Below are positions 1-64,000 of a DNA stretch of 64,000 bases, one piece after another. The DNA comes from Bradyrhizobium barranii subsp. apii (GTDB lineage: Bacteria; Pseudomonadota; Alphaproteobacteria; Rhizobiales; Xanthobacteraceae), in NCBI RefSeq assembly GCF_011516635.5, contig NZ_CP096255.1, forward strand, positions 3,470,501-3,534,500. Reading direction: 5' to 3'. A program made the position numbers and the translations under genes. Within the stretch, counting starts at the first letter, position 1. Each line of letters opens with the position of its first letter. The notes under the pieces were generated by a model, which was not told the origin of the DNA, searched no databases, and was given only the letters and a program-made list of their open reading frames with translations.

Positions 1-1199
1 AGAACTGCGTTCGAGCTTGTTGGCGATGATGGAGGCGATGCTCTTGTAGGTCAGTGCGCTGACCGCGACCGCGCGGGCCGCGATCAGCTCGGCGCGTTCG
101 GGATCAATATCCTTGAACAGCCGAAGCACGCCGAGACAGGTCCGGAATCCCTGTTCGGGATGAGGCCGATTGGCCAGGATGGCGAGAACGAGCCCCTCGG
201 TGTTGGGCCCGATCGACCGCCCCCAGCGCCGGAATCGATCGGGAGTCCACTCGGCGTAACGCCGATGCGCACTGGGCATGTGATCGGGATCAGTGCCGTG
301 CCGGCGGCCGCCATAACGGCGCTGGTGAGCAGCAACACGCAAACCCCGATGGAACAACTCGATGGTCCGGGTGGTGGCGCGAACGTCGACCTGCTCCCGG
401 ATCAGGCCGTGTGGAACTGAGTAGAAGAAGCCGTCGACCTCGACGTGATAATCGAGCGAGACGCGGGCCAGGAGCCATTCCGCGAACTGATAGTCGGCAT
501 CCGGCAACGGCGCCAGGACAGGCATCTCGACGGTCTCGAACAATTGTCGGCGGCTGACGCCGATCCGGCGCATGACGTGGGCGTTGATGCGCTCCAGCGC
601 GGCGGCGATTGCCGCATTCGCCTCAGCCAGCGAGAAGAAGGTCTGCCGGCGAAGCCGCCCGAGGATATAGGTCTGGGCAAAACGCACTCCGGCTTCCACT
701 TTTGCCTTATCCCGGGGCTTTCTTGGCCGTGCCGGAAGGATGCCAACGCCGTAATGGGACGCCATCATCCCGTAGCTGCGATTGATTTCGGGGTCGTAGA
801 ACGACGCCCGGTGCACGCCGGACTTCAGATTGTCAGGGACGACGAGGCGTGGCACCCCGCCAAAGAACCGGAACATTCGGACATGAGCCTCGATCCAGTC
901 CGGAAGTGTCTGCGTCCAGGTCGCCTCGGCGTAGGTGTAATTCGAGGCGCCAAGCACGGCGACGAAGATCTCCGCGTCGCGCACAACCCCGGTTGCGCGA
1001 TCAACGATCATGATCTTCTTGCCGGAGTAATCGACAAAGACCTTGTCGCCGGCCGGATGGTCCTGCCGCATCGTCGGAGACAGCCGCCGCTCGAATTCCC
1101 GGAATAAATCGCAGAACCGGCTGTAGCCATAACCTTCCGGATGGACCGCCCGGTACTCCTCCCACAGCACCATCAGATTGACGCCAGGCCGCTTCAGCT
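1..1199 (-). pseudogene. istA: IstA transposase, C-terminal portion (interrupted)
   Basis: Reverse-strand translation gives a continuous IstA segment with no stop, running off the window start. Recognisable stretches are EEYRAVHPEGYGYSRFC, GDKVFVDYSG (first catalytic Asp region), LGASNYTYAEAT, FFGGVPRLVVPDNLK (second Asp), RPRDKAKVEAGVRF (catalytic Glu) and HPEQGFRTCLG. They match the second IstA in this window region by region, but as a clearly different subtype. The codon before 1199 is broken by the IS66 element that starts at 1200. The piece is not translatable as a complete protein in its present state. Confidence 0.88.
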
Positions 1200-1287
1200 G
1201 TAAGCGTAGCGCCGAGGCCCGTCTGATTGTTTGTGCGGAGTCTTGAGAGCACCGTTAGAAGAGTCATCTTCTGGAAGGGTGCTCACA

Positions 1288-1710
1288 ATGGACGACCATT
1301 CTGACGACATAAGACGACCGTTGTCACCGCGTATTGAAGTGTTCGCTGGCGCAGGTCGAAAGCGCTGGCCGGATGATTTGAAGGCGCAGATTGCGGCGGA
1401 AAGCCTCGAACCGGGGGCGGTTGTAACAGACGTCGCTCGTCGCCATGGCTGCCGGCCCCAGCAGGTGCATGATTGGCGGCGCCGGGCGCGTTTGGGCCAG
1501 TTGGTATTGCCGGCGTCGGCGGACACGCTGTCGTTCGTGCCGGTGGTGTCGGAATTAGCGTTGCCTGCGGCCGCAGAGCCCTCCGGTTCGCCGGAAGCAG
1601 CCATTGTTACGGTTGAGTTCCAGGGCGCGCGCGTGGAGGTGCGCGGGGCGCCTGGCCTTGCTGCGTTGAGCGATGTGTTCATTGCGCTGCGACGGACACG
1701 TTCATGCTGA
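1288..1710 (+). CDS. tnpA: IS66 accessory protein TnpA (HTH)
   Basis: A 140-residue protein with an N-terminal helix-turn-helix of the IS66 OrfA/TnpA kind: RWPDDLKAQIAAESLEPG followed by VTDVARRHGCRPQQVHDW. The C-terminal part (VTVEFQGARVEVRGAPGL ... LSDVFIALR) is the usual low-complexity end of these proteins. ATG 1288 is preferred over upstream starts because the conserved helix-turn-helix begins soon after it. The last codons overlap the start of tnpB by 7 nt, the usual coupled arrangement. TnpA is needed with TnpB for IS66 transposition in studied members; its biochemical role is not settled. Confidence 0.9.
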   Translation: MDDHSDDIRRPLSPRIEVFAGAGRKRWPDDLKAQIAAESLEPGAVVTDVARRHGCRPQQVHDWRRRARLGQLVLPASADTLSFVPVVSELALPAAAEPSGSPEAAIVTVEFQGARVEVRGAPGLAALSDVFIALRRTRSC

Positions 1711-2057
1711 CGATGCCGGCGAGCCTCATGATCTACGTGGCGACGCAACCTGTGGACTTCAGGAAGGGTGCAGAGGGCTTGGCGCTGCTGGCGAAGGATA
1801 CGCTGGGCCATGACCCGATGAAGGGCGTGGCGGTGGTGTTCCGTGCGAAGCGCGCCGATCGGGTGAAGATCGTCGTCTGGGATGGCAGCGGCCTTGTGAT
1901 GTACTGGAAGCGGCTCGATGGCAGCGGCTTCAAATGGCCACCCATCGTGGCCGGTGTGATGCGGATGAATGGGGCCCAGCTGTCAGCACTGCTGGCCGGC
2001 ATGGATTGGACGCGCATGCACGCGCCTCGGATCCCGCAGCCGAAAGCGCTTGCGTAA
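1704..2057 (+). CDS. tnpB: IS66 accessory protein TnpB
   Basis: A 117-residue protein of the IS66 OrfB/TnpB family. The signature is MIYVATQPVDFRKGAEGL near the N-terminus, then VVFRAKRADRVKIVVWDGSG and the aromatic WKRLDGSGFKWP. It is the normal length for the family. It overlaps tnpA by 7 nt and is followed 51 nt later by tnpC. Its function in transposition is known only genetically. Nothing is broken or missing. Confidence 0.95.
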   Translation: MLTMPASLMIYVATQPVDFRKGAEGLALLAKDTLGHDPMKGVAVVFRAKRADRVKIVVWDGSGLVMYWKRLDGSGFKWPPIVAGVMRMNGAQLSALLAGMDWTRMHAPRIPQPKALA

Positions 2058-2108
2058 AAATGCAAATCATCGCTGCATCGTGACGCGAAGCATGGCAAGC
2101 TCGGGCCA

Positions 2109-3674
2109 ATGAGTGATTTGCCTGATGAGCTACCGAGCGATCCAGCCGAGTTGCGTGCCTTTGCCGCGGCTCTGCTGGATCGCTGCGCCCGGCTCGAGCG
2201 GTTGCTCAAGCTTGCGAAAGATGCGCAGTTCGGTCGGTCCTCGGAAAAGCTGGACGCTGATCAGCTGCAGCTTGTTCTGGAGGATATCGATCAGGCCGTT
2301 GCGGCTCTCGAAGCCGCCGAGAATCGTGCCAATCCCAAAACAGGCGAGAAGAGAGCTGCCGCGCGCAGAGCCAACCGTGGTCAGCTGCCGGAGCATTTGC
2401 CGCGCGTCATCGAGACTATGATGCCGGCCGAGAGCTGCTGCCCGTCTTGTAAGGGCAACCTCTTCGAGATTGGTCAGGATGAGAGCCAGAGGCTCGACGT
2501 CGTTCCGGCGCAGTATCGCGTCATCATCACCCGCCGTCCCAAGCTGGCCTGCCGCGCCTGTCATGGCGTCGTCCTGCAGCACGCGGCTCCCGAGCGATTG
2601 ATCAGGGGAGGATTGCCCACCGAGCGGCTGGTCGCGCATGTGATCGATGCCAAGTATCACTGGCATTTGCCGCTTTACCGCCAGGCGCAGATGCTGGCGA
2701 CGCACGGAATAGCGCTGGATCGTTCCACGCTCGCCTTCTGGGTCGGCTATGCCGCCCAGGAATTGAAGCCCGTGTGGCATCGTCTGCGCCAGCTTCTGCT
2801 CGCCTCCTCGAAGCTCTGTGTCGATGAGACCCCGGCGCCGGTGCTGGATCCGGGGCGCGGCAGAACAAAAACCGGCTACTTCTGGGCGCTGTCACGCGAT
2901 GACAGGCCTTGGGCCGGACCTGATCCGCCTGGGGTAGTCTATGCCTATGCACCGGGCCGCGGCGCCGTTCATGGCTTGCGGCTGCTGGAGGGCTATCGCG
3001 GCATCATCCACTGCGACGGCTATCAGGCTTACAAGACCATGACCCGAGAGACGCGTGCGGACGCCCTGTCCGGGACGCTCGCCTTCTGCTGGTCGCATCT
3101 GCGGCGCCAGTTTGTGAAGATCGAGCGGGAGGCTGCGCCTGCGCCAGCTCCGGTTGCCCGCGAGGCTCTTGAGCGCATCGCCCAGCTTTACGCGGTCGAG
3201 AAGGCCCTCCGCGGCCGATCTGCGGACGAGCGCCGTGCTGGCCGACAAGCGCATACCCGGCCTCTGGTTGCAGCCTTGAAGCAGTGGTTTGAGGCCAAGC
3301 TCGATCACCTTGCGCAGAAGAGCGACACGGCGAAGGCTTTGCGCTATGCACTACGTCATTGGGACGGCCTGACGCTCTATCTTGATGATGGGCGCATCGA
3401 AATGGACACGAATGCTGTCGAGCGTGCGATGCGACCGATCAAGCTCAACGCCAAGAACTCTCTTTTTGCCGGTTGCGACGAAGGCGCCGGGAATTGGGCA
3501 TTGCTGGCTTCGCTCATTGAGACCTGTAAGCTCAATGGCTTCAGTGCCGAGCACTGGCTCGCTGACGTTCTCGCCAAGCTCGTCAATGGTTGGCCTGCAG
3601 CGCGACTGGACGAACTGCTTCCCTGGGCGTCGACCTATACGATGCATACACGCGATCCGAGGCTGGCGGCATGA
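2109..3674 (+). CDS. tnpC: IS66-family transposase TnpC
   Basis: A 521-residue transposase in the usual IS66 layout: an N-terminal coiled segment (DPAELRAFAAALLDRCARLE); a zinc-finger-like region with CPSCKGN and CRACHG; a DDE core with VDETPAPVLD, IHCDGYQAYK and the C-terminal MDTNAVERAMRPIKLNAKN carrying the catalytic Glu; and the short conserved C-terminus LADVLAKLVNGWPAARLDELLPW. ATG 2109 lies 51 nt after tnpB. The frame is intact and full length, so this enzyme is probably functional. The passenger gene starts inside its stop codon. Confidence 0.96.
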   Translation: MSDLPDELPSDPAELRAFAAALLDRCARLERLLKLAKDAQFGRSSEKLDADQLQLVLEDIDQAVAALEAAENRANPKTGEKRAAARRANRGQLPEHLPRVIETMMPAESCCPSCKGNLFEIGQDESQRLDVVPAQYRVIITRRPKLACRACHGVVLQHAAPERLIRGGLPTERLVAHVIDAKYHWHLPLYRQAQMLATHGIALDRSTLAFWVGYAAQELKPVWHRLRQLLLASSKLCVDETPAPVLDPGRGRTKTGYFWALSRDDRPWAGPDPPGVVYAYAPGRGAVHGLRLLEGYRGIIHCDGYQAYKTMTRETRADALSGTLAFCWSHLRRQFVKIEREAAPAPAPVAREALERIAQLYAVEKALRGRSADERRAGRQAHTRPLVAALKQWFEAKLDHLAQKSDTAKALRYALRHWDGLTLYLDDGRIEMDTNAVERAMRPIKLNAKNSLFAGCDEGAGNWALLASLIETCKLNGFSAEHWLADVLAKLVNGWPAARLDELLPWASTYTMHTRDPRLAA

Positions 3675-4273
3675 GCCTGAACACGACCGCGGTCCGGATC
3701 AAGGTGACCCTCAAGGATGTGAAGCCGGAGGTGATGCGTCGCCTTGTCGTACCCGTCACCCTGCGCCTTGATCGGCTGCATCTGACGCTTCAGGAGGCAT
3801 TCGGCTGGACGAACAGTCACCTCTTCGAGTTCTTTGCTGGTGAGGCACATTGGGGGATTCCCGACCCCGACAATGATTACGGTCACCAGCCCATGGATGC
3901 CCGCAAAGCGCGGCTGTGCGATATCGTTCGCGAGACCGGCGCCAAGACGATCCACTATCTCTATGACTTCGGCGACAGCTGGGACCATGTGATCAAGCTC
4001 GAAAAATGGTTCGAGAACACCACGACGGAGGGGCTTCCCTTCCTGCTCGAGGCCGCCGGTCGTTGTCCTCCGGAAGACGTCGGCGGTGCGCCAGGCTATG
4101 CCGAATACCTCGCCGCCATCAGCGACCCCGCCCATCCCGAGCACGGACACATGCGCCTCTGGGGCCCGGAGCGGTTCGATCCCAACGTCGTCGACCGGAA
4201 GGCACTCGAAGCCGCCGTCAACGCGTTGTCCGACACAAGGAAGCCGCGGCGACGCGCCACGCGAACAAAATAG
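3671..4273 (+). CDS. Plasmid pRiA4b ORF-3-like protein, passenger of IS66
   Basis: A 200-residue protein of the pRiA4b ORF-3 family. It shows the diagnostic VTLKDVKPEVMRRLVVP, LTLQEAFGWTNSHLFEF, YLYDFGDSWDHVIKLE and GRCPPEDVGGAPGYAEYL. ATG 3671 overlaps the tnpC stop as ATGA, so translation is probably coupled. The right inverted repeat of the element lies only about 40 bp after its stop, so it is physically part of the IS. The family has no established biochemical role; members occur on plasmids and near IS66 genes. I infer a cargo or accessory function only from position. Confidence 0.9.
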   Translation: MSLNTTAVRIKVTLKDVKPEVMRRLVVPVTLRLDRLHLTLQEAFGWTNSHLFEFFAGEAHWGIPDPDNDYGHQPMDARKARLCDIVRETGAKTIHYLYDFGDSWDHVIKLEKWFENTTTEGLPFLLEAAGRCPPEDVGGAPGYAEYLAAISDPAHPEHGHMRLWGPERFDPNVVDRKALEAAVNALSDTRKPRRRATRTK

Positions 4274-4314
4274 GCGTCAAGCGCCATTCAAAAGGGCCGC
4301 AGAGCTACGCTTAC

Positions 4315-4536
4315 CTTCAGCTCACAGGCCAGCGAGGCCCAATCCGGCTCCCGGCGCCGGCGGAAGCCGCGCCTGACGCCGGCATGGGCAAACAGACGTT
4401 GTTCAAGAACGGCGTCGGTCAGATCGCCCGCCAAAGGCCACGCCAGCCCGGCAGTCGAGGCACGCTTGAGATTGTCCTGGATCGTGCTGCGCGCCACCCC
4501 GAGCGTGCGCCCGATCTCCCGGGCGCTCACCCCATC
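4315..4536 (-). pseudogene. istA: IstA, middle fragment with helix-turn-helix
   Basis: Reverse-strand translation reads DGVSAREIGRTLGVARSTIQ, then LAWPLAGDLTDAVLEQRLF and RREPDWASLACELK, the N-terminal helix-turn-helix region of IstA. It continues exactly into the 1-1199 piece (ELK then RPGVNLMV) when the IS66 element and one 8-bp duplication are removed. At the other side it joins the N-terminal piece at 7129-7195 through the Asp-Gly-Val codons. An open frame with an ATG exists here only because IS21-B terminal sequence supplies it. Confidence 0.88.
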
Positions 4537-4612
4537 TGCATATTTCAGTGATCGTGAGCAGCGATTTCGCGCGATCATGAGCGCCGAATTCAGACGATCG
4601 TGAGCAGCCTCG
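4537..4612. repeat. IS21-B left terminal repeats
   Basis: Three GATCGTGAGCA-like units (GATCGTGAGCAGC, GATCATGAGCGCC, GATCGTGAGCAGC) lie just inside the left end. IS21 elements typically carry such multiple terminal transposase-binding repeats. They are matched in inverted orientation near 7028-7128. Confidence 0.8.
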
Positions 4613-4635
4613 CTCCGGCCGAGGCGGTGATAGGG

Positions 4636-5397
4636 TCAGCGTTCTGGCTGCTCGTCAAGGGTGATGGTTTTGGCGTTGCGTTTTCGCATGCTTTCGCCAG
4701 CAAGCTGGAGGCGGTGAGCGTTGTGGACGAGGCGATCCAGAATCGCGTCGCCTAGCGTGGGATCTCCGATAACTTCGTGCCATGTGTCCACAGGGAGTTG
4801 GCTGGTTACGATGGTGGAGGAGCGGCCATGGCGATCGTCAAGGATTTCCAGTAGATCGCGCCGCTCGGCAGCGGTGAGCACCGACAATCCCCAATCATCC
4901 AAAATCAGAACCTGGGCGCGGCCAAGGGTTTTGAGCAAGCGGGCATAACGTCCATCGCCCCGCGCGAGCCCCAACGCTTCGAACAATCTTGGGACGCGGT
5001 GATAGAGGACCGAGCGATTATCTCGGCAGGCCTTGTGGCCGAGGGCACAGGCTAACCAACTTTTGCCCAATCCGGTCGCCCCGGTTATGAGCAAATTCTC
5101 GTGGCGATCGATCCAGTCGCCGCTGGCGAGCTTGGCGAAGACGGCCCGGTCGATACCCCGCGGCGTGCGCAAATCGACGTCCTCCACGCAGGCATTCTGG
5201 CGGAGCGAGGCCAGCTTGAGGCGCGTGGTGAGCCGCCTGGTGTCGCGTTCCGCCGCTTCCCGGTCGACCAGCAGGCCGATGCGATCTTCGAACGGCAAGG
5301 CTTCGAGATCAGGCGATCGTCGCTGCTCCTCGAAGGCCTTGGCCATGCCGCTCAAGCCGAGCTCGATCAGGCGTTCGTGGGTGGGATGGTTGAGCAT
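4636..5397 (-). CDS. istB: IS21 helper ATPase IstB
   Basis: A 253-residue DnaC/IstB-like AAA+ ATPase. Walker A is GATGLGKS (about residues 106-113) and Walker B is VLILDDWG; sensor-type TSQLPVDTWHE follows. The N-terminal HERLIELGLSGMAKAFEEQ is typical of IstB. It oligomerises on DNA and activates the IstA transposase for target selection in characterised IS21 systems. It lies 16 nt downstream of istA on the same strand. It is full length with no lesions. Confidence 0.95.
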   Translation of the reverse strand: MLNHPTHERLIELGLSGMAKAFEEQRRSPDLEALPFEDRIGLLVDREAAERDTRRLTTRLKLASLRQNACVEDVDLRTPRGIDRAVFAKLASGDWIDRHENLLITGATGLGKSWLACALGHKACRDNRSVLYHRVPRLFEALGLARGDGRYARLLKTLGRAQVLILDDWGLSVLTAAERRDLLEILDDRHGRSSTIVTSQLPVDTWHEVIGDPTLGDAILDRLVHNAHRLQLAGESMRKRNAKTITLDEQPER

Positions 5398-5413
5398 ACA
5401 GGTCTCCTTGGCT

Positions 5414-6955
5414 TCAGTGAAAATAATCGCGGCCGCGGATGTTGCCGTGGCGCAGGGGTTGGTGTTCGGAGGGCTCGTCGAGAAAGGTACGATCCAGACC
5501 GTTCTGGAGGATGGAGCGGATCGAGGCGACGGATCGCGCCTTGATCAGAATGCCGCGCCGGCAGGCCGCTTCGACGCGCTCCGCGCTGTAGCTTTTGACC
5601 AGTGACAGAATGCCGAGGCAGGTGCGAAAGCCTTGCTCGGGATGCGGCCGGGCCGCGATCACGGCCTGGAAGAAGGCGGCGGTCGACGGACCGATCCGCT
5701 CGCCGGCGACGATCACTCCGGCGGGCGTCCATTGACCGTAGCGCCGATGGGCGCTGGGCATATGGTCGGCGATGGTGGTGTGGCCCCGCCGGTTGGGCGC
5801 GCGGGCGTGGCTGGCGATCCTGCGGCCGTTGTGGAAGATCTCGACCGTTCTGTCATCGATGCGTGCGTCGACAAGCTCACGGATGAGCCGATACGGCGCG
5901 GAATACCAGTGTCCATCGATCTCGATATGATAGTCGGGGCCGATCCGGCATCGCTTCCAGCGTGCGAAAGCGTAAGCCTGGTCCGGCAGCTTTGTAAGCT
6001 TGGGCTTGTCGAGCTCGGCGAACAGTTCGGCGCGACTGGCGCCAAAGTCGCGCATCTGCCTTGCATTGAGTTCGACGACGAGTGTTTTGATGGCTGCGTT
6101 CAGCTCCGCCAACGAAAAGAAGCGTTGGTTGCGCAGCCGCGCCAGAATCCATCGCTGGGCGACTTGCACCGCAACTTCGACCTTTGCCTTATCTTTTGGG
6201 CGCCGCGGCCGGGCTGCGAGAATGGCCGTGCCGTAATGGCTCGCCATCTCGGCATAGGTTCGGTTGAGGCCGGGATCGTGGCGGTCGGGATTGGTGACGG
6301 CGGCCTTGAGATTGTCGCAGACTACGAATGTCGGCACGCCGCCGAGGAAGGCGAAAAGATTGATGTGGACCCGGATCCAGTCGGCGAGCCCCTCGCTTGG
6401 ACAGGCCTCGGCATAGGTATAGTTGGAGGCGCCCATCGCCGCGACGAACAGCTTCATCGACTGCACTTCCCCGTTTGAGGGATCGATGACGTCGATGGTG
6501 TCGCCGGCGAAATCCACGAAAACCTTCTCGCCGCCCAGATGCGTCTGCCGCATCGAAGGCCGGGCTCGCCCCTTCCAGGCCTCGTACGTCGTGCAGAACC
6601 AGGTGTAGCCGAAGCCATCGGGATGGGTGGCGCGATACTCGTCCCACAGCAGCCGACGGGTCACGTTGCGTCGGCGCAGCTCCTTGTCGACATAGCCCCA
6701 GTCGGGAACGGCCCGCTGGGGGCTCTGCGACGCAGGCCTCGGCGCCGGGAAAAGCAGCAGCTCCAGGTCCTCGTCGCTCATTCCGGCCGGCAACGGCCAG
6801 TTCAGCCCGGCAGCCCCGGCTCGGCGTAGATAGCTGTGCACGGCGCCGTTGCTGATGCCCAAGGTGCGCGCGATGGCTCGCTCCGGCAAGCCTTGAACAT
6901 GTTTTAAGCGGAGAACCTCTTTGATCCGGCGCATCGACAATCTCTGGGTGGGCAT
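5414..6955 (-). CDS. istA: IS21 transposase IstA
   Basis: A 513-residue IstA: N-terminal helix-turn-helix (RIKEVLRLKHVQGLPERAIA then TLGISNGAVHSYLRRAG), an rve-type DDE integrase core with GEKVFVDFAGDT (Asp), FVVCDNLKAAVT (Asp) and PKDKAKVEVAVQVAQRWIL (Glu), and a C-terminal beta-barrel region with HWYSAPYRL and HPEQGFRTCLGIL. ATG 6955 is the natural start just inside the terminal repeats. The product cuts and joins the ends of the element with help from IstB. It appears intact. Confidence 0.95.
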   Translation of the reverse strand: MPTQRLSMRRIKEVLRLKHVQGLPERAIARTLGISNGAVHSYLRRAGAAGLNWPLPAGMSDEDLELLLFPAPRPASQSPQRAVPDWGYVDKELRRRNVTRRLLWDEYRATHPDGFGYTWFCTTYEAWKGRARPSMRQTHLGGEKVFVDFAGDTIDVIDPSNGEVQSMKLFVAAMGASNYTYAEACPSEGLADWIRVHINLFAFLGGVPTFVVCDNLKAAVTNPDRHDPGLNRTYAEMASHYGTAILAARPRRPKDKAKVEVAVQVAQRWILARLRNQRFFSLAELNAAIKTLVVELNARQMRDFGASRAELFAELDKPKLTKLPDQAYAFARWKRCRIGPDYHIEIDGHWYSAPYRLIRELVDARIDDRTVEIFHNGRRIASHARAPNRRGHTTIADHMPSAHRRYGQWTPAGVIVAGERIGPSTAAFFQAVIAARPHPEQGFRTCLGILSLVKSYSAERVEAACRRGILIKARSVASIRSILQNGLDRTFLDEPSEHQPLRHGNIRGRDYFH

Positions 6956-7027
6956 CGGCCTTCCTCGTTCACTGACGAGGCAGTTCCTAAGCCGGTTGAG
7001 TTGTCGGCCGAAGCGGGCTGAGTTGCT

Positions 7028-7128
7028 GAAAAGCTGCTCACGATCCCGCGAAATCCGTGCTCACGATCGTCTGAAATCTCTGCTCACGATCCCCTGAAAT
7101 CCGTGCTCACGATCCCGCGAAACATGCA
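7028..7128. repeat. IS21-B right terminal repeats
   Basis: Four units of the type TGCTCACGATC(C/G)...GAAATC recur at roughly 25-bp spacing and end at ...ACATGCA, inverted relative to the left end at 4537. They are the probable IstA binding sites of element B. Confidence 0.85.
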
Positions 7129-7195
7129 CACCATCACGGGCAAGCCGCAGCATCTGTCGTATCTGTCGCATGGTCAGTTCTCTCTTGGCCGGCAT
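7129..7195 (-). pseudogene. istA: IstA, N-terminal fragment of element A
   Basis: ATG 7195 on the minus strand begins MPAKRELTMRQIRQMLRLAR followed by DGV, the conserved start of this IstA subtype. The frame is then broken by IS21-B at 7128 and continues at 4536. The fragment fixes both the original istA start and the insertion point of IS21-B. Confidence 0.88.
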
Positions 7196-7257
7196 CCGCT
7201 TCCCCTCGTGGATCAACGAGGGACTTGATGCCTGAAGGACTGACCCAAACGAAAACG

Positions 7258-7390
7258 CCGACTTCCAAAACCCGGCCGGCTTCAAATCGGAATGCCGGCC
7301 GGTTTCATTTCGGAATCGTGGCCGGCTTCAAATCGGAACGATGGCCGGCTTCAAGTCGGAATACCCGGCCGGAATAAATCGGAATCCGCA
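7258..7390. repeat. Terminal repeat array of IS21 element A
   Basis: About five degenerate ~23-bp units of the form (T/C)GGCCGGCTTCAAATCGGAA lie in tandem, ending in TCCGCA at 7390. They sit upstream of the element A istA start, where IS21 elements carry repeated transposase sites. The spacing is regular and there is no unique spacer content, so this is not a CRISPR. Confidence 0.75.
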
Positions 7391-7449
7391 ATTGAAAGCG
7401 TGCTTTTTAAAGAATCGAGACTATAAGGACCCGATGAACGAAGGAAAAT

Positions 7450-7621
7450 GGCAGAGCCTCGGTGGGATGCCGCTCTCGATGATATGGGGTGGCGCCGGCG
7501 CCTGGGTCACGCCGTCGCGATTCCTGTAGGCGTATTTCGGGCGGCGCGTCCGATCATCCGGAACTTCGCCGGCATCACGTCCAGACGCGCCGACACGTCC
7601 TCGCCGATCAGAACCTTCTTC
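7450..7621 (-). pseudogene. tnpC: IS66 tnpC remnant, middle fragment
   Basis: Reverse-strand translation contains LKKVLIGEDVSARLDVMPAK and, after small frame changes, RRPKYAYRN and a HIIESGIP-like stretch. These correspond to the zinc-finger/linker region of IS66 TnpC. It is continuous with the fragment at 9162-9520 once the IS5-like element is removed. The rest of the gene is gone; element A ends at 7390 to its left, with no recognisable sequence between. Confidence 0.75.
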
Positions 7622-9161
7622 AGTCGTTCGTGAAGAACTGGCGGCGGCGCCCGGCTCAAGCGGTGTTTCGAGCCGGGACGGTCTCGAAGAAGGCTCGGAT
7701 GATGACACGCAAGAGCTCTGCGAGCCATCGCAGCAGCAGACCGAAGTTATAGCCGGCGGCGGCGAGAACAGTGTTGATGCGGTCGCCGAGGCGTCCCTTG
7801 AGATAATTTCTGTCCATGCGGTGCTCGGCCTTGACGTGGCCGATGACAGGCTCGACAGCCGCACGACGCTTCATCTCGCGACGGATGGAAGCTGTGACGC
7901 GGCGGACCTGACCCGAGATCCAGACCCTGAACCGATGCGGGTGGTTGTGACCGCGATATCCTTTGTCGACGTGGATACGGCGAGTCTCCACCCCGGTGAG
8001 CTTCTCCATGTCGGCGATTACGGGACCGAGCGTGTGCCCATCGAAGGGATTGCCATGCAGGGCCTTGGCATGGAGCACGAACTGGCCGCCCTTCGGAGAC
8101 GTCACAGGGGTGGCGATGCTGACCTTGCAGCCGAACTCGTAGGGCGCGCGGGCTTTACCTTTGCCGATGCACTCAACCTCCGGAGCATGTAACGCATAGA
8201 CCTTCGGACCGCGCTGATGCTGATCCTGGCTGCGCACCTGCTGCGCTAAACCGAGCAACGGGCCGAAGCGAGCTTCCAGCACCGTATCGCCATCAATCTT
8301 GCGGCGGATGTCGCGGATGATCCGGCCAAGCCGTGTCCGCAGGAACTTGAGCTGCCGCCGGGCGCGTTTGAACTGGTGGGCGTGGGTATAGCGGCCGGTC
8401 ATGATGGCGGCGCGCTTGGCCAGGCGCAGATAGCTCTGGCGTAGCGGCACACGGTTGCGCTTGGCGAGCCCGACCAGCTTGGTGATTGCTCGATGCAGCA
8501 GCCGCGCGTCGGTCGGATGTGCAACCGCCTTGGGCTGCACTGTGGTATCGACGACCACCCGTTCCAGGTCCTTGGGACCGATGGCGCCGGTCTTGTGCGC
8601 CACTGAAAGACTTTCCTGGATCAGGGCGACGAGCTGTTCCTCGCCGAGCCGCTGCCGCCAGCGTGTCATCGACGATCGATCGAACGGCAGACGGTGGCAG
8701 AAGCTCAATTCGCCGCAGAAGTATTGGTAATAGGGGTTCTCGATCCAGCGAGCGCACAGCACCTCATCTGACAGGTTGTGCATGTGCTTCAAAATGAACA
8801 GGCCGGCGACTAGCCGCGTCGGCAAGCCCGGCTGGCCCGACCCTGCTTGGCACACTGAACTGAAGCGCTCATTCAGGATGTTCCAGTCGATCAGCGCTGC
8901 CAACCGCACCAGCGGATGACCCATGTCGATGATCTGATCAAGCGCCGGAAGCAACAGGTCTTTCTGGCGATCATCCCTCGGCTTGCTCATCGCATTCCCC
9001 AATGTCGACGACGCCGTCAGGGAATCACGAATCGCCCAAAAGCAAAATCCTAAAACGCAAGAAAGCGAGGTCCAACACCCCGCTTTCCTGCAAAATCGAA
9101 TACTACATCAAGACAAATTCTGCTTATTTCTCAGATCAATCCGCATTCTTCACGGACGACT
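7622..9161 (-). mobile_element. IS5-like element (about 1540 bp)
   Basis: The ends are AGTCGTTCGTGAAGAA at the left and, reversed, AGTCGTCCGTGAAGAA at the right (one mismatch). They are flanked by a 4-bp direct repeat CTTC (7618-7621 and 9162-9165). Removing element and duplicate reconnects an IS66 tnpC reading (…EGLKKVLIGED…), which supports these boundaries. The family is assigned from the transposase; the subgroup is uncertain. Confidence 0.8.
7656..9002 (-). CDS. IS5-family-like DDE transposase
   Basis: A 448-residue transposase with an N-terminal DUF772-type domain (LPTRLVAGLFILKHMHNLSD, then PYYQYFCGELSFCHRLPFDR) and a DDE core with candidate residues in VVVDTTVQPKAVAHPTD, RRIHVDKGYRGH and AAVEPVIGHVKAEHRM. 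It fills nearly all of the element. The frame is intact, so it may be active. IS1182-type proteins share the same N-terminal domain; I favour IS5 because of the 4-bp target duplication and the YREK-like region before the Glu. Confidence 0.85.
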   Translation of the reverse strand: MGNAMSKPRDDRQKDLLLPALDQIIDMGHPLVRLAALIDWNILNERFSSVCQAGSGQPGLPTRLVAGLFILKHMHNLSDEVLCARWIENPYYQYFCGELSFCHRLPFDRSSMTRWRQRLGEEQLVALIQESLSVAHKTGAIGPKDLERVVVDTTVQPKAVAHPTDARLLHRAITKLVGLAKRNRVPLRQSYLRLAKRAAIMTGRYTHAHQFKRARRQLKFLRTRLGRIIRDIRRKIDGDTVLEARFGPLLGLAQQVRSQDQHQRGPKVYALHAPEVECIGKGKARAPYEFGCKVSIATPVTSPKGGQFVLHAKALHGNPFDGHTLGPVIADMEKLTGVETRRIHVDKGYRGHNHPHRFRVWISGQVRRVTASIRREMKRRAAVEPVIGHVKAEHRMDRNYLKGRLGDRINTVLAAAGYNFGLLLRWLAELLRVIIRAFFETVPARNTA

Positions 9162-9520
9162 CTTCAACCCCTCGCACCCAGCGGGGATCTCAGCTCGATG
9201 ACAATCTCAACCCGCTCCAGATTAGCCGCGAAGCCTTTCCGGGGACGCGGCGCACGTTTCGGCTTGTCCTGAACCGTGCTTTCGAGTGCGGCTTTGATCG
9301 CCGCCATGCCAGTCTCGATTTCGTCGAACACGAAGCCATGCTGCTCCTCGCTCAACGTCTCGCCGCGCAGGCGCTCCGAGCGAGTGCCGTAGCGCGACCG
9401 CTCCAGCATCCTCACGATCGCCGTCAGCGCCGCGATCCGCTCGCCGGCCGTCGTGTTCGCCACTTCGAGATGGCGGTTGCGCACCTCCAGCAGTGCTACA
9501 GTGACCTGGTCCGGCTCCAA
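9162..9520 (-). pseudogene. tnpC: IS66 tnpC remnant, N-terminal fragment
   Basis: Reads LLEVRNRHLEVANTTAGERI, ALTAIVRMLERSRYGTRSER and KRAPRPRKGFAANLERVEIV on the minus strand, the N-terminal coiled region of an IS66 TnpC different from the two other copies here. One base is missing near VEIVIE, so the frame shifts before the IS5-like insertion. Upstream sequence toward 9560 is not recognisable as IS66. It is a dead fragment. Confidence 0.8.
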
Positions 9521-9563
9521 TCCATTGGCACGCGGAGGTCTAAGCGGTTAGTAGAGCGCAACT

Positions 9564-10661
9564 TCAGCGAAACATATGGCGCTGATTAAATTTCTCCCAC
9601 TTCGTCGGGCTGTGAGACTCTTGCTGCTTGAACAAGTTAATAAGATGCTCATCAGGGTTGCCCTCAACAAGACAGGCAGCATTCATGCCGGCGAATATGT
9701 CTGGCGGACTAAAATAGCGATACTTCGCTAAGTTCTTTTTTATGAAAGGCATCCCGAGATATTTTGCGAACACGAGTGCGCCCAAACCGACCTGGTTTCC
9801 ATCGTACACTGTTCGACAGATTTCCTCTACTGCCTGTTGCTTCCTGATGCCTCTCATAAAATTGTACTTGTCGTGTTCGTTCGCTAGCCATCCGACAATG
9901 CGGTTTTTACGAGTTTCCCGCGTGCTTGAGGGGAGAAGATCTGATGCGGCGATCAACTCCGGCGCATCCACCGACAACAGATGATCACGCAGGTCTCCGA
10001 CGCGGAACAGAGCCCTTGGATGAAAGCCGGCCATAGAGATAGCACTCGTCAGTGCAACCTCGCCATTTAGGACGGTATACCGCCTTTCATTCATTGGAAC
10101 ATAGCTAGACCAGAAGTTTTTGAATGCTGCGGATGTGAGGACGTCCTCATTGAACGAGTAGCAATAGGACTGTATGTGGTAACGAATTTCGTGAGACTCT
10201 GTCGCCCCAATAAAAGGATGACCGTCTTTAGAGAGCCGCGAAATGTATTTGGAGAGATTTTCGCCTTCAAAAAAATGCACGCTGTCATTGAGAACTATCA
10301 GTCTCTTTGGCGAGAGCGTGAGTGCGAACTCAACTCCTGTCTTGTAGGCCCCGAAATCGTAGCCATGGTTGTTCCGCCGGATAAAAGTGTGGCACTCATT
10401 GGGTAGCTTTTCCTCTATGTCCCGTGGCGTCGCATTCACCGCGAAAATCACGTTAATCTTCTGACGATTCAGCTCTTCTACGAGCGCGACAATGTCCGGC
10501 GGAAACGTCTCTGGTTGATATACGGCAAGTACGCAGTACACGGAATTTGAATGCCTCGCATTGCCTTGGCGGAACTGAATCGCATTTATGGATGGATTGA
10601 GCATTTGGTTCGCCCGGTGGAGCGCCCTGTTTTTTCTCTCGATCAGAGAGACCAACCGCAT
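9564..10661 (-). CDS. RgpF-like (rhamnan synthesis F domain) glycan biosynthesis protein
   Basis: The protein has the RgpF/PF05045-type core: VYCVLAVYQPETFPPDIVAL, NVIFAVNATP, RRNNHGYDFGAYKTGVEFAL, RLIVLNDSVHFF, FIGATESHEIRYHIQSYCYS and a C-terminal segment that replaces the usual second domain. These domains occur in proteins that assemble rhamnose-containing or related polysaccharides; catalytic details are unclear. The open frame extends upstream to 10865 but would overlap the preceding gene by 150 nt. ATG 10661, 50 nt after the stop of that gene, is the more plausible start (365 residues). It is co-oriented with, and probably in an operon with, the upstream membrane protein. Confidence 0.75.
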   Translation of the reverse strand: MRLVSLIERKNRALHRANQMLNPSINAIQFRQGNARHSNSVYCVLAVYQPETFPPDIVALVEELNRQKINVIFAVNATPRDIEEKLPNECHTFIRRNNHGYDFGAYKTGVEFALTLSPKRLIVLNDSVHFFEGENLSKYISRLSKDGHPFIGATESHEIRYHIQSYCYSFNEDVLTSAAFKNFWSSYVPMNERRYTVLNGEVALTSAISMAGFHPRALFRVGDLRDHLLSVDAPELIAASDLLPSSTRETRKNRIVGWLANEHDKYNFMRGIRKQQAVEEICRTVYDGNQVGLGALVFAKYLGMPFIKKNLAKYRYFSPPDIFAGMNAACLVEGNPDEHLINLFKQQESHSPTKWEKFNQRHMFR

Positions 10662-10711
10662 CTCGGCTTTAGGAGAAAAATACGATTCCCACACGGCACC
10701 CTCATGGCCAC

Positions 10712-11989
10712 TCAACGGAGCATCGCTTTGAATTTTTGCCGTTCTTCCTTTGCTAAAGTCAGCAACTGGTAATCGGTTGGCGCGGAGCGTGGGCCAAGAA
10801 CAGTTGGATTTATCTCCATCTCGCAATATTGCTGGGTGCGAAGGCAGTGGGTCGATGCGGCCCATTTGACGTCAACGATATGGTCTCCGATCCCGTGGGT
10901 GACGTTGACTGAGAATAGCCAGAGCAATGCAGCCATCAGCGTAAAATGGCGCAAATTCGCGGACCTGAGAACGGAGATGATGGTCCAGATGACAAGAACG
11001 AGAGGAATATAGAAGTACCGGCCGTAGTTCTGGTACTGGTTCACATGATCTAGGGGCGGGGCCGTGAAGCAGCTCACCGCGAGCAAGGTCAGGCCGAAGG
11101 CAAGAAAGTAAATTGTAGGCCGGGCCGCGACTTTTTTATTCTGCCAGAGAAACCAGATGCCGGCGAGTGCAACTGCTATTGAGATGGACGTAGCCGCTCT
11201 TGTCGAAATGTCTTCGTACCCGGTGATCCACCTAAAGAAGATGGAGGTGAAATAGTCGGTCTTCTCCGAAAGAGTCCCCGCCGCTGCAGTGCCAGACGCG
11301 CGCTTGACGACGTGCGAAATCTGCACGAGGCCGGCTAGCGCCGTTATGACCGCGAGCGCCTTTGAATACAGCGTTCTCTCTGTAAAGACTTTGAAAGCCA
11401 CGAGTGGCGCGGCAATGATCGTAAAAGGAGATGACAGGCCCACAAGCGCGAAGGTCGAGGCTAGGGCGATACCGTGATCTCTCGTTGGGTTGCGCTCGTA
11501 AAGCGCTAGAGCAACAGCGGGGCCCATCACCCACTGCATGTAACACATACCGTAGAACACCTCTGATCCTACGGGAGATGCGACCAAGGCGAGCACGGCG
11601 GCCGTTTTGCCCCAACCTTGGAAGGCCGTCGAAACGAACGCCAGAGCTGCGGTCCAGATGATCGATATCATAAAGAAGGAAGCATATAGGCGCGGGATTA
11701 TTTCAAGTGAGGCGAACCCGCTGATGAACGCCACGATACGGCAGCAGAGCTGCACGAAGCCATTGTATGGTAAGAGGAGCGCTCTATAGCCAAACAGACG
11801 ATCCTCAACGAGGTAAATGTTGAAATCCTCAGCCCAAAGCTCGGGCGAGAGCACCAATCTGTCGTTGCGAATAAAGATAAAAACCAGAAGCGCTGTCGTA
11901 GCCAACGCTACCTGCGCAACCCTCAACAAGTTGATGCGGTTGAAATCAAAAGTTCCCGGTCTCGCGACCAGCACGTCCAATCCGACCAA
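10712..11989 (-). CDS. Polytopic membrane protein, possible GT-C-type glycosyltransferase
   Basis: A 425-residue protein with about nine to ten hydrophobic segments, e.g. VALATTALLVFIFI, ALAFVSTAFQGW and FLAFGLTLLAVSCF. After the first membrane segment comes an acidic loop, SPELWAEDFNIYLVEDRLFG, a position where GT-C glycosyltransferases carry acidic catalytic residues. No named family is recognised with confidence. It lies beside sugar-biosynthesis genes and a GtrB-like protein, which fits transfer of a polyprenyl-linked sugar outside the membrane. A decayed paralogue is at 21.3-22.2 kb. Function is inferred from topology and context only. Confidence 0.7.
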   Translation of the reverse strand: MVGLDVLVARPGTFDFNRINLLRVAQVALATTALLVFIFIRNDRLVLSPELWAEDFNIYLVEDRLFGYRALLLPYNGFVQLCCRIVAFISGFASLEIIPRLYASFFMISIIWTAALAFVSTAFQGWGKTAAVLALVASPVGSEVFYGMCYMQWVMGPAVALALYERNPTRDHGIALASTFALVGLSSPFTIIAAPLVAFKVFTERTLYSKALAVITALAGLVQISHVVKRASGTAAAGTLSEKTDYFTSIFFRWITGYEDISTRAATSISIAVALAGIWFLWQNKKVAARPTIYFLAFGLTLLAVSCFTAPPLDHVNQYQNYGRYFYIPLVLVIWTIISVLRSANLRHFTLMAALLWLFSVNVTHGIGDHIVDVKWAASTHCLRTQQYCEMEINPTVLGPRSAPTDYQLLTLAKEERQKFKAMLR

Positions 11990-12790
11990 AGCCCTGATCC
12001 CTTAACCCACGACCATAGAGCAAAGTTGCGTATCACTAGTGTGCAACCCGCACAACCCCGGAAGAATGATGACCGACTTTGAACGGCCTGACCGCGGCGA
12101 ACGCGTCGGCATTCTCAAATCCTTAAGATCACTGGAGAAATTGGCGTAGTCTGGCGGTTTTGCTCGCGCGCTCGAAATCTTGCGGGCGCAAGTCAATGTC
12201 GGTTCTAAATTTTGCTCCGGTCGAAGCACCGAGGTTCAAGAATGAGGGAATGAGCAATCCAGTCCGGCGCCCCCTGTAGGCCTGAAGAAATATGGTCCCG
12301 ATCCAGAAGAGGAGCTTGGACCGGTAGACTCCCCTAGGGCAGCTCATCAAGAGGACATCGTAACTTTCGGCTTGGATTGGCCCGCACGGACACCGAGGCG
12401 GCCGAGATGTGGAAGGTCGCGGACCTACCCAACCAAGCCTGCGGCCACGGGTCGTCTCTTGCGTCCCCAAACTGGATCTTCATCGCCAGAGAAAGCGTGA
12501 CGACGGCTGCATCGTTAGGCATAAAAAATGCTGGAGTATGGGGGCTGCGCGACTTAGGCGTGAATGCCGTCATAGCGCTTGTATTTCAATGAGGCAACGT
12601 TCCCACGCAGTTGATGAATTGACGAGAGACCGCCGGCTCTAAGCCATCCTGGCAACAATTCCCGAGGCCAGATACAAAGTTATTGGGGCCAATCGGCGAC
12701 ATCAGAACTAAGCCAGCCACTTTACACTTTTCGACAGATCAGGTAACGAATGCGTATACCAAAATTGCGTGACGCGGGTTCGGCACGACT
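11990..12790. other. About 800 bp without a recognisable gene
   Basis: This divergent interval separates the minus-strand membrane protein from the plus-strand glycosyltransferase. Short open frames exist on both strands (for example 12129-12470 minus and 12377-12592 plus). None has a good start context, recognisable motif or consistent coding character. It may contain both promoters and decayed sequence. No tRNA or terminator was evident. Confidence 0.5.
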
Positions 12791-13738
12791 TTGAATGACG
12801 ATCAGCGGTTGCCGCGCATTACCATTGTCTGTCCTGTTTATAACGAGGAAAAGGTCGTTCCGCTGTTCTTGGAGCGGGCGCTGCCGGTGATAGAGCTGCT
12901 TTCCGCGCGTTACCGCGCGGAGTTGCTGTTCCTCAATAACGCCTCTACGGACGGAACCTATGCCGAAATCAGTAAGCTGCGCGCGCAATATGATTTCGTC
13001 TATGTGATCACGCTAAGCGCCAATGTCGGCTATCAGCGCTCGCTGGAATGTGGACTGCGTAATGCGCAAGGCGACGTCATCGTCTTCATCGACGTCGATT
13101 GCGAAGACCCGCCCGAGATGCTGCTGGATTTCGTCAGCTACTACGAGAAGGGCTTCGATATCGTTTATGGTGCGCGCGTGGATCGCGAGGAAGCGCGGCC
13201 AGTCAAGATGCTGCGCAAGTTGTTCTACCATATCGTCCGATTGCTGGCGGACGAGGACATCATCCTGTACATGGCCGAGTTCTCGCTGCTTACTTCCGAA
13301 GTGCGCGATGCCATTGTAAACGACCACAACTCCTTCCCGTTCATCCGTGCGTCGATCTCGCGGGTCGGCTTCAGGCGGATCGGCCTGCCTTACAAGCGGC
13401 AGCGCCGCATCGCTGGGAAGACAAATTACAATCTCGTTGGAATGACGATCTTTGCCATCGCCGGCATCCTGTCGTCGACCACTCTGCCCTTGCGCCTGCC
13501 GATCTACGCGCTGCCTTTGTGGCTGCTGCTCACGGCTGTATTGGGAGCCGCGTACATATTGGCCGAAAGCCCGTGGCTGTTGCTGCTGAACCTTCTGTGC
13601 GGCTGCACGTATTTCGGATTTACGGCGGCGTTCACAGCGCTCTACGTGGCCCGCTCCTACAAGAATGGCCTTGGGCGACCAAACTATGTGGTGAACCGCC
13701 GCTACACGCACGCCCAGCGTTCCATCGTGGCGTCGTGA
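12791..13738 (+). CDS. Family 2 polyprenyl-phosphate glycosyltransferase (GtrB/Dpm1-like)
   Basis: A 315-residue protein with a GT-A fold: ITIVCPVYNEEKVVPLFLER, LLFLNNASTDGTYAEISKL, ANVGYQRSLECGLRNAQGD and metal-binding VFIDVDCEDPPEML. Two C-terminal membrane segments follow (LPLWLLLTAVLGAAYILAES region and LLLLNLLCGCTYFGFTAAFT). This layout is that of GtrB/DPM1 enzymes, which load a sugar from a nucleotide donor onto polyprenyl phosphate at the cytoplasmic face. The start is TTG 12791; the nearby ATG is out of frame. It opens the plus-strand sugar gene run and is the likely entry step to a lipid-linked sugar. Confidence 0.85.
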   Translation: MNDDQRLPRITIVCPVYNEEKVVPLFLERALPVIELLSARYRAELLFLNNASTDGTYAEISKLRAQYDFVYVITLSANVGYQRSLECGLRNAQGDVIVFIDVDCEDPPEMLLDFVSYYEKGFDIVYGARVDREEARPVKMLRKLFYHIVRLLADEDIILYMAEFSLLTSEVRDAIVNDHNSFPFIRASISRVGFRRIGLPYKRQRRIAGKTNYNLVGMTIFAIAGILSSTTLPLRLPIYALPLWLLLTAVLGAAYILAESPWLLLLNLLCGCTYFGFTAAFTALYVARSYKNGLGRPNYVVNRRYTHAQRSIVAS

Positions 13739-13910
13739 GCGAAACCGGCGCCCAGATTTCCTTGATTTTCGTCAAGCCTGTCGGTATGGGGTTCTGAGCA
13801 TTTTCCTGATAAAAGCGGGGGCTTTTCTGGTCCATGCGTCCGGGCGCGCGTCGCTCTCGAGCTGCCGAGCCGAAACGGCAATTCCGTTCTCGAATTGAGT
13901 GAGAGACAAG

Positions 13911-14678
13911 ATGAAAGCGATCATTCTCGCCGGTGGTTTGGGCACCCGTATCAGCGAAGAGTCGCACCTTAAGCCGAAACCGATGATTGAAATCGGCGGG
14001 AAGCCGATTCTTTGGCACATCATGAAAATGTACTCGCATCACGGGATCAATGATTTCGTGGTTTGTCTTGGCTACAAAGGCTACGTCATCAAAGAGTACT
14101 TCTCCAATTACTTCCTGCACATGTCCAATGTCACGTTTAGCATGCGTGAGAATAGCATGGAGATCCATGAGAAGTTCGCCGAGCCCTGGCGCGTGACGCT
14201 GGTTGATACCGGCGAACTCACCATGACCGGCGGTCGCCTGAGGCGGGTCGCGGCGTATATCGGCAATGAATCGTTTTGCTTCACCTATGGCGATGGTGTC
14301 GCGGACCTTGATATTTCGGCTCTCATCGCCAAGCATCGCGACGCTGGACGGCTGGCGACCGTGACCGCGATCCAGCCCCCCGGTCGCTACGGCGCACTGC
14401 ACATTGAGAAGGAAGCGGTCCACCATTTCCAGGAAAAGCCGGCGGGCGACGGCGCCTGGATCAATGGCGGGTTTTTCGTGCTCGAGCCCGGCGTGCTGTC
14501 CTATCTCGACGGCGACGAGACGGTATGGGAACAGCAGCCATTGCAGCGGCTGGCTGCCGAGGGCCAATTATCAGCCTATCGCCACAGCGGTTTCTGGCAG
14601 GCGATGGACACGCTTCGTGACAAGAATCATCTCGAGGAATTGTGGTCGTCAGGGAAGGCCCCCTGGAAGAGTTGGTGA
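13911..14678 (+). CDS. rfbF: Glucose-1-phosphate cytidylyltransferase
   Basis: A 255-residue nucleotidyltransferase making CDP-glucose from CTP and glucose-1-phosphate. Visible motifs are the N-terminal [50 protein letters not shown] and [12 protein letters not shown], the pattern that separates RfbF from RmlA (which makes dTDP-glucose). ATG 13911 is chosen over GTG 13899 because it begins the conserved strand and has a purine-rich GAGAGAC upstream. Its last base is shared with the start of rfbG. It supplies the substrate of the next gene and so defines this as a CDP-sugar pathway. Confidence 0.95.
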
Positions 14679-15763
14679 TGATGTTCGGCGATATTTACAA
14701 GGGCCGACATGTGCTAGTGACCGGACACACCGGCTTCAAGGGAAGCTGGCTGGCCCTATGGCTCAAGGCGCTGGGCGCGAAGGTGACGGGAATAGCGCTT
14801 CCGCCGGAGACCGATCCCCACCATTTCGGCCTGCTGAATCTAGACATCGAGTCCCACTTCATTGATATTCGCGACGAAAAATTGCTGCGCGATCGGATCC
14901 GCAAGGCAGATCCGGATGTTGTGTTCCACATGGCCGCCCAACCACTGGTGCGGCGTTCCTATCGCAGTCCACTAGAGACTTGGGCCGTCAACGTGATGGG
15001 CACGGCCAATGTGCTCGACGCATGCCGCGAGGCGGAGCGCCTTGCTGCGATTGTCGTCGTGACCACCGACAAGTGCTACGAAAACAAAGAGTGGGTCTGG
15101 GGCTATCGCGAGACCGATCGTCTAGGAGGGCACGATCCCTACAGTGCGTCCAAGGCCGGGTGCGAACTGGTTGCAGCCAGCTACCGGAAATCATTCTTTA
15201 ACTCGCCGGACGCGCCACTGCTGGCCACGGCGCGCGCCGGTAATGTGATTGGCGGCGGCGACTGGTCCGAAGATCGTCTGATTCCGGATCTGGTGCGCTC
15301 GATCCGGCACGGCAGGCCGGTGGAGATCAGATCGCCGACGGCGACGCGACCCTGGCAGCATGTTCTCGAATGCCTCTCGGGTTATCTCATGCTCGGACAG
15401 AAATTGATCGAACGCGATTCCACCTTTGCCGAGGCCTGGAATTTCGGGCCCGATCGGGAAGGCAACCGCCAGGTTCGGCAGGTCCTCGACGCGATCAAGC
15501 TGCAATGGCCGGCTGCGGAATGGTGCGACGCTAGTCAAGTCCGGGCCCACGAAGCGCATCTGCTTCAGGTCGATAGCGACAAGGCTCGTCAGCGGATGCG
15601 CTGGCAGCCGGTATGGACTTTCGACGAAGGTGTAACAGCCACCGCCGAGTGGTATCAGGCCTGGCTCGAACGAAGCGACGTCATCAGCGGTGAGCAGCTC
15701 GATCGCTATGTCGCGCGCGCCAGTGCCCGGGAGCTGGCGTGGGCCGAGGGTTCGGCTTCATGA
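14678..15763 (+). CDS. rfbG: CDP-glucose 4,6-dehydratase
   Basis: A 361-residue extended SDR converting CDP-glucose to CDP-4-keto-6-deoxyglucose. NAD binding is VLVTGHTGFKGSWLALW; the catalytic region has VVVTTDKCYENKEWVWGY, then DPYSASKAGCELVAASYR with the Tyr-x3-Lys pair; ARAGNVIGGGDWSEDRLIPD follows. ATG 14678 overlaps the rfbF stop by one base; an adjacent ATG at 14681 could serve equally. The 3' end overlaps the next gene as ATGA. The length and motifs are normal for RfbG. Confidence 0.95.
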   Translation: MMFGDIYKGRHVLVTGHTGFKGSWLALWLKALGAKVTGIALPPETDPHHFGLLNLDIESHFIDIRDEKLLRDRIRKADPDVVFHMAAQPLVRRSYRSPLETWAVNVMGTANVLDACREAERLAAIVVVTTDKCYENKEWVWGYRETDRLGGHDPYSASKAGCELVAASYRKSFFNSPDAPLLATARAGNVIGGGDWSEDRLIPDLVRSIRHGRPVEIRSPTATRPWQHVLECLSGYLMLGQKLIERDSTFAEAWNFGPDREGNRQVRQVLDAIKLQWPAAEWCDASQVRAHEAHLLQVDSDKARQRMRWQPVWTFDEGVTATAEWYQAWLERSDVISGEQLDRYVARASARELAWAEGSAS

Positions 15764-16311
15764 AGCTCGAGCAGACCGGCATAGAGGGTGTCTGGGTTGC
15801 GGAGAGCGTGACCCACCAAGACTCGCGTGGGGCATTTTCCCGGCTCTTCTGCTCGCGCGAGCAACAGGACATCATCGGATCACGATCGATCGTTCAGATC
15901 AATCATTCGATCACTCGTCGCGTCGGCGCGCTCCGGGGACTGCACTATCAAAACGCGCCACATGCGGAAATGAAGATCGTCCGCTGTCTCCGCGGTCGCG
16001 TGTTCGACGTGGCCGTCGATTTGCGCAAGGGATCGGCGACGTTCCGGAAATGGACGTCGCTGGAACTCTCGCAGGACAATCGCCGCGCCTTGGTCATCCC
16101 CGAAGGATGTGCGCATGGCTTCCAGGTGCTAGAGCCGGATTCCGAACTGCTCTATCTGCATACCGCGTTCTACGCCTCCAAAGCAGAAGGCGCCGTCCGT
16201 TTTGACGATCCGATCATTGGCGTGGATTGGCCACTGGCGCCGACCGACCTGTCCGACAGGGACCTCCATCATCCGCTTCTCGACAGGAATTTCGAAGGTA
16301 TCGTTGTATGA
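15760..16311 (+). CDS. RfbC-like sugar 3,5-epimerase (cupin)
   Basis: A 183-residue protein of the RmlC/dTDP-4-dehydrorhamnose 3,5-epimerase family: SRGAFSRLFCSREQQD, RRVGALRGLHYQNAPHAEMK with the catalytic-type His, VDLRKGSATFRKW, VIPEGCAHGFQVL and FDDPIIGVDWPL. Since rfbF and rfbG make a CDP-linked 4-keto sugar, this epimerase probably acts at C3 and/or C5 of that intermediate, not on a dTDP sugar. ATG 15760 overlaps the rfbG stop as ATGA; upstream starts lie inside rfbG. It is shorter at the C-terminus than a full RmlC of about 185 residues by only a few residues. Confidence 0.88.
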   Translation: MKLEQTGIEGVWVAESVTHQDSRGAFSRLFCSREQQDIIGSRSIVQINHSITRRVGALRGLHYQNAPHAEMKIVRCLRGRVFDVAVDLRKGSATFRKWTSLELSQDNRRALVIPEGCAHGFQVLEPDSELLYLHTAFYASKAEGAVRFDDPIIGVDWPLAPTDLSDRDLHHPLLDRNFEGIVV

Positions 16312-17540
16312 AATGCCGTCATTGCCATCATGAGCTCGAACACGTCTTTCTTGATCTCGGTCACGCGCCCCCATCGAACGCCTATCTGACGGCCAGCCAG
16401 CTGCGCGCGCCGGAGACGACGTTTCCGCTGCGGCTCTATGTTTGCGACAAATGTTGGTTGGTCCAGACCGAGGACTATGCGGCGGCCGACGAATTGTTTT
16501 CGCGCGATTATGCGTATTTTTCTTCGACCTCCCGCAGCTGGCTACAGCACGCGGAGCGTTATGTGGAGAAGATCACTCAAATCCTGAAGCTGAACCGCGA
16601 CAGTTTCGTGATCGAGGTCGCTTCCAATGACGGGTACCTGCTGAAGAACTTCGTTGCGGCGGACATCCCATGCCTAGGGGTTGAGCCGACCAGCAGTACC
16701 GCCGACGCTGCAGAAAAAATCGGCGTGCCGGTGCTGCGCAAGTTCTTCGGAGAGGCGACCGCGACGGAGCTGGCGGAAGGGGGCGGGCGCGCCGACCTGA
16801 TCTGCGGTAATAACGTCTACGCGCACGTGCCTGACATCAATGACTTCACGGACGGCCTTCGGATCGCGCTGAAGCAGGGGGGCACCATCAACCTCGAGTT
16901 CCCGCATCTGATGAACCTGATCAAGCTCAATCAATTCGATACGGTCTATCATGAGCATTTTTCTTATCTCTCGCTGACCGCCGTCGTCCGCATATTTGCA
17001 AGGTCAGGACTGCGCATTTTCGACCTGGAGGAACTGCCGACGCACGGCGGAAGCCTGCGCATTTACGGATGCCACGAAAGTGATCCGCGAAAAAACCAGC
17101 CTGTTGTGATGGATATGCTGGAAAAAGAGAAGGCCTATGGCTTGCGTGACCTGTCCATCTACAAGGGATTTCAGCGCAAGGCGGACAAGGTCAAGGATGA
17201 CTTCCTTGAATTCCTGATTACCCAAAAGCGCGCAGGCAAATCGGTGGCTGCGTATGGTGCCGCGGCGAAGGGCAATACGCTGATGAACTATGCTGGGGTC
17301 AAACATGATCTCGTGAGTTTCGTGTGCGATGCCGCGGTCTCCAAGCAAGGGAGCTACATGCCGGGAAATCACCTCGCGATTCTGCCGCCGTCCGAGCTTG
17401 CGAAGGTCAAGCCCGATTGGGTGGTCATCTTCCCCTGGAACATCGCCGAAGAGGTGGTGCAGCAGCAGCAGCAGCAGCAGCTTTTGGCATCGGGAAGCAA
17501 ATTCGTCATAGCCGTTCCGGAACTCAAGGTTGTTCCGTGA
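16308..17540 (+). CDS. Sugar C-methyltransferase-like protein (zinc-binding N-terminus)
   Basis: A 410-residue three-part protein like TylCIII/NovU-type deoxysugar C-methyltransferases. The N-terminal zinc-binding part has CRHCHH and VCDKCWLVQT. The central SAM-binding part has FVIEVASNDGYLLKNF and ADLICGNNVYAHVPDINDF. The C-terminal part has YHEHFSYLSL, LPTHGGSLRIY and AAYGAAAKGNTLMNYAG. Family members methylate C3 of 4-keto-6-deoxy sugars, so the CDP-4-keto-6-deoxyhexose made upstream is the likely acceptor. Near the end, a run of seven Gln codons precedes LLASGSKFVIAVPELKVV. ATG 16308 overlaps the previous stop as ATGA. Confidence 0.9.
   Translation: MKCRHCHHELEHVFLDLGHAPPSNAYLTASQLRAPETTFPLRLYVCDKCWLVQTEDYAAADELFSRDYAYFSSTSRSWLQHAERYVEKITQILKLNRDSFVIEVASNDGYLLKNFVAADIPCLGVEPTSSTADAAEKIGVPVLRKFFGEATATELAEGGGRADLICGNNVYAHVPDINDFTDGLRIALKQGGTINLEFPHLMNLIKLNQFDTVYHEHFSYLSLTAVVRIFARSGLRIFDLEELPTHGGSLRIYGCHESDPRKNQPVVMDMLEKEKAYGLRDLSIYKGFQRKADKVKDDFLEFLITQKRAGKSVAAYGAAAKGNTLMNYAGVKHDLVSFVCDAAVSKQGSYMPGNHLAILPPSELAKVKPDWVVIFPWNIAEEVVQQQQQQQLLASGSKFVIAVPELKVVP
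17460..17480 (+). repeat. (CAG)7 trinucleotide run inside the C-methyltransferase gene
   Basis: Seven perfect CAG codons encode seven Gln residues between EEVV and LLASG. Homogeneous codon runs of this kind are prone to slippage in whole triplets, changing length without breaking the frame. Confidence 0.95.
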
Positions 17541-18391
17541 AGGTCCTGGTGACAGGCGCGACGGGGTTTGTCGGGCGGCACGTTGTTAGCACGCTGCTTG
17601 GCCGAGGTCATTCTGTTGTCGCTGTCGCCCGCAACGGTGAGAAGGCCCGATCGCTGCCGTGGTTCACGCAGCTCGAATTTATCTCCTGCGACCTTCACCA
17701 GGACTTCCGGCCGGCGCTTTCGGGTGGATCTCACCCGGATGCGCTGATCCATCTGGCTTGGCCCGGTCTGCCGAACTATCGCGACTTCTTTCACCTCGGC
17801 CGCAATCTTCCTGCTGACCTGTCGTTTCTGGAAGCAGCCGTGGATGCGGGTGTCTCGCAAATCATGGTGGCGGGGACCTGCCTTGAATATGGCATGGAGT
17901 ATGGGCCGCTGACCGAACAAGGCGCTACGGCGCCGATCACGGCCTATGGTCTTGCCAAGGACGCCTTGCGGAAATCCCTGGAGTTCTTGCAGCAGCAAAA
18001 GCCGTTCACTCTGCAGTGGATGCGGCTGTTCTATATGTATGGCGAGGGGCAAAACCCAAAGAGTCTGTTGGCGCAGCTCGATCGCGCAATTGACGAAGAC
18101 GCTCCATTTTTCAACATGTCGGCGGGCGATCAGCTGCGCGACTATCTGCCAATCAACGATGTTGCCGCGAATTTCGCATTGGCTCTTGAGAATCCACTAG
18201 CCTGCAATGGGGTCATCAACTGCTGCAGCGGCGCGCCGATATCAGTATTGGATCTTGTGTCGCAACGCCGACGCTCACGATCAAGTGGGATTGAACTCCG
18301 CCGCGGTCACTTCCCTTATCCCGACTACGAGCCGATGGCCTTCTGGGGCGTGCCCTCCAAGCTCAACGCGCTGAAGCTGTCGTCGCAGTGA
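17537..18391 (+). CDS. NAD(P)-dependent sugar epimerase/reductase
   Basis: A 284-residue extended SDR: KVLVTGATGFVGRHVVSTLL (nucleotide binding), ALIHLAWPGLPNY, MVAGTCLEYGMEYGPL and ITAYGLAKDALRKSL with the Tyr-x3-Lys pair, then WMRLFYMYGEGQNPKSLLAQ. It resembles reductases that finish deoxysugar synthesis by reducing the C4 keto group, which would suit this pathway; 4-epimerisation is an alternative. It starts at GTG 17537, overlapping the previous stop as GTGA, and ends overlapping the DprE1-like gene the same way. Confidence 0.85.
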   Translation: MKVLVTGATGFVGRHVVSTLLGRGHSVVAVARNGEKARSLPWFTQLEFISCDLHQDFRPALSGGSHPDALIHLAWPGLPNYRDFFHLGRNLPADLSFLEAAVDAGVSQIMVAGTCLEYGMEYGPLTEQGATAPITAYGLAKDALRKSLEFLQQQKPFTLQWMRLFYMYGEGQNPKSLLAQLDRAIDEDAPFFNMSAGDQLRDYLPINDVAANFALALENPLACNGVINCCSGAPISVLDLVSQRRRSRSSGIELRRGHFPYPDYEPMAFWGVPSKLNALKLSSQ

Positions 18392-19758
18392 CTATCGTGG
18401 GCGGTCAGGTCTCGTCCAAGCCATCCGCCGCTCCGGGGGCGGACTCAGATTTCGTCAATTTCGACGGCCGCATCCGTGCCCGAGGGCAACTGCAGCAGCC
18501 CGATCGGTATCGCTATTGGCGAACCGACTTGACAGAAACACCGCGCATTTCGCGAGGCTCCGGGCTTTCTTACGCGGCAGCAAGCTTCCTGCAGGATGGT
18601 TTATCGGTCTCGCACCGATCGTTCGATCGCGTCACGGATTTCGATTCCGCTCGCCATGTCGTTGAGGTCGAGACGGGCATCTCGCTGTTCGCGCTGCACC
18701 GCTTCTTGTCTTCGCGCGGGCTTTATCTGCCCATCCAGCCGGGGCATGGCCGAATTTCGGTAGGAGGATGTATCGCCGCCGATGTTCATGGCAAGAACCA
18801 AAGTCGCGATGGTACGTTTATCAACCAGGTCGAGTCGATTGAGTTATTGCATCCGTCTCACGGGATATTAGAGCTGTCGCCACAGAAAAATCCGGACCTG
18901 TTTCGATTGACCTGTGGCGGTTACGGTCTGACCGGACACATCATCCGCGCACGGCTGCGCGCCTCACCAGCGCCGACGGCCTGGGTCCAGATGCGCGGCG
19001 TGCCGTTCGCCGATGCCGCAGAAGGATTCGAGCGCCTACGGCTCGCCACCGGCGGCACCGATTTCGCCTATACGTGGCACGACATGGCATCATCGAGGCC
19101 CGGGTTCGGAAGCGGCTATCTATTTCAGGGCAGGTTCGTCGACGAAGGCGCATCGACGGCGTCGGATGCGGAACCGCCAGTGCTATCCTCCGAGAGCCGC
19201 GGCCGCTGGCCGGTTTCCCTGATGAACGCGATCTCATCGCGTGCCCTCAATCTGGAGTTTCGGCGCCGACAAAAAAGAACGCTGCGGGGACAGGTCGTCT
19301 CCTTGCAGGATGCGCTGTTTCCGGCTCACAAGACGCAGTTGTACTTTCAGCTGTTCGGCGCCGCAGGTTTTCGCGAGTATCAGGCGATTCTGCCTGACGC
19401 GACGATTGAGGACTATGTCGAAACGGTCCGCGCCTATGTCCGTGCCCAGCCTCTGCCGATCACACTGTCATCCGCAAAGGCATTTGCCGGGAGGCGGGAG
19501 TTGCTGCGATTCACCGGGGCAGGCATTTGTCTCGCCTTCGATGTGCCGGCTGGTGCAGCCGCTGATCGGTTCATGGCTTTTCTCGACGAACGGGTGATGG
19601 CCCTTGGCGGCCTGCCCAACATCATTAAGGATTCGCGCTTGCCCCGCGCTGTGGTCGACTTCTGCTATGGCGAAGCGGATCGTTTCCGGGACGCGCTCCA
19701 CGCCTTCGATTCGAAACGCCTGTTTCGTTCCGATCTGTCCGAAAGGCTCGGCCTTTGA
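18388..19758 (+). CDS. DprE1-like FAD-dependent oxidase of a lipid-linked sugar
   Basis: A 456-residue FAD_binding_4 oxidoreductase resembling decaprenylphosphoryl-ribose oxidase DprE1. Visible are RGSGLSYAAASF, VVEVETGISLFALHRFLSSR, LPIQPGHGRISVGGCIAADV followed by HGKN, GTFINQVESIELL, CGGYGLTGHIIRARLR and the C-terminal FDVPAGAAADRFMAFLD. DprE1 oxidises the 2'-OH of decaprenyl-phosphoryl-ribose; DprE2 reduces the keto product, giving net epimerisation. The next gene is a DprE2-like SDR, overlapping by 4 nt, so this pair probably epimerises a polyprenyl-linked or other sugar. It begins at GTG 18388. The substrate cannot be read from sequence. Confidence 0.85.
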   Translation: MTIVGGQVSSKPSAAPGADSDFVNFDGRIRARGQLQQPDRYRYWRTDLTETPRISRGSGLSYAAASFLQDGLSVSHRSFDRVTDFDSARHVVEVETGISLFALHRFLSSRGLYLPIQPGHGRISVGGCIAADVHGKNQSRDGTFINQVESIELLHPSHGILELSPQKNPDLFRLTCGGYGLTGHIIRARLRASPAPTAWVQMRGVPFADAAEGFERLRLATGGTDFAYTWHDMASSRPGFGSGYLFQGRFVDEGASTASDAEPPVLSSESRGRWPVSLMNAISSRALNLEFRRRQKRTLRGQVVSLQDALFPAHKTQLYFQLFGAAGFREYQAILPDATIEDYVETVRAYVRAQPLPITLSSAKAFAGRRELLRFTGAGICLAFDVPAGAAADRFMAFLDERVMALGGLPNIIKDSRLPRAVVDFCYGEADRFRDALHAFDSKRLFRSDLSERLGL

Positions 19759-20489
19759 GAGCGCTGGTGATTGGAGCATCGGCGGGCGTGGGACGCGCGC
19801 TATGCGAAGCACTTGCGGCGCGTGGTACGGCGCTGCTTCTGGCGGCACGCGATGCACAGGACCTTGATGCGCTCGCCGCCCATCTTCGATTGGTCCACGG
19901 CGTCGAGGTGCGAAGGGTCGCCACCGATGCCAGTGTCCCCTCGGTCTGTGTGGAGCAGATCGCAGCGGCCGCTTCGCAGTTCGGCCAGATCGATGGGCTT
20001 TATTTTCCGATTGGGGCATCGCAGCCGGATGACCTTGGGCTGTTGAACGCGCAGGACACGCTTCGGATAGTGAATTCCAACCTCACCGTCGTGATGGCAG
20101 TCACGGCGCACTTACTGCCGCAGCTTCTGCAACAAAAGCGAGCGCGCATTGTCGGTTTCGGTTCGATCGCCGCCGTTCGCGGCAGGAGAGCCAACGTGGT
20201 ATATTCCGCTGCAAAACGGGGATTGGAGAGCTACTTTGAAAGTCTGCGCCATCTCACCGTGGGCAGCAGCGTGCTGGTTCAGTTCTTTCGACTTGGCTAC
20301 GTCGAAACCCAGCAGTCGTTTGGCAAGCGTCTGCTCTTCCCCATCGTATCGCCTGCGCGAGTTGCAGATTATGTAATGGCGAACGCTGACAACGATATCG
20401 GAGCGCGTTTTTTTCCGAGGTTTTGGGCGGGAATTGCCCTCGCGATTTCCTGGCTACCCTGGCTAATTTTCAAAAAACTGAATTTCTAA
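19755..20489 (+). CDS. DprE2-like short-chain dehydrogenase
   Basis: A 244-residue classical SDR: RALVIGASAGVGRALCEALA (cofactor binding), DGLYFPIGASQPDD, ARIVGFGSIAAVRGRRANVV and YSAAKRGLESYFESLRH with Ser, Tyr and Lys in place. A hydrophobic C-terminus (ALAISWLPWLIF) suggests membrane association, as in DprE2. It likely reduces the keto-sugar formed by the preceding oxidase. The start is TTG 19755, overlapping the previous stop as TTGA; no better ATG exists. It is the last gene of the overlapping run. Confidence 0.85.
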   Translation: MRALVIGASAGVGRALCEALAARGTALLLAARDAQDLDALAAHLRLVHGVEVRRVATDASVPSVCVEQIAAAASQFGQIDGLYFPIGASQPDDLGLLNAQDTLRIVNSNLTVVMAVTAHLLPQLLQQKRARIVGFGSIAAVRGRRANVVYSAAKRGLESYFESLRHLTVGSSVLVQFFRLGYVETQQSFGKRLLFPIVSPARVADYVMANADNDIGARFFPRFWAGIALAISWLPWLIFKKLNF

Positions 20490-20602
20490 CGTAACGCGTT
20501 GAACCGATCTGTTCTTATGGTTGCGAGAGTGTCAAGCGACGTCCGGACTTAACCCCGTGGCGATATGAGGAAGTGCCCCCTTGTTGTTTGTGAATTAAAT
20601 TA

Positions 20603-20661
20603 AAGCAAGCCGCTCGCGAAGCGCGCCCTCCATAGCGCCGTAGCGAGCGGGCGGCTTGCTT
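20603..20661. terminator. Strong stem-loop after the sugar operon
   Basis: AAGCAAGCC at 20603-20611 pairs with GGCTTGCTT at 20653-20661, and the flanking CGCTCGC/GCGAGCG segments extend the stem around an internal loop. It follows the last sugar gene by about 110 bp and abuts the decayed istB. It may be a bidirectional terminator, or a palindrome belonging to the vanished IS; no clear T-run follows. Confidence 0.5.
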
Positions 20662-20830
20662 CACAGCTGCTTCTCCGATGGTGAGGCGGGCTTCTGCAGG
20701 AGCCCGCTGCGACGCTTCTCCTTCGAGAGGTGGCTGTCGCCGCGTATTGTGATCACGTGGCTGTGGTGCAGCAGACCATTAAGGATCGCGGTGGCGACTA
20801 CGGGATCGCTGAAGACCCAGCCAACTTGAA
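20661..20830 (-). pseudogene. istB: IstB C-terminal remnant
   Basis: Reverse-strand translation gives VFSDPVVATAILNGLLHHSH, then VITIRGDSHLSKEKRRSGLL, the C-terminus of an IstB of a subtype different from the intact copy at 4636. Upstream of about 20830 the similarity is lost, so only the last third survives. It marks a lost IS21 element beside the sugar genes. Confidence 0.75.
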
Positions 20831-21329
20831 AGCCACCCGCTGCACAGAACGATCGTCCCACCAAAGCAGCTTTGGTCTTCATACGGAGCTCGACGATTTT
20901 GCGCTCTGCGCGCCTTCCATGGTGTTCACCTACTTCTTCTTTCCGCATGCCGCGATCAATCGCCATGCGGTGTTCAGGGAGACACCGCCCGCTGGCAGTT
21001 GATTTCGCGTAGCAGAGACGCTCTGCGAGATCGGGCCGTGTTAAGCCCGCTCTCGAAGAACAGTACGATATCACGAGCTTGCAACTAGACCTCCGCATTG
21101 GGGGCGTGATGGTCAAAGCCGTGGCAGCGAGGCGCACCTCGATTTCGCATGCTGCCTCTGGGTCAACTCGCCAAATGTGAGCGTTTCGGCGCTGAAAGGT
21201 CCATTCGATGTGTTTCGGCGTGGGACGCCGATCGGGGGTCCCAGTCCAATGCCGATTGACATTCGATGCCAAACCGCGGCGCCCGTTCAGCGAAAACCGC
21301 CTGGCGCATCAGCCGCGAAACCTTCGGAG
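20831..21329. other. About 500 bp without a recognisable gene
   Basis: A minus-strand open frame covers much of this stretch up to 21272, continuous with the istB remnant frame. Outside the IstB part it shows no family resemblance and a composition unlike coding sequence. It is probably decayed mobile-element and intergenic DNA. I see no RNA gene. Confidence 0.4.
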
Positions 21330-22233
21330 CCCAATGTGGGAGGTATCTTCGTTTATTTCAACGAGGATCGTCTGTTTGGCGAGTCCATAGTGGTAGAGCC
21401 TTATTCTGGTTACCTTCAGCTCTGCTGCAGGATCATCGCCTTCATTGCCGGCTTTGCCCCCGTCGTTATGCCGCCGCCCTATACTCGGCGTTCTTCGTAG
21501 CAACGATCTTCGACGGCCGCGGTGATCTACACTTCTCCTGTGTTCACAGGATGGGGCAAGGTCCTCGCCGCCCTCGCGCTAGTTTGCTCGCCTAACAACT
21601 CCGAAGTGTTTTTCGGAATGCCATATACGCAGTGGATCATGGCTCCGGTTGTGGCGCTGGCGCTGTACGAGAGCCCGACCACGCGAGGAAGAACAGCGGT
21701 CCTGCTCACCTACTTCGCGGTGGTCGGCCTTTCGGCGCCGTTCGTGATCATCGCCGCGCGTTTGTCGCGTGGAAGGCATTCAAAGAGCGGGCCAGCTGTT
21801 CCTTCGCCTTGTGCGCGATCACGGTCGCTACCGCGGTCATTCAGCTCCAGGGGATCATTGTCCGCCAGTCGCACAACGCTGCGGACGGCAGCATATTTGA
21901 GCGGGCTTTTGCCGCAACAAGCGTCTTCTATAGCTGGGCCAAAGGGCCGCAATATCCGGGAATGTGGATAGCTATAGCGATAGGCGTTCCAACTCTGGCA
22001 TTTGCTGTCTGGTATTTCTGGCAGAACTGGCAGCTCGGCCAACGCGCGTTCATCTACTTTGTCGCCTATGGCGGCCTGGTCTTGGTGGCAGGCTGCCTCC
22101 ATGTGGACGCTTCCCTTCACGATCAGCGCTTCCTCCTTGGCTTGAGCCAGACCGAGCTGTTGCGAGAAATCCTCACCTCCACGGATTGTGCCCGGCGCGG
22201 CCCTGGAATGCGGGACGGAGTAGAAGAAAATTG
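21330..22233 (+). pseudogene. Frameshifted paralogue of the 425-residue membrane protein
   Basis: Three plus-strand frames together reproduce the protein at 10712-11989: NEDRLFGESIVVEPYSGYLQ and LCCRIIAFIAGFAP, then FTGWGKVLAALALVCSPNNS, EVFFGMPYTQWIMAP and ALYESPTTRGRTAVLL, then VAWKAFKERASCSFALCAIT and VWYFWQNWQLGQRAFIYFVA. At least two frameshifts separate them (near 21470-21530 and 21770), and the C-terminal third is missing. The segments equal the intact gene's ...EDRLFGYRALLLPYNGFVQ... and ...FLWQNKKVAARPTIYFLAF.... It is a duplicated, now dead, copy on the opposite strand and other side of the sugar operon. Confidence 0.88.
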
Positions 22234-22247
22234 ATAACAGTCCACAA

Positions 22248-22694
22248 ATGCAGTCCATTCTGCTCAAGATCGCCGACACTTGGTATCGCCGCACCGTGCT
22301 GGCCAAGCTTTTCAGCTTTGCCTCGATTGGGGTTGTGAACGTCGCGGTTGACATCGGCGCCTTTACGGCAGCCTTTCATGTTCTCCATCTGCCGTTGATC
22401 CTGTCGAATATTGTTGCATGGCTAATTGCCGTCACTGGCTCTTATGCCATGAATAGCAAGATCACCTTCGGCCGTGAAACCGGGGGCGTTTTGAATCTTG
22501 GAAAGTATCTTCGCTTTACCGCGTCCGGCATCCTCGGCATGACAGTCGCAACAATGGTACTGGTCGTGCTGTCGCAGTATTCCAATGTTCCCATTGCCAA
22601 GCTTGCCTCAATTATCGCCGCGTTCGGGGTGAATTTTTGTATGTCACATTTCCTCGTTTTCCGGACCACTGAACCGGAAATAGGGCGCATCTAA
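22248..22694 (+). CDS. GtrA-family membrane protein (lipid-linked sugar flippase)
   Basis: A 148-residue protein with four hydrophobic helices and GtrA-family signatures: LFSFASIGVVNVAVDIGAFT, LPLILSNIVAWLIAVTGSYA, MNSKITFGRE, KYLRFTASGILGMTVATMVL and ASIIAAFGVNFCMSHFLVFR. GtrA proteins are thought to flip polyprenyl-phosphate-linked monosaccharides across the inner membrane, or to assist this. With the GtrB-like protein at 12791 and the membrane protein at 10712 it could form a Gtr-type O-antigen modification set. Mycobacterial Rv3789, also GtrA-like, neighbours dprE1/dprE2, which strengthens the link with 18388-20489. Confidence 0.9.
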   Translation: MQSILLKIADTWYRRTVLAKLFSFASIGVVNVAVDIGAFTAAFHVLHLPLILSNIVAWLIAVTGSYAMNSKITFGRETGGVLNLGKYLRFTASGILGMTVATMVLVVLSQYSNVPIAKLASIIAAFGVNFCMSHFLVFRTTEPEIGRI

Positions 22695-22849
22695 GCGGGT
22701 TGGCGCGGGTGGCCAACGATTGTCTGGTTTTGATTCCATGCTTTCATTTGATTCGGGGGACGTTCGATAGGCGGCTGCAATGAACCAAATGAACCAGCGT
22801 CCCGGAATTTCGATCTTATGCGGCTCGTAGCCACCTCGTTGGTGTTTTG

Positions 22850-23330
22850 TTCGCAACACCGCGAGGCGGCTTTGCGCCGGGACTTGGCGCGACTTTTAGC
22901 TCGTGAGCGGTTGAGGCCCGAGACCAGAATCCAGCGCATCCAGATCGTCCTCACCGGCGATACCGACGCGGGCGACGAGGGCATAGCGACGAACATAAGG
23001 TAGCGCCGCTCCTCCCATCCGGTGCACTTCGACGTACTTAGGCACAGACTGGCCAGTCCGAGGAGATCCATTTCCCGGAGGCGCGGGCGAGCAGGGTAGT
23101 GAGGTGGATCTGACCCTGTTCGATCCGGGTGCTCTGGATGGTGGCGATCTCCTGCTGGCTTAGCGCCTTGCGGACGATGTCCAGGCCACTCGCGAGGGAG
23201 GCGTAGCGAAAGATTCGATCCCCCTCCCGCGGGAAGGGTGACCGGGCGACAGCGGTGAGAGTCTTCTCCGGATCCATCAGCTCGGCCTGGCTCGCGCCAA
23301 CGCCGCCGCGATGGTCCCGATTTGCTCACT
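22850..23330 (-). pseudogene. Decayed ERF-type recombination protein
   Basis: Minus-strand frames reproduce the N-terminal half of the intact ERF protein at 29811-30956: [60 protein letters not shown], then in another frame [20 protein letters not shown] followed by LDAL and a stop shortly after. The linker and HNH-like C-terminus are absent. It is dead by frameshift and truncation. Confidence 0.85.
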
Positions 23331-24110
23331 GGATCGGTGCATGGGAGCCCTCCGCCACCAGGACCTCGGAGCTGATAGCGCCGAATTTGAAACGCTTGGC
23401 CTTGACGCCGCGACCGGCTACCTCCTTGGCATCCTCCGGCATGAGCTTCTTGAGGCCGGCCTTGGCAGTTTCATGTTCGCCATAGGCCGCTCGCGTTCGA
23501 AGGTAGGTTGTCGCCAGTTCTGACCATTGATTTGAGGTCGTTGTCGACGATCTTGACCGCCTTAAGCGCGAGCGGGGTGTCTCCAGATTGAACAGAGCAG
23601 GGGCCTCCCCGCAGGATGCAACGCCAGAACTTCTTTTCGGCCGTGAGCAAAAGGTGCTGGCAGAGGGGATTGGCGTGGATCTTGATCTCAACCCATTCGC
23701 CGCCGCCAGTGATGATGGACAGCACTGAAGTTCGGGCGGCTATGACCCACATGTTGTGCTGTAACTGAGCCATGTGTTTGTCGGCCGCCGCCTCTTCGGT
23801 GAAACCTGCAACATGAACTTGGCTTCAAACACCGCGCCGCCCTGTTCAACGATCCCGTCCAAGGTCGCCGCCATCCATTTGTGAACGGCGTGGCGGATGC
23901 GCTTCTGAATGTCGGTGACGGTGTGGCCGGACGATTTCTGGTACCAGGCGCGATTGAGGACCTCAGTCACCGTGCCAAGCTGAACAATGAGGTTGTTTGA
24001 GAGATATTCCGGCTCGACGTCGCCCCGCTTCTCCCGCCAAAGACGAGTGAGCGCATCCGGTCATCGCCGATGAAGATGCGGGCATCGAGCCGCCGATAAA
24101 ATGGCGTCGG
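23326..24110 (-). pseudogene. Decayed YqaJ/lambda-type exonuclease
   Basis: Fragments in alternating minus-strand frames match the intact exonuclease at 30943-31806: [111 protein letters not shown] and [20 protein letters not shown]. At least three frameshifts interrupt it. Its order relative to the ERF remnant equals that of the intact pair, so a whole module was duplicated and then decayed. Confidence 0.87.
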
Positions 24111-24209
24111 TCGTTCGGATTGAATCGAATGATACGGGTCGGCGTATTGGCGCCATCTGTTTGGACAATCGTTACCGGTATCTTCTAGGCAAGAACAAGC
24201 GGCGTTCAT

Positions 24210-24340
24210 TTGCCGCACTGCCCGAAGCCCCGCATCCGCGAGATACCGGCGCTGGATCAGCGTTGGGGGCCCGGTCGAATCAGTAACGCTCCAATCGCAC
24301 CGGAATGCCAGTCCTTTCTTCAGCAAGAATGTTGCTCGTT
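24210..24340 (-). repeat. Conserved 5' flank of the decayed recombination module (copy 1)
   Basis: The stretch shares long near-identical blocks with 31845-31985: CCGCACTGCC, AGCCCCGCA, GAATCAGTA(A/G)CGCTCC, GAATGCCAGTCCTTT and GCAAGA(A/T)T(G/C)TTGCTC. It lies directly upstream of the exonuclease gene in both copies. It is probably the promoter/leader of the module, or part of the original duplicated unit. Confidence 0.65.
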
Positions 24341-24534
24341 TTGGCGGTGGAAATGGCTCTTGTTCGCGGCCGCTTCAACGTAAGGATGGAAGGTTTTCGG
24401 GCGGCATCAAAGCTACAAAACGAAGCCAAATCGGACAAATAAGGAGCAAGACCAGGACGCAGCGCGAGCGCTTGGCAAAGCCAGATCCTGCCCGAGCGCG
24501 CGATGTATTGAAATCAAGCGGTGATTGTCGGAAG

Positions 24535-25110
24535 ATGTCGGATGCGTGGTACATGTTGAACCAGTCAGATCGTATGCGTAGTGCAGTGTTTTTTGATCGC
24601 GACGGTGTCCTCAATGAGGATGACGGCTATACTTTTGACCCGAACAAGGTCCGGTGGGTGGAAGGCGCCCGCCAGGCCGTCAAAGCAGTCAATGACGCCG
24701 GATATTTCGCGTTTGTCGTGACAAACCAATCAGGGATCGCGAGGGGGTTTTACGAGGAGCGACATGTTCGCAGTTTGCACGCATGGATGTCGCGTGAACT
24801 TGCTATTGTAGGTGCGCATATCGATGCGTTCGAATTTTGCCCACATCACCCCGAGGGCCTGATTGAGCGCTACCGCGTCCTCTGCAACTGCCGTAAGCCG
24901 CGGCCGGGGATGATTAGAGCTCTGCTTGAGCGGTATCCGGTAGATATAGGCGCTAGTTTCATGATCGGCGATAAGAAGAGCGATCTTGCCGCGGCGCAAG
25001 CGGCGGGCATCGCAGCTTATCTGTTTGATGGGGCAAACCTCCATGCATTCATTGCTCCATTGTTGAAAAATCAGTCCCCTCGTCCTCATCGCACCGACAC
25101 GGCCGGATAG
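24535..25110 (+). CDS. gmhB: Heptose 1,7-bisphosphate phosphatase
   Basis: A 191-residue HAD-family (GmhB/HisB-N) phosphatase, removing the C7 phosphate of glycero-manno-heptose 1,7-bisphosphate. It shows VFFDRDGVLNEDDGY (nucleophile and acid/base Asp), FAFVVTNQSGIARGFYEERH, the zinc loop CPHHPEG...CNCRKPRPGM and FMIGDKKSDLAAAQAAGI. The start is ATG 24535, preceded by GGAAG; ATG 24574 immediately before the core is possible. It lies alone between decayed recombination genes and the IS66 element, co-oriented with the sugar operon. It probably serves LPS core or capsule heptose synthesis. Confidence 0.9.
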   Translation: MSDAWYMLNQSDRMRSAVFFDRDGVLNEDDGYTFDPNKVRWVEGARQAVKAVNDAGYFAFVVTNQSGIARGFYEERHVRSLHAWMSRELAIVGAHIDAFEFCPHHPEGLIERYRVLCNCRKPRPGMIRALLERYPVDIGASFMIGDKKSDLAAAQAAGIAAYLFDGANLHAFIAPLLKNQSPRPHRTDTAG

Positions 25111-25376
25111 AACCAACAGCCCTATAGCCTCGCAGTGATTAGGTAAATCCGAACTGCACGGTTTTGAGTGGACACACTGCCATCTCCCGGCCAATCCGCG
25201 GCTCTCAATGCGCCTAAAACCTTGGCTCGCTGCAGGCTTTCTAAGCATAAGCAGGGCATATTGGATTATGTTCTGATGCCCACTGACCGCAAAGTGAAGC
25301 GAACCATAAGATTTCAGAAGCCCGCAACGTCGCTTGGTGGCGTGCTTTAAAACGGTTGACGCTCTTGTGCGCGCGA
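25111..25376. other. Interval with no recognisable gene
   Basis: This is the convergent gap after gmhB. Minus-strand open frames here only shadow gmhB. No repeat, RNA gene or clear terminator was seen. Confidence 0.4.
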
Positions 25377-25712
25377 TCACCCAGAGACTAGCCAAGAAAA
25401 GCCGTGTTTCCCGAGCCACGCCAGCACCGCCGAGCATGCGAGCGAAAGCAAGCCGGCGCAAAACCAAGGGCGGCCTCGCGCGGCACTGATCGAGCGCAGA
25501 TAGAGAAATGCGCCGAGTAGCGTCCCGTAGTTCTTCCGAAAATCCCCGTTGAGCTTCGCAATTTTTGACAACTCGGAAGAGGTCTCAACTACACCCGCCA
25601 TTGTGCTGGCTCCTCTCACCAAATTTAGGTCCAGCATCTTATGAACCACTGTTTTGCCCGACAGATCAAGCAAAAATTCGACTTTCCGGAAGTAGAAATT
25701 CATCATCAGCAC
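25377..25712 (-). CDS. Small hypothetical membrane protein
   Basis: A possible 111-residue protein. After a charged N-terminal half (MNFYFRKVEFLLDLSGKTVV, ETSSELSKIAKLNGDFRKNY) comes a hydrophobic helix (WFCAGLLSLACSAVLAWLG) near the C-terminus. I do not recognise a family. The frame is open with plausible composition, but the neighbourhood is full of decayed genes, so it may be a remnant. The start could be ATG 25712 or the adjacent ATG codons. Confidence 0.35.
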   Translation of the reverse strand: MLMMNFYFRKVEFLLDLSGKTVVHKMLDLNLVRGASTMAGVVETSSELSKIAKLNGDFRKNYGTLLGAFLYLRSISAARGRPWFCAGLLSLACSAVLAWLGKHGFSWLVSG

Positions 25713-25956
25713 CGCTCCCGGTCGCTTGGCCGGCGCCTAAGGAAGGCGGAGCGTATCCGCTCCGCCTGCTCAGTTCAGACGTCACTCGATCTGACATTAG
25801 GAGCGCGTCTTCGACGTGGTTGCGAGTCAGCAACAGCACTCTCGATTTTCGTCTCACCGCCTATAAGTCGGTTTTTTAGATCGATGGTAAGCGCGATTTT
25901 CTTCGCACGCCGGCGGTTTTGATGGATTGCCCTGGTATCGGGCGATACCGAGCCGT

Positions 25957-26026
25957 TCAGGCAGTGGCGGCTTTGTGGAAGTTGAAGGGCAGCAGGTCTG
26001 TAATATCGGCGTCGCCGGCGCGCTGA
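25957..26026 (-). pseudogene. tnpC: IS66 tnpC 3' end, cut off by IS5 insertion
   Basis: Reverse translation gives RAGDADITDLLPFNFHKAAT followed by Ala and a stop, the standard C-terminus of this TnpC subtype. It joins ...LTELPQ from the piece ending at 26959 once the IS5 element is excised. Confidence 0.88.
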
Positions 26027-26958
26027 GTGTCCGACCGAAAAATAAGTTGAGTGATATCAGCGAGTTCTGATTCCATCGGTGTTGCGAAGCATCAAAGGGA
26101 TCGAGAATGTGGACTGATATCACCCGGGCACAGTTTGCCCGAGAGGAGCTGCGTTTGCCAAGCGACTTGACGGATGCGGAATGGGGCGTGCTGGAGAGGT
26201 TGCTTCCTGTGCGGGCCAATCGCGGGCGGCGCCCGAAATGGAGCTATCGCGACATCGTCGAGGCAGTACTCTATCTGCTGCGCGGCGGATTGCCGTGGCG
26301 CATGCTGCCGCCCACTCTGTTTCCACCAATGACCACGGTGCAGTACTATTTCTACCAATGGCGCGACAGCGGATTGTGGCAATCGATCAACCACGCACTC
26401 CTGATGCTGGCGCGCGAGGCGATCGGCCGGGAGGCCTCGCCGACGGCCGGCGTGATCGACAGCCAATCGGTCAAGACCACGGAAAGTGGCGGCCCTCGCG
26501 GCTACGACGCGGGAAAGAAGATCAAGGGTCGAAAGCGCCACATCGTCACCGACACCCAAGGGCTCCTGGTCGGAGCGATCGTTCACGCTGCCGACGTCCA
26601 GGATCGTGACGGCACGCCAGATGTCCTGTGCAGCATTCGCTACCGCTTCCCCTGGCTGCGCCATATCTTCGCCGATGGCGGCTATGCCGGCGAAAAGCTC
26701 AAGGCGGTGCTGGAAAAGATCGGCCGGTGGACTGTCGAGATCATCAAGCGCTCCGATGCCGCACAGGGCTTCGAGGTGCTTCCGCGCCGCTGGGTGGTCG
26801 AACGAACCTTCGCCTGGCTCGGCCGCAACCGCAGATTGGCCAAGGACTTCGAGCGAACCATCGAAAGCGCAACTGCCTGGCTCTTCCTCGCCTCTGTCCA
26901 ACTCATGACAAGGCGCATCGCAGCGATAAAAACAGCAATGCAATTTTGAGTCAGGCTC
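26027..26958 (+). mobile_element. IS5-family element (932 bp) in tnpC
   Basis: The ends GTGTCCGACCGAAAA and, reversed, GAGCCTGACTCAAAA are imperfect inverted repeats. The flanking 3-bp direct repeat TGA (26024-26026 and 26959-26961) fits the IS1031-type subgroup of IS5. Excision restores the tnpC frame through ELPQRAGDAD. One intact transposase gene fills the element. Confidence 0.88.
26107..26949 (+). CDS. IS5-family (IS1031-like) transposase
   Basis: A 280-residue transposase: N-terminal LTDAEWGVLERLLPV and SYRDIVEAVLYLLRGGLPWR, then the DDE core in GVIDSQSVKTTESGGPRGYD, HIFADGGYAGEKLKAVL and RRWVVERTFAWLGRNRRLAK. That is the standard one-ORF layout of this subgroup. The frame is complete, so the element may be active. 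It reads opposite to the IS66 genes it interrupts. Confidence 0.95.
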   Translation: MWTDITRAQFAREELRLPSDLTDAEWGVLERLLPVRANRGRRPKWSYRDIVEAVLYLLRGGLPWRMLPPTLFPPMTTVQYYFYQWRDSGLWQSINHALLMLAREAIGREASPTAGVIDSQSVKTTESGGPRGYDAGKKIKGRKRHIVTDTQGLLVGAIVHAADVQDRDGTPDVLCSIRYRFPWLRHIFADGGYAGEKLKAVLEKIGRWTVEIIKRSDAAQGFEVLPRRWVVERTFAWLGRNRRLAKDFERTIESATAWLFLASVQLMTRRIAAIKTAMQF

Positions 26959-28463
26959 TGAGGCAATTCGGTGAGGACGTGGCGCAACCACGCTAACGGC
27001 TCGACACGTGAGGCGCGGCAGGTCAGCATCAGGCTATAGACGACGGCACTGGCCTTGGCTCCGTCCACGGTATCGCTGAACAACCAACTCTTCCTGCCAG
27101 TTGCAAAAACCCTGATGTCGCGCTCCAGAAGATTGTTGTCAATCGGCATGCTGCCGTCCCCGGTGTAGCGCGTCAGATATTCCCATTGGTTTCGGGTGTA
27201 GGATACGGCGTCGCCGAGCTTGCTGTCAGGCAAGACCTTCGGGGCCATGTCATCGAGCCATACTTTGAGAGCATTGAGGATGGGGACACTATGTTGCTGG
27301 CGGAAGCGGCGAATGCAGTAGGCCTGTGTTTCACCCTTCTTCGGTATTCCGTCCCACGCCCGCCTTTCAACCCGGTAGAGCTGTTCAAAGAACCGCAGCG
27401 CTTGCTCGGGCGGACCGCCGCCCTTCTTCCTGGCTTTGAGGGCATCGACAAAGCGCCGCCGGGAGTGGGCCATGCATCCAATGTGGGTGGCCCCTTCCAG
27501 CGTGCGCCATGCGGTATAGCCGTCACTCATTACAATGCCACGGTAATCGCCGAGGAAGGCTTGCGGGTGGATTTGGCCGCGGCCCGGCTGATAATCCAGA
27601 AGAACGATCGGCTCGTGGCTGCCCTTGCCGCTGCGATAAGCCCACATGTACGATGTGCTGGTGGCCCGTTTGTCCTTCTCCTTGAGGACCTGAACCGTTG
27701 TCTCGTCGTCATGGATGAGAGGTTGTGATCTGAGCCGCAGCTTCAGGGCGTCGTAGATGCGATGCAGATGCTTCTCGCTCGAGCCAATCACCCAGTGGCC
27801 CAAAGCGCCGCGGCTGACAGGAACACCTGCACGTTCGAAGGCCTGCGCCAGGCGGTAGAGCGGCGTGCCATCGACATATTTGTGAACCAGCGCGAACGCC
27901 AGCGTCGAGGGCGTGGCAACGCTGCCCGGCAATGGTTGCGGCGGCATCGGCGCGGTCACGACAGGGGCGTGGATCCCGGTGCGATCGCTATGGCGGCACG
28001 CATATTTGAAGCGCACATTCTGTAAAACCTTCGCCTTCACCTCGATATGAAGTTGCTCGGTGACAGCCTCGCCCATGCGATGCATCTGGCCACGGCAGCA
28101 AGGACACGCCTTCTGATCGTCGGACAGGTCATACTCGACGCGCTCACGAGGTAGGTTCCCCGGCAGCGGCTTGCGGCCGCGCTTCTTTCCCATTGTGTTT
28201 TCGACGGGTGGCAAGCCCGTGTCCGGAAGTTCGGCGATATTGTTCGTTTCACTGCCGGCGTCCTCCTCATCGGAGGCCTGCTCGGCTTCATTGAAGAGAC
28301 GATCAACATGCTTTTCGCTGCGCGGCGCAAAACGATGCAGGCGTGCCAGCGCCAGTTCTTCCTCGAGCTTGGCGACGCGGTCGGCGAGTTGATGGTTCTC
28401 CGCCTGCAGCGCAGCAATGCGTGCCAACAGCACTTCAACACTCGGATCGCCGGTTCGATTCAT
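26959..28463 (-). pseudogene. tnpC: IS66 transposase TnpC, main part, 3' interrupted
   Basis: About 500 codons of an IS66 transposase: coiled N-terminus (LLARIAALQAENHQLADRVA), zinc region ACPCCRGQMH, DDE core IHDDETTVQVL, IVMSDGYTAWRTLEG and PIDNNLLERDIRVFATGRKS with the Glu. After ...VLTELPQ the frame enters the IS5 element and continues as about 90 foreign residues. All catalytic motifs precede the insertion, so a truncated and possibly inactive protein could still be made. It differs clearly from the TnpC at 2109. Confidence 0.9.
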
Positions 28464-28515
28464 CGAATTCTTGAATCTGAACCGTACCGACGCGTCAACC
28501 GCTCAACTCGAGAGC

Positions 28516-28869
28516 TCAGCCGGCAACCTGATATTGCCGCACCGGATGGCGGACCATCGCATCGATATCGATGCCGTCAAGGATCCAGTGCAATTGCTCC
28601 GTCGTCAGCGTGACGATCGCCTCCTGGCGGCGCGGCCATCGGAACCTGTCTTCGGTCAGCCGCTTCAGGACCAGTACAAAGCCGGACCGATCGAAGAACA
28701 GAAGCTTCATCCGGTCGCAACGGCGATTGCAGAACGCAAAAACCGCCGGAGTGAATGGATCGAGCGCCATCGTCTCCTGGACCAGGACCGCAAGGCTGTT
28801 GATGCCAGCCCGGAAGTCGATCGGCTCACGGTGCAGATAGACCTGCAGGTCATCGCCCAGTCTAAACAT
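28516..28869 (-). CDS. tnpB: IS66 accessory protein TnpB
   Basis: A 117-residue IS66 TnpB: DDLQVYLHREPIDFRAGINS, AVFAFCNRRCDRMKLLFFDR and LVLKRLTEDRFRWP. It overlaps tnpA by 8 nt and precedes tnpC by 52 nt, the same spacing plan as the copy at 1704. It is intact. Confidence 0.94.
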   Translation of the reverse strand: MFRLGDDLQVYLHREPIDFRAGINSLAVLVQETMALDPFTPAVFAFCNRRCDRMKLLFFDRSGFVLVLKRLTEDRFRWPRRQEAIVTLTTEQLHWILDGIDIDAMVRHPVRQYQVAG

Positions 28870-29320
28870 CGCCCAGCGCTCCGATGATCGCCGTCAATGC
28901 ATCCACATCGCCGCATTCCAGCGCGAGCTTCACGCCATTCGGCAGCGACACGCTCACTTTGGCCGGAGAACAAAAAGCTGGAGTCCCTTTGGGTTCCGAA
29001 CCACGCACTTCATCGTAAGCCGGCAAATCAACCGTCGCCACGCTGTCTTTTCGCGACAGGTCCCGCTCGGACTTCCCCTCAAGCTGAACCGGGATGAACG
29101 CCGGGCGTGAGGACGGCGGCAGCGACCTGGTCGCGCTGTGCTTCTTGATCCACTTCCGAAGGAGGTTCGCGTTGACCCCATGTTCGAGTGCAAGCCTCGA
29201 TACCGAAACCCCAGGCTCAAGGCAGGCCGCGACAAGACGCTCTTTCGATGCCGCCTCGTAGCGCCGGCGACCGTTCCGGCCGACAAGCCTGACCCGCAGT
29301 TTCTGATCATCGTCGCTCAT
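28862..29320 (-). CDS. tnpA: IS66 accessory protein TnpA (HTH)
   Basis: A 152-residue helix-turn-helix protein: RYEAASKERLVAACLEPGVS and SRLALEHGVNANLLRKWIKK. The C-terminal LPNGVKLALECGDVDALTAI is typical of IS66 TnpA. ATG 29320 is chosen because the frame upstream runs through a palindrome (29326-29349) close to the element end. Confidence 0.88.
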   Translation of the reverse strand: MSDDDQKLRVRLVGRNGRRRYEAASKERLVAACLEPGVSVSRLALEHGVNANLLRKWIKKHSATRSLPPSSRPAFIPVQLEGKSERDLSRKDSVATVDLPAYDEVRGSEPKGTPAFCSPAKVSVSLPNGVKLALECGDVDALTAIIGALGDV

Positions 29321-29325
29321 CACAA

Positions 29326-29349
29326 GGTGTCCACCTATTTTGGTGGACA
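29326..29349. repeat. Palindrome upstream of IS66 tnpA
   Basis: GGTGTCCACC and GGTGGACACC face each other around a 4-base centre. It lies between the right inverted repeat of the IS66 element and tnpA. It could be an operator for tnpA expression or a transcription stop shielding the element. Confidence 0.65.
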
Positions 29350-29475
29350 CCTCATGCATCAGGACTCTCAAAAGCAAAAGGTGCGGAGAAATTCGCGCTT
29401 ACGATCGATGAGGAGCCTGGTTATGGGCAAAATGAGAGCATCCAAGCCGCAAAGAGCAGACTGGAACGTGATTGG

Positions 29476-29814
29476 TTAGTTGATACGCTTGAACTCGTAC
29501 CGTTCGATCACTTTCGCTTTGTCCGGTTCCAGGGGGTGTGCTTGCTGAGAGGTGCCAAATAGCAATCCAGATGCCTTCTGTTTTGCGACGCTGGCCAACA
29601 TCAGGGCAACGAGCACAAGGCCAACAGCTCCGACAGTGACAATGAGCTCAGCGAGAAAAGGTGCGGCGCCCGTGCCGAAAATCGGCTCGCGTGGCCCTTT
29701 GCCATTGGACCGGTGATCCTCTTGCAGTTGAGTGATTTCAGGCCGTCTGTTTGGCTTGATGAATAGCGGTTGATCGGACCGTGCCGTTTCTTTTGGTTTT
29801 GAAGGGTCGATCAT
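29476..29814 (-). CDS. Small single-span membrane protein of the recombination operon
   Basis: A 112-residue protein with a polar N-terminal half and one hydrophobic helix ([20 protein letters not shown]), followed by a basic/charged tail. I recognise no family. Its ATG overlaps the ERF stop as ATGA, so it is the last gene of that operon and is probably co-translated. A membrane protein at the end of a phage-type operon could be a holin-like or anchoring protein; the sequence does not decide. Confidence 0.65.
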
Positions 29815-30956
29815 TGCTGCTGCGCTTCCGTCTGCAAAGTTTGGTGCGGTTTGCGATCCAATGCCGCGACTTCGGGGCTAGCGGTGGTAGCCGTGCTTGC
29901 CGCCCAGAGCTCCCTTGCGACAGGCAAGGGCGATATCTGCACGTTTGCCCACCACGCCTTTTCGTTGCCGTACCGGTGCAAGGCTTCGTGATGCAAGCGG
30001 CAGAGAGGCACGGTAAACTCGTCGCTGACCTTGCGGCTCAGTGTTCTAGGTTGAGCGAACTTCAGGTGATGCGCATCCGCCGGGGATTGTTTGCATACGA
30101 GGCAGGGATGTTCGCGGACGAAGGCGAGATGTAATTTGTTCCTCTTGCGGGGCGGTTCCTTGGGGATAGCGAGGCCGGTTTGAAAGGCCGTCGAGGTGCG
30201 CTCGGCCTCGTAGACCTCGGTGATATCCACTGGGTTTTGAGGGGCGCCAGCTATTGGTTGCATGGGATCTGGTGGCGACTCCAATCTCGCCTGATAAGCA
30301 GCCTCGATTGATCGAGCATCAATCTCTTGGAGGGTGTTTTTGAGGGGTAGGCTGGCTTTGGCCCAAGCCAGGAGATCTTCGGTGCCTGCGAGCTCAGTCA
30401 GCAACCGCTGACGCAGTGCCGCTGAATCTGGCCCTCCAAGAACCGGCGGTCTGTTCAAAAGAGGTTTGGGCGTCCTTTTTTTCACTTCTGAGGCAGGGCG
30501 TTGCTCAGGAGCGGGCGGTACTCCAGCGATGGCATCGGGTGCATCGAGGTCGTCTTCACCTGCGATACCGACGAGCGCGAACAGTGCGTATCGGCGTGTA
30601 TAGGTTAGCGCCGCACCCATCCGATGCGGCGCCTCGACGTCCTTGCCGGAGCAGACCGGAAGATCGGAGGAAATCCATTCCCCCGAAGCATGGGCGAGCA
30701 GGGTCGTAAGATGAATCTGGCCGCTCATTTGCTCGGTTCGGGTGGTCTGGATAGTTGCGATCTCCTGCTGGCTCAGAGTCTTGCGGACGATGTCCAGGCC
30801 AGAGGCGAGCGAGGCATAGCGGAAGGTCCGGTCCCCCTCCCGCGGGAAGGGTGACCGGATGACCGCGGTCAGGGTCTTCTCGGGGTTCATCAATTCGGCC
30901 TGGGCTCGGGCGAGCGCGGCTGCGATGGCTCCGATATGCTCACTAGACCGATGCAT
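29811..30956 (-). CDS. ERF-type single-strand annealing protein with HNH-like C-terminus
   Basis: A 381-residue protein. The first ~140 residues are ERF-like: [60 protein letters not shown] and [21 protein letters not shown] Pro-rich linker leads to a C-terminal zinc/HNH-like module: [20 protein letters not shown] and [23 protein letters not shown] proteins anneal single strands in phage recombination, usually beside a 5'-3' exonuclease, which is the upstream gene here. ATG 30956 overlaps that gene by 14 nt; the frame extends to 31046 but that would enter the exonuclease. The fusion to an HNH-like part is notable. Confidence 0.85.
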
Positions 30957-31806
30957 GCGACCCCTCCTCAGACTGGGCCTCGAAGCTGACGGCCCCCGAT
31001 TTGGAGCGCTTGGCCTTGATGCCGTGGCCTTTTGCCTCTTTGGCATCCTCCGGCATCAGCTTCTTCAGATCCGATTTGGCTGTCTCGTGCTCGCCATGCG
31101 CCGTCCGGGTGCGAAGATAGGTCGCGGCAAGTTCCGCCCACTGATTGGACGTGGACATGTCCATGACCTTGACCGCCTCCAGCCGTGGACGCGGCGTCTC
31201 GATGTTGAAGAGGATCGGCGGCTCGCCGCGTTGCACGCAGCGCCAGAACTTCTTTTCGGCGGTGAGCAGGAGGTGCTGATAAAGCGGATCGGCGTAGATC
31301 TTGATCTCGACCCACTTGCCGCCACCGGTGATGATGGAGAGAACGGAGCTGCGCGCGGCGGTAACCCACATGTTGTGCTGGAGCTGTGCCATGTGCTTGT
31401 CGGCTGCAGCCTCCTCTGTGAAGGCCCATGGAAGCATGAACTTGGCTTCGAATACCGCGCCGGTCTGCTCGACCATCCCGTCGAGCGTCGCCGCCATCCA
31501 TTTGTGAATGGGGTGACGTACGCGTTTTTGGATGTCCTTGATGGTTTGGCCTGAGATGCGCTGGTACCAGGCGCGATTCAGTAGTTCGGTTACAGTGCCG
31601 AGCTGAACGATTAAATTGTCGGAGAGGTCTTCGGGTTCCGCCTCGCCGCGTTTCTCATACCAAAGCTGGGTAAGAGCGCCCTGATCGTCGCCCATGATGA
31701 TGCGGGCGTCCGAACCGCCGATGAAGTGCCGCCGGTCGTGCGGATTAAATTTGAATGTTGGGTTATGCGGCTCTGTCGCGCGGGACGCATCAGTTTGAAG
31801 GGTACT
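30943..31806 (-). CDS. YqaJ/lambda-type viral recombinase exonuclease
   Basis: A PD-(D/E)xK exonuclease of about 287 residues: [58 protein letters not shown] and AKFMLPWAF (catalytic Asp, then Glu-x-Lys), and [20 protein letters not shown]. Phage members degrade one DNA strand 5'-3' and work with an annealing protein, encoded next. TTG 31806 preceded by CAGGAGA is the likeliest start; ATG 31851 is possible but its leader is Arg-rich and less family-like. A decayed copy is at 23326-24110. Confidence 0.85.
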
Positions 31807-31844
31807 CAACGGGATCTCCTGCTTAAAGCTTGCGCGGCTTCTCC

Positions 31845-31985
31845 GCCGCACTGCCTTAAGCCCCGCAGTCGCGAGGTGAGATGCCGAGGCCGCTTGCGCC
31901 CGGCAGAATCAGTAGCGCTCCGATCGGCTTTGAATGCCAGTCCTTTTCGGAGCAAGATTCTTGCTCTTTTGCGCGACTTCTGACC
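31845..31985 (-). repeat. Conserved 5' flank of the intact recombination module (copy 2)
   Basis: Homologous to 24210-24340 (shared blocks such as GAATGCCAGTCCTTT and AGCCCCGCA). It lies just upstream of the exonuclease gene and downstream of the DUF5681-like gene. Conservation outside coding sequence suggests a promoter/leader, or simply the extent of the duplicated unit. Confidence 0.65.
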
Positions 31986-31994
31986 GGAAGGTGC

Positions 31995-32546
31995 TCAAGG
32001 ATGCTCGCTCCACCATTTGGGCCATCGCACCTTCTTTGGCGTGCGCGTAGCGTCCACTACGATGCGCTGTTCGGCCGGCGAGAGCCGCCGCGGCAGGCGC
32101 TCTAAAGTGGCTTCGACAAGCCACGGTTCGATCGCCATGCGAGCGGTCTCGCGATACGGATCGAGCTTTCTCGCCATACGCAATGGTTCAAGTGCGAGGG
32201 TGACGCTACCTGGGTCTACACCTACGTGGACGATTGTCATTGGCTCGCTTTGGCTCTTTTCACCTCGTGCCTGCTCGATCAGTGCCAGCGAAGCCCGTGC
32301 CGCTGCGCCATCACCATCGAGGCCGCGCTTTGCCAGATGAAGGAGATATGCTTCAGTCGCCGTGACAAGGCGTTCAGTGCCGCGTTCACGGATCGTAACC
32401 ATTTGACCGAGCACCGCCTCATAAGGTGCAAGCCGGTGACGACCGCGGGGGCGGCCGGCGGGATTGCCGCTCTGGCCTTTCACGAAGCGCGAACCCTTGG
32501 GCGGCCGTCCATAACCGACTTCGTTGGCGTTATTAATCCAACCCAT
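31995..32546 (-). CDS. DUF5681-like protein 1
   Basis: A 183-residue protein with the DUF5681 signature near its start, GYGRPPKGSRFVKGQSGNPA followed by GRPRGR, a basic Gly/Pro/Asn segment. A helical part follows (LAPYEAVLGQMVTIRERGTE, ATEAYLLHLAKRGLDGDGAA). ATG 32546 has a good GGAGA upstream. It overlaps the previous gene by 14 nt. DUF5681 proteins are common in alphaproteobacterial prophages and islands and sometimes sit near terminase or DNA methylase genes; the function is unknown. A DNA-packaging role is only a guess. Confidence 0.8.
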   Translation of the reverse strand: MGWINNANEVGYGRPPKGSRFVKGQSGNPAGRPRGRHRLAPYEAVLGQMVTIRERGTERLVTATEAYLLHLAKRGLDGDGAAARASLALIEQARGEKSQSEPMTIVHVGVDPGSVTLALEPLRMARKLDPYRETARMAIEPWLVEATLERLPRRLSPAEQRIVVDATRTPKKVRWPKWWSEHP

Positions 32547-33177
32547 CGGCGTCTCCTGTGAGTCGCTTGGAGCTGTCGCCCCCAAAAATTAGCATGTGAG
32601 AATCGCGCGTGCATCGCCGGACCTCGTTGCATTCGCTTTCGGTAAGACTTGCGCCACGACGAGTTCGGTCGAGCCCAAGTTGAGCCGCTGAAGGCTCAAG
32701 AAGAAGCTGGGCACGCTCCAAACCCAAATCCGACCTAGTCGGGTTCGGTGCTGCGATCCCGAGGATCACGAGTGCCGCATCGGCATTGTCCGGATCGGGG
32801 GAGAAATGCTGCGTGATTTTTGCGTGCGACGGCTGCGTGGGAGCATGTTTTTTCAGCCACGCTTCGCGCGTGATGATCCACTTCTCGACCTGCCGCATGG
32901 CCATGCGTTTGCCCGCGAACGCGTCCCTTAGGGTTCGGTGCCACAGTGCTTCTTCCATCGAGATCTCGCGCGCTCTTCCCCCGTGAGTGGTGATCACGGT
33001 CTTGTCGAGCAGCACTTCCAAGGCGGAGCCCTCTTTCGCGCGCTTGCTGGAACCGCGTGGTCGTCCCTTAGGGTTGCCGCTGCGGCCCTTGTGAAACCTG
33101 CCCGCATTCGGCGAATCCGGGGCTGTTCGATCGGGATCAACAGCAGGCTGAGGAGCGGTCTCGGGCTTGGCGTTCAT
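32533..33177 (-). CDS. DUF5681-like protein 2
   Basis: A 214-residue protein with a second DUF5681-type N-terminal motif, FHKGRSGNPKGRPRGSSKRA. It continues with VLLDKTVITTHGGRAREISM and EEALWHRTLRDAFAGKRMAM, helices also seen in the family. It shares only the motif and general helical layout with the neighbour, so the two are diverged paralogues. ATG 33177 overlaps the methyltransferase stop as ATGA. The function is unknown. Confidence 0.8.
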   Translation of the reverse strand: MNAKPETAPQPAVDPDRTAPDSPNAGRFHKGRSGNPKGRPRGSSKRAKEGSALEVLLDKTVITTHGGRAREISMEEALWHRTLRDAFAGKRMAMRQVEKWIITREAWLKKHAPTQPSHAKITQHFSPDPDNADAALVILGIAAPNPTRSDLGLERAQLLLEPSAAQLGLDRTRRGASLTESECNEVRRCTRDSHMLIFGGDSSKRLTGDADGLD

Positions 33178-34466
33178 GACCCTGCTCCTTCCAGGCGTGG
33201 CTCAAGGCCGGTTTGCGCCGACCAGCGCTCAAGCGCCACATCGACATATTTCGGATCGATCTCGATCCCGCGAAAACGTCGGCCAGCGCGCTCGGCCGCG
33301 AGCAATGTTGTGCCCGAGCCGAGAAAGAGATCGAGCACCAGATCGCCATGTTTGGTGACATCCTTGATGGCGTCCGCAACGAGCCCAACCGGCTTCACGG
33401 TTGGATGCAGGGCAAGGTCTTCTCGTCGGCCGCCCCGCATGGAATTGGCAGATGCATAGTCCCAGACATTGGTGCGATTGCGACCGTGCTTGCCAAGCTC
33501 GACCATATTGAGATGAGAGGCCGAGCCCACCCGGTAGACGAAGACCAGCTCGTGCTTGGACCGGTACAGCGATCCCATTCCGGCATTGGACTTGTTCCAG
33601 ATGCAGAGATTGAGGAGATCGCCATAGATGGTTGAGCCCACCGCCGTAACGTCGTCCATGTGCCGCCAGTCCATGCAGATAAAATGGACCGCACCATCGC
33701 GGGAAAAGCTTGCCGCGGCGCCAAGCGTGTCTTTGAGGAACGCGCGGAATTGGTCTTCGCTCATCTCGCCTGAGGCCATGGCGAATTCACCGTGACGGCC
33801 CGTTGGGTTCGCATTGCCTTCGATCCGGACGTTGTAAGGTGGATCTAGGAACGCCGCATCGATCCGGGCGTCCTTGCCGACAACACGCTCAAGGAAAGCG
33901 GCATCGCGGCTATCCCCGCATCCGATTCGATGCTCTCCGAGAATCCAGATGTCGCCAGGTCTTGCTTTCGGAGTTCTGGGCGCGGCCGGAATGACCTCAT
34001 CATCGGGATCGGCCGCCGATCTCGAGACGATGACGTCAATTTCGCCGGTCGAAAAGCCGGTGAGGGTTGCGTCGATGTCGAGATCAATCGAGGCGAGTTC
34101 GCCCAGCTCTGCTTGCAGGATTTCGATGTCCCAGCCGGCATTGAGCGCGATCTTGTTGTCGGCCAATCGCAGCGTGCGTTTCTGGGTCTCCGAGAGGCCG
34201 GAGAGGGTGATGGTCGGCACCTGGGCAAGGCCCAAAGCTTTTGCCGCTTGAAGCCGGCCATGACCGGCGATGATGTTGCTATCGGGATCGACCAGTATCG
34301 GATTGGTAAATCCGAACTCCTTAATGGAGGCCTTGAGCTGTTCAATCTGCCGCTTCGGATGTGTCCTCGCATTGCGCGGATCAGGAACGAGATTGTTAGC
34401 TGGGCGATAGACGATGGAGAGCTGCGAAGATGCCGCGGGTAAGACTGATGTGTTCATGAAACTCAC
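33174..34466 (-). CDS. ParB-domain DNA adenine methyltransferase
   Basis: A 430-residue two-domain protein. Residues ~10-110 are ParB/Srx-like: NNLVPDPRNARTHPKRQIEQ, FGFTNPILVDPDSNIIAGHG and RLQAAKALGLAQVPTI. The rest is a beta-class N6-adenine or N4-cytosine methyltransferase: AAFLDPPYNVRIEGN (motif IV), HPTVKPVGLVADAI, and VLDLFLGSGTTLLAAERAGR then FRGIEIDPKYV (SAM binding). No restriction gene is adjacent, so it is an orphan of the kind found in phages and islands. ATG 34466 or 34457 may be used. It heads a six-gene minus-strand operon. Confidence 0.92.
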   Translation of the reverse strand: MSFMNTSVLPAASSQLSIVYRPANNLVPDPRNARTHPKRQIEQLKASIKEFGFTNPILVDPDSNIIAGHGRLQAAKALGLAQVPTITLSGLSETQKRTLRLADNKIALNAGWDIEILQAELGELASIDLDIDATLTGFSTGEIDVIVSRSAADPDDEVIPAAPRTPKARPGDIWILGEHRIGCGDSRDAAFLERVVGKDARIDAAFLDPPYNVRIEGNANPTGRHGEFAMASGEMSEDQFRAFLKDTLGAAASFSRDGAVHFICMDWRHMDDVTAVGSTIYGDLLNLCIWNKSNAGMGSLYRSKHELVFVYRVGSASHLNMVELGKHGRNRTNVWDYASANSMRGGRREDLALHPTVKPVGLVADAIKDVTKHGDLVLDLFLGSGTTLLAAERAGRRFRGIEIDPKYVDVALERWSAQTGLEPRLEGAGS

Positions 34467-34715
34467 GATGAAGGATCCTCCGTTACCAAATGCACAATGG
34501 GTCTGTGCATCCCCTCGACTTCACATCGCCGCTGCAGCAGCACCTGAGCAAGCGCTCGGCTATGAGAGCGTCGCCGCTTTGCGCGGATGAGGGACAACAT
34601 CGTTGGCGGGACGATAGATAATGGAGAGCTGCGATGGTGCAGCAACCGAGAGGAAATATTCATGAGATCACGTGCGCGCCTCAAGTTACCAAATGTGAAA
34701 CTCTATCCTCGACTT
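34380..34715. repeat. Imperfect tandem duplication of the methyltransferase 5' end
   Basis: About 130 bp (roughly 34380-34505) recur about 205 bp further on (34585-34715). Shared blocks include GGCG(G)GACGATAGA, GATGGAGAGCTGCGA, TTCATGA and TTACCAAATG. The unit covers the first ~20 codons of the methyltransferase and its upstream region. Confidence 0.7.
34570..34664 (-). pseudogene. Vestigial N-terminus of a second ParB-methyltransferase
   Basis: In the minus strand an ATG at 34664 begins MNISS..., and an alternate frame reads IYRPANDVVPHPRKAATLS before a stop, matching IVYRPANNLVPDPRNARTH of the intact gene. It is a relic of the tandem duplication and cannot make protein beyond a short peptide. 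Confidence 0.7.
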
Positions 34716-35277
34716 CCTCTTGCGCGTCCCAGAGGTCCCCAACGCCCGCCGTGGCACCACTGTGCATTCGTCTTATGGTCCTGCGACAGTGAGTTTGAAC
34801 ATTCCGGCCCTGCCAAGAGTCTGCCTATGACAGTATCGTAGCTTTGAACGCGGTGTTGCAGCGGCGCCACCAGTTTGATCGCGTCCAGAGGCGCGGACGC
34901 CATTCAATGGCGGCAACATATTCCGTCCGCCGAGTTCGGGCTTGCTCTAACCGGATCGGCCGTGCTCCGTCAGGACAGGAAAGCTGTTGCGCAATCGCGA
35001 GATATTCGAGACGAGCATTCGATTTTCATCTCGTCCGCGCAAATGCCTCAAGGTTGGGAGAGAAGGCGGGCGCGAGATTTTATCCAGATCGCCTCCTGTT
35101 CGCGGCCTGTTATTGGCATTAACAGGAAAGTGCCGGCAGCGATGCCGAAGCCGCGGAAAACATTACCCAAAGCAGGCTAGCCAATATTCGTGGACTCGGT
35201 GAGAACCTGTTCTTAGACCGTCTTTTTTGAGAAATTCCCTGTTATTTCGCTGTGGCGGACATTGGATGATCGGTTGC
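34716..35277. other. Island edge without recognisable gene
   Basis: Short plus-strand open frames (34844-35180) show no motif or convincing start. Composition shifts here from the mixed island to the high-GC chromosome at about 35280. No tRNA or attachment-site repeat could be recognised by eye. Confidence 0.4.
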
Positions 35278-36501
35278 TCACCGCTCGTCCGCGATCACCT
35301 TGCCGTCGTTCGGCAGTGCGCCCGGGCTGACCAGTTCGACATTGCCGCCGAGCTTCGTCACCGTGCGCAAGCTGGCCGCGATGTCCTCCCGTAGCGCATT
35401 GCTTGCGGCCGCCGTTTCCGCTCTCAGCGTCATCGCGTCGGTCTCGCCCTGGCGCGTGACGAGGAGGCGCAGCCGCCCGAGCGCGGGATGGCGCTTGCCG
35501 ATTTCGGCGATCTGCTCGGGACGGACGAACATGCCCTTGATCTTGGTGGTCTGGTCGGCGCGGCCCATCCAGCCCTTGATGCGCATGTTGGTACGGCCGC
35601 ATTTGCTCGGGCCCGGCATCACCGCGGTGAGGTCGCCGAGCGCGAGACGGATCCAGGGATGGTGCGGATCGAGCGAGGTCACCACGATCTCGCCGACGTC
35701 GCCCGGCGCGACGGGATCGCCGGTGCCGGGTTTGACGATCTCCATGATGAGATCCTCGTTCACGACCATGCCCTCGCGCGCGTCGGTCTCGAAGGCGATG
35801 AGGCCGAGGTCGGCGGTGCCGAAGGCCTGGTATGCGTCGATGCCGCGCGCCTTGATCTCGGCTTGGAGCGAGGGAGGGAAGGCCGCACCCGAGACCAGCG
35901 CGCGCTTGATCGATGAGACGTCGCGCCCCGAGCCTGCTGCGGCATCGAGCAGAATCTTCAGAAAGTCCGGCGTGCCGCTGTAGCCGACCGGACGGTAGGC
36001 CTCGATCAGCTCGAATTGCTGCTCGGTATTGCCGGGACCGGCCGGGATCACCGCGCAGCCGAGCGCACGCGCCGAGGCATCGAAGATGAAGCCGCCGGGG
36101 GTGAGGTGGTAGCTGAAGGTGTTGAGCACGATGTCATCGGGGCGGAACCCGGCCGCGAACAGCGCCCGCGCACCGCGCCAGGGATCGGCCTGCCGCCCTT
36201 CAGGCTCGAAGATCGGACCGGGAGAGGTGAAGAGGCGAGCGAACGATCCCGGGGATGCCGGCACGAAGCCGCCGAAGGGCGCTGAGGCCTTGTGCAGGGC
36301 CGGCAGCTCCGACTTGCGCAGCACCGGCAGGCCCGCCAGCGCCGCCCTGGAGGTCACGGCGGCCGGATCTATGCCCTTCAGCCGCTCGGCGTAGGCGGGT
36401 GCGGCCATTGCGCCGCGCAGCACGTCCGGCAGGCGGGAGAACAGCTCCGCCTCGCGCACGGCTGGTTCGCGCGTCTCGCGGGCGTCGTAATGGGCGGTCA
36501 T
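35278..36501 (-). CDS. Phenylacetate-CoA ligase-like AMP-forming ligase
   Basis: A 407-residue PaaK-type adenylating enzyme: SRAALAGLPVLRKSELPALH, RLFTSPGPIFEPEGR (phosphate loop region), VLNTFSYHLTPGGFIFDASA, PVGYSGTPDFLKILLD, DAYQAFGTADLGLIAFETDA, HPWIRLALGDLTAV and GWMGRADQTTKIKGMFVRPE with the C-terminal hinge. It is somewhat shorter than PaaK (about 430). The substrate is an aryl or short acyl acid activated to its CoA thioester; specificity is not evident. It is divergent from the AGE gene and near liv operon 1, suggesting uptake and activation of aromatic or branched acids. Confidence 0.88.
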   Translation of the reverse strand: MTAHYDARETREPAVREAELFSRLPDVLRGAMAAPAYAERLKGIDPAAVTSRAALAGLPVLRKSELPALHKASAPFGGFVPASPGSFARLFTSPGPIFEPEGRQADPWRGARALFAAGFRPDDIVLNTFSYHLTPGGFIFDASARALGCAVIPAGPGNTEQQFELIEAYRPVGYSGTPDFLKILLDAAAGSGRDVSSIKRALVSGAAFPPSLQAEIKARGIDAYQAFGTADLGLIAFETDAREGMVVNEDLIMEIVKPGTGDPVAPGDVGEIVVTSLDPHHPWIRLALGDLTAVMPGPSKCGRTNMRIKGWMGRADQTTKIKGMFVRPEQIAEIGKRHPALGRLRLLVTRQGETDAMTLRAETAAASNALREDIAASLRTVTKLGGNVELVSPGALPNDGKVIADER

Positions 36502-36587
36502 GGCTGGTCTTTCCGGGTTGGCATCCGTTGCACGCCGCCGCCGGCATGGGTATCAGACGGCCAGTATCGAGGCGTGGAGAGGACGCG

Positions 36588-37739
36588 ATGGCGGACGAAG
36601 GCATCATTGTGGCGGACGAGGCGGCGGACGTCGTCGCGCGCCTGAAGCGCCGCATGATCGAAGAGGCGCTGCCGCTGTGGTCGTCCGTCGGCTGGGACGA
36701 TGCGGCAGGCGGTTTCGTCGACCGGCTGCACCGTGACGGCACGGCCGACACGGCCGCACCGCGGCGCGTGCTCGTGCAGGCGCGCCAGATCTATTGTTAC
36801 GCCAAGGCGGCGCAGATGGGCTGGTACCCTGGGGGGCGCGACATCGCGCTGAAGGGGCTGGAGCATCTGCTCAGCAAAGCGAAGGCGCCCGACGGCCGGC
36901 CTGGCTACGTGCACCGGCTGACGCCGGACGGCGCCGTGCTGGACGGCCGACGCGATGCTTACGACCACGCCTTCATCCTGTTTGCGCTCGCGGCCGCCTA
37001 CGGGCTCGACCAGGATGCGCAAATTCGCGCCGAGATCGATGCGCTGCTCGCCTTCCTCGACGGCCATCTGCGCTCGCCGCATGGCGGCGTGCATGAAGGC
37101 CTGCCGGTCTCGCTGCCGCGCCGGCAGAACCCGCACATGCATCTGTTCGAGGCGATGATCGCGTGCTTCGATGCGACCCACGATCTGTCGTTCCAGAACC
37201 GCGCCGGCGAGTTCTTCGCGCTGTTCCTCGCCAATCTCTACGACAAGCAGAATCGGATCCTGACGGAGTATTTCGAGGAGGACTGGTCCAAGATCGAGCC
37301 CGTCAGCGTCGAGCCCGGCCATCAGGCCGAGTGGGTCTGGCTGCTGAAAGGGTTTGAACGCATCACGGGTTGCCCGACCGGACAGCGTCGCGCCGAACTG
37401 CTCGCCACCGCGCTGCGCTATCGCGATGAGGCCACGGGGTGCCTGGTCGACGAGGGCGATGCCAACGGCAACATCCGTCGCAGCACGCGCCGGCTGTGGC
37501 CGCAGACAGAGATGGCCAAGGCGTGGATCGCGCAGGCCGAGTCCGGCGAGGCGGGCGCTGCGGACGAGGCGCGCGCCGCGCTGGTGCGGCTCGAACGGCA
37601 TTATCTCAGCCATCCCGTGAAGGGCGGCTGGTACGACCAGTTCGATCGCGACGGCAAATCGCTGGTCGACACCATTCCTGCGTCGTCGTTCTATCATGTT
37701 CTCTGCGCAGTCACGGAAGCGGAGCAGGTGCTGAGCTGA
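36588..37739 (+). CDS. AGE-family sugar epimerase/isomerase
   Basis: A 383-residue (alpha/alpha)6-barrel protein of the N-acylglucosamine 2-epimerase / mannose isomerase family: RVLVQARQIYCYAKAAQMGW, DAYDHAFILFALAAAYGLDQ, QNPHMHLFEAMIACFDAT, EPGHQAEWVWLLKGFE and RRLWPQTEMAKAWI place the conserved Arg/His/Glu/His residues. Members interconvert aldoses/ketoses such as mannose/fructose or N-acyl sugars; which one is not decided. ATG 36588 has GAGAGGAC upstream; the frame runs open much further upstream but that overlaps the divergent ligase. Confidence 0.88.
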   Translation: MADEGIIVADEAADVVARLKRRMIEEALPLWSSVGWDDAAGGFVDRLHRDGTADTAAPRRVLVQARQIYCYAKAAQMGWYPGGRDIALKGLEHLLSKAKAPDGRPGYVHRLTPDGAVLDGRRDAYDHAFILFALAAAYGLDQDAQIRAEIDALLAFLDGHLRSPHGGVHEGLPVSLPRRQNPHMHLFEAMIACFDATHDLSFQNRAGEFFALFLANLYDKQNRILTEYFEEDWSKIEPVSVEPGHQAEWVWLLKGFERITGCPTGQRRAELLATALRYRDEATGCLVDEGDANGNIRRSTRRLWPQTEMAKAWIAQAESGEAGAADEARAALVRLERHYLSHPVKGGWYDQFDRDGKSLVDTIPASSFYHVLCAVTEAEQVLS

Positions 37740-37742
37740 GTT

Positions 37743-38582
37743 TCACAGCCACCGTTTGCGCCGCTTGAAGCTCTTGAGGTTCTTGAAGCTCTTGCGCTGA
37801 TCGCCGGCGCCGCCGAGGTAGAACTCCTTGACGTCCTCGTTGTCGCGCAGCTCGTCCGCGGTGCCGTCGAGCACGACCTTGCCCTGTTCCATGATGTAGC
37901 CGTGGCTCGCTACCGACAGCGCGGCGCGGGCGTTCTGCTCGACCAGCAGGATAGTGACGCCGAGGTCGCGGTTGATCTTCTGGATGATCGAGAACACCTC
38001 TTTCACCAGCAGCGGCGACAGGCCCATCGACGGCTCGTCCATCAAGATCATCTTCGGCCGCGCCATCAGCGCGCGGCCGATCGCGAGCATCTGCTGCTCG
38101 CCGCCGGAGAGATAGCCGGCAAGGCCGGTGCGCTCCTTCAGGCGCGGGAAATAGTTGAAGACCATGTCGAGATCGGCATCGACCTCGCGGTCCCTGCGGG
38201 TGAAGGCGCCGAGCTTGAGGTTTTCGAGCGACGTCATGTCGGCGACGATGCGCCGGCCCTCCATCACCTGGAAGATGCCGCGACGCACGATCTTGTCGGG
38301 ATCGATGCCGGCGATGGCGGAGCCCTCGAACAGGATCTCGCCACGCGTGACCTCGCCGTCCTCGGTCTTGAGCAGCCCCGAGATCGCCTTCAGCGTCGTC
38401 GACTTGCCGGCGCCGTTGGCCCCCAACAACGCCACGATCGCGCCCTTGGGCACGTCGAGGCTGAGGCCGCGCAGCACCAGGATGACGTCGTCATAGACGA
38501 CCTCGATGTTGCGGACGGCGAGGAGGGGCGGTGCGGGCACGGCGGTTGGGGAGGGACGCTCGATGTGAGCCGTTTCACTCAT
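37743..38582 (-). CDS. livF: HAAT ABC transporter ATPase LivF
   Basis: A 279-residue ABC ATPase: VALLGANGAGKSTTLKAISG (Walker A), YLSGGEQQMLAIGRALMARP (signature) and MILMDEPSMGLSPLLVKEVF (Walker B), with the LivF-type FQVMEGRRIVADMTSLENLK. It pairs with LivG at 44199 to power the LivH/LivM permease. A basic C-terminal tail (KSFKNLKSFKRRKRWL) extends the usual ~240 residues. It is the last gene of liv operon 1, separated from livK by 165 bp containing a palindromic repeat. Confidence 0.93.
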   Translation of the reverse strand: MSETAHIERPSPTAVPAPPLLAVRNIEVVYDDVILVLRGLSLDVPKGAIVALLGANGAGKSTTLKAISGLLKTEDGEVTRGEILFEGSAIAGIDPDKIVRRGIFQVMEGRRIVADMTSLENLKLGAFTRRDREVDADLDMVFNYFPRLKERTGLAGYLSGGEQQMLAIGRALMARPKMILMDEPSMGLSPLLVKEVFSIIQKINRDLGVTILLVEQNARAALSVASHGYIMEQGKVVLDGTADELRDNEDVKEFYLGGAGDQRKSFKNLKSFKRRKRWL

Positions 38583-38600
38583 GGTCAGTTACTCTCTCGG

Positions 38601-38730
38601 TGTCGTCGCCCGGCTTGACCGGGCGACCCAGTATTCCAGAGATGTCGAAGCCTCACTCGAGAGGCCGCGGCGTACTGGATCCCCCGCTCCAGTGCGCACT
38701 GCGCACAAGGCGGGGGATGACAGTTGTGTG
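38601..38730. repeat. Intergenic palindromic repeat
   Basis: GTCGCCCGG...CCGGGCGAC followed by CAGTATTCCAGAG, GTACTGGATCCCCCGC and GCGGGGGATGACA. Related units recur at 55.6 and 60.3 kb. Such REP-like units are common between genes in this genus. Confidence 0.75.
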
Positions 38731-38747
38731 CGTGGTGAAAGCCGGGC

Positions 38748-40031
38748 TCACCACCCCAGCAGTTCCGGCTTGCGCGGCAGCTCGATGGTCTTGACCTTCT
38801 CGAGCTTGATCGTGCCCTTGGCCATGAGGTCATTGAGGTCGCCGTCGGTCGCGCCCGCGATCTTAGTGCGATAGAGGTCGACCTTCAGCGTGCCGCGGTG
38901 GTCCTTGTCGGTCCAGGTCGAGGCATTGCAGACGCCTTCCATGCCCGACGGCACCCAGTCCTTCTTCTGGTAGAAGCCCTTCACGACGTTGTCGCCGGTG
39001 GCGCCGCCGTTCTTGGCGGCCCAGTCGAGCGCCTCCTTCATGTAGAGCGCCGAGCAGACAGCGGCGATGTAGTGCACCGGCCGGTAGACTTTGCCGCTGG
39101 GGTCGGACATCTTCGAGATCTCCATCACCGTCTTCATGCCGGGCGCATCGCCGCCCCAGCTCACCGCGGTGCGTAGCGGGAAGATCACGCCGTTGGCGGC
39201 ATCGCCGGCGGTCTTGGCGGCGTTCTCGTCCATGCCCCAGACATTGCCGAGGAACTGGATCTCGACGCCGGCGGTCTTGCAGGCCTTCATCACCGAGATG
39301 TTGGAAGCGGCGGTGTTGCCGAGATAGGCGTAGTTGGCGCCCGAGGATTTCAGGCTCAGGCACTGCGCGCTGTAGTCACCCGGTGTGAGCGCGAACACCA
39401 GCGGCGGCAGCACCTCGAAGCCGAGCTCCTGCGCCATGGCTTCGCCTGCGGCCTTCGGCGCGTTCGGATAGGGGTGGTTGGCGCCCATGTGCACGAACTT
39501 CGGCTTGCCGGGCTTGCCCTTGGCCTTCCAGTCCTCGGCCGCCCACATCAGCATCGCGCGCAGCGAGTCCGAATAGCTCGGGCCGTAGAAGAAATTATAA
39601 GGCGCAGGCTTGGCCTTGCCGCTGACGCCCTCGGGATCGGTGAGGGCTGCGGCATAGGAGCCGGAGAGGTCGGGGATCTTGTCCTGGGCGAGGAAGCCGG
39701 TCAGCGCTTCGGTGTCTGCGGTGCCCCAGCCCATGATCGCGGCGACCTTCGAGTCCGGCGCCGACCATTTCTTGTAGAGCGCGATCGCGCGCGGCACCTG
39801 GTAGCCGTAATCGTTGGTATCGACGCTGAGCTGCTTGCCGCCGACGCCGCCGTTCTTGTTGACCCAGGCGAAGGTGTCGGCGACGGCCTGGCCGTAGGGC
39901 GTGCCGACGTCGGAGGTGCCGCCGGAATAATCGGCGAGATGGCCGATCGCGATCTGCGCCTGCGCGCCGGCCGAGAATGCGGCGATCGCCAGCGCGAGCG
40001 ATGCAGTGCTCAAAAGGGATTTTGTCTTCAT
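38748..40031 (-). CDS. HAAT ABC transporter substrate-binding protein
   Basis: A 427-residue type I periplasmic binding protein with a Sec signal (MKTKSLLSTASLALAIAAFS, cleavage after AGAQAQ). It then reads IAIGHLADYSGGTSDVGTPY, VAAIMGWGTADTEALTGFLA, YNFFYGPSYSDSLRAMLMWA, MGANHPYPNAPKAAGEAMAQ and SSGANYAYLGNTAASNISVM, a Peripla_BP_6-type layout. Ligands of this class include branched amino acids, amides and aromatic acids; given the ligases nearby, an aromatic or carboxylic acid is plausible. It lies 46 bp after livM. Confidence 0.9.
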   Translation of the reverse strand: MKTKSLLSTASLALAIAAFSAGAQAQIAIGHLADYSGGTSDVGTPYGQAVADTFAWVNKNGGVGGKQLSVDTNDYGYQVPRAIALYKKWSAPDSKVAAIMGWGTADTEALTGFLAQDKIPDLSGSYAAALTDPEGVSGKAKPAPYNFFYGPSYSDSLRAMLMWAAEDWKAKGKPGKPKFVHMGANHPYPNAPKAAGEAMAQELGFEVLPPLVFALTPGDYSAQCLSLKSSGANYAYLGNTAASNISVMKACKTAGVEIQFLGNVWGMDENAAKTAGDAANGVIFPLRTAVSWGGDAPGMKTVMEISKMSDPSGKVYRPVHYIAAVCSALYMKEALDWAAKNGGATGDNVVKGFYQKKDWVPSGMEGVCNASTWTDKDHRGTLKVDLYRTKIAGATDGDLNDLMAKGTIKLEKVKTIELPRKPELLGW

Positions 40032-40077
40032 TGGTTGCCTCCTCCTGTTTATTAGTTGGTTAGCGAGTTGCCCGTGC

Positions 40078-41151
40078 TCAATGCGAGAACGGGTAGAGTT
40101 TCCAGTACGCCTTGATCTGTCGCCAGCGATGGGCGAGCCCGTCCGGCTCGAACATCAAGAACGCGATGATGATCACTCCGATCGCGATCTCGCGCAGGAA
40201 GGTGATGTTGGTGTTGAGGGACAGCGCCTTGTCGATCGCGCCACCCTTCAGGTAGAGGCTGATGAATTCCATCGTCTCAGGCAGCAGCACCACGAAGGCG
40301 GTGCCCATCAGCGTGCCCATGATCGAACCGGTGCCGCCGATGATGATCATGGCGAGGAACAGGATCGAGCGCTCGATGCCGAAACCCTCCTGCGAGACCA
40401 CGAGCTGGTAGTGGGCATAAAGCGCGCCGGCGATGCCGGCGAAGAAGGCGGCCAGCCCAAACGACAGCGTGCGGTATTTGGTGAGGTTGATGCCCATGAT
40501 CTCGGCGGAGAGATAATGGTCGCGGATCGCCACCAGCGCACGGCCGTCGCGTGTGCGCATCAGATTGGTGACGAGAACGTAGCTCGCGACCACATAGGCC
40601 AGCACGACATAGAAATATTGCCGGTCGCCGCGCAGCGTGAAGCCGAAGATCGAGAACGGATTGGCGCTGGCCGGCACCGAGCCGCCGGTGAACCACTCCG
40701 CGCGGGAGAAGAAGTCGAGCAGGATATATTGCGCCGCCAGCGTTGCGATGACGAGGTAGAGCCCCTTCAGTCGCGCCGCCGGAATGCCGAAGATCAGCCC
40801 GACCAGCGCGGTGACGACGCCCGCAAGCGGGATCGCGAAGAACACCGGGATCGGCGCGTTGTTGGAGATGTAGGCCGAGGTGAAGGCGCCGAGCAGGAAA
40901 AAGGCGGCATGGCCGATCGAGATCTGGCCGGTAAAGCCGACCAGGATGTTGAGGCCGAGCGCCGCGATCGAGAAGATGCCGATCTGGATCAGGATGCTGA
41001 GCCAGTACCCGCCAAGGAATTGCGGCACGAGGCAGAGCAACAGCACGCCGATGATCGCAAAGTTGCGGCTGGTCGTGGTCGGGAAGATCGTGGTGTCCGC
41101 CGCGTAAGAGGTGCGGAAATCACCAGCAGGGATGAGGGCAGGGCCGGCCAT
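40078..41151 (-). CDS. livM: HAAT ABC transporter permease LivM
   Basis: A 357-residue permease with about ten membrane segments. LivM signatures are LGLNILVGFTGQISIGHAAF, ARLKGLYLVIATLAAQYIL, NLMRTRDGRALVAIRDHYLS, AEIMGINLTKYRTLSFGLAA and MIIIGGTGSIMGTLMGTAFV. With LivH it forms the transmembrane channel. The N-terminal ~35 residues are an extension before the first helix. It starts 3 nt after the livH stop. Confidence 0.93.
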   Translation of the reverse strand: MAGPALIPAGDFRTSYAADTTIFPTTTSRNFAIIGVLLLCLVPQFLGGYWLSILIQIGIFSIAALGLNILVGFTGQISIGHAAFFLLGAFTSAYISNNAPIPVFFAIPLAGVVTALVGLIFGIPAARLKGLYLVIATLAAQYILLDFFSRAEWFTGGSVPASANPFSIFGFTLRGDRQYFYVVLAYVVASYVLVTNLMRTRDGRALVAIRDHYLSAEIMGINLTKYRTLSFGLAAFFAGIAGALYAHYQLVVSQEGFGIERSILFLAMIIIGGTGSIMGTLMGTAFVVLLPETMEFISLYLKGGAIDKALSLNTNITFLREIAIGVIIIAFLMFEPDGLAHRWRQIKAYWKLYPFSH

Positions 41152-41154
41152 GGA

Positions 41155-42048
41155 TCAGACCCGCTCGATGTCGTGGGTGCCGAACAGGCCGTAGGGCTTG
41201 ATCATCAGCACGATGATGAGGACGTAGAACGGTGCGATCTCGTAGAGATTGCCCCAGTGCAGATACTCGCTGTCGACATATTGCGCGATGTTCTCGAGCA
41301 AGCCGATGATGATGCCGCCGAGCACGGCGCCGCCGACGGAATCGAGCCCGCCGAGGATCGCCGCCGGGAACACCTTGATGCCGTAGGCCGCAAGTCCCGA
41401 GGACACGCCGTTGACGACGGCGACCACCACGCCCGCGACCGCCGACACTGTCGCGGAGATCGCCCACGCCATCGCGAACACGCTCTTGACGGAGATGCCG
41501 AGCGACTGCGCGACCTGCTGGTTGAACGCGGTGGCGCGCATCGCGAGGCCGTATTTGGAGGCGCGGAAGAACCAGGCCATGCCGATCATCATCGCGACCG
41601 AGACCACGAGGCTCATGACATAGACGGTCTGGATCTGAAGCCCGAGCAGGCTGACCGACTGGCTCTCGAACACGCGCGGGAACGGTTGCGGATTGACGCC
41701 GAACATCCATTTCAGCGTGGCCTGGAGCACGGTCGAGAGGCCGATCGTCACCATGATCACCGAGATGATGGGTTCGCCGATCATCGGTCTCAGGATCAGG
41801 ACCTGGATCGCGATGCCGAATACGAACATGAACACCAGCGTCATCGGCATGCCGATCCAGAACGGCACCTGGTACTTCGCAAGCAGCGCCCAGCACACCC
41901 AGGCGCCGACCAGCAGCAGTTCGCCTTGCGCGAAGTTGACGACCTGCGTCGCCTTGTAGATCAGCACGAACGACATCGCGACCACGCCATAGAGCGTGCC
42001 GACCACGAGGCCGTTGACCAGGAGCTGGATGAGGAAGGCGGTGTTCAT
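41155..42048 (-). CDS. livH: HAAT ABC transporter permease LivH
   Basis: A 297-residue permease: TAFLIQLLVNGLVVGTLYGV, SFVLIYKATQVVNFAQGELL, ISVIMVTIGLSTVLQATLKW, SKYGLAMRATAFNQQVAQSL and KVFPAAILGGLDSVGGAVLG. ATG 42048 is chosen because it begins the conserved first helix; the frame runs open to 42300 through a palindromic repeat region that is not coding. The acyl-CoA ligase lies upstream across that repeat. Confidence 0.93.
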   Translation of the reverse strand: MNTAFLIQLLVNGLVVGTLYGVVAMSFVLIYKATQVVNFAQGELLLVGAWVCWALLAKYQVPFWIGMPMTLVFMFVFGIAIQVLILRPMIGEPIISVIMVTIGLSTVLQATLKWMFGVNPQPFPRVFESQSVSLLGLQIQTVYVMSLVVSVAMMIGMAWFFRASKYGLAMRATAFNQQVAQSLGISVKSVFAMAWAISATVSAVAGVVVAVVNGVSSGLAAYGIKVFPAAILGGLDSVGGAVLGGIIIGLLENIAQYVDSEYLHWGNLYEIAPFYVLIIVLMIKPYGLFGTHDIERV

Positions 42049-42074
42049 GTCGATGTCCGCGCAAAATGCAGAAG

Positions 42075-42248
42075 CGATGACGGTGCACCCTCTCCCCTTG
42101 TGGGAGAGGGTGGCTTCGCGAAGCGAAGCCGGGTGAGGGGTTCTCTTGGCCGCGACGGTGCGGAGAGAGGACCCCTCACCCGGGCGAGGGTGTGGCCAGC
42201 GGCGGAGATGCCCTCTCCCACAGGGGGAGAGGGCGCATCGGCTGGCAG
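42075..42248. repeat. Paired inverted repeats inside liv operon 1
   Basis: CCCTCTCCCC-TTGTGGGAGAGGG and CCTCTCCCACAGGGGGAGAGG hairpins frame GGTGAGGGG / CCCCTCACC arms. A repeat of this length sits in the gap between the ligase gene and livH. It could stabilise or attenuate the operon mRNA. Confidence 0.8.
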
Positions 42249-42271
42249 CGCGGTCTCGGTTCGAAGCAGGT

Positions 42272-44202
42272 TCACTCCGCGGCCTCCGCCATATGCCCAT
42301 GCCCGCCGAGATCCACCACGCGCAGCGTCGTTCGCACGCGTTGCGTGGTGCCGTCCTGGAAGCGGATCACGGTGTCGACGGGGATGTCGGCATCGCCGCG
42401 GTAGATTGCGTTGATGATGCCTTCGTATTTCTCGTTGATGACGCTGCGACGCACCTTTCGGGTGCGGGTGAGCTCGCCGTCGTCGGCGTCGAGCTCCTTG
42501 TAGAGCAGCAGGAAGCGCGAGATGCGTTGGGCCGGCGGCAGCGTGGCGTTGACGGTCTCGACTTCCTTCTTGAGCAGCGCGTAGACCTCGGGGCGCGAGG
42601 CGAGGTCGCTGTAGGTCGTGAACGAGAGCCGGCTCTTCTCCGCCCATTTCGAGATGATGGAGTAACGGATGCAGATCATCGCCGCGAGCGCGTCGCGGCC
42701 GGCCCCTAGCACCACGGCCTCCGCGATATAGGGCGAGAACTTCAGCTTGTTCTCGATGAACTGCGGCGAGAAGCGCTCGCCGCGCGAGGTCTCGGCGAGG
42801 TCCTTGATGCGGTCGATGACGACGAGCTGGTGGTTCGCGTTGAAATAGCCGGCATCGCCCGACAGCATCCAGCCGTCCCTGATGTCGGCAACGCTTGCTT
42901 CGGGGCTCTTGTAGTAGCCGAGAAACATGTTGGGGTGCCGCACCACGATCTCGCCGACGCCGTGGACGTCGGCATTGTCGATGCGGATCTCGACGCTGTC
43001 GGCCATCGGTACGCCTGTCGTGTCAGGGTCGACCTTGCCCTCGGGATGCAGCGTGTAGGCCCCTAGCAGTTCGGTCTGGCCGTAGAGCGTGCGCAGCGGC
43101 ACGCCCATGGCCTGGAAGAACTTGAAGGTATCAGGCCCGAGTGCCGCGCCGCCGGTCGCGGCCGAACGCAGGCGGGTGAAGCCGAGGCGGTCGCGCAGCG
43201 CGCGGAACAGGATTGCGTCGGCAAAGCTCGAACGTTTGCCGTCTGCGAGCGCGGCGAGTCCGCTTTTCATGCCGATGTCGAACAGGCGCTGCTTGAACGG
43301 CGTCGCGTCCATCACCTTGGCGCGGACGTCGGCGGCGATGGATTCCCAGACGCGCGGCGCAAACAGCACGAACGTCGGCGCGATTTCGCGCAGATCGTTC
43401 ATCATCGTATCAGGCTCTTCGACGAAGTTGATCTTCATCCGGCACAAGAGGCCTTTGCCGAGCACGTAGACCTGCTCCATGATCCACGGTAGCGGCAGCA
43501 CGGAGACGTATTCGTCGTCCGGCCCCTTCGGATCGAAGGCGAGATAGGTCGCGCAATGGCCGAGCACGCGGCCGGCGGCGAGCATGGCGAGCTTCGGGTG
43601 CGAGGTGGTGCCCGACGTTGTGCAGAGAATCGCGACATCCTCGCCCTTGGTGGCATCGACGAGGCGATCGTAGAGCTCCGGCTCACGCGTGGCGCGGCCG
43701 CGGCCGAGTTCGGCGAACGCTTCCGCCGACATCAGTCGGGGATCGTCGTATTTCCGCATGCCGCGCGGATCGGAATAGATGATGTGCTTCAGCCGCGGCA
43801 CACGCTCGGCAAGCGCGAGCAGCTTGTCGACCTGCTCTTCGTCCTCGGCGAAAACGACCTGCGCCTCGCCATAGTTGAGGAGGTAGGAGGCTTCCTCGTC
43901 CAGCACGTCGCGATAGAGCCCAAGGCTCAAGCCGCCGATGGCGTGGGTCGCCACTTCCGCCGCGACCCAGTCCGGCCGGTTGTCGCCGATGATGCCGATG
44001 ACGTCCTCGCGCCCCAAGCCCAATTCGATCAGGCCGAGCGCAAAGTCGCGTACGCGGGTGTGGTAGTCATTCCAGGTGAAGACGCGCCAGAGCCCGAGAT
44101 CCTTTTCGCGCAACGCGATCTCGTTGCCGTGCTCCCTGGCATTGAGCGCAGCATCTTCGGATAAGTGTCGGCCTGCGCGACGCGGCCCGCGTAATCCATC
44201 AT
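42272..44202 (-). pseudogene. Long-chain acyl-CoA ligase (AMP-forming), apparent 5' frameshift
   Basis: About 640 codons of a FadD/ACS-like enzyme: AILCTTSGTTSHPKLAMLAA (phosphate loop), LRSAATGGAALGPDTFKFF, TLYGQTELLGAYTLH, DGWMLSGDAGYFNANHQLVV, IDRIKDLAETSRGERFSPQF and TRKVRRSVINEKYEGI. ATG 44202 overlaps the livG stop as ATGA and encodes MMDYAGRVAQADTYPKMLR, a natural N-terminus. One base appears missing near 44146, because LNAREHGNEIALREKDLGLW continues in the next frame. That frame is open back to 44230 but lacks a family-like start. Either a real frameshift (reduced or truncated product) or a sequence error; function otherwise intact. Confidence 0.75.
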
Positions 44203-45023
44203 GCCGCGCTCTCCTGCGCTGGAGGAGCATCGTCCGGATCGACCAGCACCTCGTCCTCCTCGCCGAGATAGGCGCGCCTGACGTGCGGATCGGCGAGCAC
44301 GGCGGCTGGATCGCCCTCGGCGATCTTGCGGCCGAAATCGAGCACCATGACGCGGTGGGAGATGTCCATCACCACGCCCATGTCGTGCTCGATCATCACC
44401 ACCGTCATCCCGAACTCCTCGTTGAGGTCGACGATGTAGCGGGCCATGTCCTCCTTCTCCTCGAAGTTCATGCCGGCCATCGGCTCGTCGAGGAGAATGA
44501 GGCGCGGCTCAAGCGCCATGGCACGGGCGAGCTCGACGCGTTTGCGCAGGCCGTAGGAGAGGGTGCCGGCTTGAGCCTTTCGCACCGACTGGAGATCGAG
44601 GAAGTCGATGATCTCCTCGACCTTGCGGCGGTGCTCCAGCTCTTCCTTGCGCGCGCCGGTGAGCCAATACAGCGATCCCGTAAGGAAATTGTTGTTCAGG
44701 AGGTGATGGCGCCCGACCATGATGTTGTCGAGCACGCTCATGTGGTGGAACAGGGCCAGATTCTGGAAGGTGCGGCCGATGCCGAGCGTGGGACGCGCGT
44801 TCGGCGTCAGCCCTGTGATGTCGCGGCCCCGGTAGAACAGCTGGCCTTCGGTCGGCTTGTAGCGGCCGGAAATACAATTCACGATCGAGGTCTTGCCGGC
44901 GCCGTTGGGGCCGATGATCGAGAACAGCTCGCCGTCATTGATGGCAAAGCTGACATCGGTCAGCGCACGGACGCCGCCGAATCGCAAGGACACGCCGCGC
45001 ACTTCGAGACTGGTAGCCACCAA
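44199..45023 (-). CDS. livG: HAAT ABC transporter ATPase LivG
   Basis: A 274-residue ABC ATPase: FSIIGPNGAGKTSIVNCISG (Walker A), the LivG-type GIGRTFQNLALFHHMSVLDN, TLSYGLRKRVELARAMALEP (signature), LILLDEPMAGMNFEEKEDMA (Walker B) and VVMIEHDMGVVMDISHRVMV. It is the first gene of liv operon 1. Its stop overlaps the ligase start, so the two are translationally coupled. It is divergent from a Crp/Fnr regulator across a 332-bp gap. Confidence 0.94.
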   Translation of the reverse strand: MVATSLEVRGVSLRFGGVRALTDVSFAINDGELFSIIGPNGAGKTSIVNCISGRYKPTEGQLFYRGRDITGLTPNARPTLGIGRTFQNLALFHHMSVLDNIMVGRHHLLNNNFLTGSLYWLTGARKEELEHRRKVEEIIDFLDLQSVRKAQAGTLSYGLRKRVELARAMALEPRLILLDEPMAGMNFEEKEDMARYIVDLNEEFGMTVVMIEHDMGVVMDISHRVMVLDFGRKIAEGDPAAVLADPHVRRAYLGEEDEVLVDPDDAPPAQESAA

Positions 45024-45146
45024 ACAAATCCCTCCCGGTGATGGCGCATTCAGCGGCGCTCTTCGTCCGTTCCTGTCGGGCGATCCTAGTACGGCCGTGC
45101 CGGTGAGGCCATGCAGCTATTGGTCTCGACCGGCGCCGCACCACTC

Positions 45147-45166
45147 TTGCTCCCGATCGGGATCAA
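45147..45166. promoter_or_regulatory. 20-bp palindrome in the livG/Crp divergent promoter region
   Basis: TTGCTCCCGATCGGGATCAA is a palindrome with a single mismatched pair. It lies 124 bp from livG and about 190 bp from the regulator start. It is a candidate operator for the adjacent regulator. It is not a standard FNR/FixK box (TTGAT-N4-ATCAA) because the half-sites are too far apart. Confidence 0.5.
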
Positions 45167-45355
45167 AAGCCGCATCGCCCAAGGTGGTCCTCAATAGGGG
45201 AAAGCGCTATTTTGAAATGTCTCCCGCCTGACAATTCTGCGACAAAGTTTTTTCAGGCGGGAGTGGCCTTTCTTTCGTCGGATGGTGGTCGAAGTGGTCG
45301 TGTTGCAGTGCAGCAGAGAGATTGGGTGGCGAACGGTGCGGCTGGCTTCGGCATC

Positions 45356-46030
45356 ATGATTTCAGAGGATCAACTGAAGCGGGTCGCCGCCTTGTCGCGC
45401 GAGCTCACGGACGCGGAGATCGAGGTCGCCCGCACCGGGATCACGGAACGGTCCTACCGCACCGGTGAGACCGTGTTCATGCGCGGCGATACGTTCAGCT
45501 ATTGGGCGGGCATGGTGAGCGGCCTGGCACGGATGGGCGGGGTCTCGCGCGACGGCAAGGAGACGAGCCTTGCGGGGCTGACGGCCGGGGCCTGGTTCGG
45601 CGAGGGCAGCGTGCTTAAGAACGAGCCGCGCCGCTACGACGTGGTCGCGCTGCGCGACAGCCGCGTCGCGCTGATGGAACGCAGCGGCTTCATGTGGCTG
45701 TTCGAGAACAGCGTCGGCTTCAACCGCTTCCTGGTGCGTCAGCTCAACGAGCGGCTCGGCCAGTTCATCGGCATGCTCGAGGTCAACCGCACGCTGGATG
45801 CCACCGCACGCCTCGCGCGCAGCATCGCCTCGCTGTTCAATCCGATCCTCTATCCCGAGTCGACCGCGCATCTGGAAATCACCCAGGAGGAGATCGGGGC
45901 GCTCTCGGGCATGTCACGGCAGAACGCCAACCGCGCGCTGAACCGGCTGGAGAAGGTGGGGCTGCTGCGGCTCGAATATGGCGGCGTCACCATTTTGGAT
46001 GTCGAGCGGCTGCGCGGCTACGGGGACTAG
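45356..46030 (+). CDS. Crp/Fnr-family transcription regulator
   Basis: A 224-residue protein: N-terminal cyclic-nucleotide-binding-like beta-barrel (ERSYRTGETVFMRGDTFSYW, GKETSLAGLTAGAWFGEGSV), a dimerisation helix (FNRFLVRQLNERLGQFIGML) and a C-terminal winged helix (EITQEEIGALSGMSRQNANR, ALNRLEKVGLLRLEYGG). No N-terminal Cys cluster is present, so an Fe-S FNR mechanism is unlikely. It is divergent from liv operon 1, which it probably controls. ATG 45356 begins the conserved domain; the open frame upstream is not family-like. It overlaps the convergent MFS gene by 4 nt. Confidence 0.88.
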   Translation: MISEDQLKRVAALSRELTDAEIEVARTGITERSYRTGETVFMRGDTFSYWAGMVSGLARMGGVSRDGKETSLAGLTAGAWFGEGSVLKNEPRRYDVVALRDSRVALMERSGFMWLFENSVGFNRFLVRQLNERLGQFIGMLEVNRTLDATARLARSIASLFNPILYPESTAHLEITQEEIGALSGMSRQNANRALNRLEKVGLLRLEYGGVTILDVERLRGYGD

Positions 46031-47277
46031 CGCGCATTTGCCGGCGCGTGGACCGGCCAGAGGTCGGCGCGCCAGCGGATCGCGATCGCCAGCATCGCGA
46101 TGAAGCCTGCGGCGGCGTAGAGCGAGCCCGTCGCGGAATAGCCGATGATGTCGATCAGGCTACCGGCCGCGAGCAATCCGAGCGGCAGGCCGTAGATCAC
46201 CATCATGCGGACGCCCATGACGCGGCCGCGCAGGTGTGCGCTCGCCGTCCGCATCAGGATCACGGCAGCTGAGATCATCGACATGCTCTGGGCGATGCCG
46301 GCGAGAACGAGGCAGGCCATCGCCACCGGCATGGTCCTGATCTCGACGAACACCAGCAGCATGGCGTACCAGGCCAGCGTTGCGCCGATGAGAAGCCGGG
46401 CAATGCGCAGTCCGCTGACCAGGCTGAGCGTGATGGAGCCGATCAGCGAGCCCACGGCGAAGCTCGCCGAGAGATAGCCGAGGCCGGTCTGGTCGGTATG
46501 AAAGATGTCCCGCGCGATGTAGGGCAATAGTCCGCCGGTGAAGGGAAATGCGGTGAGATTGGCCAGGAAGGCGACGCACAGCGCCGCGCGCATTCCCGGG
46601 CCGTTCCAGGCATAGACGATCCCTTCCTTGAGGTCGCCCAGCAATCGCGAGACCGCGTGGCTGTTCGCCGGAAGATCGCTCGTCGTGACGGTCCTTTTCG
46701 GCCGGGTCAGGCAGAGCATGAGAAGTGCGGCCGCGAGATACAGACAGGCGATCGCCACATAAACGAGGCCGATGCCGAGGACGGCGAACAGACCTGCGCC
46801 CGTCAGCGCTCCGGCGATGCGGGCGCTGTCCTGGGTCGTGCGCGCAACGCTGATGGCGCCCACCAGTTGCTCGGGCGGCATGATCTCGGCAAGCAGCGCG
46901 CCGCGAACGCCGAGATCGGAGGGGCGGATCAGGCCCATGAGCGCGACGATGATCATCACGCTCAGCGGCGACAAATGACCGGTCAGCGCCAGGACCATGA
47001 TGGTCGACGAGAGCGCGGTATAGGCAAGGCGCATCACGACCAGGAGGTCGCGATGACCCATCCGGTCGCCGATCATGCCGAGCACCGGCGCGACCAGGGT
47101 CCCGACGAACTGCAGCGACGCAAGCACGGTGAGCAGCAGCACGGAGCCCGTCTCGACCATGATGTACCAGCCGAGCACCAGCGTCTCCACTTCGAACGCC
47201 CACGAGGTGAGCAGATCGGACGGCCACTGGAAGCGATAATTGCGGATGCGGAATGGCGCGAGTGCGGATGTGCTCAA
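46027..47277 (-). CDS. MFS transporter (EntS-like exporter)
   Basis: A 416-residue protein with about twelve membrane segments: FRIRNYRFQWPSDLLTSWAF, PVLGMIGDRMGHRDLLVVMR (the loop 2-3 motif), LMGLIRPSDLGVRGALLAEI, VGAISVARTTQDSARIAGAL and GYLSASFAVGSLIGSITLSL. It resembles MFS_3/EntS-type exporters. The substrate is unknown. It is convergent with the Crp-family gene and divergent from the cyclase gene. Confidence 0.87.
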   Translation of the reverse strand: MSTSALAPFRIRNYRFQWPSDLLTSWAFEVETLVLGWYIMVETGSVLLLTVLASLQFVGTLVAPVLGMIGDRMGHRDLLVVMRLAYTALSSTIMVLALTGHLSPLSVMIIVALMGLIRPSDLGVRGALLAEIMPPEQLVGAISVARTTQDSARIAGALTGAGLFAVLGIGLVYVAIACLYLAAALLMLCLTRPKRTVTTSDLPANSHAVSRLLGDLKEGIVYAWNGPGMRAALCVAFLANLTAFPFTGGLLPYIARDIFHTDQTGLGYLSASFAVGSLIGSITLSLVSGLRIARLLIGATLAWYAMLLVFVEIRTMPVAMACLVLAGIAQSMSMISAAVILMRTASAHLRGRVMGVRMMVIYGLPLGLLAAGSLIDIIGYSATGSLYAAAGFIAMLAIAIRWRADLWPVHAPANAR

Positions 47278-47567
47278 GATGCGATGACGGGTTTCACGGC
47301 GATTCCCCCTTATTTTTGTTCTTCTGTTGGCAGGGTAGCCCCGGCCATGCCTCTGTCAATTGGCGCTACCGCATGCCGCCATGCTTGCCGACGATTTGCG
47401 GTGCGCCAGTGCGCCCGCAGCATCGCTTCGTCGCCTAGCCGATACGGAGCGGGTGATCAACCACCGCTTGCTCTTCCCGTGTGACGAGCCCATGCTTGCC
47501 TGGTTCCTGGGGCCATTCGGCAGGTCCAGGAACTCGCGCCATCGCGGCTTCCGCGAGGTCTTGACCC

Positions 47568-50500
47568 ATGAACTGCTCTTGCTGTGGTTTAGAGGTCCAG
47601 AGCGGCTTTGCCTTCTGCCCGAAGTGCGGCACGAAGCAGCCGAACGCGTGCCCTGGCTGCGGCTTTCCATGCGCGCCGGATTTCGCCTATTGCCCGAAAT
47701 GCGGTGCCTTCGTCGCTGAGGTCCCCACAGGCGGGCAGACATCGGCGCGGACGAGCCAGACGACGCTCCCGATCCAGTCCTCCTCTCCGCCGCTCGTGCC
47801 GGCGGAGGAGGCTCAAGCCGCATTTCGAGCTCCGTCGGACAAGATCGACAGCGAGGCGAACCGCCGCACCATCACCGTGCTGTTTGCTGATCTCAGCGGC
47901 TTCACTGCGATGAGCGAGCGGCTCGACCCCGAGGTCCTGCAGACGCTTCAAAACGAATTGTTCGAGGAGTTGACGGCCGCGGTGCAAAGCTTTGGCGGCT
48001 TCGTGGACAAATTCATCGGCGATGCGCTGCTGGCTCTGTTTGGTGCGCCGGCGGCGCACGAGGACGACCCGGAGCGGGCGATGCGCGCTGCCCTCGACAT
48101 GATCGGCCGGACGGCGCGCCTCAGCGAACGCGCGGAGGCGTATGCCGGTTCACCGCTGCTGCTCCATGTCGGCATCAACACAGGGCACGTCGTCGCGGGC
48201 GGGCTCGGGGCGGGTGTTTCCAAATCCTATTCGGTGACCGGCGACACGGTGAATACCGCCCAGCGACTACAGTCGATGGCGGCTCCGGGCGAGGTGCTGG
48301 TCGGGCCGTTGACCCACCGTCTGACGCGGCATGCGTTCTCCTATGACTCGCTTGGCGAGGTCTCGCTCAAGGGCAAGATGGGCAGCGTGCTGGTCCACCG
48401 TCTGAAGGAGCCGCTCGACACGCCCCGTGCGGCGCGCGGTCTCGACACGCTGGGCCTCAATGCGCCGTTGATCGGGCGCGACGCCGAGCTTGCGCGCCTG
48501 ATCGGCAGCCTTGATCGCGCGTGCGGCGGCGCGGCTCAACTGGTGCGGCTGGTCGGCGAAGCCGGCATCGGGAAAACGCGCCTGGTCAGCGAGTTCGTCG
48601 CGCGCATCCGCGACCAGGATCGATTCGCCGGCGTGGCGATCCGGCACGCGGCGTGCTCGCCGCTCGGCGAACAATCCTACGGCACTCTCGCCGCCGTGCT
48701 GCGTAGCGCCTATGGCATCGCGCAGAAGGCGGGAGCCGTAGAGGCGGAGGCGAAGGTCGCCGAAGCGCTGTCGGAGCTTGGCCTCGCGACCGACGAGGCC
48801 GACCGCCTGATGCCCCTCTATCTGCACGTCCTCGGCGACCCCAACGCCGCCCTCAGGCATGTCGAGCCCGAACAGCTCCGCCGGCAGATATTCTTCGCGA
48901 TTCGCACCGTCTTCGAACGCCGCCTGGCACTGTCGCCACTGCTGATCATCGTCGAGGATCTGCATTGGGCCGATGCGGTCTCGCTTGAAGCGTTGCGGTT
49001 CCTGATGGACCGACTGGAGCGGACGCGGCTGATGCTGCTGTTTACGCATCGGCCGATGCTGGAACTGGACCAGTTCGGTTCGAGCAGGATCAGTCACACA
49101 ACCCTTCGGCTGCCCCCGCTTGGCGACGCCGACGGACAAGGGCTGCTCGCGGCCTATTTCAGTCACGGTTGGCGTGAACCGCCGGGAGGTCTGTTCGGTC
49201 GAATCCTCGATCGCGCCGGCGGCAATCCGCTTTTCCTCGAGGAGATCATACGCGGCCTCATCGAAGTCGGCACCCTCGAGCGCGACGGCGCGCAGTGGCG
49301 GATCAAGTCGGATGAAGCGGCCGCCGATATTCCGGCAAGCATTCAGGCGTTGTTGCTGGCGCGTCTCGACCGGTTGCCGCATCAGGTGCGCCGCCTGGCA
49401 CAGGAGGCCGCCGTGATCGGCCCGCGTTTTGATGCGGTTGCACTCGGTGCGGCGGCAACCGAGCCAGCAAGGGTTGAAGCAGGGCTCGAGCTTCTGTGCG
49501 ACGCGGAGATCATCGAGGAGATCGCGGGCGCGAACTCGATTTCACTGCGAACCTACCGCTTCACGCAAACCATGCTTCAGGACGTGATCTATCAAAACCT
49601 GCTTCTGCAGCGCCGGATCGAGCTTCATGGACGGATCGGCGGGGCGCTGGAGAGGCTCTATGGCCATGAGCCCGAGCGCCTCGAAGATCTCATACTGCTC
49701 GGACATCACTTCAGTCTGAGCGCGAGCAAGCCGAAAGGCGCACGCTATCTGCGCGCGGCCGGCGATCGGGCACGCGCGAGCTATGCGAACGACGATGCCA
49801 TCCGTCTCTACCAACAGGCCCTCGCCGTACTGTTGACCGGCGGCGAACGGGAGCCGGAACGTCTGGTCCTGTACGAGCGGATTGCGGACCTTTGTGGCGC
49901 GGCTGGCCGCCGGAACACAGCCGAGGAGCACTATCAGAGCGCGTTGGAGGGGCACCGCGCCTTACAGGACGGTATCGGCGAAGCACGAATTCTTCGCAAG
50001 CTTGGCCGATTGCTGTGGGACGCCGGCAAGCGGATCAAGGCAGAGACGCATTACGCCGAGGCGGCCAACCTGCTTGGAGGGACCGACGCGCCCATCGAGT
50101 GGGCGCATCTCCTGCAGGAGCGCGGCCGTCTCGCGTTTCGGACCGGCGATCACGTCGCCGCCGCAAGATGGGCGGACGAGGCGCTCGGCTATGCACGGTC
50201 CGTACCGGCGGACGCGGACGAGCAGAGTGGGCCCGAGGCCGCACGTGCGATTGCGGAGGCCCTCAACACCAAGGGCGTTGCGCTGGCGCGGCTTGGACGA
50301 CACGAGGAGGCAGTGCGCGAGGTGGAGCAAAGTGTTGCGGCCGCCGAAACAGCCGGCTTCCTTAACGTAGCCTGCCGCGGCTACACCAATCTCGGTGTGC
50401 TCTACACGATTGTCGACCCGGCGAAAGCCGTGGAGGTCTGCCGGCGTGGACTCGATGTCGCGCGTCGGATCGGGGATCTCGGCTTCCAGGCACGCCTCCT

Positions 50501-50882
50501 TGCCAATTTTGCCGTTGCGTGTTGCACCTTCACGGACAGATGTACCGAGGAAGGCGTGCCGGCTGCCGAGAAGGCGATCGAAATCGACCGGGCACTCGAT
50601 CAGCGCGAACATCTCTCTGTGCCCCTGATCGTTCTCGGGCAAATCCATCAATGCCACTTCCGCCCCGATCTGGCCGCCCTTTGCTACAATGAGGCAATCG
50701 AGGTGGCGAACGAAACCGGCGAACCGCAGCAGCTCTTTCCATGCTATGATGGTCTCGCCACGCTGAGCCTTGATCGAGGCGACATGCCCGAGGCCGACCG
50801 ATATTTCGCGCTGGCGCATGATGTCTGCGCCCGCCACGGGCTTGATCCCGCCGGGCTGATCGTACTGCCATTTCTTGACTAG
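47568..50882 (+). CDS. Adenylate/guanylate cyclase with zinc ribbons, AAA and TPR domains
   Basis: An 1104-residue signalling protein. Two zinc ribbons open it (CSCCGLEVQSGFAFCPKCGT; CPGCGFPCAPDFAYCPKCGA). A class III cyclase domain follows, ~residues 95-270, with VLFADLSGFTAMSERL and KFIGDALLALFG (metal Asp residues) and YSVTGDTVNTAQRLQSM (Asn/Arg). Then an ATPase: LVGEAGIGKTRLVSEF (Walker A) and LLIIVEDLHWADAVSLEALR (Walker B). The C-terminal ~400 residues are TPR-like helices (RRNTAEEHYQSALEGHRALQ). It is the common architecture of cytosolic alphaproteobacterial cyclases. It may make cAMP from ATP in response to an unknown signal. Confidence 0.92.
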   Translation: MNCSCCGLEVQSGFAFCPKCGTKQPNACPGCGFPCAPDFAYCPKCGAFVAEVPTGGQTSARTSQTTLPIQSSSPPLVPAEEAQAAFRAPSDKIDSEANRRTITVLFADLSGFTAMSERLDPEVLQTLQNELFEELTAAVQSFGGFVDKFIGDALLALFGAPAAHEDDPERAMRAALDMIGRTARLSERAEAYAGSPLLLHVGINTGHVVAGGLGAGVSKSYSVTGDTVNTAQRLQSMAAPGEVLVGPLTHRLTRHAFSYDSLGEVSLKGKMGSVLVHRLKEPLDTPRAARGLDTLGLNAPLIGRDAELARLIGSLDRACGGAAQLVRLVGEAGIGKTRLVSEFVARIRDQDRFAGVAIRHAACSPLGEQSYGTLAAVLRSAYGIAQKAGAVEAEAKVAEALSELGLATDEADRLMPLYLHVLGDPNAALRHVEPEQLRRQIFFAIRTVFERRLALSPLLIIVEDLHWADAVSLEALRFLMDRLERTRLMLLFTHRPMLELDQFGSSRISHTTLRLPPLGDADGQGLLAAYFSHGWREPPGGLFGRILDRAGGNPLFLEEIIRGLIEVGTLERDGAQWRIKSDEAAADIPASIQALLLARLDRLPHQVRRLAQEAAVIGPRFDAVALGAAATEPARVEAGLELLCDAEIIEEIAGANSISLRTYRFTQTMLQDVIYQNLLLQRRIELHGRIGGALERLYGHEPERLEDLILLGHHFSLSASKPKGARYLRAAGDRARASYANDDAIRLYQQALAVLLTGGEREPERLVLYERIADLCGAAGRRNTAEEHYQSALEGHRALQDGIGEARILRKLGRLLWDAGKRIKAETHYAEAANLLGGTDAPIEWAHLLQERGRLAFRTGDHVAAARWADEALGYARSVPADADEQSGPEAARAIAEALNTKGVALARLGRHEEAVREVEQSVAAAETAGFLNVACRGYTNLGVLYTIVDPAKAVEVCRRGLDVARRIGDLGFQARLLANFAVACCTFTDRCTEEGVPAAEKAIEIDRALDQREHLSVPLIVLGQIHQCHFRPDLAALCYNEAIEVANETGEPQQLFPCYDGLATLSLDRGDMPEADRYFALAHDVCARHGLDPAGLIVLPFLD

Positions 50883-50903
50883 GTCATATGAAGGAGTTCA
50901 ACC

Positions 50904-51584
50904 ATGTCAGAACTTCATGTCGACGGACCGCTTCAACCGGGCGATCGCGCACCGAACATCGTGCTGGACGCGATCACACGCGATGGAACGATCGCGCTCC
51001 AGGATTTTCGCGGGCATAGCCCGATATTGATCGGCTTGTTTCGCGGGCTGCACTGCCCGTTCTGTCGGCGCCACATCGCGGCACAGGCGCAACTTGACGC
51101 AGCCCTGCGCGACAAGGGCGTCGAAAGTCTCACGGTCGTGAACACGCCCATCGAGCGCGCGCGGCTCTACTTCCGCTATCATCCCTTGCCCAATCTGCTC
51201 GCCGCGTCCGACCCCGAGCGGGTCTCGCACCGCGCGTTCGGCCTGCCCACTATCGAGTTTACGGAGAACGAAACCGAGTGGCCGCGCAAGGTGGGTATGG
51301 ACGTCGTCAAGAGCATGCAGGTGGAGGTGCCCGGCGAAACGTCGGGGTCGATGAATCGGTTGGCGGCTGCCGAGTACCTCAACAACAAGGACGGCTACGA
51401 GATGATGGAGGCCGATCAGCGCATGGCGGCAACCGGCCAGGGCCAGCTGTTCGGCCAGTTCCTGCTCGATCGCGAGGGGATCGTGCGCTGGACCTTTACC
51501 GAGGTTCCTGAAGGCGGCCACCGCATGTTCGGGGCTCCGAGCCCTCAGGAGTTGATGTCGGCCGCCTCGCATGTGGCGAGCTAA
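50904..51584 (+). CDS. Peroxiredoxin/redoxin-like protein
   Basis: A 226-residue thioredoxin-fold protein: LQPGDRAPNIVLDAITRDGT, ILIGLFRGLHCPFCRRHIAA with a C-x2-C pair (in place of the lone peroxidatic Cys of AhpC), LTVVNTPIERARLYFRYHPL and LGQFLLDREGIVRWTFTEVP-like end. It is probably a thiol peroxidase or reductase. It lies 21 nt after the cyclase gene on the same strand, with GAAGGAG before the start, so the two may be co-transcribed. Confidence 0.82.
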   Translation: MSELHVDGPLQPGDRAPNIVLDAITRDGTIALQDFRGHSPILIGLFRGLHCPFCRRHIAAQAQLDAALRDKGVESLTVVNTPIERARLYFRYHPLPNLLAASDPERVSHRAFGLPTIEFTENETEWPRKVGMDVVKSMQVEVPGETSGSMNRLAAAEYLNNKDGYEMMEADQRMAATGQGQLFGQFLLDREGIVRWTFTEVPEGGHRMFGAPSPQELMSAASHVAS

Positions 51585-51601
51585 GCATCGTCGGCTGGTG
51601 A

Positions 51602-52441
51602 CTAACCCGCCACCTTCGGCCGTTTCTCGGCGAGCGCTGCCGCCATCGCCGAGATCAGCGGGCGCATGAAATAGTGGTCTTCCGCCGGTGCGATGTCCGT
51701 GCGCAGGCCATGGGCGGCGAGCTCTCCCGACACCGCGGGACCCACCGACGCAATCAGCGTCCGCTCCAACCCTGCGCGCAACTTCGCCTCACTGCCATGT
51801 GCCTTCGCGGCTTCCACGAGGCGGCGGACCTGGCCAAGATTGGTCAGCGCGATGGAATCGATCCGCCCCTCGGCCATGTCGTCGATGGCGGCGACGATGT
51901 TGGCGTCCGCCGCCTTTGAGTCGTAGGCATAAGGCAGCACGGTATCGACATCGGCGCCTTGCGCGGCAAGTGCGCCGGTCAGTGCGCTGTGGTCCTTGTC
52001 CGGATAAAGCTGAAGGCCGACGCGTCGCCCGTTCAAGTCGAGCCTGCCCAGTATTTCGATCACGCCCTCGGTGGTCGGCTTCTCCGTGGTCTGCTGCGCA
52101 TCGAGGGAGATCTCGCGCAACGCCTTGCCGGGCTTCGGGCCGCGAGTGAATTTTCGCGATTTGGCGAGGGCTGCGACCAGAGCCTGGTCGAGACCACGGC
52201 TCCGCGCGAGCTTCATGATCCGCCGCAGGCCTTCGCCCGTCATCAGCACGAGATCGTCAAAGGGCTGGTCGATGGCGCGGCGGATCCAGGCCTCGACCGG
52301 GGCGGGATCGGGCGCGTCGTGAATAGTGAACATCGGGCACTGCACGACATCGGCACCTTGCTCCGCCAGAAGCTTTGAAAACTGCGCCTCCTCGCGCGTC
52401 TCCAGGATCAGGATGCGGTAGCCGTTCAAGCGGTCGGCCAT
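51602..52441 (-). CDS. hemD: Uroporphyrinogen-III synthase-like protein
   Basis: A 279-residue HemD-family protein with two Rossmann-like domains: [80 protein letters not shown] and [20 protein letters not shown]. HemD closes the tetrapyrrole ring with D-ring inversion. ATG 52441 is chosen; the extension to 52501 lacks conserved sequence. It stands alone, divergent from purU. It is a little longer than a typical HemD (about 240), and may be a paralogue of the main enzyme. Confidence 0.82.
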
Positions 52442-52609
52442 GGGTGTGCTCCGGTGGTAAATGGTCCGTTCATCCTGACTCCGCGCTTTATGCTGACGCA
52501 AGTCTTTGGGATCAAGTCTTGGGATTGGCGCGAGGGCGGGGTCGGTGATAGAGCAGGGCGCAAATCGCGGGTCGTTCCGCAGTCGCTGCCCAAACCTTCA
52601 TCAAGAGCC

Positions 52610-53473
52610 ATGCCCGATCATCAATATGTCCTGACCCTGTCCTGTCCGGATCGTCCCGGCATCGTCTCAGCGGTGTCGACCTTCCTGGCCCATAACGGAC
52701 AGAACATTCTCGATGCCCAGCAGTTCGACGACATCGAGACCAAGAAGTTCTTCATGCGCGTGGTGTTCACCGCGGCCGATCTCGCCGTGGAGCTGTCGGC
52801 GCTCCAGACCGGCTTTGCCGCGATCGCGGAGCGTTTCGGCATGGAGTGGCAGATGCGCGACCGTGCCGCGCATCGCAAGGTGATGCTGCTGGTGTCGAAG
52901 TCCGACCACTGCCTGGTCGACATCCTCTATCGCTGGCGCACCGGCGAGCTACCGATGGTCCCGACCGCAATCGTCTCCAACCATCCGCGCGAGGTCTATG
53001 CCGGGCTCGACTTCGGCGGAATCCCGTTCCACCATCTGCCCGTCACCAAGGAGACCAAGCGCGAGCAGGAGGCGCAGATCCTCGATCTCGTCGCCGAGAC
53101 CCGAACCGATCTCGTCGTGCTCGCGCGCTACATGCAGATCCTGTCGGATGATCTTTCTGCCAAGCTTTCCGGCCGCTGCATCAACATCCACCACTCGTTC
53201 CTGCCGGGCTTCAAGGGCGCAAAGCCCTATCACCAGGCCCATGAGCGCGGCGTCAAGCTGATCGGCGCTACCGCCCATTACGTCACGCGCGACCTCGACG
53301 AAGGCCCGATCGTCGATCAGGACGTCGAGCGCATCAGCCACCGCGACACGCCGGAGGATCTCGTCCGCAAGGGCCGCGATATCGAGCGGCGCGTGCTGGC
53401 CCGCGCGATCCGCTACCACCTCGACGACCGCGTCATCCTCAACGGCCGCAAGACCGTGGTGTTCATGGATTGA
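52610..53473 (+). CDS. purU: Formyltetrahydrofolate deformylase
   Basis: A 287-residue PurU: N-terminal ACT-like domain ([33 protein letters not shown]) and a formyltransferase-fold domain ([60 protein letters not shown] with Asn and His, and [20 protein letters not shown] with the catalytic Asp). It hydrolyses 10-formyl-THF to formate and THF, balancing the C1 pool. ATG 52610 begins the ACT domain; the upstream open frame is not conserved. Confidence 0.94.
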
Positions 53474-53585
53474 TTGCCCGTCGTTCCGGAGCGCGCGACG
53501 CGCGAATCCGGAACCTCGAGATTCTCGGGTGCGCAATTGCGCACCATAGTTCGCCTCTGCGAGGCGTCCCGGAATGACAGCGAGA
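53474..53585. repeat. Intergenic palindromic repeat after purU
   Basis: CGTTCCGGAGCGCGCGA and GGCGTCCCGGAATGACAG flank GCGCAATTGCGC-type palindromes in the 125-bp convergent gap between purU and the lipoprotein gene. It probably also acts as a terminator. Confidence 0.7.
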
Positions 53586-53598
53586 TCGTTGTTGTGCC

Positions 53599-53883
53599 TC
53601 AGCGCACCGCGCCGCCCGACGTGGACCCCGTCGCACCCTTCTGCGCCTGCTCTTCCTTCTCGCGATCCGCCGCCGGCAGCAGCCGCTTGCGTTCGCGCTC
53701 TTTCATGTAGGCGTCGTATTGCGGCGTGCCGGGCCGCGGCGGTGCGTCGGCCGGCAGGCCGCCGGCCCATTGCGGGACGTAGTCGCCCATGCCGGCGGTG
53801 AGCTTTTCGTTGACGGTGCCGCAGCCGGACAGCCCCGCGGCGAGCGCAAAGAGGGTGAGGACGGAGCGGAAGGGCTTGAGCAT
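53599..53883 (-). CDS. Small lipoprotein
   Basis: A 94-residue protein with a lipoprotein signal: MLKPFRSVLTLFALAAGLSG followed by Cys (lipobox LSGC). The mature part is rich in Pro, Lys and Glu (PQWAGGLPADAPPRPGTPQY, MKERERKRLLPAADREKEEQ) and probably unstructured. I recognise no functional family. Similar short lipoproteins are common in Bradyrhizobium. It is convergent with purU and 520 bp from liv operon 2. Confidence 0.8.
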   Translation of the reverse strand: MLKPFRSVLTLFALAAGLSGCGTVNEKLTAGMGDYVPQWAGGLPADAPPRPGTPQYDAYMKERERKRLLPAADREKEEQAQKGATGSTSGGAVR

Positions 53884-54132
53884 TGTGCGCGCGCGAATTC
53901 AGTCAGGTTGGACGCCGGGTTAGGCTGGCGCGGGAAGAGTAGTCTTCAACAAGGTAAAATAGACTTATTCGAGGTAGGTAATTAGCTACCGATTTGCGCT
54001 GAACCGAAGACTCGCCGGTGTCCGAATTCTGCAAAAGAAAGACGAAATCCTCCATCCACGCGTCTGGTCGCTTTCTAGACTGTGGCAAGGGGCACGCGAC
54101 AAACTGGCTTGGTCGGCGGCGGGGCTTTTTCG

Positions 54133-54168
54133 TTGACAGGTCCATTTTATTTGTACAATCGTACAAAT
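54133..54168 (+). promoter_or_regulatory. Putative promoter overlapped by a palindromic operator
   Basis: TTGACA at 54133-54138 is followed 15 bp later by TACAAT (54154-54159). The perfect palindrome ATTTGTAC-AATC-GTACAAAT at 54149-54168 covers the -10. Arms of 8 bp around a 4-bp centre look like a dimeric repressor site (GntR- or TetR-type). It lies 236 bp upstream of livK of liv operon 2, in an AT-rich patch unlike its surroundings. Confidence 0.55.
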
Positions 54169-54404
54169 AGGAGCGGCCAGGATCGGGGGCTCGGGTTACC
54201 CCGACGTAACCACGGCATCGCTCCCGTCGTCGGCAATCGGGACGCGCGGCTTGCGCCGAATGGTCGCCAAACGTCCGATTGACAATAAGGGCGCGAAAGA
54301 CGCCATGTGGCGCGACATCGCGCGTGCGTGAGCTAAGGTTGAGCCAAGGACCGGGCACTCGGTCCGGCGCACAAGAGGTCAGGAATGAAGGGGAGGGACA
54401 TCTG

Positions 54405-55595
54405 ATGTTCGAACGGAAGACGTTTTCTTACAAGGTCTCTTGGACCGCAGCAGCGGCCGCCATCGCCGGCCTCGCGGCCATCGTGCCGGCCAAGGCCGAG
54501 GACACCGTCAAGGTCGGCCTGATCCTGCCGATGACCGGCGGCCAGGCCTCGACCGGCAAGCAGATCGAGAACGCGATCAAGCTCTACATGCAGCAGAAGG
54601 GCGACACCGTCGCCGGCAAGAAGATCGAGATCATCCTCAAGGACGACGCCGCGATTCCGGACAAGACCAAGACGGCCGCGCAGGAGCTGATCGTCAACGA
54701 CAAGGTCAATTTCATCGCCGGCTTCGGCGTGACGCCGGCCGCGCTCGCGGCCGCGCCGCTCGCAACCCAGGCCAAGATCCCGGAAGTCGTGATGGCGGCC
54801 GGCACCTCCATCATCACCGAGCGCTCGCCCTACATCGTGCGCACCAGCTTCACGCTGGCGCAGTCGTCGACCATCATCGCCGACTGGGCGGTGAAGAACG
54901 GCATCAAGAAGGTGGCGACGCTCACCTCCGACTACGCGCCGGGCAACGACGCGCTGAACTTCTTCAAGCAGAATTTCACGGCCGGCGGCGGTGAGGTGGT
55001 CGAAGAGGTGAAGACGCCGCTCGCAAATCCGGATTTCGCGCCGTTCCTCCAGCGCATGAAGGACGCCAAGCCCGACGCGATCTTCGTGTTCGTGCCGGCC
55101 GGCCAGGGCGGCAACTTCATGAAGCAGTATGCCGAGCGTGGCCTCGACAAGGCCGGCATCAAGGTGATCGGACCGGGCGACGTCACCGACGACGACCTGC
55201 TCAACAACATGGGCGACGCCGTGCTCGGCACGGTCACCGCGCATCTGTATTCCGCGGCGCATCCCTCGCAGATGAACAAGGATTTCGTCGCGGCCTACAA
55301 GAAGGCCTTCGGCAACCGCCCGGGCTTCATGGCCGTGAGCGGCTATGACGGCATCCACCTCATCTACGAGGCGCTGAAGAAGACCAACGGCGACACCGAT
55401 GGCACCAAGCTGGTCGAAGCCATGAAGGGCCAGAAGTGGGAAAGCCCGCGCGGCCCGATCTCGATCGACCCCGAGACCCGCGACATCGTGCAGAACATCT
55501 ACATCCGCAAAGTCGAGAAGGTCGACGGCGAGCTCTACAATGTCGAGTTCGCGACCTTCGAAGCCGTCAAGGATCTCGGCAAGACCAAGAAGTGA
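54405..55595 (+). CDS. livK: HAAT ABC transporter substrate-binding protein LivK
   Basis: A 396-residue periplasmic protein with a signal peptide (SYKVSWTAAAAAIAGLAAIV, cleavage after PAKAE). It then reads VKVGLILPMTGGQASTGKQI, FIAGFGVTPAALAAAPLATQ, VVMAAGTSIITERSPYIVRT and AKPDAIFVFVPAGQGGNFMK, a LivK-type fold. It heads liv operon 2. ATG 54405 begins the signal peptide; GGAGGGACATCTG precedes it. The ligand may be a branched amino acid or a related compound. Confidence 0.92.
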   Translation: MFERKTFSYKVSWTAAAAAIAGLAAIVPAKAEDTVKVGLILPMTGGQASTGKQIENAIKLYMQQKGDTVAGKKIEIILKDDAAIPDKTKTAAQELIVNDKVNFIAGFGVTPAALAAAPLATQAKIPEVVMAAGTSIITERSPYIVRTSFTLAQSSTIIADWAVKNGIKKVATLTSDYAPGNDALNFFKQNFTAGGGEVVEEVKTPLANPDFAPFLQRMKDAKPDAIFVFVPAGQGGNFMKQYAERGLDKAGIKVIGPGDVTDDDLLNNMGDAVLGTVTAHLYSAAHPSQMNKDFVAAYKKAFGNRPGFMAVSGYDGIHLIYEALKKTNGDTDGTKLVEAMKGQKWESPRGPISIDPETRDIVQNIYIRKVEKVDGELYNVEFATFEAVKDLGKTKK

Positions 55596-55596
55596 C

Positions 55597-55755
55597 CCGC
55601 GAAAGCGGGGCATCCCGGGGCGCGCATTAGCGCGACCCCGGGATCTCGTGAGCTACACTCTGCGTCATGCCCGGGCTTGTCCCGGGCATCCACGCAAAGC
55701 CCGGACAAGAACGTGGATGGCCGGGACAAGCCCGGCCATGACGATAACTCCAAGC
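55597..55755. repeat. Intergenic palindromic repeats between livK and livH
   Basis: CGCGAAAGCGGGGCATCCCG, GCGCGCATTAGCGCG, then TGCCCGGGCTTGTCCCGGGC and GGCCGGGACAAGCCCGGCCA form hairpins in the 167-bp gap. Stable hairpins after livK are a usual way to keep the binding protein mRNA more abundant. Confidence 0.75.
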
Positions 55756-55762
55756 TGAGACG

Positions 55763-56632
55763 ATGACCTCTATCCTCACCAACCTGTTCGATGGCGTTGC
55801 CTACGGCATGCTGCTGTTCGTGCTCGCTTGCGGGCTTGCGGTCACGCTCGGCCTGATGAACTTCGTCAACCTCGCCCACGGCGCCTTCGCCATGGCCGGC
55901 GGCTATGTCTGCATGGTCCTGGTCAATCGGATGGGCTGGCCGTTCTTCGCCGCGCTGCCGCTCGCCTTCGTCTCGTCGGCTGCGATCGGCATCGTGCTGG
56001 AGCGAACGCTCTACCGCCATCTCTATGCGCGCAGCCATCTCGACCAGGTGCTGTTCACGATCGGTCTCACGTTCATGTCGGTCGCGGCCGTCGACTACAT
56101 CCAGGGCTCGTCGCGGGTGTTCATCAATTTGCCGGCTGCGCTCCAGGGCCAGTTCGACGTGTTCGGCGTCGGCATCGGCCGCTACCGGTTGATGATCATC
56201 GTGATCTGCGGCCTGCTCACCATTGGTCTCCAGATGGTGCTGGCCAAGACCCGGTTCGGCAGCCGGCTGCGCGCCGCGGTCGATGATCCCCGTGCCGCGA
56301 GCGGCCTTGGCATCAACGTGCCGCAGGTGTTCGCCTTCACCTTCGCTTTCGGTTGCGGGCTCGCCGGCCTCGGCGGCGCGCTGAGCGCCGAGATCCTCGG
56401 CCTCGATCCGTATTTCCCGCTGAAGTTCATGATCTACTTCCTGATCGTCGTCACCGTCGGCGGCTCGTCCTCGATCACCGGGCCGTTCCTGGCCTCGCTC
56501 CTGCTCGGCATCGGCGACGTCGCCGGCAAATATTACGTGCCGAAGATGGGCCCCTTCGTGATCTACACCATGATGATCGTGATCCTGATCTGGCGCCCGA
56601 ACGGCCTGTTCGGCCGCACGGCCGCGCGTTGA
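55763..56632 (+). CDS. livH: HAAT ABC transporter permease LivH
   Basis: A 289-residue permease: ILTNLFDGVAYGMLLFVLAC, ALNFVNLAHG-type LMNFVNLAHGAFAMAGGYVC, LDQVLFTIGLTFMSVAAVDY, GSRLRAAVDDPRAASGLGIN and YFLIVVTVGGSSSITGPFLA. It forms the channel with LivM. It is separated from livM by 8 nt. Confidence 0.93.
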   Translation: MTSILTNLFDGVAYGMLLFVLACGLAVTLGLMNFVNLAHGAFAMAGGYVCMVLVNRMGWPFFAALPLAFVSSAAIGIVLERTLYRHLYARSHLDQVLFTIGLTFMSVAAVDYIQGSSRVFINLPAALQGQFDVFGVGIGRYRLMIIVICGLLTIGLQMVLAKTRFGSRLRAAVDDPRAASGLGINVPQVFAFTFAFGCGLAGLGGALSAEILGLDPYFPLKFMIYFLIVVTVGGSSSITGPFLASLLLGIGDVAGKYYVPKMGPFVIYTMMIVILIWRPNGLFGRTAAR

Positions 56633-56640
56633 GGCCGCCG

Positions 56641-57669
56641 ATGAGCGCTTCCTCCGACGTCGGTTATCACGCCCAGCGCCAGGCACGCTGGCACTATGGC
56701 GAAGTCGCCTTCTGGCTGGTCGTGCTGGCCTGCGGCTTCGCATTTCCCACGCGCTATCTGATCATGACCGACATCCTGCGGCTGGCGCTGTTTGCGATGT
56801 CGCTGGATCTCATCCTCGGTTATGCCGGCATCGTCTCGCTCGGCCACGCCGCCTTCTTCGGCGTCGGCGCCTACGCCGCGGGGCTTCTCGCCTTGCATGG
56901 CATCATCAACGAGCCCGTGCTCGCGCTGATCGTCGCCGGCCTTGCCGCGATGGTGCTGGGTTTCGCCACCAGCTTCCTGGTGATCCGCGGCGTCGATCTG
57001 ACCCGGCTGATGGTCACGCTCGGCATCGCGCTGCTGCTTGAAGCGCTCGCCGAGCGCTTCTCTAACATCACCGGCGGCACCGACGGCCTTCAGGGCATCG
57101 AGATGCAGCCGATCTTCGGCGAGATTGCGTTCGACATGTTCGGCAAGACCGGCTTTTTCTACTCGCTGGCGGTGCTGTTCCTGTTGTTCCTGTTCGCCCG
57201 CCGCGTCGTGCATTCGCCGTTCGGCCTGTCGCTGCGCGCGATCAAGAACAATCCGCTGCGCGCCGCCGCCATCGGCATCCCCGTCAACCGCCGCCTGATC
57301 GCGATCTACACGCTCGCGGCGTTCTATGCCGGCATCGCGGGCGCGCTGTTCACCCAGACCACGGCGATCGCCTCCCTCGACGTGTTCGCCTTCGAGCGTT
57401 CGGCCGATTTGATGCTGGTGCTCGTGATTGGCGGAACCGGATATCTCTATGGCGGGCTGGTCGGTGCGGTGGTGTTCCGTATGCTCCAGGAATTGTTCTC
57501 CACCATCACCCCGCAATATTGGCAGTTCTGGATCGGTCTCGTGCTGGTCGTGATCGTGCTCGTCGGCCGCCAGCGCCTGCATCGCTGGATGCTGTACGTG
57601 CCGAACCTGGTCATCAAGCAGGTTGCCGGACGCAAGGCCGTCGTTGCCGTGCCGGAGAGCGACGCATGA
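56641..57669 (+). CDS. livM: HAAT ABC transporter permease LivM
   Basis: A 342-residue permease: MSLDLILGYAGIVSLGHAAF, GVGAYAAGLLALHGIINEPV, GVDLTRLMVTLGIALLLEAL, HSPFGLSLRAIKNNPLRAAA and MLVLVIGGTGYLYGGLVGAV. ATG 56641 follows the livH stop by 8 nt. Its stop overlaps the livG start as ATGA. Confidence 0.93.
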   Translation: MSASSDVGYHAQRQARWHYGEVAFWLVVLACGFAFPTRYLIMTDILRLALFAMSLDLILGYAGIVSLGHAAFFGVGAYAAGLLALHGIINEPVLALIVAGLAAMVLGFATSFLVIRGVDLTRLMVTLGIALLLEALAERFSNITGGTDGLQGIEMQPIFGEIAFDMFGKTGFFYSLAVLFLLFLFARRVVHSPFGLSLRAIKNNPLRAAAIGIPVNRRLIAIYTLAAFYAGIAGALFTQTTAIASLDVFAFERSADLMLVLVIGGTGYLYGGLVGAVVFRMLQELFSTITPQYWQFWIGLVLVVIVLVGRQRLHRWMLYVPNLVIKQVAGRKAVVAVPESDA

Positions 57670-58421
57670 CCATCGCGCTCGAAACCCAAAATCTCGAAAA
57701 GCAGTTCGGCGGTCTGCGCGTGACGCGGGACCTGTCGCTCAAGATCGAGCAGGGCGCCCGCCACGCGCTGATCGGCCCGAACGGCGCCGGCAAGACCACG
57801 GTCATCAACCAGCTCACCGGCGTGCTCAAGCCGAACTCGGGCCGTATCCTGCTCGAAGGCCAGGACATTACCGATCTGCCGGTGCACAAACGCGTGCTGC
57901 GCGGTCTGTCGCGCACCTTCCAGATCAACCAGCTCTATCCCGACCTGACCCCGCTCGAGACCATCGGCCTTGCCGTCTCCGAACGCCTCGGCCATGGCGG
58001 CGACTGGTGGCGGCGGATGGGCACGCGGAGCGACGTCAATGGCGAGATCGCCGATCTTCTGAGGCGCTTCCATCTGCTCGACGTCATGAACGAAGAGACC
58101 GTGACGCTGCCTTACGGCAAGCAACGCCTGCTCGAGATCGCGGTCGCGATCGCCGCCAAGCCCCGCGTGCTGCTGCTCGACGAGCCCGCCGCCGGCGTGC
58201 CCGAGAGCGAACGCCACGACATTCTCGCCGTCGTAGGCAGCCTGCCGCGCGACGTCACCGTGCTCCTGATCGAGCACGACATGGACCTCGTCTTTTCCTT
58301 CGCCGACCGCATCTCGGTATTGGTCTCGGGCGCGCTGCTCACCGAAGGTCCGCCCGACGTGGTCGCGCGCGACCCGCAGGTCAAGGCCGTCTATCTCGGC
58401 GAGGAGGCGGTCAATGTCTGA
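57666..58421 (+). CDS. livG: HAAT ABC transporter ATPase LivG
   Basis: A 251-residue ATPase: HALIGPNGAGKTTVINQLTG (Walker A), GLSRTFQINQLYPDLTPLET, TLPYGKQRLLEIAVAIAAKP (a signature with PYGKQR in place of SGGQ), VLLLDEPAAGVPESERHDIL (Walker B) and VLLIEHDMDLVFSFADRISV. ATG 57666 overlaps livM by 4 nt; the 3' end overlaps livF by 8 nt. Confidence 0.93.
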   Translation: MTIALETQNLEKQFGGLRVTRDLSLKIEQGARHALIGPNGAGKTTVINQLTGVLKPNSGRILLEGQDITDLPVHKRVLRGLSRTFQINQLYPDLTPLETIGLAVSERLGHGGDWWRRMGTRSDVNGEIADLLRRFHLLDVMNEETVTLPYGKQRLLEIAVAIAAKPRVLLLDEPAAGVPESERHDILAVVGSLPRDVTVLLIEHDMDLVFSFADRISVLVSGALLTEGPPDVVARDPQVKAVYLGEEAVNV

Positions 58422-59130
58422 CCTGCTCGCGATCGACGCCCTTCGCGCTGGCTATGGTGAGGCGGTGGTGCTGCCCAACATGTCCCTGCGCCTCGCCGAG
58501 GGGCAGGTGCTTGCGCTGCTGGGCCGCAACGGCACCGGCAAGACCACGCTGATCAACTCCATCGTCGGCGTGACCCGCCGTTTCTCCGGTTCGGTCGCGC
58601 TGGCCGGCACCGATGTCACGAGCTTGCGGCCCGATCAGCGGGCGCGGGCCGGCATCGGCTGGGTGCCGCAGGAGCGCAACATCTTCCGCTCGCTGACGGT
58701 GGAAGAGAACATGACCGCGGTGGCGCAGCCCGGCCCCTGGACGGTCGAGAGGGTCTACGAGATGTTCCCGCGGCTGAAGGAGCGGCGGAGCAATTTCGGC
58801 AACCAGCTCTCCGGCGGCGAGCAGCAGATGCTGGCGATCGGCCGGGCGCTGACCCTCAACCCGAAGGTTCTGCTGCTGGACGAGCCGACCGAGGGCCTCG
58901 CCCCCATCATCGTCGAGGAGCTTCTGAAGGCGATCGGCAGCATCACCCGGGCGGGCGGCATCTGCTCGATCATCGTCGAGCAGAACGCGCAAAAGATTCT
59001 GGGGCTCGCCGACCGTGTTGTGATATTGGAGCGCGGAACGATCGTCCACGACGCCCCGAGTGCCGCGCTGAAGGCCGACCCGTCGGTCCTCGAACGCCAC
59101 CTCGGCGTCGCAGGGGCGGCGGCCCACTAA
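58414..59130 (+). CDS. livF: HAAT ABC transporter ATPase LivF
   Basis: A 238-residue ATPase: LALLGRNGTGKTTLINSIVG (Walker A), GIGWVPQERNIFRSLTVEEN, QLSGGEQQMLAIGRALTLNP (signature) and VLLLDEPTEGLAPIIVEELL (Walker B). It completes the five-gene transporter. The MetE-like gene starts 19 nt later. Confidence 0.94.
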   Translation: MSDLLAIDALRAGYGEAVVLPNMSLRLAEGQVLALLGRNGTGKTTLINSIVGVTRRFSGSVALAGTDVTSLRPDQRARAGIGWVPQERNIFRSLTVEENMTAVAQPGPWTVERVYEMFPRLKERRSNFGNQLSGGEQQMLAIGRALTLNPKVLLLDEPTEGLAPIIVEELLKAIGSITRAGGICSIIVEQNAQKILGLADRVVILERGTIVHDAPSAALKADPSVLERHLGVAGAAAH

Positions 59131-59149
59131 AATATCCCGGGAGTAGAAA

Positions 59150-60268
59150 ATGCAGCGAACCAAAGCCCCCTTCCGCGCCGACGAGGTCGGCAGCCTCTTG
59201 CGTCCCGCGAAGATCAAGGAAGCCCGCGCCAGGCTCGAGAAGGGCGAGATCTCGGTCGACGATCTGCGCAAGATCGAGGACATGGAGATCGAGAAGGTCG
59301 TGCACAAGCAGGCCTCGATCGGCTTGAAGCTCGCGACCGACGGCGAATTCCGCCGCTCCTGGTGGCATTTCGATTTCCTGGCCAAGCTCACCGGCTGCGA
59401 AATGTTTCACCCGGACACGGGCATCCAGTTCGCGGGCGTCGAGACGCGGCATGACGCGGTCCGCGTGATCGGCAAGCTCGATTTCCCCGACGACCATCCG
59501 ATGCTGGATCACTTCCGCTTCCTGAAGAAGTCCGCCGACCAGGCCCACGTCACCGCCAAGATGACGATCCCCTCGCCGGCCGTGCTGCACTTCCGCGGCG
59601 GCCGCAAGGCGATCTCCAAGGACGTCTATCCCGATCTCGACGCGTTCTACGAAGACCTCGGCAAGACCTACCGCAAGGCCGTGAAGGCGTTTTACGATGC
59701 CGGCTGCCGCTATCTTCAGTTCGACGACACCGTGTGGGCGTATCTCTGCTCGCAGGACGAGTTGCAGAAGGCGCGTGAGCGTGGCGACAATCCCGAGGGT
59801 CTCCAGCAGATCTATGCGCGCGTCATCAATTACGCGCTGGCCGAGAAGCCGGCCGACATGGTGGTGACGACGCATGTCTGCCGCGGCAATTTCCGCTCGA
59901 CCTGGATCTCCTCGGGCGGCTACGAGCCCGTGGCCGAGACCATGCTGGCCGGCACCAATTACGATGGCTACTTCCTCGAATACGACTCTGACCGCGCCGG
60001 CGGCTTCGAGCCGCTGCGCTTCCTGCCCAAGGGCAACAAGGTCGTCGTGGTCGGCGTCATCACCTCGAAGTTCGGCGAGCTCGAGAAAAAGGATGACATC
60101 AAGCGTCGTCTCGAAGAGGCCGCCAAGTTTGCACCGCTGGAGCAGCTCGCGCTGTCCCCGCAATGCGGCTTTGCCTCGACCGAGGAAGGCAACATCCTCT
60201 CCGAGGAAGAGCAGTGGGCCAAGCTCGGCCTTGCGGTCGAGATCGCCAAGGAAGTGTGGGGCAACTAA
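59150..60268 (+). CDS. MetE C-terminal-like (cobalamin-independent) methyltransferase
   Basis: A 372-residue single-domain homologue of the catalytic half of MetE, like the YxjG/YxjH group: FRADEVGSLLRPAKIKEARA, LATDGEFRRSWWHFDFLAKL, YLQFDDTVWAYLCS, VVTTHVCRGNFRSTWISSGG (His/Cys zinc ligands) and LALSPQCGFASTEEGNILSE (last Cys). It lacks the N-terminal folate-binding half of true MetE, so the methyl donor is probably not polyglutamyl methyl-THF. Its place 19 nt after livF suggests it acts on something imported, perhaps a methylated sulfur or amino compound; that is inference. Confidence 0.88.
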   Translation: MQRTKAPFRADEVGSLLRPAKIKEARARLEKGEISVDDLRKIEDMEIEKVVHKQASIGLKLATDGEFRRSWWHFDFLAKLTGCEMFHPDTGIQFAGVETRHDAVRVIGKLDFPDDHPMLDHFRFLKKSADQAHVTAKMTIPSPAVLHFRGGRKAISKDVYPDLDAFYEDLGKTYRKAVKAFYDAGCRYLQFDDTVWAYLCSQDELQKARERGDNPEGLQQIYARVINYALAEKPADMVVTTHVCRGNFRSTWISSGGYEPVAETMLAGTNYDGYFLEYDSDRAGGFEPLRFLPKGNKVVVVGVITSKFGELEKKDDIKRRLEEAAKFAPLEQLALSPQCGFASTEEGNILSEEEQWAKLGLAVEIAKEVWGN

Positions 60269-60282
60269 GTTTGCCACATGGC

Positions 60283-60397
60283 TGCTGTCATTCCCCGCGA
60301 AAGCGGGGAATCCAGTACGCCGCGTCTTCTCGGTGAATCACTGGCGTCTCGGATTACTGGATCGCCCGATCAAGTCGGGCGATGACACCGAGTGAGT
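60283..60397. repeat. Intergenic palindromic repeat
   Basis: TCATTCCCCGCGAAAGCGGG, AATCCAGTACGCCGCG, GATTACTGGATCGCCCGATC and AAGTCGGGCGATGACA give two hairpins in the convergent gap between the MetE-like and caspase genes. The arrangement is like that at 38.6 kb. Confidence 0.75.
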
Positions 60398-60442
60398 GGC
60401 GGGCAGCGTCACACCCTCGAAAACCAGTGCGCTTACCCGCCC

Positions 60443-62149
60443 TCACTTCTCCGCCAGATAAACCTCGCCCAGCAGCGACGAGTTCGACCACGGCACCTGC
60501 TTGTTCTTCGTGCTCGAGACCACTTCCGCCCGCACGCGCGTCAGCATCTGCTGAACCTCCAGCCCCGGCGTGCCGAGATGGCGGGAGAGGGCGGCGGAGA
60601 ACGGCGAGTTGGCGCCTTCGCCATCGAGTGCGACCTGGCCCGGCGCGGTGGCGAACGCGATCAGCGTGCCCGCGCCCAGCGTTGCACCGGCGCCCAGGCT
60701 TGTTGGCGCTGCGAGGCCCGAAGCGCCCTCGATGCCTCGGTTGGTGCCGGCGGCTGCGACCTGCTGCGCCATCGGATTGTTGCGGCAGGCATCGAAGATC
60801 AAAATGTTGGTGCGGACCTGATCGTCGAGGCCGGCCATGATCGTGTCCATGTCAATCATCGCCTCCGTCATGCCCGCGCCCGGCTTGAGGTCGACGTCGA
60901 CGGGAATGAGATAGTTGCGGCCGTCGACCTGCACGCCGTGGCCGGCATAGTAGACCAACGCGACCTGCGCCCGCGCCGCCTCGCGCAGGAAGTCGCGCGT
61001 CACTTTCTGCATCGCTGCGCGGTCGAGATCGATGCCCTTCGACACCGTGAAGCCGATGTCGCGCAGGCTCCTGGCGACGGCACGCGCATCGTTGGCCGGA
61101 TTGGGCAGCGCCTTGACATGCGCATAGGCGCCGTTGCCGATCACCAGTGCCAGGCGCTTGCCGAGCGTCACCGGGGCAGGCGAGGGCGCAGGCGCCGCGC
61201 CCGTTTGATGCGGGGCCGGCTGCGTCGCCGGTGACGGCGGATCGCGCGGGATGGGTGTGAGCGCATCCGTCACCAGCGACAGCCGCACCTTGGCGGTGGC
61301 CTGGTTGGCCTTGCTGCCGGCATCGGAAGCCACGATCGCCAGCGTCGCCTTGTAGTCGTCGCGCGCATGGGCGTAGTCGCCCTTCGCCTCATAGGCCAGC
61401 GCGCGGTGGATATAGCCTGATATCAGCACGCTGTTCGGCGGCGTCATGATGTTGACGGGCGGTTTCTCTTTCGCAAGCCGGATCGCCTCGCTGCCATCGG
61501 CAATGGCGCGATCGAAATCGCCCCGCACGCGCCAGATCGCGGTGCGATTGATCAGCGGCTGCGGCAGTGTCGGGTCGAGCCGGATCGCCTGGTTGATGTC
61601 GGCAAGCGCGCCGTCGAGATCGCCGAGCGCCTCCTTCGCAATGCCGCGATTCTGGAACGAGAACGTCGATTTGGGCTGCAGCTTGATCGTGGCATCGTAG
61701 TCGGCGATCGCCTTGGCGTAGTCGCCCTTGCCGCGCCAGGCGTTGCCGCGATTGTGGAAGATCGTGCCATCAGGCGGGCCGAGCTTCAGCGCATCGTCGA
61801 AATCGGCGATCGCGATGTCGTAGTCGCCCTTGTCGTAATAGGCCGATCCCCTGAGATTGTAGACCGCTTGGCTCGGCTGGAGCCGGATCGCCTCGGTGGT
61901 GTCGGCGATGACCTTCGAATAGTCGCCCTTCTTGTTCCAGCCCACCGCGCGCCAGAAATAGATCGTCGCGAGCTGCTCGCCGCGAAACACCTTCAGCGCG
62001 ACGATCTTGTTGCAGGCGTCGATCATCTGGTCTGGCGGCGTGGTGTCGGTGGTGCAGAGCGGCCCGAGCTGGCTCCGCGCCTGCGCGAAGGCGGGTGCGG
62101 CCCACAGGGTTGCTGTGAGCAGGCAGAGCGCGACGAGCAGGCGGCGCAT
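60443..62149 (-). CDS. Secreted TPR protein with caspase-like (peptidase C14) domain
   Basis: A 568-residue protein: signal peptide (MRRLLVALCLLTATLWAAPA, cleavage near AFAQA), about six TPR-like repeats (IADTTEAIRLQPSQAVYNLR, IADYDATIKLQPKSTFSFQN), a Pro/Ala linker, then a caspase fold: RLALVIGNGAYAHVKALPNP, NDARAVARSLRDIGFTVSKG, VALVYYAGHGVQVDGRNYLI (catalytic His) and NILIFDACRNNPMAQQV (catalytic Cys). Both catalytic residues are present. Such proteins are widespread in rhizobia; processing targets are unknown. ATG 62149 starts the signal; the frame continues upstream to 62209. It is divergent from the methyltransferase. Confidence 0.9.
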   Translation of the reverse strand: MRRLLVALCLLTATLWAAPAFAQARSQLGPLCTTDTTPPDQMIDACNKIVALKVFRGEQLATIYFWRAVGWNKKGDYSKVIADTTEAIRLQPSQAVYNLRGSAYYDKGDYDIAIADFDDALKLGPPDGTIFHNRGNAWRGKGDYAKAIADYDATIKLQPKSTFSFQNRGIAKEALGDLDGALADINQAIRLDPTLPQPLINRTAIWRVRGDFDRAIADGSEAIRLAKEKPPVNIMTPPNSVLISGYIHRALAYEAKGDYAHARDDYKATLAIVASDAGSKANQATAKVRLSLVTDALTPIPRDPPSPATQPAPHQTGAAPAPSPAPVTLGKRLALVIGNGAYAHVKALPNPANDARAVARSLRDIGFTVSKGIDLDRAAMQKVTRDFLREAARAQVALVYYAGHGVQVDGRNYLIPVDVDLKPGAGMTEAMIDMDTIMAGLDDQVRTNILIFDACRNNPMAQQVAAAGTNRGIEGASGLAAPTSLGAGATLGAGTLIAFATAPGQVALDGEGANSPFSAALSRHLGTPGLEVQQMLTRVRAEVVSSTKNKQVPWSNSSLLGEVYLAEK

Positions 62150-62315
62150 GGCGATGGTCCCTTGAAGGAGAAGCGCTTGTTTGTTGCTCGGCGGTGCGCC
62201 GGGGTTCACGCGCTCGTCATTGGACGTGGGGTAAAGCCAAGAGAGGGTATTCCCTCAGTGGGCAGATTTTGCTACGACGCTGGTCCCAACAGTTCTGCCC
62301 ACCGCTTTCCCACTC

Positions 62316-63671
62316 ATGAAGAACGACGAAATCCTTAGCCAAATCACCGAGTTCTGCCGCAAGGCGGACATGGCGGAATCGACGTTTGGCCGGCGCGCGG
62401 TGAACGATGGGAAGCTGGTCCATCGCCTGCGCGAGGGAAAGCGCATCACGATCGACACGCTGGAGCGGATCCAGGCCTATATCGCCGCATCGACGACGGG
62501 CGGCCTGCCGCCGCCGCGGGGACTCCAGGTACCCCCGGAAAAACGCGATCCGCGCGGTAATTTCCGTTTCTTCGAGAACCGGCAAAAATACCTGCTGTTC
62601 GTCCATACCTGCAGCGAGAAGAGGGTGGTCGCCGAGCGCGTCGCGCTGGAACTCGCCAGCATCCATCCGCGCCCGCCGGCGCTGCGCATCTTCGACGCAG
62701 GCGTCGGCGACGGCACGGTGCTGGCCCGGGTGCTGCGCGCAACGCACCAGCGCTACCCGCACATGCCGTTCTACGTGGCCGGCAAGGAGCTCAGTCTCGA
62801 GGACCTGCGGCTGACGCTGGAGAGGGTCCCGGACCGCATTTTCGAGCATCCGGCGTCGGTGTTCGTGTTCACCAACATGTTCTACTCCGAGGCGCCCTGG
62901 CTCACGCCGGCATCGCCTGCGGCGGCGGCGGCCACCGTCTGGCACGAGGTTCCGTTACGTGGCGCCTCGTCAGGCGAGTTCGAGCAGCAGATCGCCGAGT
63001 TGAGGCCGTTCCTGGAGCAGAACTGGCGCGCCGCGATCAGCCCACGCACGGCCATGCCGCTCTACGAGCGGCCCGTCGTCCTGGTGCTCTACCGCGAGGA
63101 CCACAGGTTCCTGCTGGATTCGACCATTCCGCGGCCGGGCCAGGCCGAGGCCAATTTCGACCTGGTCATTGCATCCCAGCCCTACCGCGCCCTGTCCTCG
63201 GTCAATTTCCGGGCAAAGCGGATCATTGCACCGCTGGCGCGGGCGCTTCGGCCGGGCGGGCGGCTGATCGGAATCCACTCCCATGGTCACGATCCCGGCA
63301 TGGAAATGATCCAGGCGATCTGGCCTGGAGAAAATCCTTTCGCGGTCAGCCGTCATGAGCTATTGCGCGCCGTGAAGTACGAGCTTGGGTCGTTGGGCCG
63401 GGACCTAAATTTTAATGCTTATGCGGACAACCGTTCGATCTTCAGGTATGATATGGAAGCGCTGCCCAACGAGGTGACGGGTACCATCGGAACCTCGACG
63501 GCCTTTGCAGCGTGGAATGCGGCGGTGTATGTGGCGCAGATCGAGGACGACCGATTGACAGAAATGACTCAAAACGGCCGCACTCTGGATGCCGCCCGGG
63601 ACGTGCTGCGGAAGTACAACGGGCTCTGGTTTCTCGACGAGTCCTACGTCATCTCGCGACGGCGTGATTGA
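62316..63671 (+). CDS. HTH-containing SAM-dependent methyltransferase-like protein
   Basis: A 451-residue protein. Residues ~1-60 resemble a small helix-turn-helix (FCRKADMAESTFGRRAVNDG, KLVHRLREGKRITIDTLERI). Then comes a methyltransferase-like Rossmann fold: ALRIFDAGVGDGTVLARVLR (motif I, G-x-G-D-G), PHMPFYVAGKELSLEDLRLT, NFDLVIASQPYRALSSVNFR and IIAPLARALRPGGRLIGIHS. Homologues are common directly upstream of metK in Bradyrhizobium-type genomes; the methyl acceptor is unknown. The HTH part may bind nucleic acid or be a relic. It lies 62 nt before metK, which makes its own cofactor, and is probably transcribed with it. Confidence 0.85.
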   Translation: MKNDEILSQITEFCRKADMAESTFGRRAVNDGKLVHRLREGKRITIDTLERIQAYIAASTTGGLPPPRGLQVPPEKRDPRGNFRFFENRQKYLLFVHTCSEKRVVAERVALELASIHPRPPALRIFDAGVGDGTVLARVLRATHQRYPHMPFYVAGKELSLEDLRLTLERVPDRIFEHPASVFVFTNMFYSEAPWLTPASPAAAAATVWHEVPLRGASSGEFEQQIAELRPFLEQNWRAAISPRTAMPLYERPVVLVLYREDHRFLLDSTIPRPGQAEANFDLVIASQPYRALSSVNFRAKRIIAPLARALRPGGRLIGIHSHGHDPGMEMIQAIWPGENPFAVSRHELLRAVKYELGSLGRDLNFNAYADNRSIFRYDMEALPNEVTGTIGTSTAFAAWNAAVYVAQIEDDRLTEMTQNGRTLDAARDVLRKYNGLWFLDESYVISRRRD

Positions 63672-63680
63672 CATAATCCA

Positions 63681-63733
63681 AGGTTAAACATCGCAAACGC
63701 CCGCCAGGTTAACGGCGGAACAAGGGGTTACTG
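63681..63733 (+). promoter_or_regulatory. metK leader with a short hairpin
   Basis: CCGCC at 63701-63705 pairs with GGCGG at 63714-63718 around the loop AGGTTAAC. AGGTTAA also occurs at 63681. AAGGGG at 63722-63727 is the ribosome binding site. I do not recognise a SAM-II, SAM-V or SAM/SAH riboswitch consensus. Confidence 0.4.
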
Positions 63734-64000
63734 ATGCGCGCGTCCTATCTCTTCACCAGCGAATCCGTGTCCGAGGGTCATCCCGACAAGGTCTGTGACC
63801 GGATCTCCGACGAAATCGTCGATCTGTTCTACCGCGAAGGGCCGAAAGCCGGCATCGATCCGTGGCAGATCCGTGCGGCCTGCGAGACGCTCGCGACCAC
63901 CAACAAGGTGGTGATCGCCGGCGAGACCCGAGGTCCCGCATCCGTTACCAACGAGCAGATCGAAGGCGTCGTGCGCGCCGCGATCAAGGACATCGGCTAC
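63734..64000 (+). CDS. metK: S-adenosylmethionine synthetase (5' part)
   Basis: The first 89 codons of MetK, running off the window. [20 protein letters not shown] followed by [10 protein letters not shown] holds the ATP/Met-binding His and Asp; [18 protein letters not shown] and [17 protein letters not shown] follow. It makes SAM from methionine and ATP. ATG 63734 has AAGGGG seven bases upstream. The rest lies to the right. Confidence 0.96.

Follow-up and report, generated by a model that had tools for sequence, protein, structure and literature searches.

The window analysed here is a 64,000-nt stretch of the genome of Bradyrhizobium barranii subsp. apii (GCF_011516635.5, NZ_CP096255.1, positions 3,470,501-3,534,500 of the forward strand). 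Open reading frame (ORF) listing and Pfam searches recovered six intact minus-strand ORFs spanning 29476-34466, where a first-pass annotation had placed a six-gene operon, and Pfam also backs its identification of a ParB-methyltransferase, two DUF5681 proteins, an exonuclease and an ERF-HNH protein. The first gene, MT (33174-34466, GTG start), encodes a 430-aa ParB_N and N6_N4 DNA methyltransferase protein and is followed by two DUF5681 genes, D1 (32533-33177, 214 aa; PF18932, 2.8e-17) and D2 (31995-32546, 183 aa from the ATG at 32546, in an ORF open from a TTG at 32585; PF18932, 6.3e-18). Next come EXO (30943-31851, 302 aa), a YqaJ/RecE-like exonuclease gene (PF09588, 8.8e-14; PHROG 434, 1.5e-39), and ERF-HNH (29811-30956, 381 aa from the ATG at 30956, in an ORF open from an ATG at 31046; PF04404, 6.2e-15; PF06147 (DUF968/HNH), 2.9e-12). 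The last gene, MEM (29476-29814, 112 aa), had been called a membrane protein; it matches no Pfam or PHROG family, and we retain it as a putative single-pass membrane protein on the strength of one hydrophobic stretch seen by eye. Homologues of MEM (42-56% identical) also lie after ERF in the relatives L186 and L187.

Four of the five gene junctions overlap. The ATGA overlaps at 33174-33177 and 29811-29814 agree with the ORF coordinates, and overlaps of 14 nt at D1/D2 and EXO/ERF hold provided that D2 starts at the ATG at 32546 and ERF at the ATG at 30956; the ERF start MH[RQ]SSE is common to the three homologues compared. The initial description of every junction as overlapping or nearly so does not extend to D2/EXO, because 143 nt lie between the D2 end at 31995 and the EXO GTG at 31851.

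MT combines PF02195 (ParB_N, 1.9e-7) with PF01555 (N6_N4_Mtase, 6.7e-30) and matches PHROG 498 (1.2e-118). Its catalytic motifs, DPPY and then FLGSG, stand in what we take to be the beta-class order; among the 24 MT relatives with 380 aa or more, 7 did not fit the motif-order pattern. Coverage of MT reaches 80% or more in 297 of the 1497 matching phage records, with ~40% identity to the best near-full-length annotated phage matches and 46% to an unannotated 5.4-kb phage-collection record.

D1 carries a C-terminal extension that is conserved within this operon lineage in alignments, and its structure model is of low confidence (mean pLDDT 59). D2 corresponds to the second of the two DUF5681 genes in the other operons, and its one phage-collection match lies in an unannotated 5.4-kb record. 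The doubling of DUF5681 is not peculiar to the window, since pairs recur beyond this operon lineage in L086, L142, L146, L149 and L151. Both proteins are ~25-35% identical to terminase-linked DUF5681 proteins, which are without the C-terminal extensions of D1 and D2. The D2 model, confident for residues 41-90 only, gave a best VIA Z of 3.3 and no PDB match at E<=0.001, and the two best matches in a Foldseek search of a viral library (E 0.02 and 0.03) included another DUF5681 protein, from Leptospira phage LE4. Neither Foldseek nor VIA-align supported a small-terminase fold for DUF5681, and its place before the terminase large subunit gene (TerL) in relatives is the sole hint of such an identity. 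In the portions of the literature available to us DUF5681 appears as an entry in a Salmonella phage virion proteome table, and a literature search found nothing joining ParB, methyltransferase, terminase large subunit and Bradyrhizobium.

The exonuclease-ERF module

The constituents of a Red/RecET-like pair are present in the operon, namely a YqaJ/RecE-type exonuclease with PD-(D/E)xK residues and an adjacent ERF. EXO carries LDG...FEAKF residues of the PD-(D/E)xK type, a motif type found in 77 of 80 EXO relatives of at least 240 aa, and all 71 ERF relatives of at least 340 aa have the HNH motif. ERF lies directly downstream of EXO, within 300 bp, in 74 of 78 EXO loci. Linkage to the methyltransferase was seen less often: MT lies within 10 kb upstream in 24 of these loci and is absent from the upstream DNA examined of the other 54, some of whose flanks are short. 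A small divergent gene, which appears by eye to encode a helix-turn-helix (HTH) protein, is found upstream in 39 of the 78. A search of 60 relatives found EXO itself in 12, every one of them a Bradyrhizobium.

The interval between D2 and EXO (31852-31994, minus strand) was delimited as an EXO-module leader by blastn of EXO upstream regions. Similarity to EXO loci without this D1-D2 pair starts at ~31980 or lower, just past the D2 stop; 36 of 79 other 420-bp EXO upstream regions match, 33 of them starting at ~31980 or lower, and the three exceptions belong to the same operon lineage. Judged from sequence comparison, EXO-ERF is a module separable from MT-D1-D2: it has a leader of its own and is found by itself at many Bradyrhizobium sites. 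The first-pass suggestion of a stand-alone system thus gives way to two separable modules, MT-D1-D2 and EXO-ERF.

Conservation and genomic site

Of 265 Bradyrhizobium genomes, 6 carry the MT lineage. Five of these six (the window and four others) keep MT-D1-D2-EXO-ERF without stops, and the sixth has MT-D1-D2 alone. Comparison of the window with L003, L019 and L020 gave dN/dS values of 0.09-0.12 for MT, 0.22-0.27 for D1, 0.16-0.24 for D2, 0.06-0.16 for EXO and 0.09-0.19 for ERF, and with L003 only a value of 0.31 for MEM, ratios that are rough because dS is mostly above 0.7 and in several cases above 1.5. The retention of the five genes in five of six genomes, together with low dN/dS in the three compared, sets the arrangement apart from chance and makes simple prophage decay unlikely. 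Against L003, dS is uneven along the operon (MT 0.8, D1 2.0, D2 1.2, EXO 0.7, ERF 1.2), so that the operon is a mosaic and need not always have acted as one unit. The operon is missing from a genome of the same species (G069) and is therefore dispensable. Decayed EXO/ERF copies are common, being found elsewhere in the window (22934-25066), in L186 and in L187, where tblastn recovered an intact EXO, and their frequency points to high turnover.

The operon lies at the edge of the polysaccharide cluster, at the point where homology to a strain of the same species ends, and its flanks differ between genomes. The AMP-binding-enzyme gene AMPB (35278-36501, minus strand; PF00501, 2e-12) borders the variable polysaccharide region, and homology to five genomes, including one from the same species, breaks off at 35276-35282, at the AMPB stop codon. 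At the other side, an IS66 element lies ~74 bp past the operon 3' end. The decayed copy at 22934-25066 (minus strand) is the remnant of a second element, comprising part of ERF' and an EXO' (23335-24057) broken into three. It adjoins a HAD phosphatase gene (24472-25110, plus strand) and shares 76.5% identity across 2177 bp with L138, in which a fuller element occupies the same position in the chromosome.

Polysaccharide loci in rhizobia serve both as phage receptors and as determinants of symbiosis. With one epimerase query, 12 of 78 EXO loci had an epimerase match within 10 kb and 5 of 78 within 5 kb, against a background of 2.4% (10 kb) and 1.3% (5 kb) of six closed genomes lying that near to a match, in a comparison in which loci share sites, many flanks are short and one genome length is rounded. 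We take this excess as no more than supporting evidence for the polysaccharide link. A looser single-linkage epimerase cluster raised the count to 28 loci, with distant epimerases mixed in.

Terminase-bearing relatives

In distant relatives of the operon, DUF5681 stands between MT and the terminase large subunit. We searched for PF17289 (Terminase_6C) and PF04860 (portal) in 20 genomes, drawn from the 24 in which EXO, MT or DUF5681 had a match, leaving out G016, G018, G034 and G050. Of 18 terminase matches, 13 fell within MT/DUF5681/EXO cassettes, 12 beside MT and DUF5681 and one beside EXO only. The portal search, which genome-wide covered the PF04860 family alone, returned 13 matches in the 20 genomes, none near the 13 terminase cassettes, several of which are on short contigs. 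The window genome had no match to either family. Capsids were sought through PHROG scans of flanking ORFs: a first scan covered 107 of 150 flanking ORFs, with 25 of 79 families among the matches listed, and 35 chosen proteins flanking terminase cassettes fell into 17 families, of which eight are named, none of them structural, and nine are unnamed. A recombinase is found in the relatives L157, L012 and, by similarity label, L138; in L157 the cassette is followed by DUF3489, DUF2924 and a serine recombinase. In several distant relatives MT has as neighbours a small HTH gene and a nuclease gene of the Mrr-like or weakly PD-(D/E)XK-like type.

These searches bear on whether the genes ever sit beside terminase or capsid genes, a check proposed in the first-pass annotation: relatives are often beside a terminase, whereas no PF04860 portal lies near the cassettes. 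Nor was the operon found solely as a fragment of complete prophages. Distant relatives of MT-D1-D2 stand immediately ahead of an orphan TerL, some of them along with a serine recombinase, so that the most likely source of the module is a family of small integrative elements.

Origin and role of the operon

The operon is probably a capsid-less, phage-derived modification/recombination island of two modules, and a domesticated relative of terminase-bearing mobile elements. By Pfam and PHROG none of the six genes has a structural, integrase or lysis function, as had been noted at first pass, and of the origins then proposed a domesticated recombination island fits best. We weighed this reading against a prophage remnant, in which a temperate phage would have lost its structural genes by deletion and left its recombination and modification genes to drift. 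Phage relatives of MT, EXO and ERF exist, the decayed second copy and insertion sequences adjoin the operon, and in G017 distant MT relatives (37-40% identity) lie ~11 and 33 kb from portal genes and hence in likely prophages. However, the six ORFs are intact, their order is kept in five genomes, dN/dS is low in the three compared and PF04860 lies near none of the 13 terminase cassettes, evidence on which we rejected a simple decayed prophage as the main reading. In addition, none of 285 matching phage records covers 80% of the ERF-HNH protein and D2 has its single phage-collection match, so that this origin appears unlikely.

A restriction-modification or anti-phage unit, in which MT would protect, DUF5681 would give specificity and EXO and the HNH domain would destroy unmodified invading DNA, is suggested by the match of MT to PADLOC type II methyltransferases (MTase_II, best 4e-84) and by the nuclease and HTH genes beside MT in several distant relatives. 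Yet PADLOC matched the methyltransferase alone, returning nothing for D1, D2, EXO, ERF and the terminase and nuclease relatives tested, and we rejected the candidate on this ground; Pfam assigned none of the six window genes to a restriction-nuclease family, and the 54 EXO loci without MT in the upstream DNA examined (some flanks short) also make such a system quite improbable. The remaining alternative is a still-mobile phage satellite, whose operon would make concatemers of its own island for packaging by a helper phage. It draws on the capsid-less terminase-bearing relatives, some with recombinases, on the varying operon flanks and on PICMI, which is packaged as concatemers without identifiable packaging genes in the available text of PMC10803314. 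We consider it very doubtful for the window copy, which has neither recombinase nor terminase among its six genes, in contrast to relatives with both, has IS66 close to its 3' end and lies in a genome with no PF04860 portal to indicate that a helper of this kind is resident.

Known systems resemble parts of the operon. As described in the available part of PMC3118119, SXT/R391 integrative and conjugative elements carry an Exo (S066) and Bet (S065) pair outside phages, which likewise sets a lambda-Exo/YqaJ-superfamily nuclease beside a single-strand annealing protein on a non-phage element; the window protein is instead an ERF type with a fused HNH, and its operon has no conjugation gene among the six and is linked to MT and DUF5681. 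Capsid-less phage satellites, especially PICMI, are similarly small chromosomal phage-like units without structural genes, according to the sections available (PMC10803314, PMC11389934). PICMI is described there as encoding an integrase, AlpA and a primase with no identifiable packaging gene (PMC10803314), whereas relatives of the window operon encode TerL with DUF5681, MT and exo/ERF, and the window copy is without an integrase. Phage ParB-methyltransferase fusions (PHROG 498) have the same domain order as MT, but in the window a pair of DUF5681 genes and then the two recombination genes come after MT.

Under our preferred reading of a domesticated island, we infer past mobility of the operon, a benefit to its host and the following activities. 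EXO would resect double-stranded ends and ERF would anneal the resulting single strand to a homologous partner; the HNH domain fused to ERF may nick or trim intermediates, while MT, with DUF5681 as a DNA-bound partner, would mark the DNA concerned. In terminase-bearing relatives DUF5681 may serve as an adaptor resembling a small terminase. The window lineage is without terminase and recombinase; its genes are kept by selection, and the most likely retained role would be domesticated recombination and modification at the exchange-prone edge of the polysaccharide locus. A broader proposal, which we regard as possible though doubtful, is that Hyphomicrobiales harbour undescribed capsid-less elements (ParB-methyltransferase, DUF5681 small terminase, orphan large terminase, serine recombinase, exonuclease and ERF-HNH) that use single-strand annealing to form concatemers and their own terminase to pack these into helper-phage heads; the terminase-free Bradyrhizobium branch, represented by the window operon, would be domesticated and would promote exchange of phage-receptor cassettes beside surface-polysaccharide loci.

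These results give DUF5681 a testable context, with a ParB-type methyltransferase as partner and, in relatives, a position before TerL with no capsid genes seen nearby. They also show that the Bradyrhizobium exonuclease/ERF-HNH pair exists outside recognisable phages. If active, the pair could partly account for exchange at the polysaccharide loci of rhizobia, and it may offer a native recombineering tool for slow-growing Bradyrhizobium.

The operon and its conservation in Bradyrhizobium

The genome bearing the window (10.58 Mb, three contigs) carries six consecutive intact open reading frames (ORFs) on the minus strand, running from 34466 to 29476. The first encodes a DNA methyltransferase (MT) with ParB_N and N6_N4_Mtase domains, the second and third (D1 and D2) each encode a DUF5681 protein, the fourth a YqaJ exonuclease (EXO), the fifth an ERF domain fused to HNH (ERF-HNH), and the last a 112-aa protein with a single hydrophobic stretch; D1 and D2 are the only DUF5681 matches genome-wide. 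With the starts chosen here, adjacent ORFs share 4 or 14 nt at four of the junctions, and D2 and EXO are separated by 143 nt. Promoter- and terminator-like patterns were no more frequent than in shuffled sequences. An IS66-like transposon at 26107-29402 ends ~74 bp downstream of the operon, and part of it has a 92% match in G069, a genome of the same species; we take the ORFs at 28862-29377, 28516-28869, and 26682-28463 to be this transposon, presumably interrupted by an IS5-like transposase ORF (26107-26949).

MT was found at E ≤ 1e-180 in 6 of 265 genomes of the genus, the window's included, with 79-86% identity to the window MT in the other five. MT-D1-D2-EXO-ERF is retained, free of internal stops, in five of these six (the window and loci L186, L187, L188, and L189), and the operon flanks vary among them. 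For orthologous pairs at three loci (L003, L019, and L020, the same loci as L186, L188, and L189), dN/dS against the window copy was 0.06-0.31, at dS 0.7 to 2.7. D1 pairs with the first DUF5681 gene and D2 with the second; both are extended at the C-terminus, unlike the short DUF5681 proteins linked to terminases. Synonymous divergence differs from gene to gene, which makes the operon a mosaic.

Two separable modules

We confirmed 117 stretches with EXO relatives and took the best 80, which represent 78 distinct loci in genome contigs. Among these 78 loci from the best 80 of 117, ERF lies ≤300 bp downstream of EXO in 74, and in 39 a small gene (HTH judged by eye) lies upstream in divergent orientation, with no Pfam match above cut-off. 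In the same set, MT occurs upstream of EXO (up to 10 kb examined) in 24 loci, 21 on the same strand and 3 on the opposite; the terminase large subunit (TerL) is present in 10 of these 24 and a serine recombinase in 4. A recombinase alone was upstream in 1 of the 78, and 14 had none of these upstream genes, in some cases because the contig stops there. By blastn, 36 of 79 other EXO upstream regions resemble that of the window, with similarity starting at ~31980 or lower, at least 15 bp past the D2 stop, except in the three of the same operon lineage. Since the similarity starts only after the D2 stop, EXO has its own leader and D2 closes a separate module. At a further locus, L190, MT-D1-D2 is present, and EXO and ERF were not found in the 20 kb examined.

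The HNH motif is present in each of the 71 ERF relatives that reach 340 aa, and none of 285 matching phage records reached 80% coverage of the ERF-HNH fusion. The closest relative of EXO in the phage collection (44.5% identity) is at 22624-23571 of Bradyrhizobium phage BDU-MI-1 (L085), a gene annotated as hypothetical with primase/helicase, SSB, and polymerase III epsilon genes close by.

Relatives linked to terminases

Elsewhere, MT-DUF5681 is followed by a Terminase_6C gene, as at locus L033 (PF17289, 4.2e-14), whose product has ~34% near-full-length identity to phage TerL. Searches with PF17289 and the portal family PF04860 took in 20 of the 24 genomes with EXO, MT, or DUF5681. By coordinates, 13 of the 18 PF17289 matches lie in cassettes (12 beside MT and DUF5681, one beside EXO only), 3 are beside a portal, and 2 are unassigned. 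The 13 portals detected are spread over 8 of the 20 genomes, and none is near the 13 terminase cassettes, a test limited by several cassettes being on short contigs; in genome G017 the nearest portal is ~239 kb from the cassette. A PHROG scan of 35 chosen proteins flanking 8 terminase loci returned 17 families, 9 unnamed and 8 named; the named ones are integrases, a repressor, an O-acetyltransferase, an O-antigen acetylase, groEL, and a hydrolase, with no structural families among them. At L157 the cassette is followed by an HTH-family gene, DUF3489, DUF2924, and a serine recombinase, and sequence labels indicate a similar order at L147 and L154. Taken together, these contexts indicate that the MT-DUF5681 module most likely comes from a family of small capsid-less integrative elements. 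The separation of cassettes from prophages is nevertheless not clean: in G017, portals stand ~11 and 33 kb away from two distantly related MTs (37-40% identity), and such methyltransferases therefore also occur in likely prophages. Terminase and recombinase are absent from the window branch, and the window's own genome has no PF17289 or PF04860 matches.

A short unannotated record from human faeces, MT839917.1 ('Bacteriophage sp.', 5365 bp; matches H10, H105, and H106), matches MT, DUF5681, and TerL in order, and may represent part of this capsid-less cassette deposited under a phage name. In several distant relatives (L029, L033, L141, L142, and L146) an opposite-strand Mrr-like endonuclease gene and a small HTH gene adjoin MT, a layout resembling a controlled restriction-modification system. 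The DPPY or FxGxG motif was not matched by pattern in 7 of 24 MT relatives, some terminase-linked (L026 and L027-type loci: L024, L032, L033, L036, and L040), and catalytic decay or divergence may thus affect part of the family.

Modelling of D2 gave a high-confidence core (residues 41-90, pLDDT 91-96) of a helix, a hairpin, and two helices, with no confident match to solved structures; the N-terminus of D2, holding a conserved GxSGNPxGRP motif, is modelled less confidently, and the D1 model is poor. From gene position, DUF5681 may have a DNA-binding, small-terminase-like role.

The genomic site and the nature of the operon

An AMP-binding gene (35278-36501) marks the edge of a variable region; of 20 such regions from relatives, 19 have genes labelled as sugar-epimerase, HAD, or UDP-sugar-dehydrogenase families (labels being similarity clusters). 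Homology with five genomes stops at 35276-35282, the stop codon of this gene. Same-species G069, one of the five, is 97% identical as far as this point, and MT and operon DNA were not found in it, save a ~320-bp 69% match within MT, located elsewhere. The AMP-binding family occurs near EXO in 14 of the 78 loci (best 80 of 117; flanking DNA examined), and the site is therefore used repeatedly. At L138, which is also the L011 locus, the site holds a more complete element, serine recombinase included. In the window, a decayed piece of an element of this kind remains at 22934-25066, beyond the IS66-like transposon, and the site has therefore been occupied more than once. As a supporting observation, EXO loci are enriched near one epimerase type, which lies within 10 kb of EXO in 12 of the 78 loci (best 80 of 117), compared with 2.4% of six closed genomes. 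The window also contains a deoxysugar/polysaccharide cluster in a lower-GC stretch (9564-20489; RgpF, glycosyltransferase, nucleotidyltransferase, GDP-mannose-dehydratase-like, dTDP-sugar epimerase, and C-methyltransferase genes) and, at 21223-21262, a 40-bp dispersed repeat with at least 12 copies in G069 at 95-98% identity.

Judged by gene content, EXO and ERF-HNH are most likely partners in resect-and-anneal recombination, and MT most likely marks DNA. The operon itself probably descends from capsid-less elements as a domesticated branch that has no terminase. The enzymes themselves are of known kinds. Within the open-licence papers searched, what appears undescribed is the conserved set of genes, the occurrence of the ERF-HNH fusion outside phages, and the existence of relatives with an orphan terminase.
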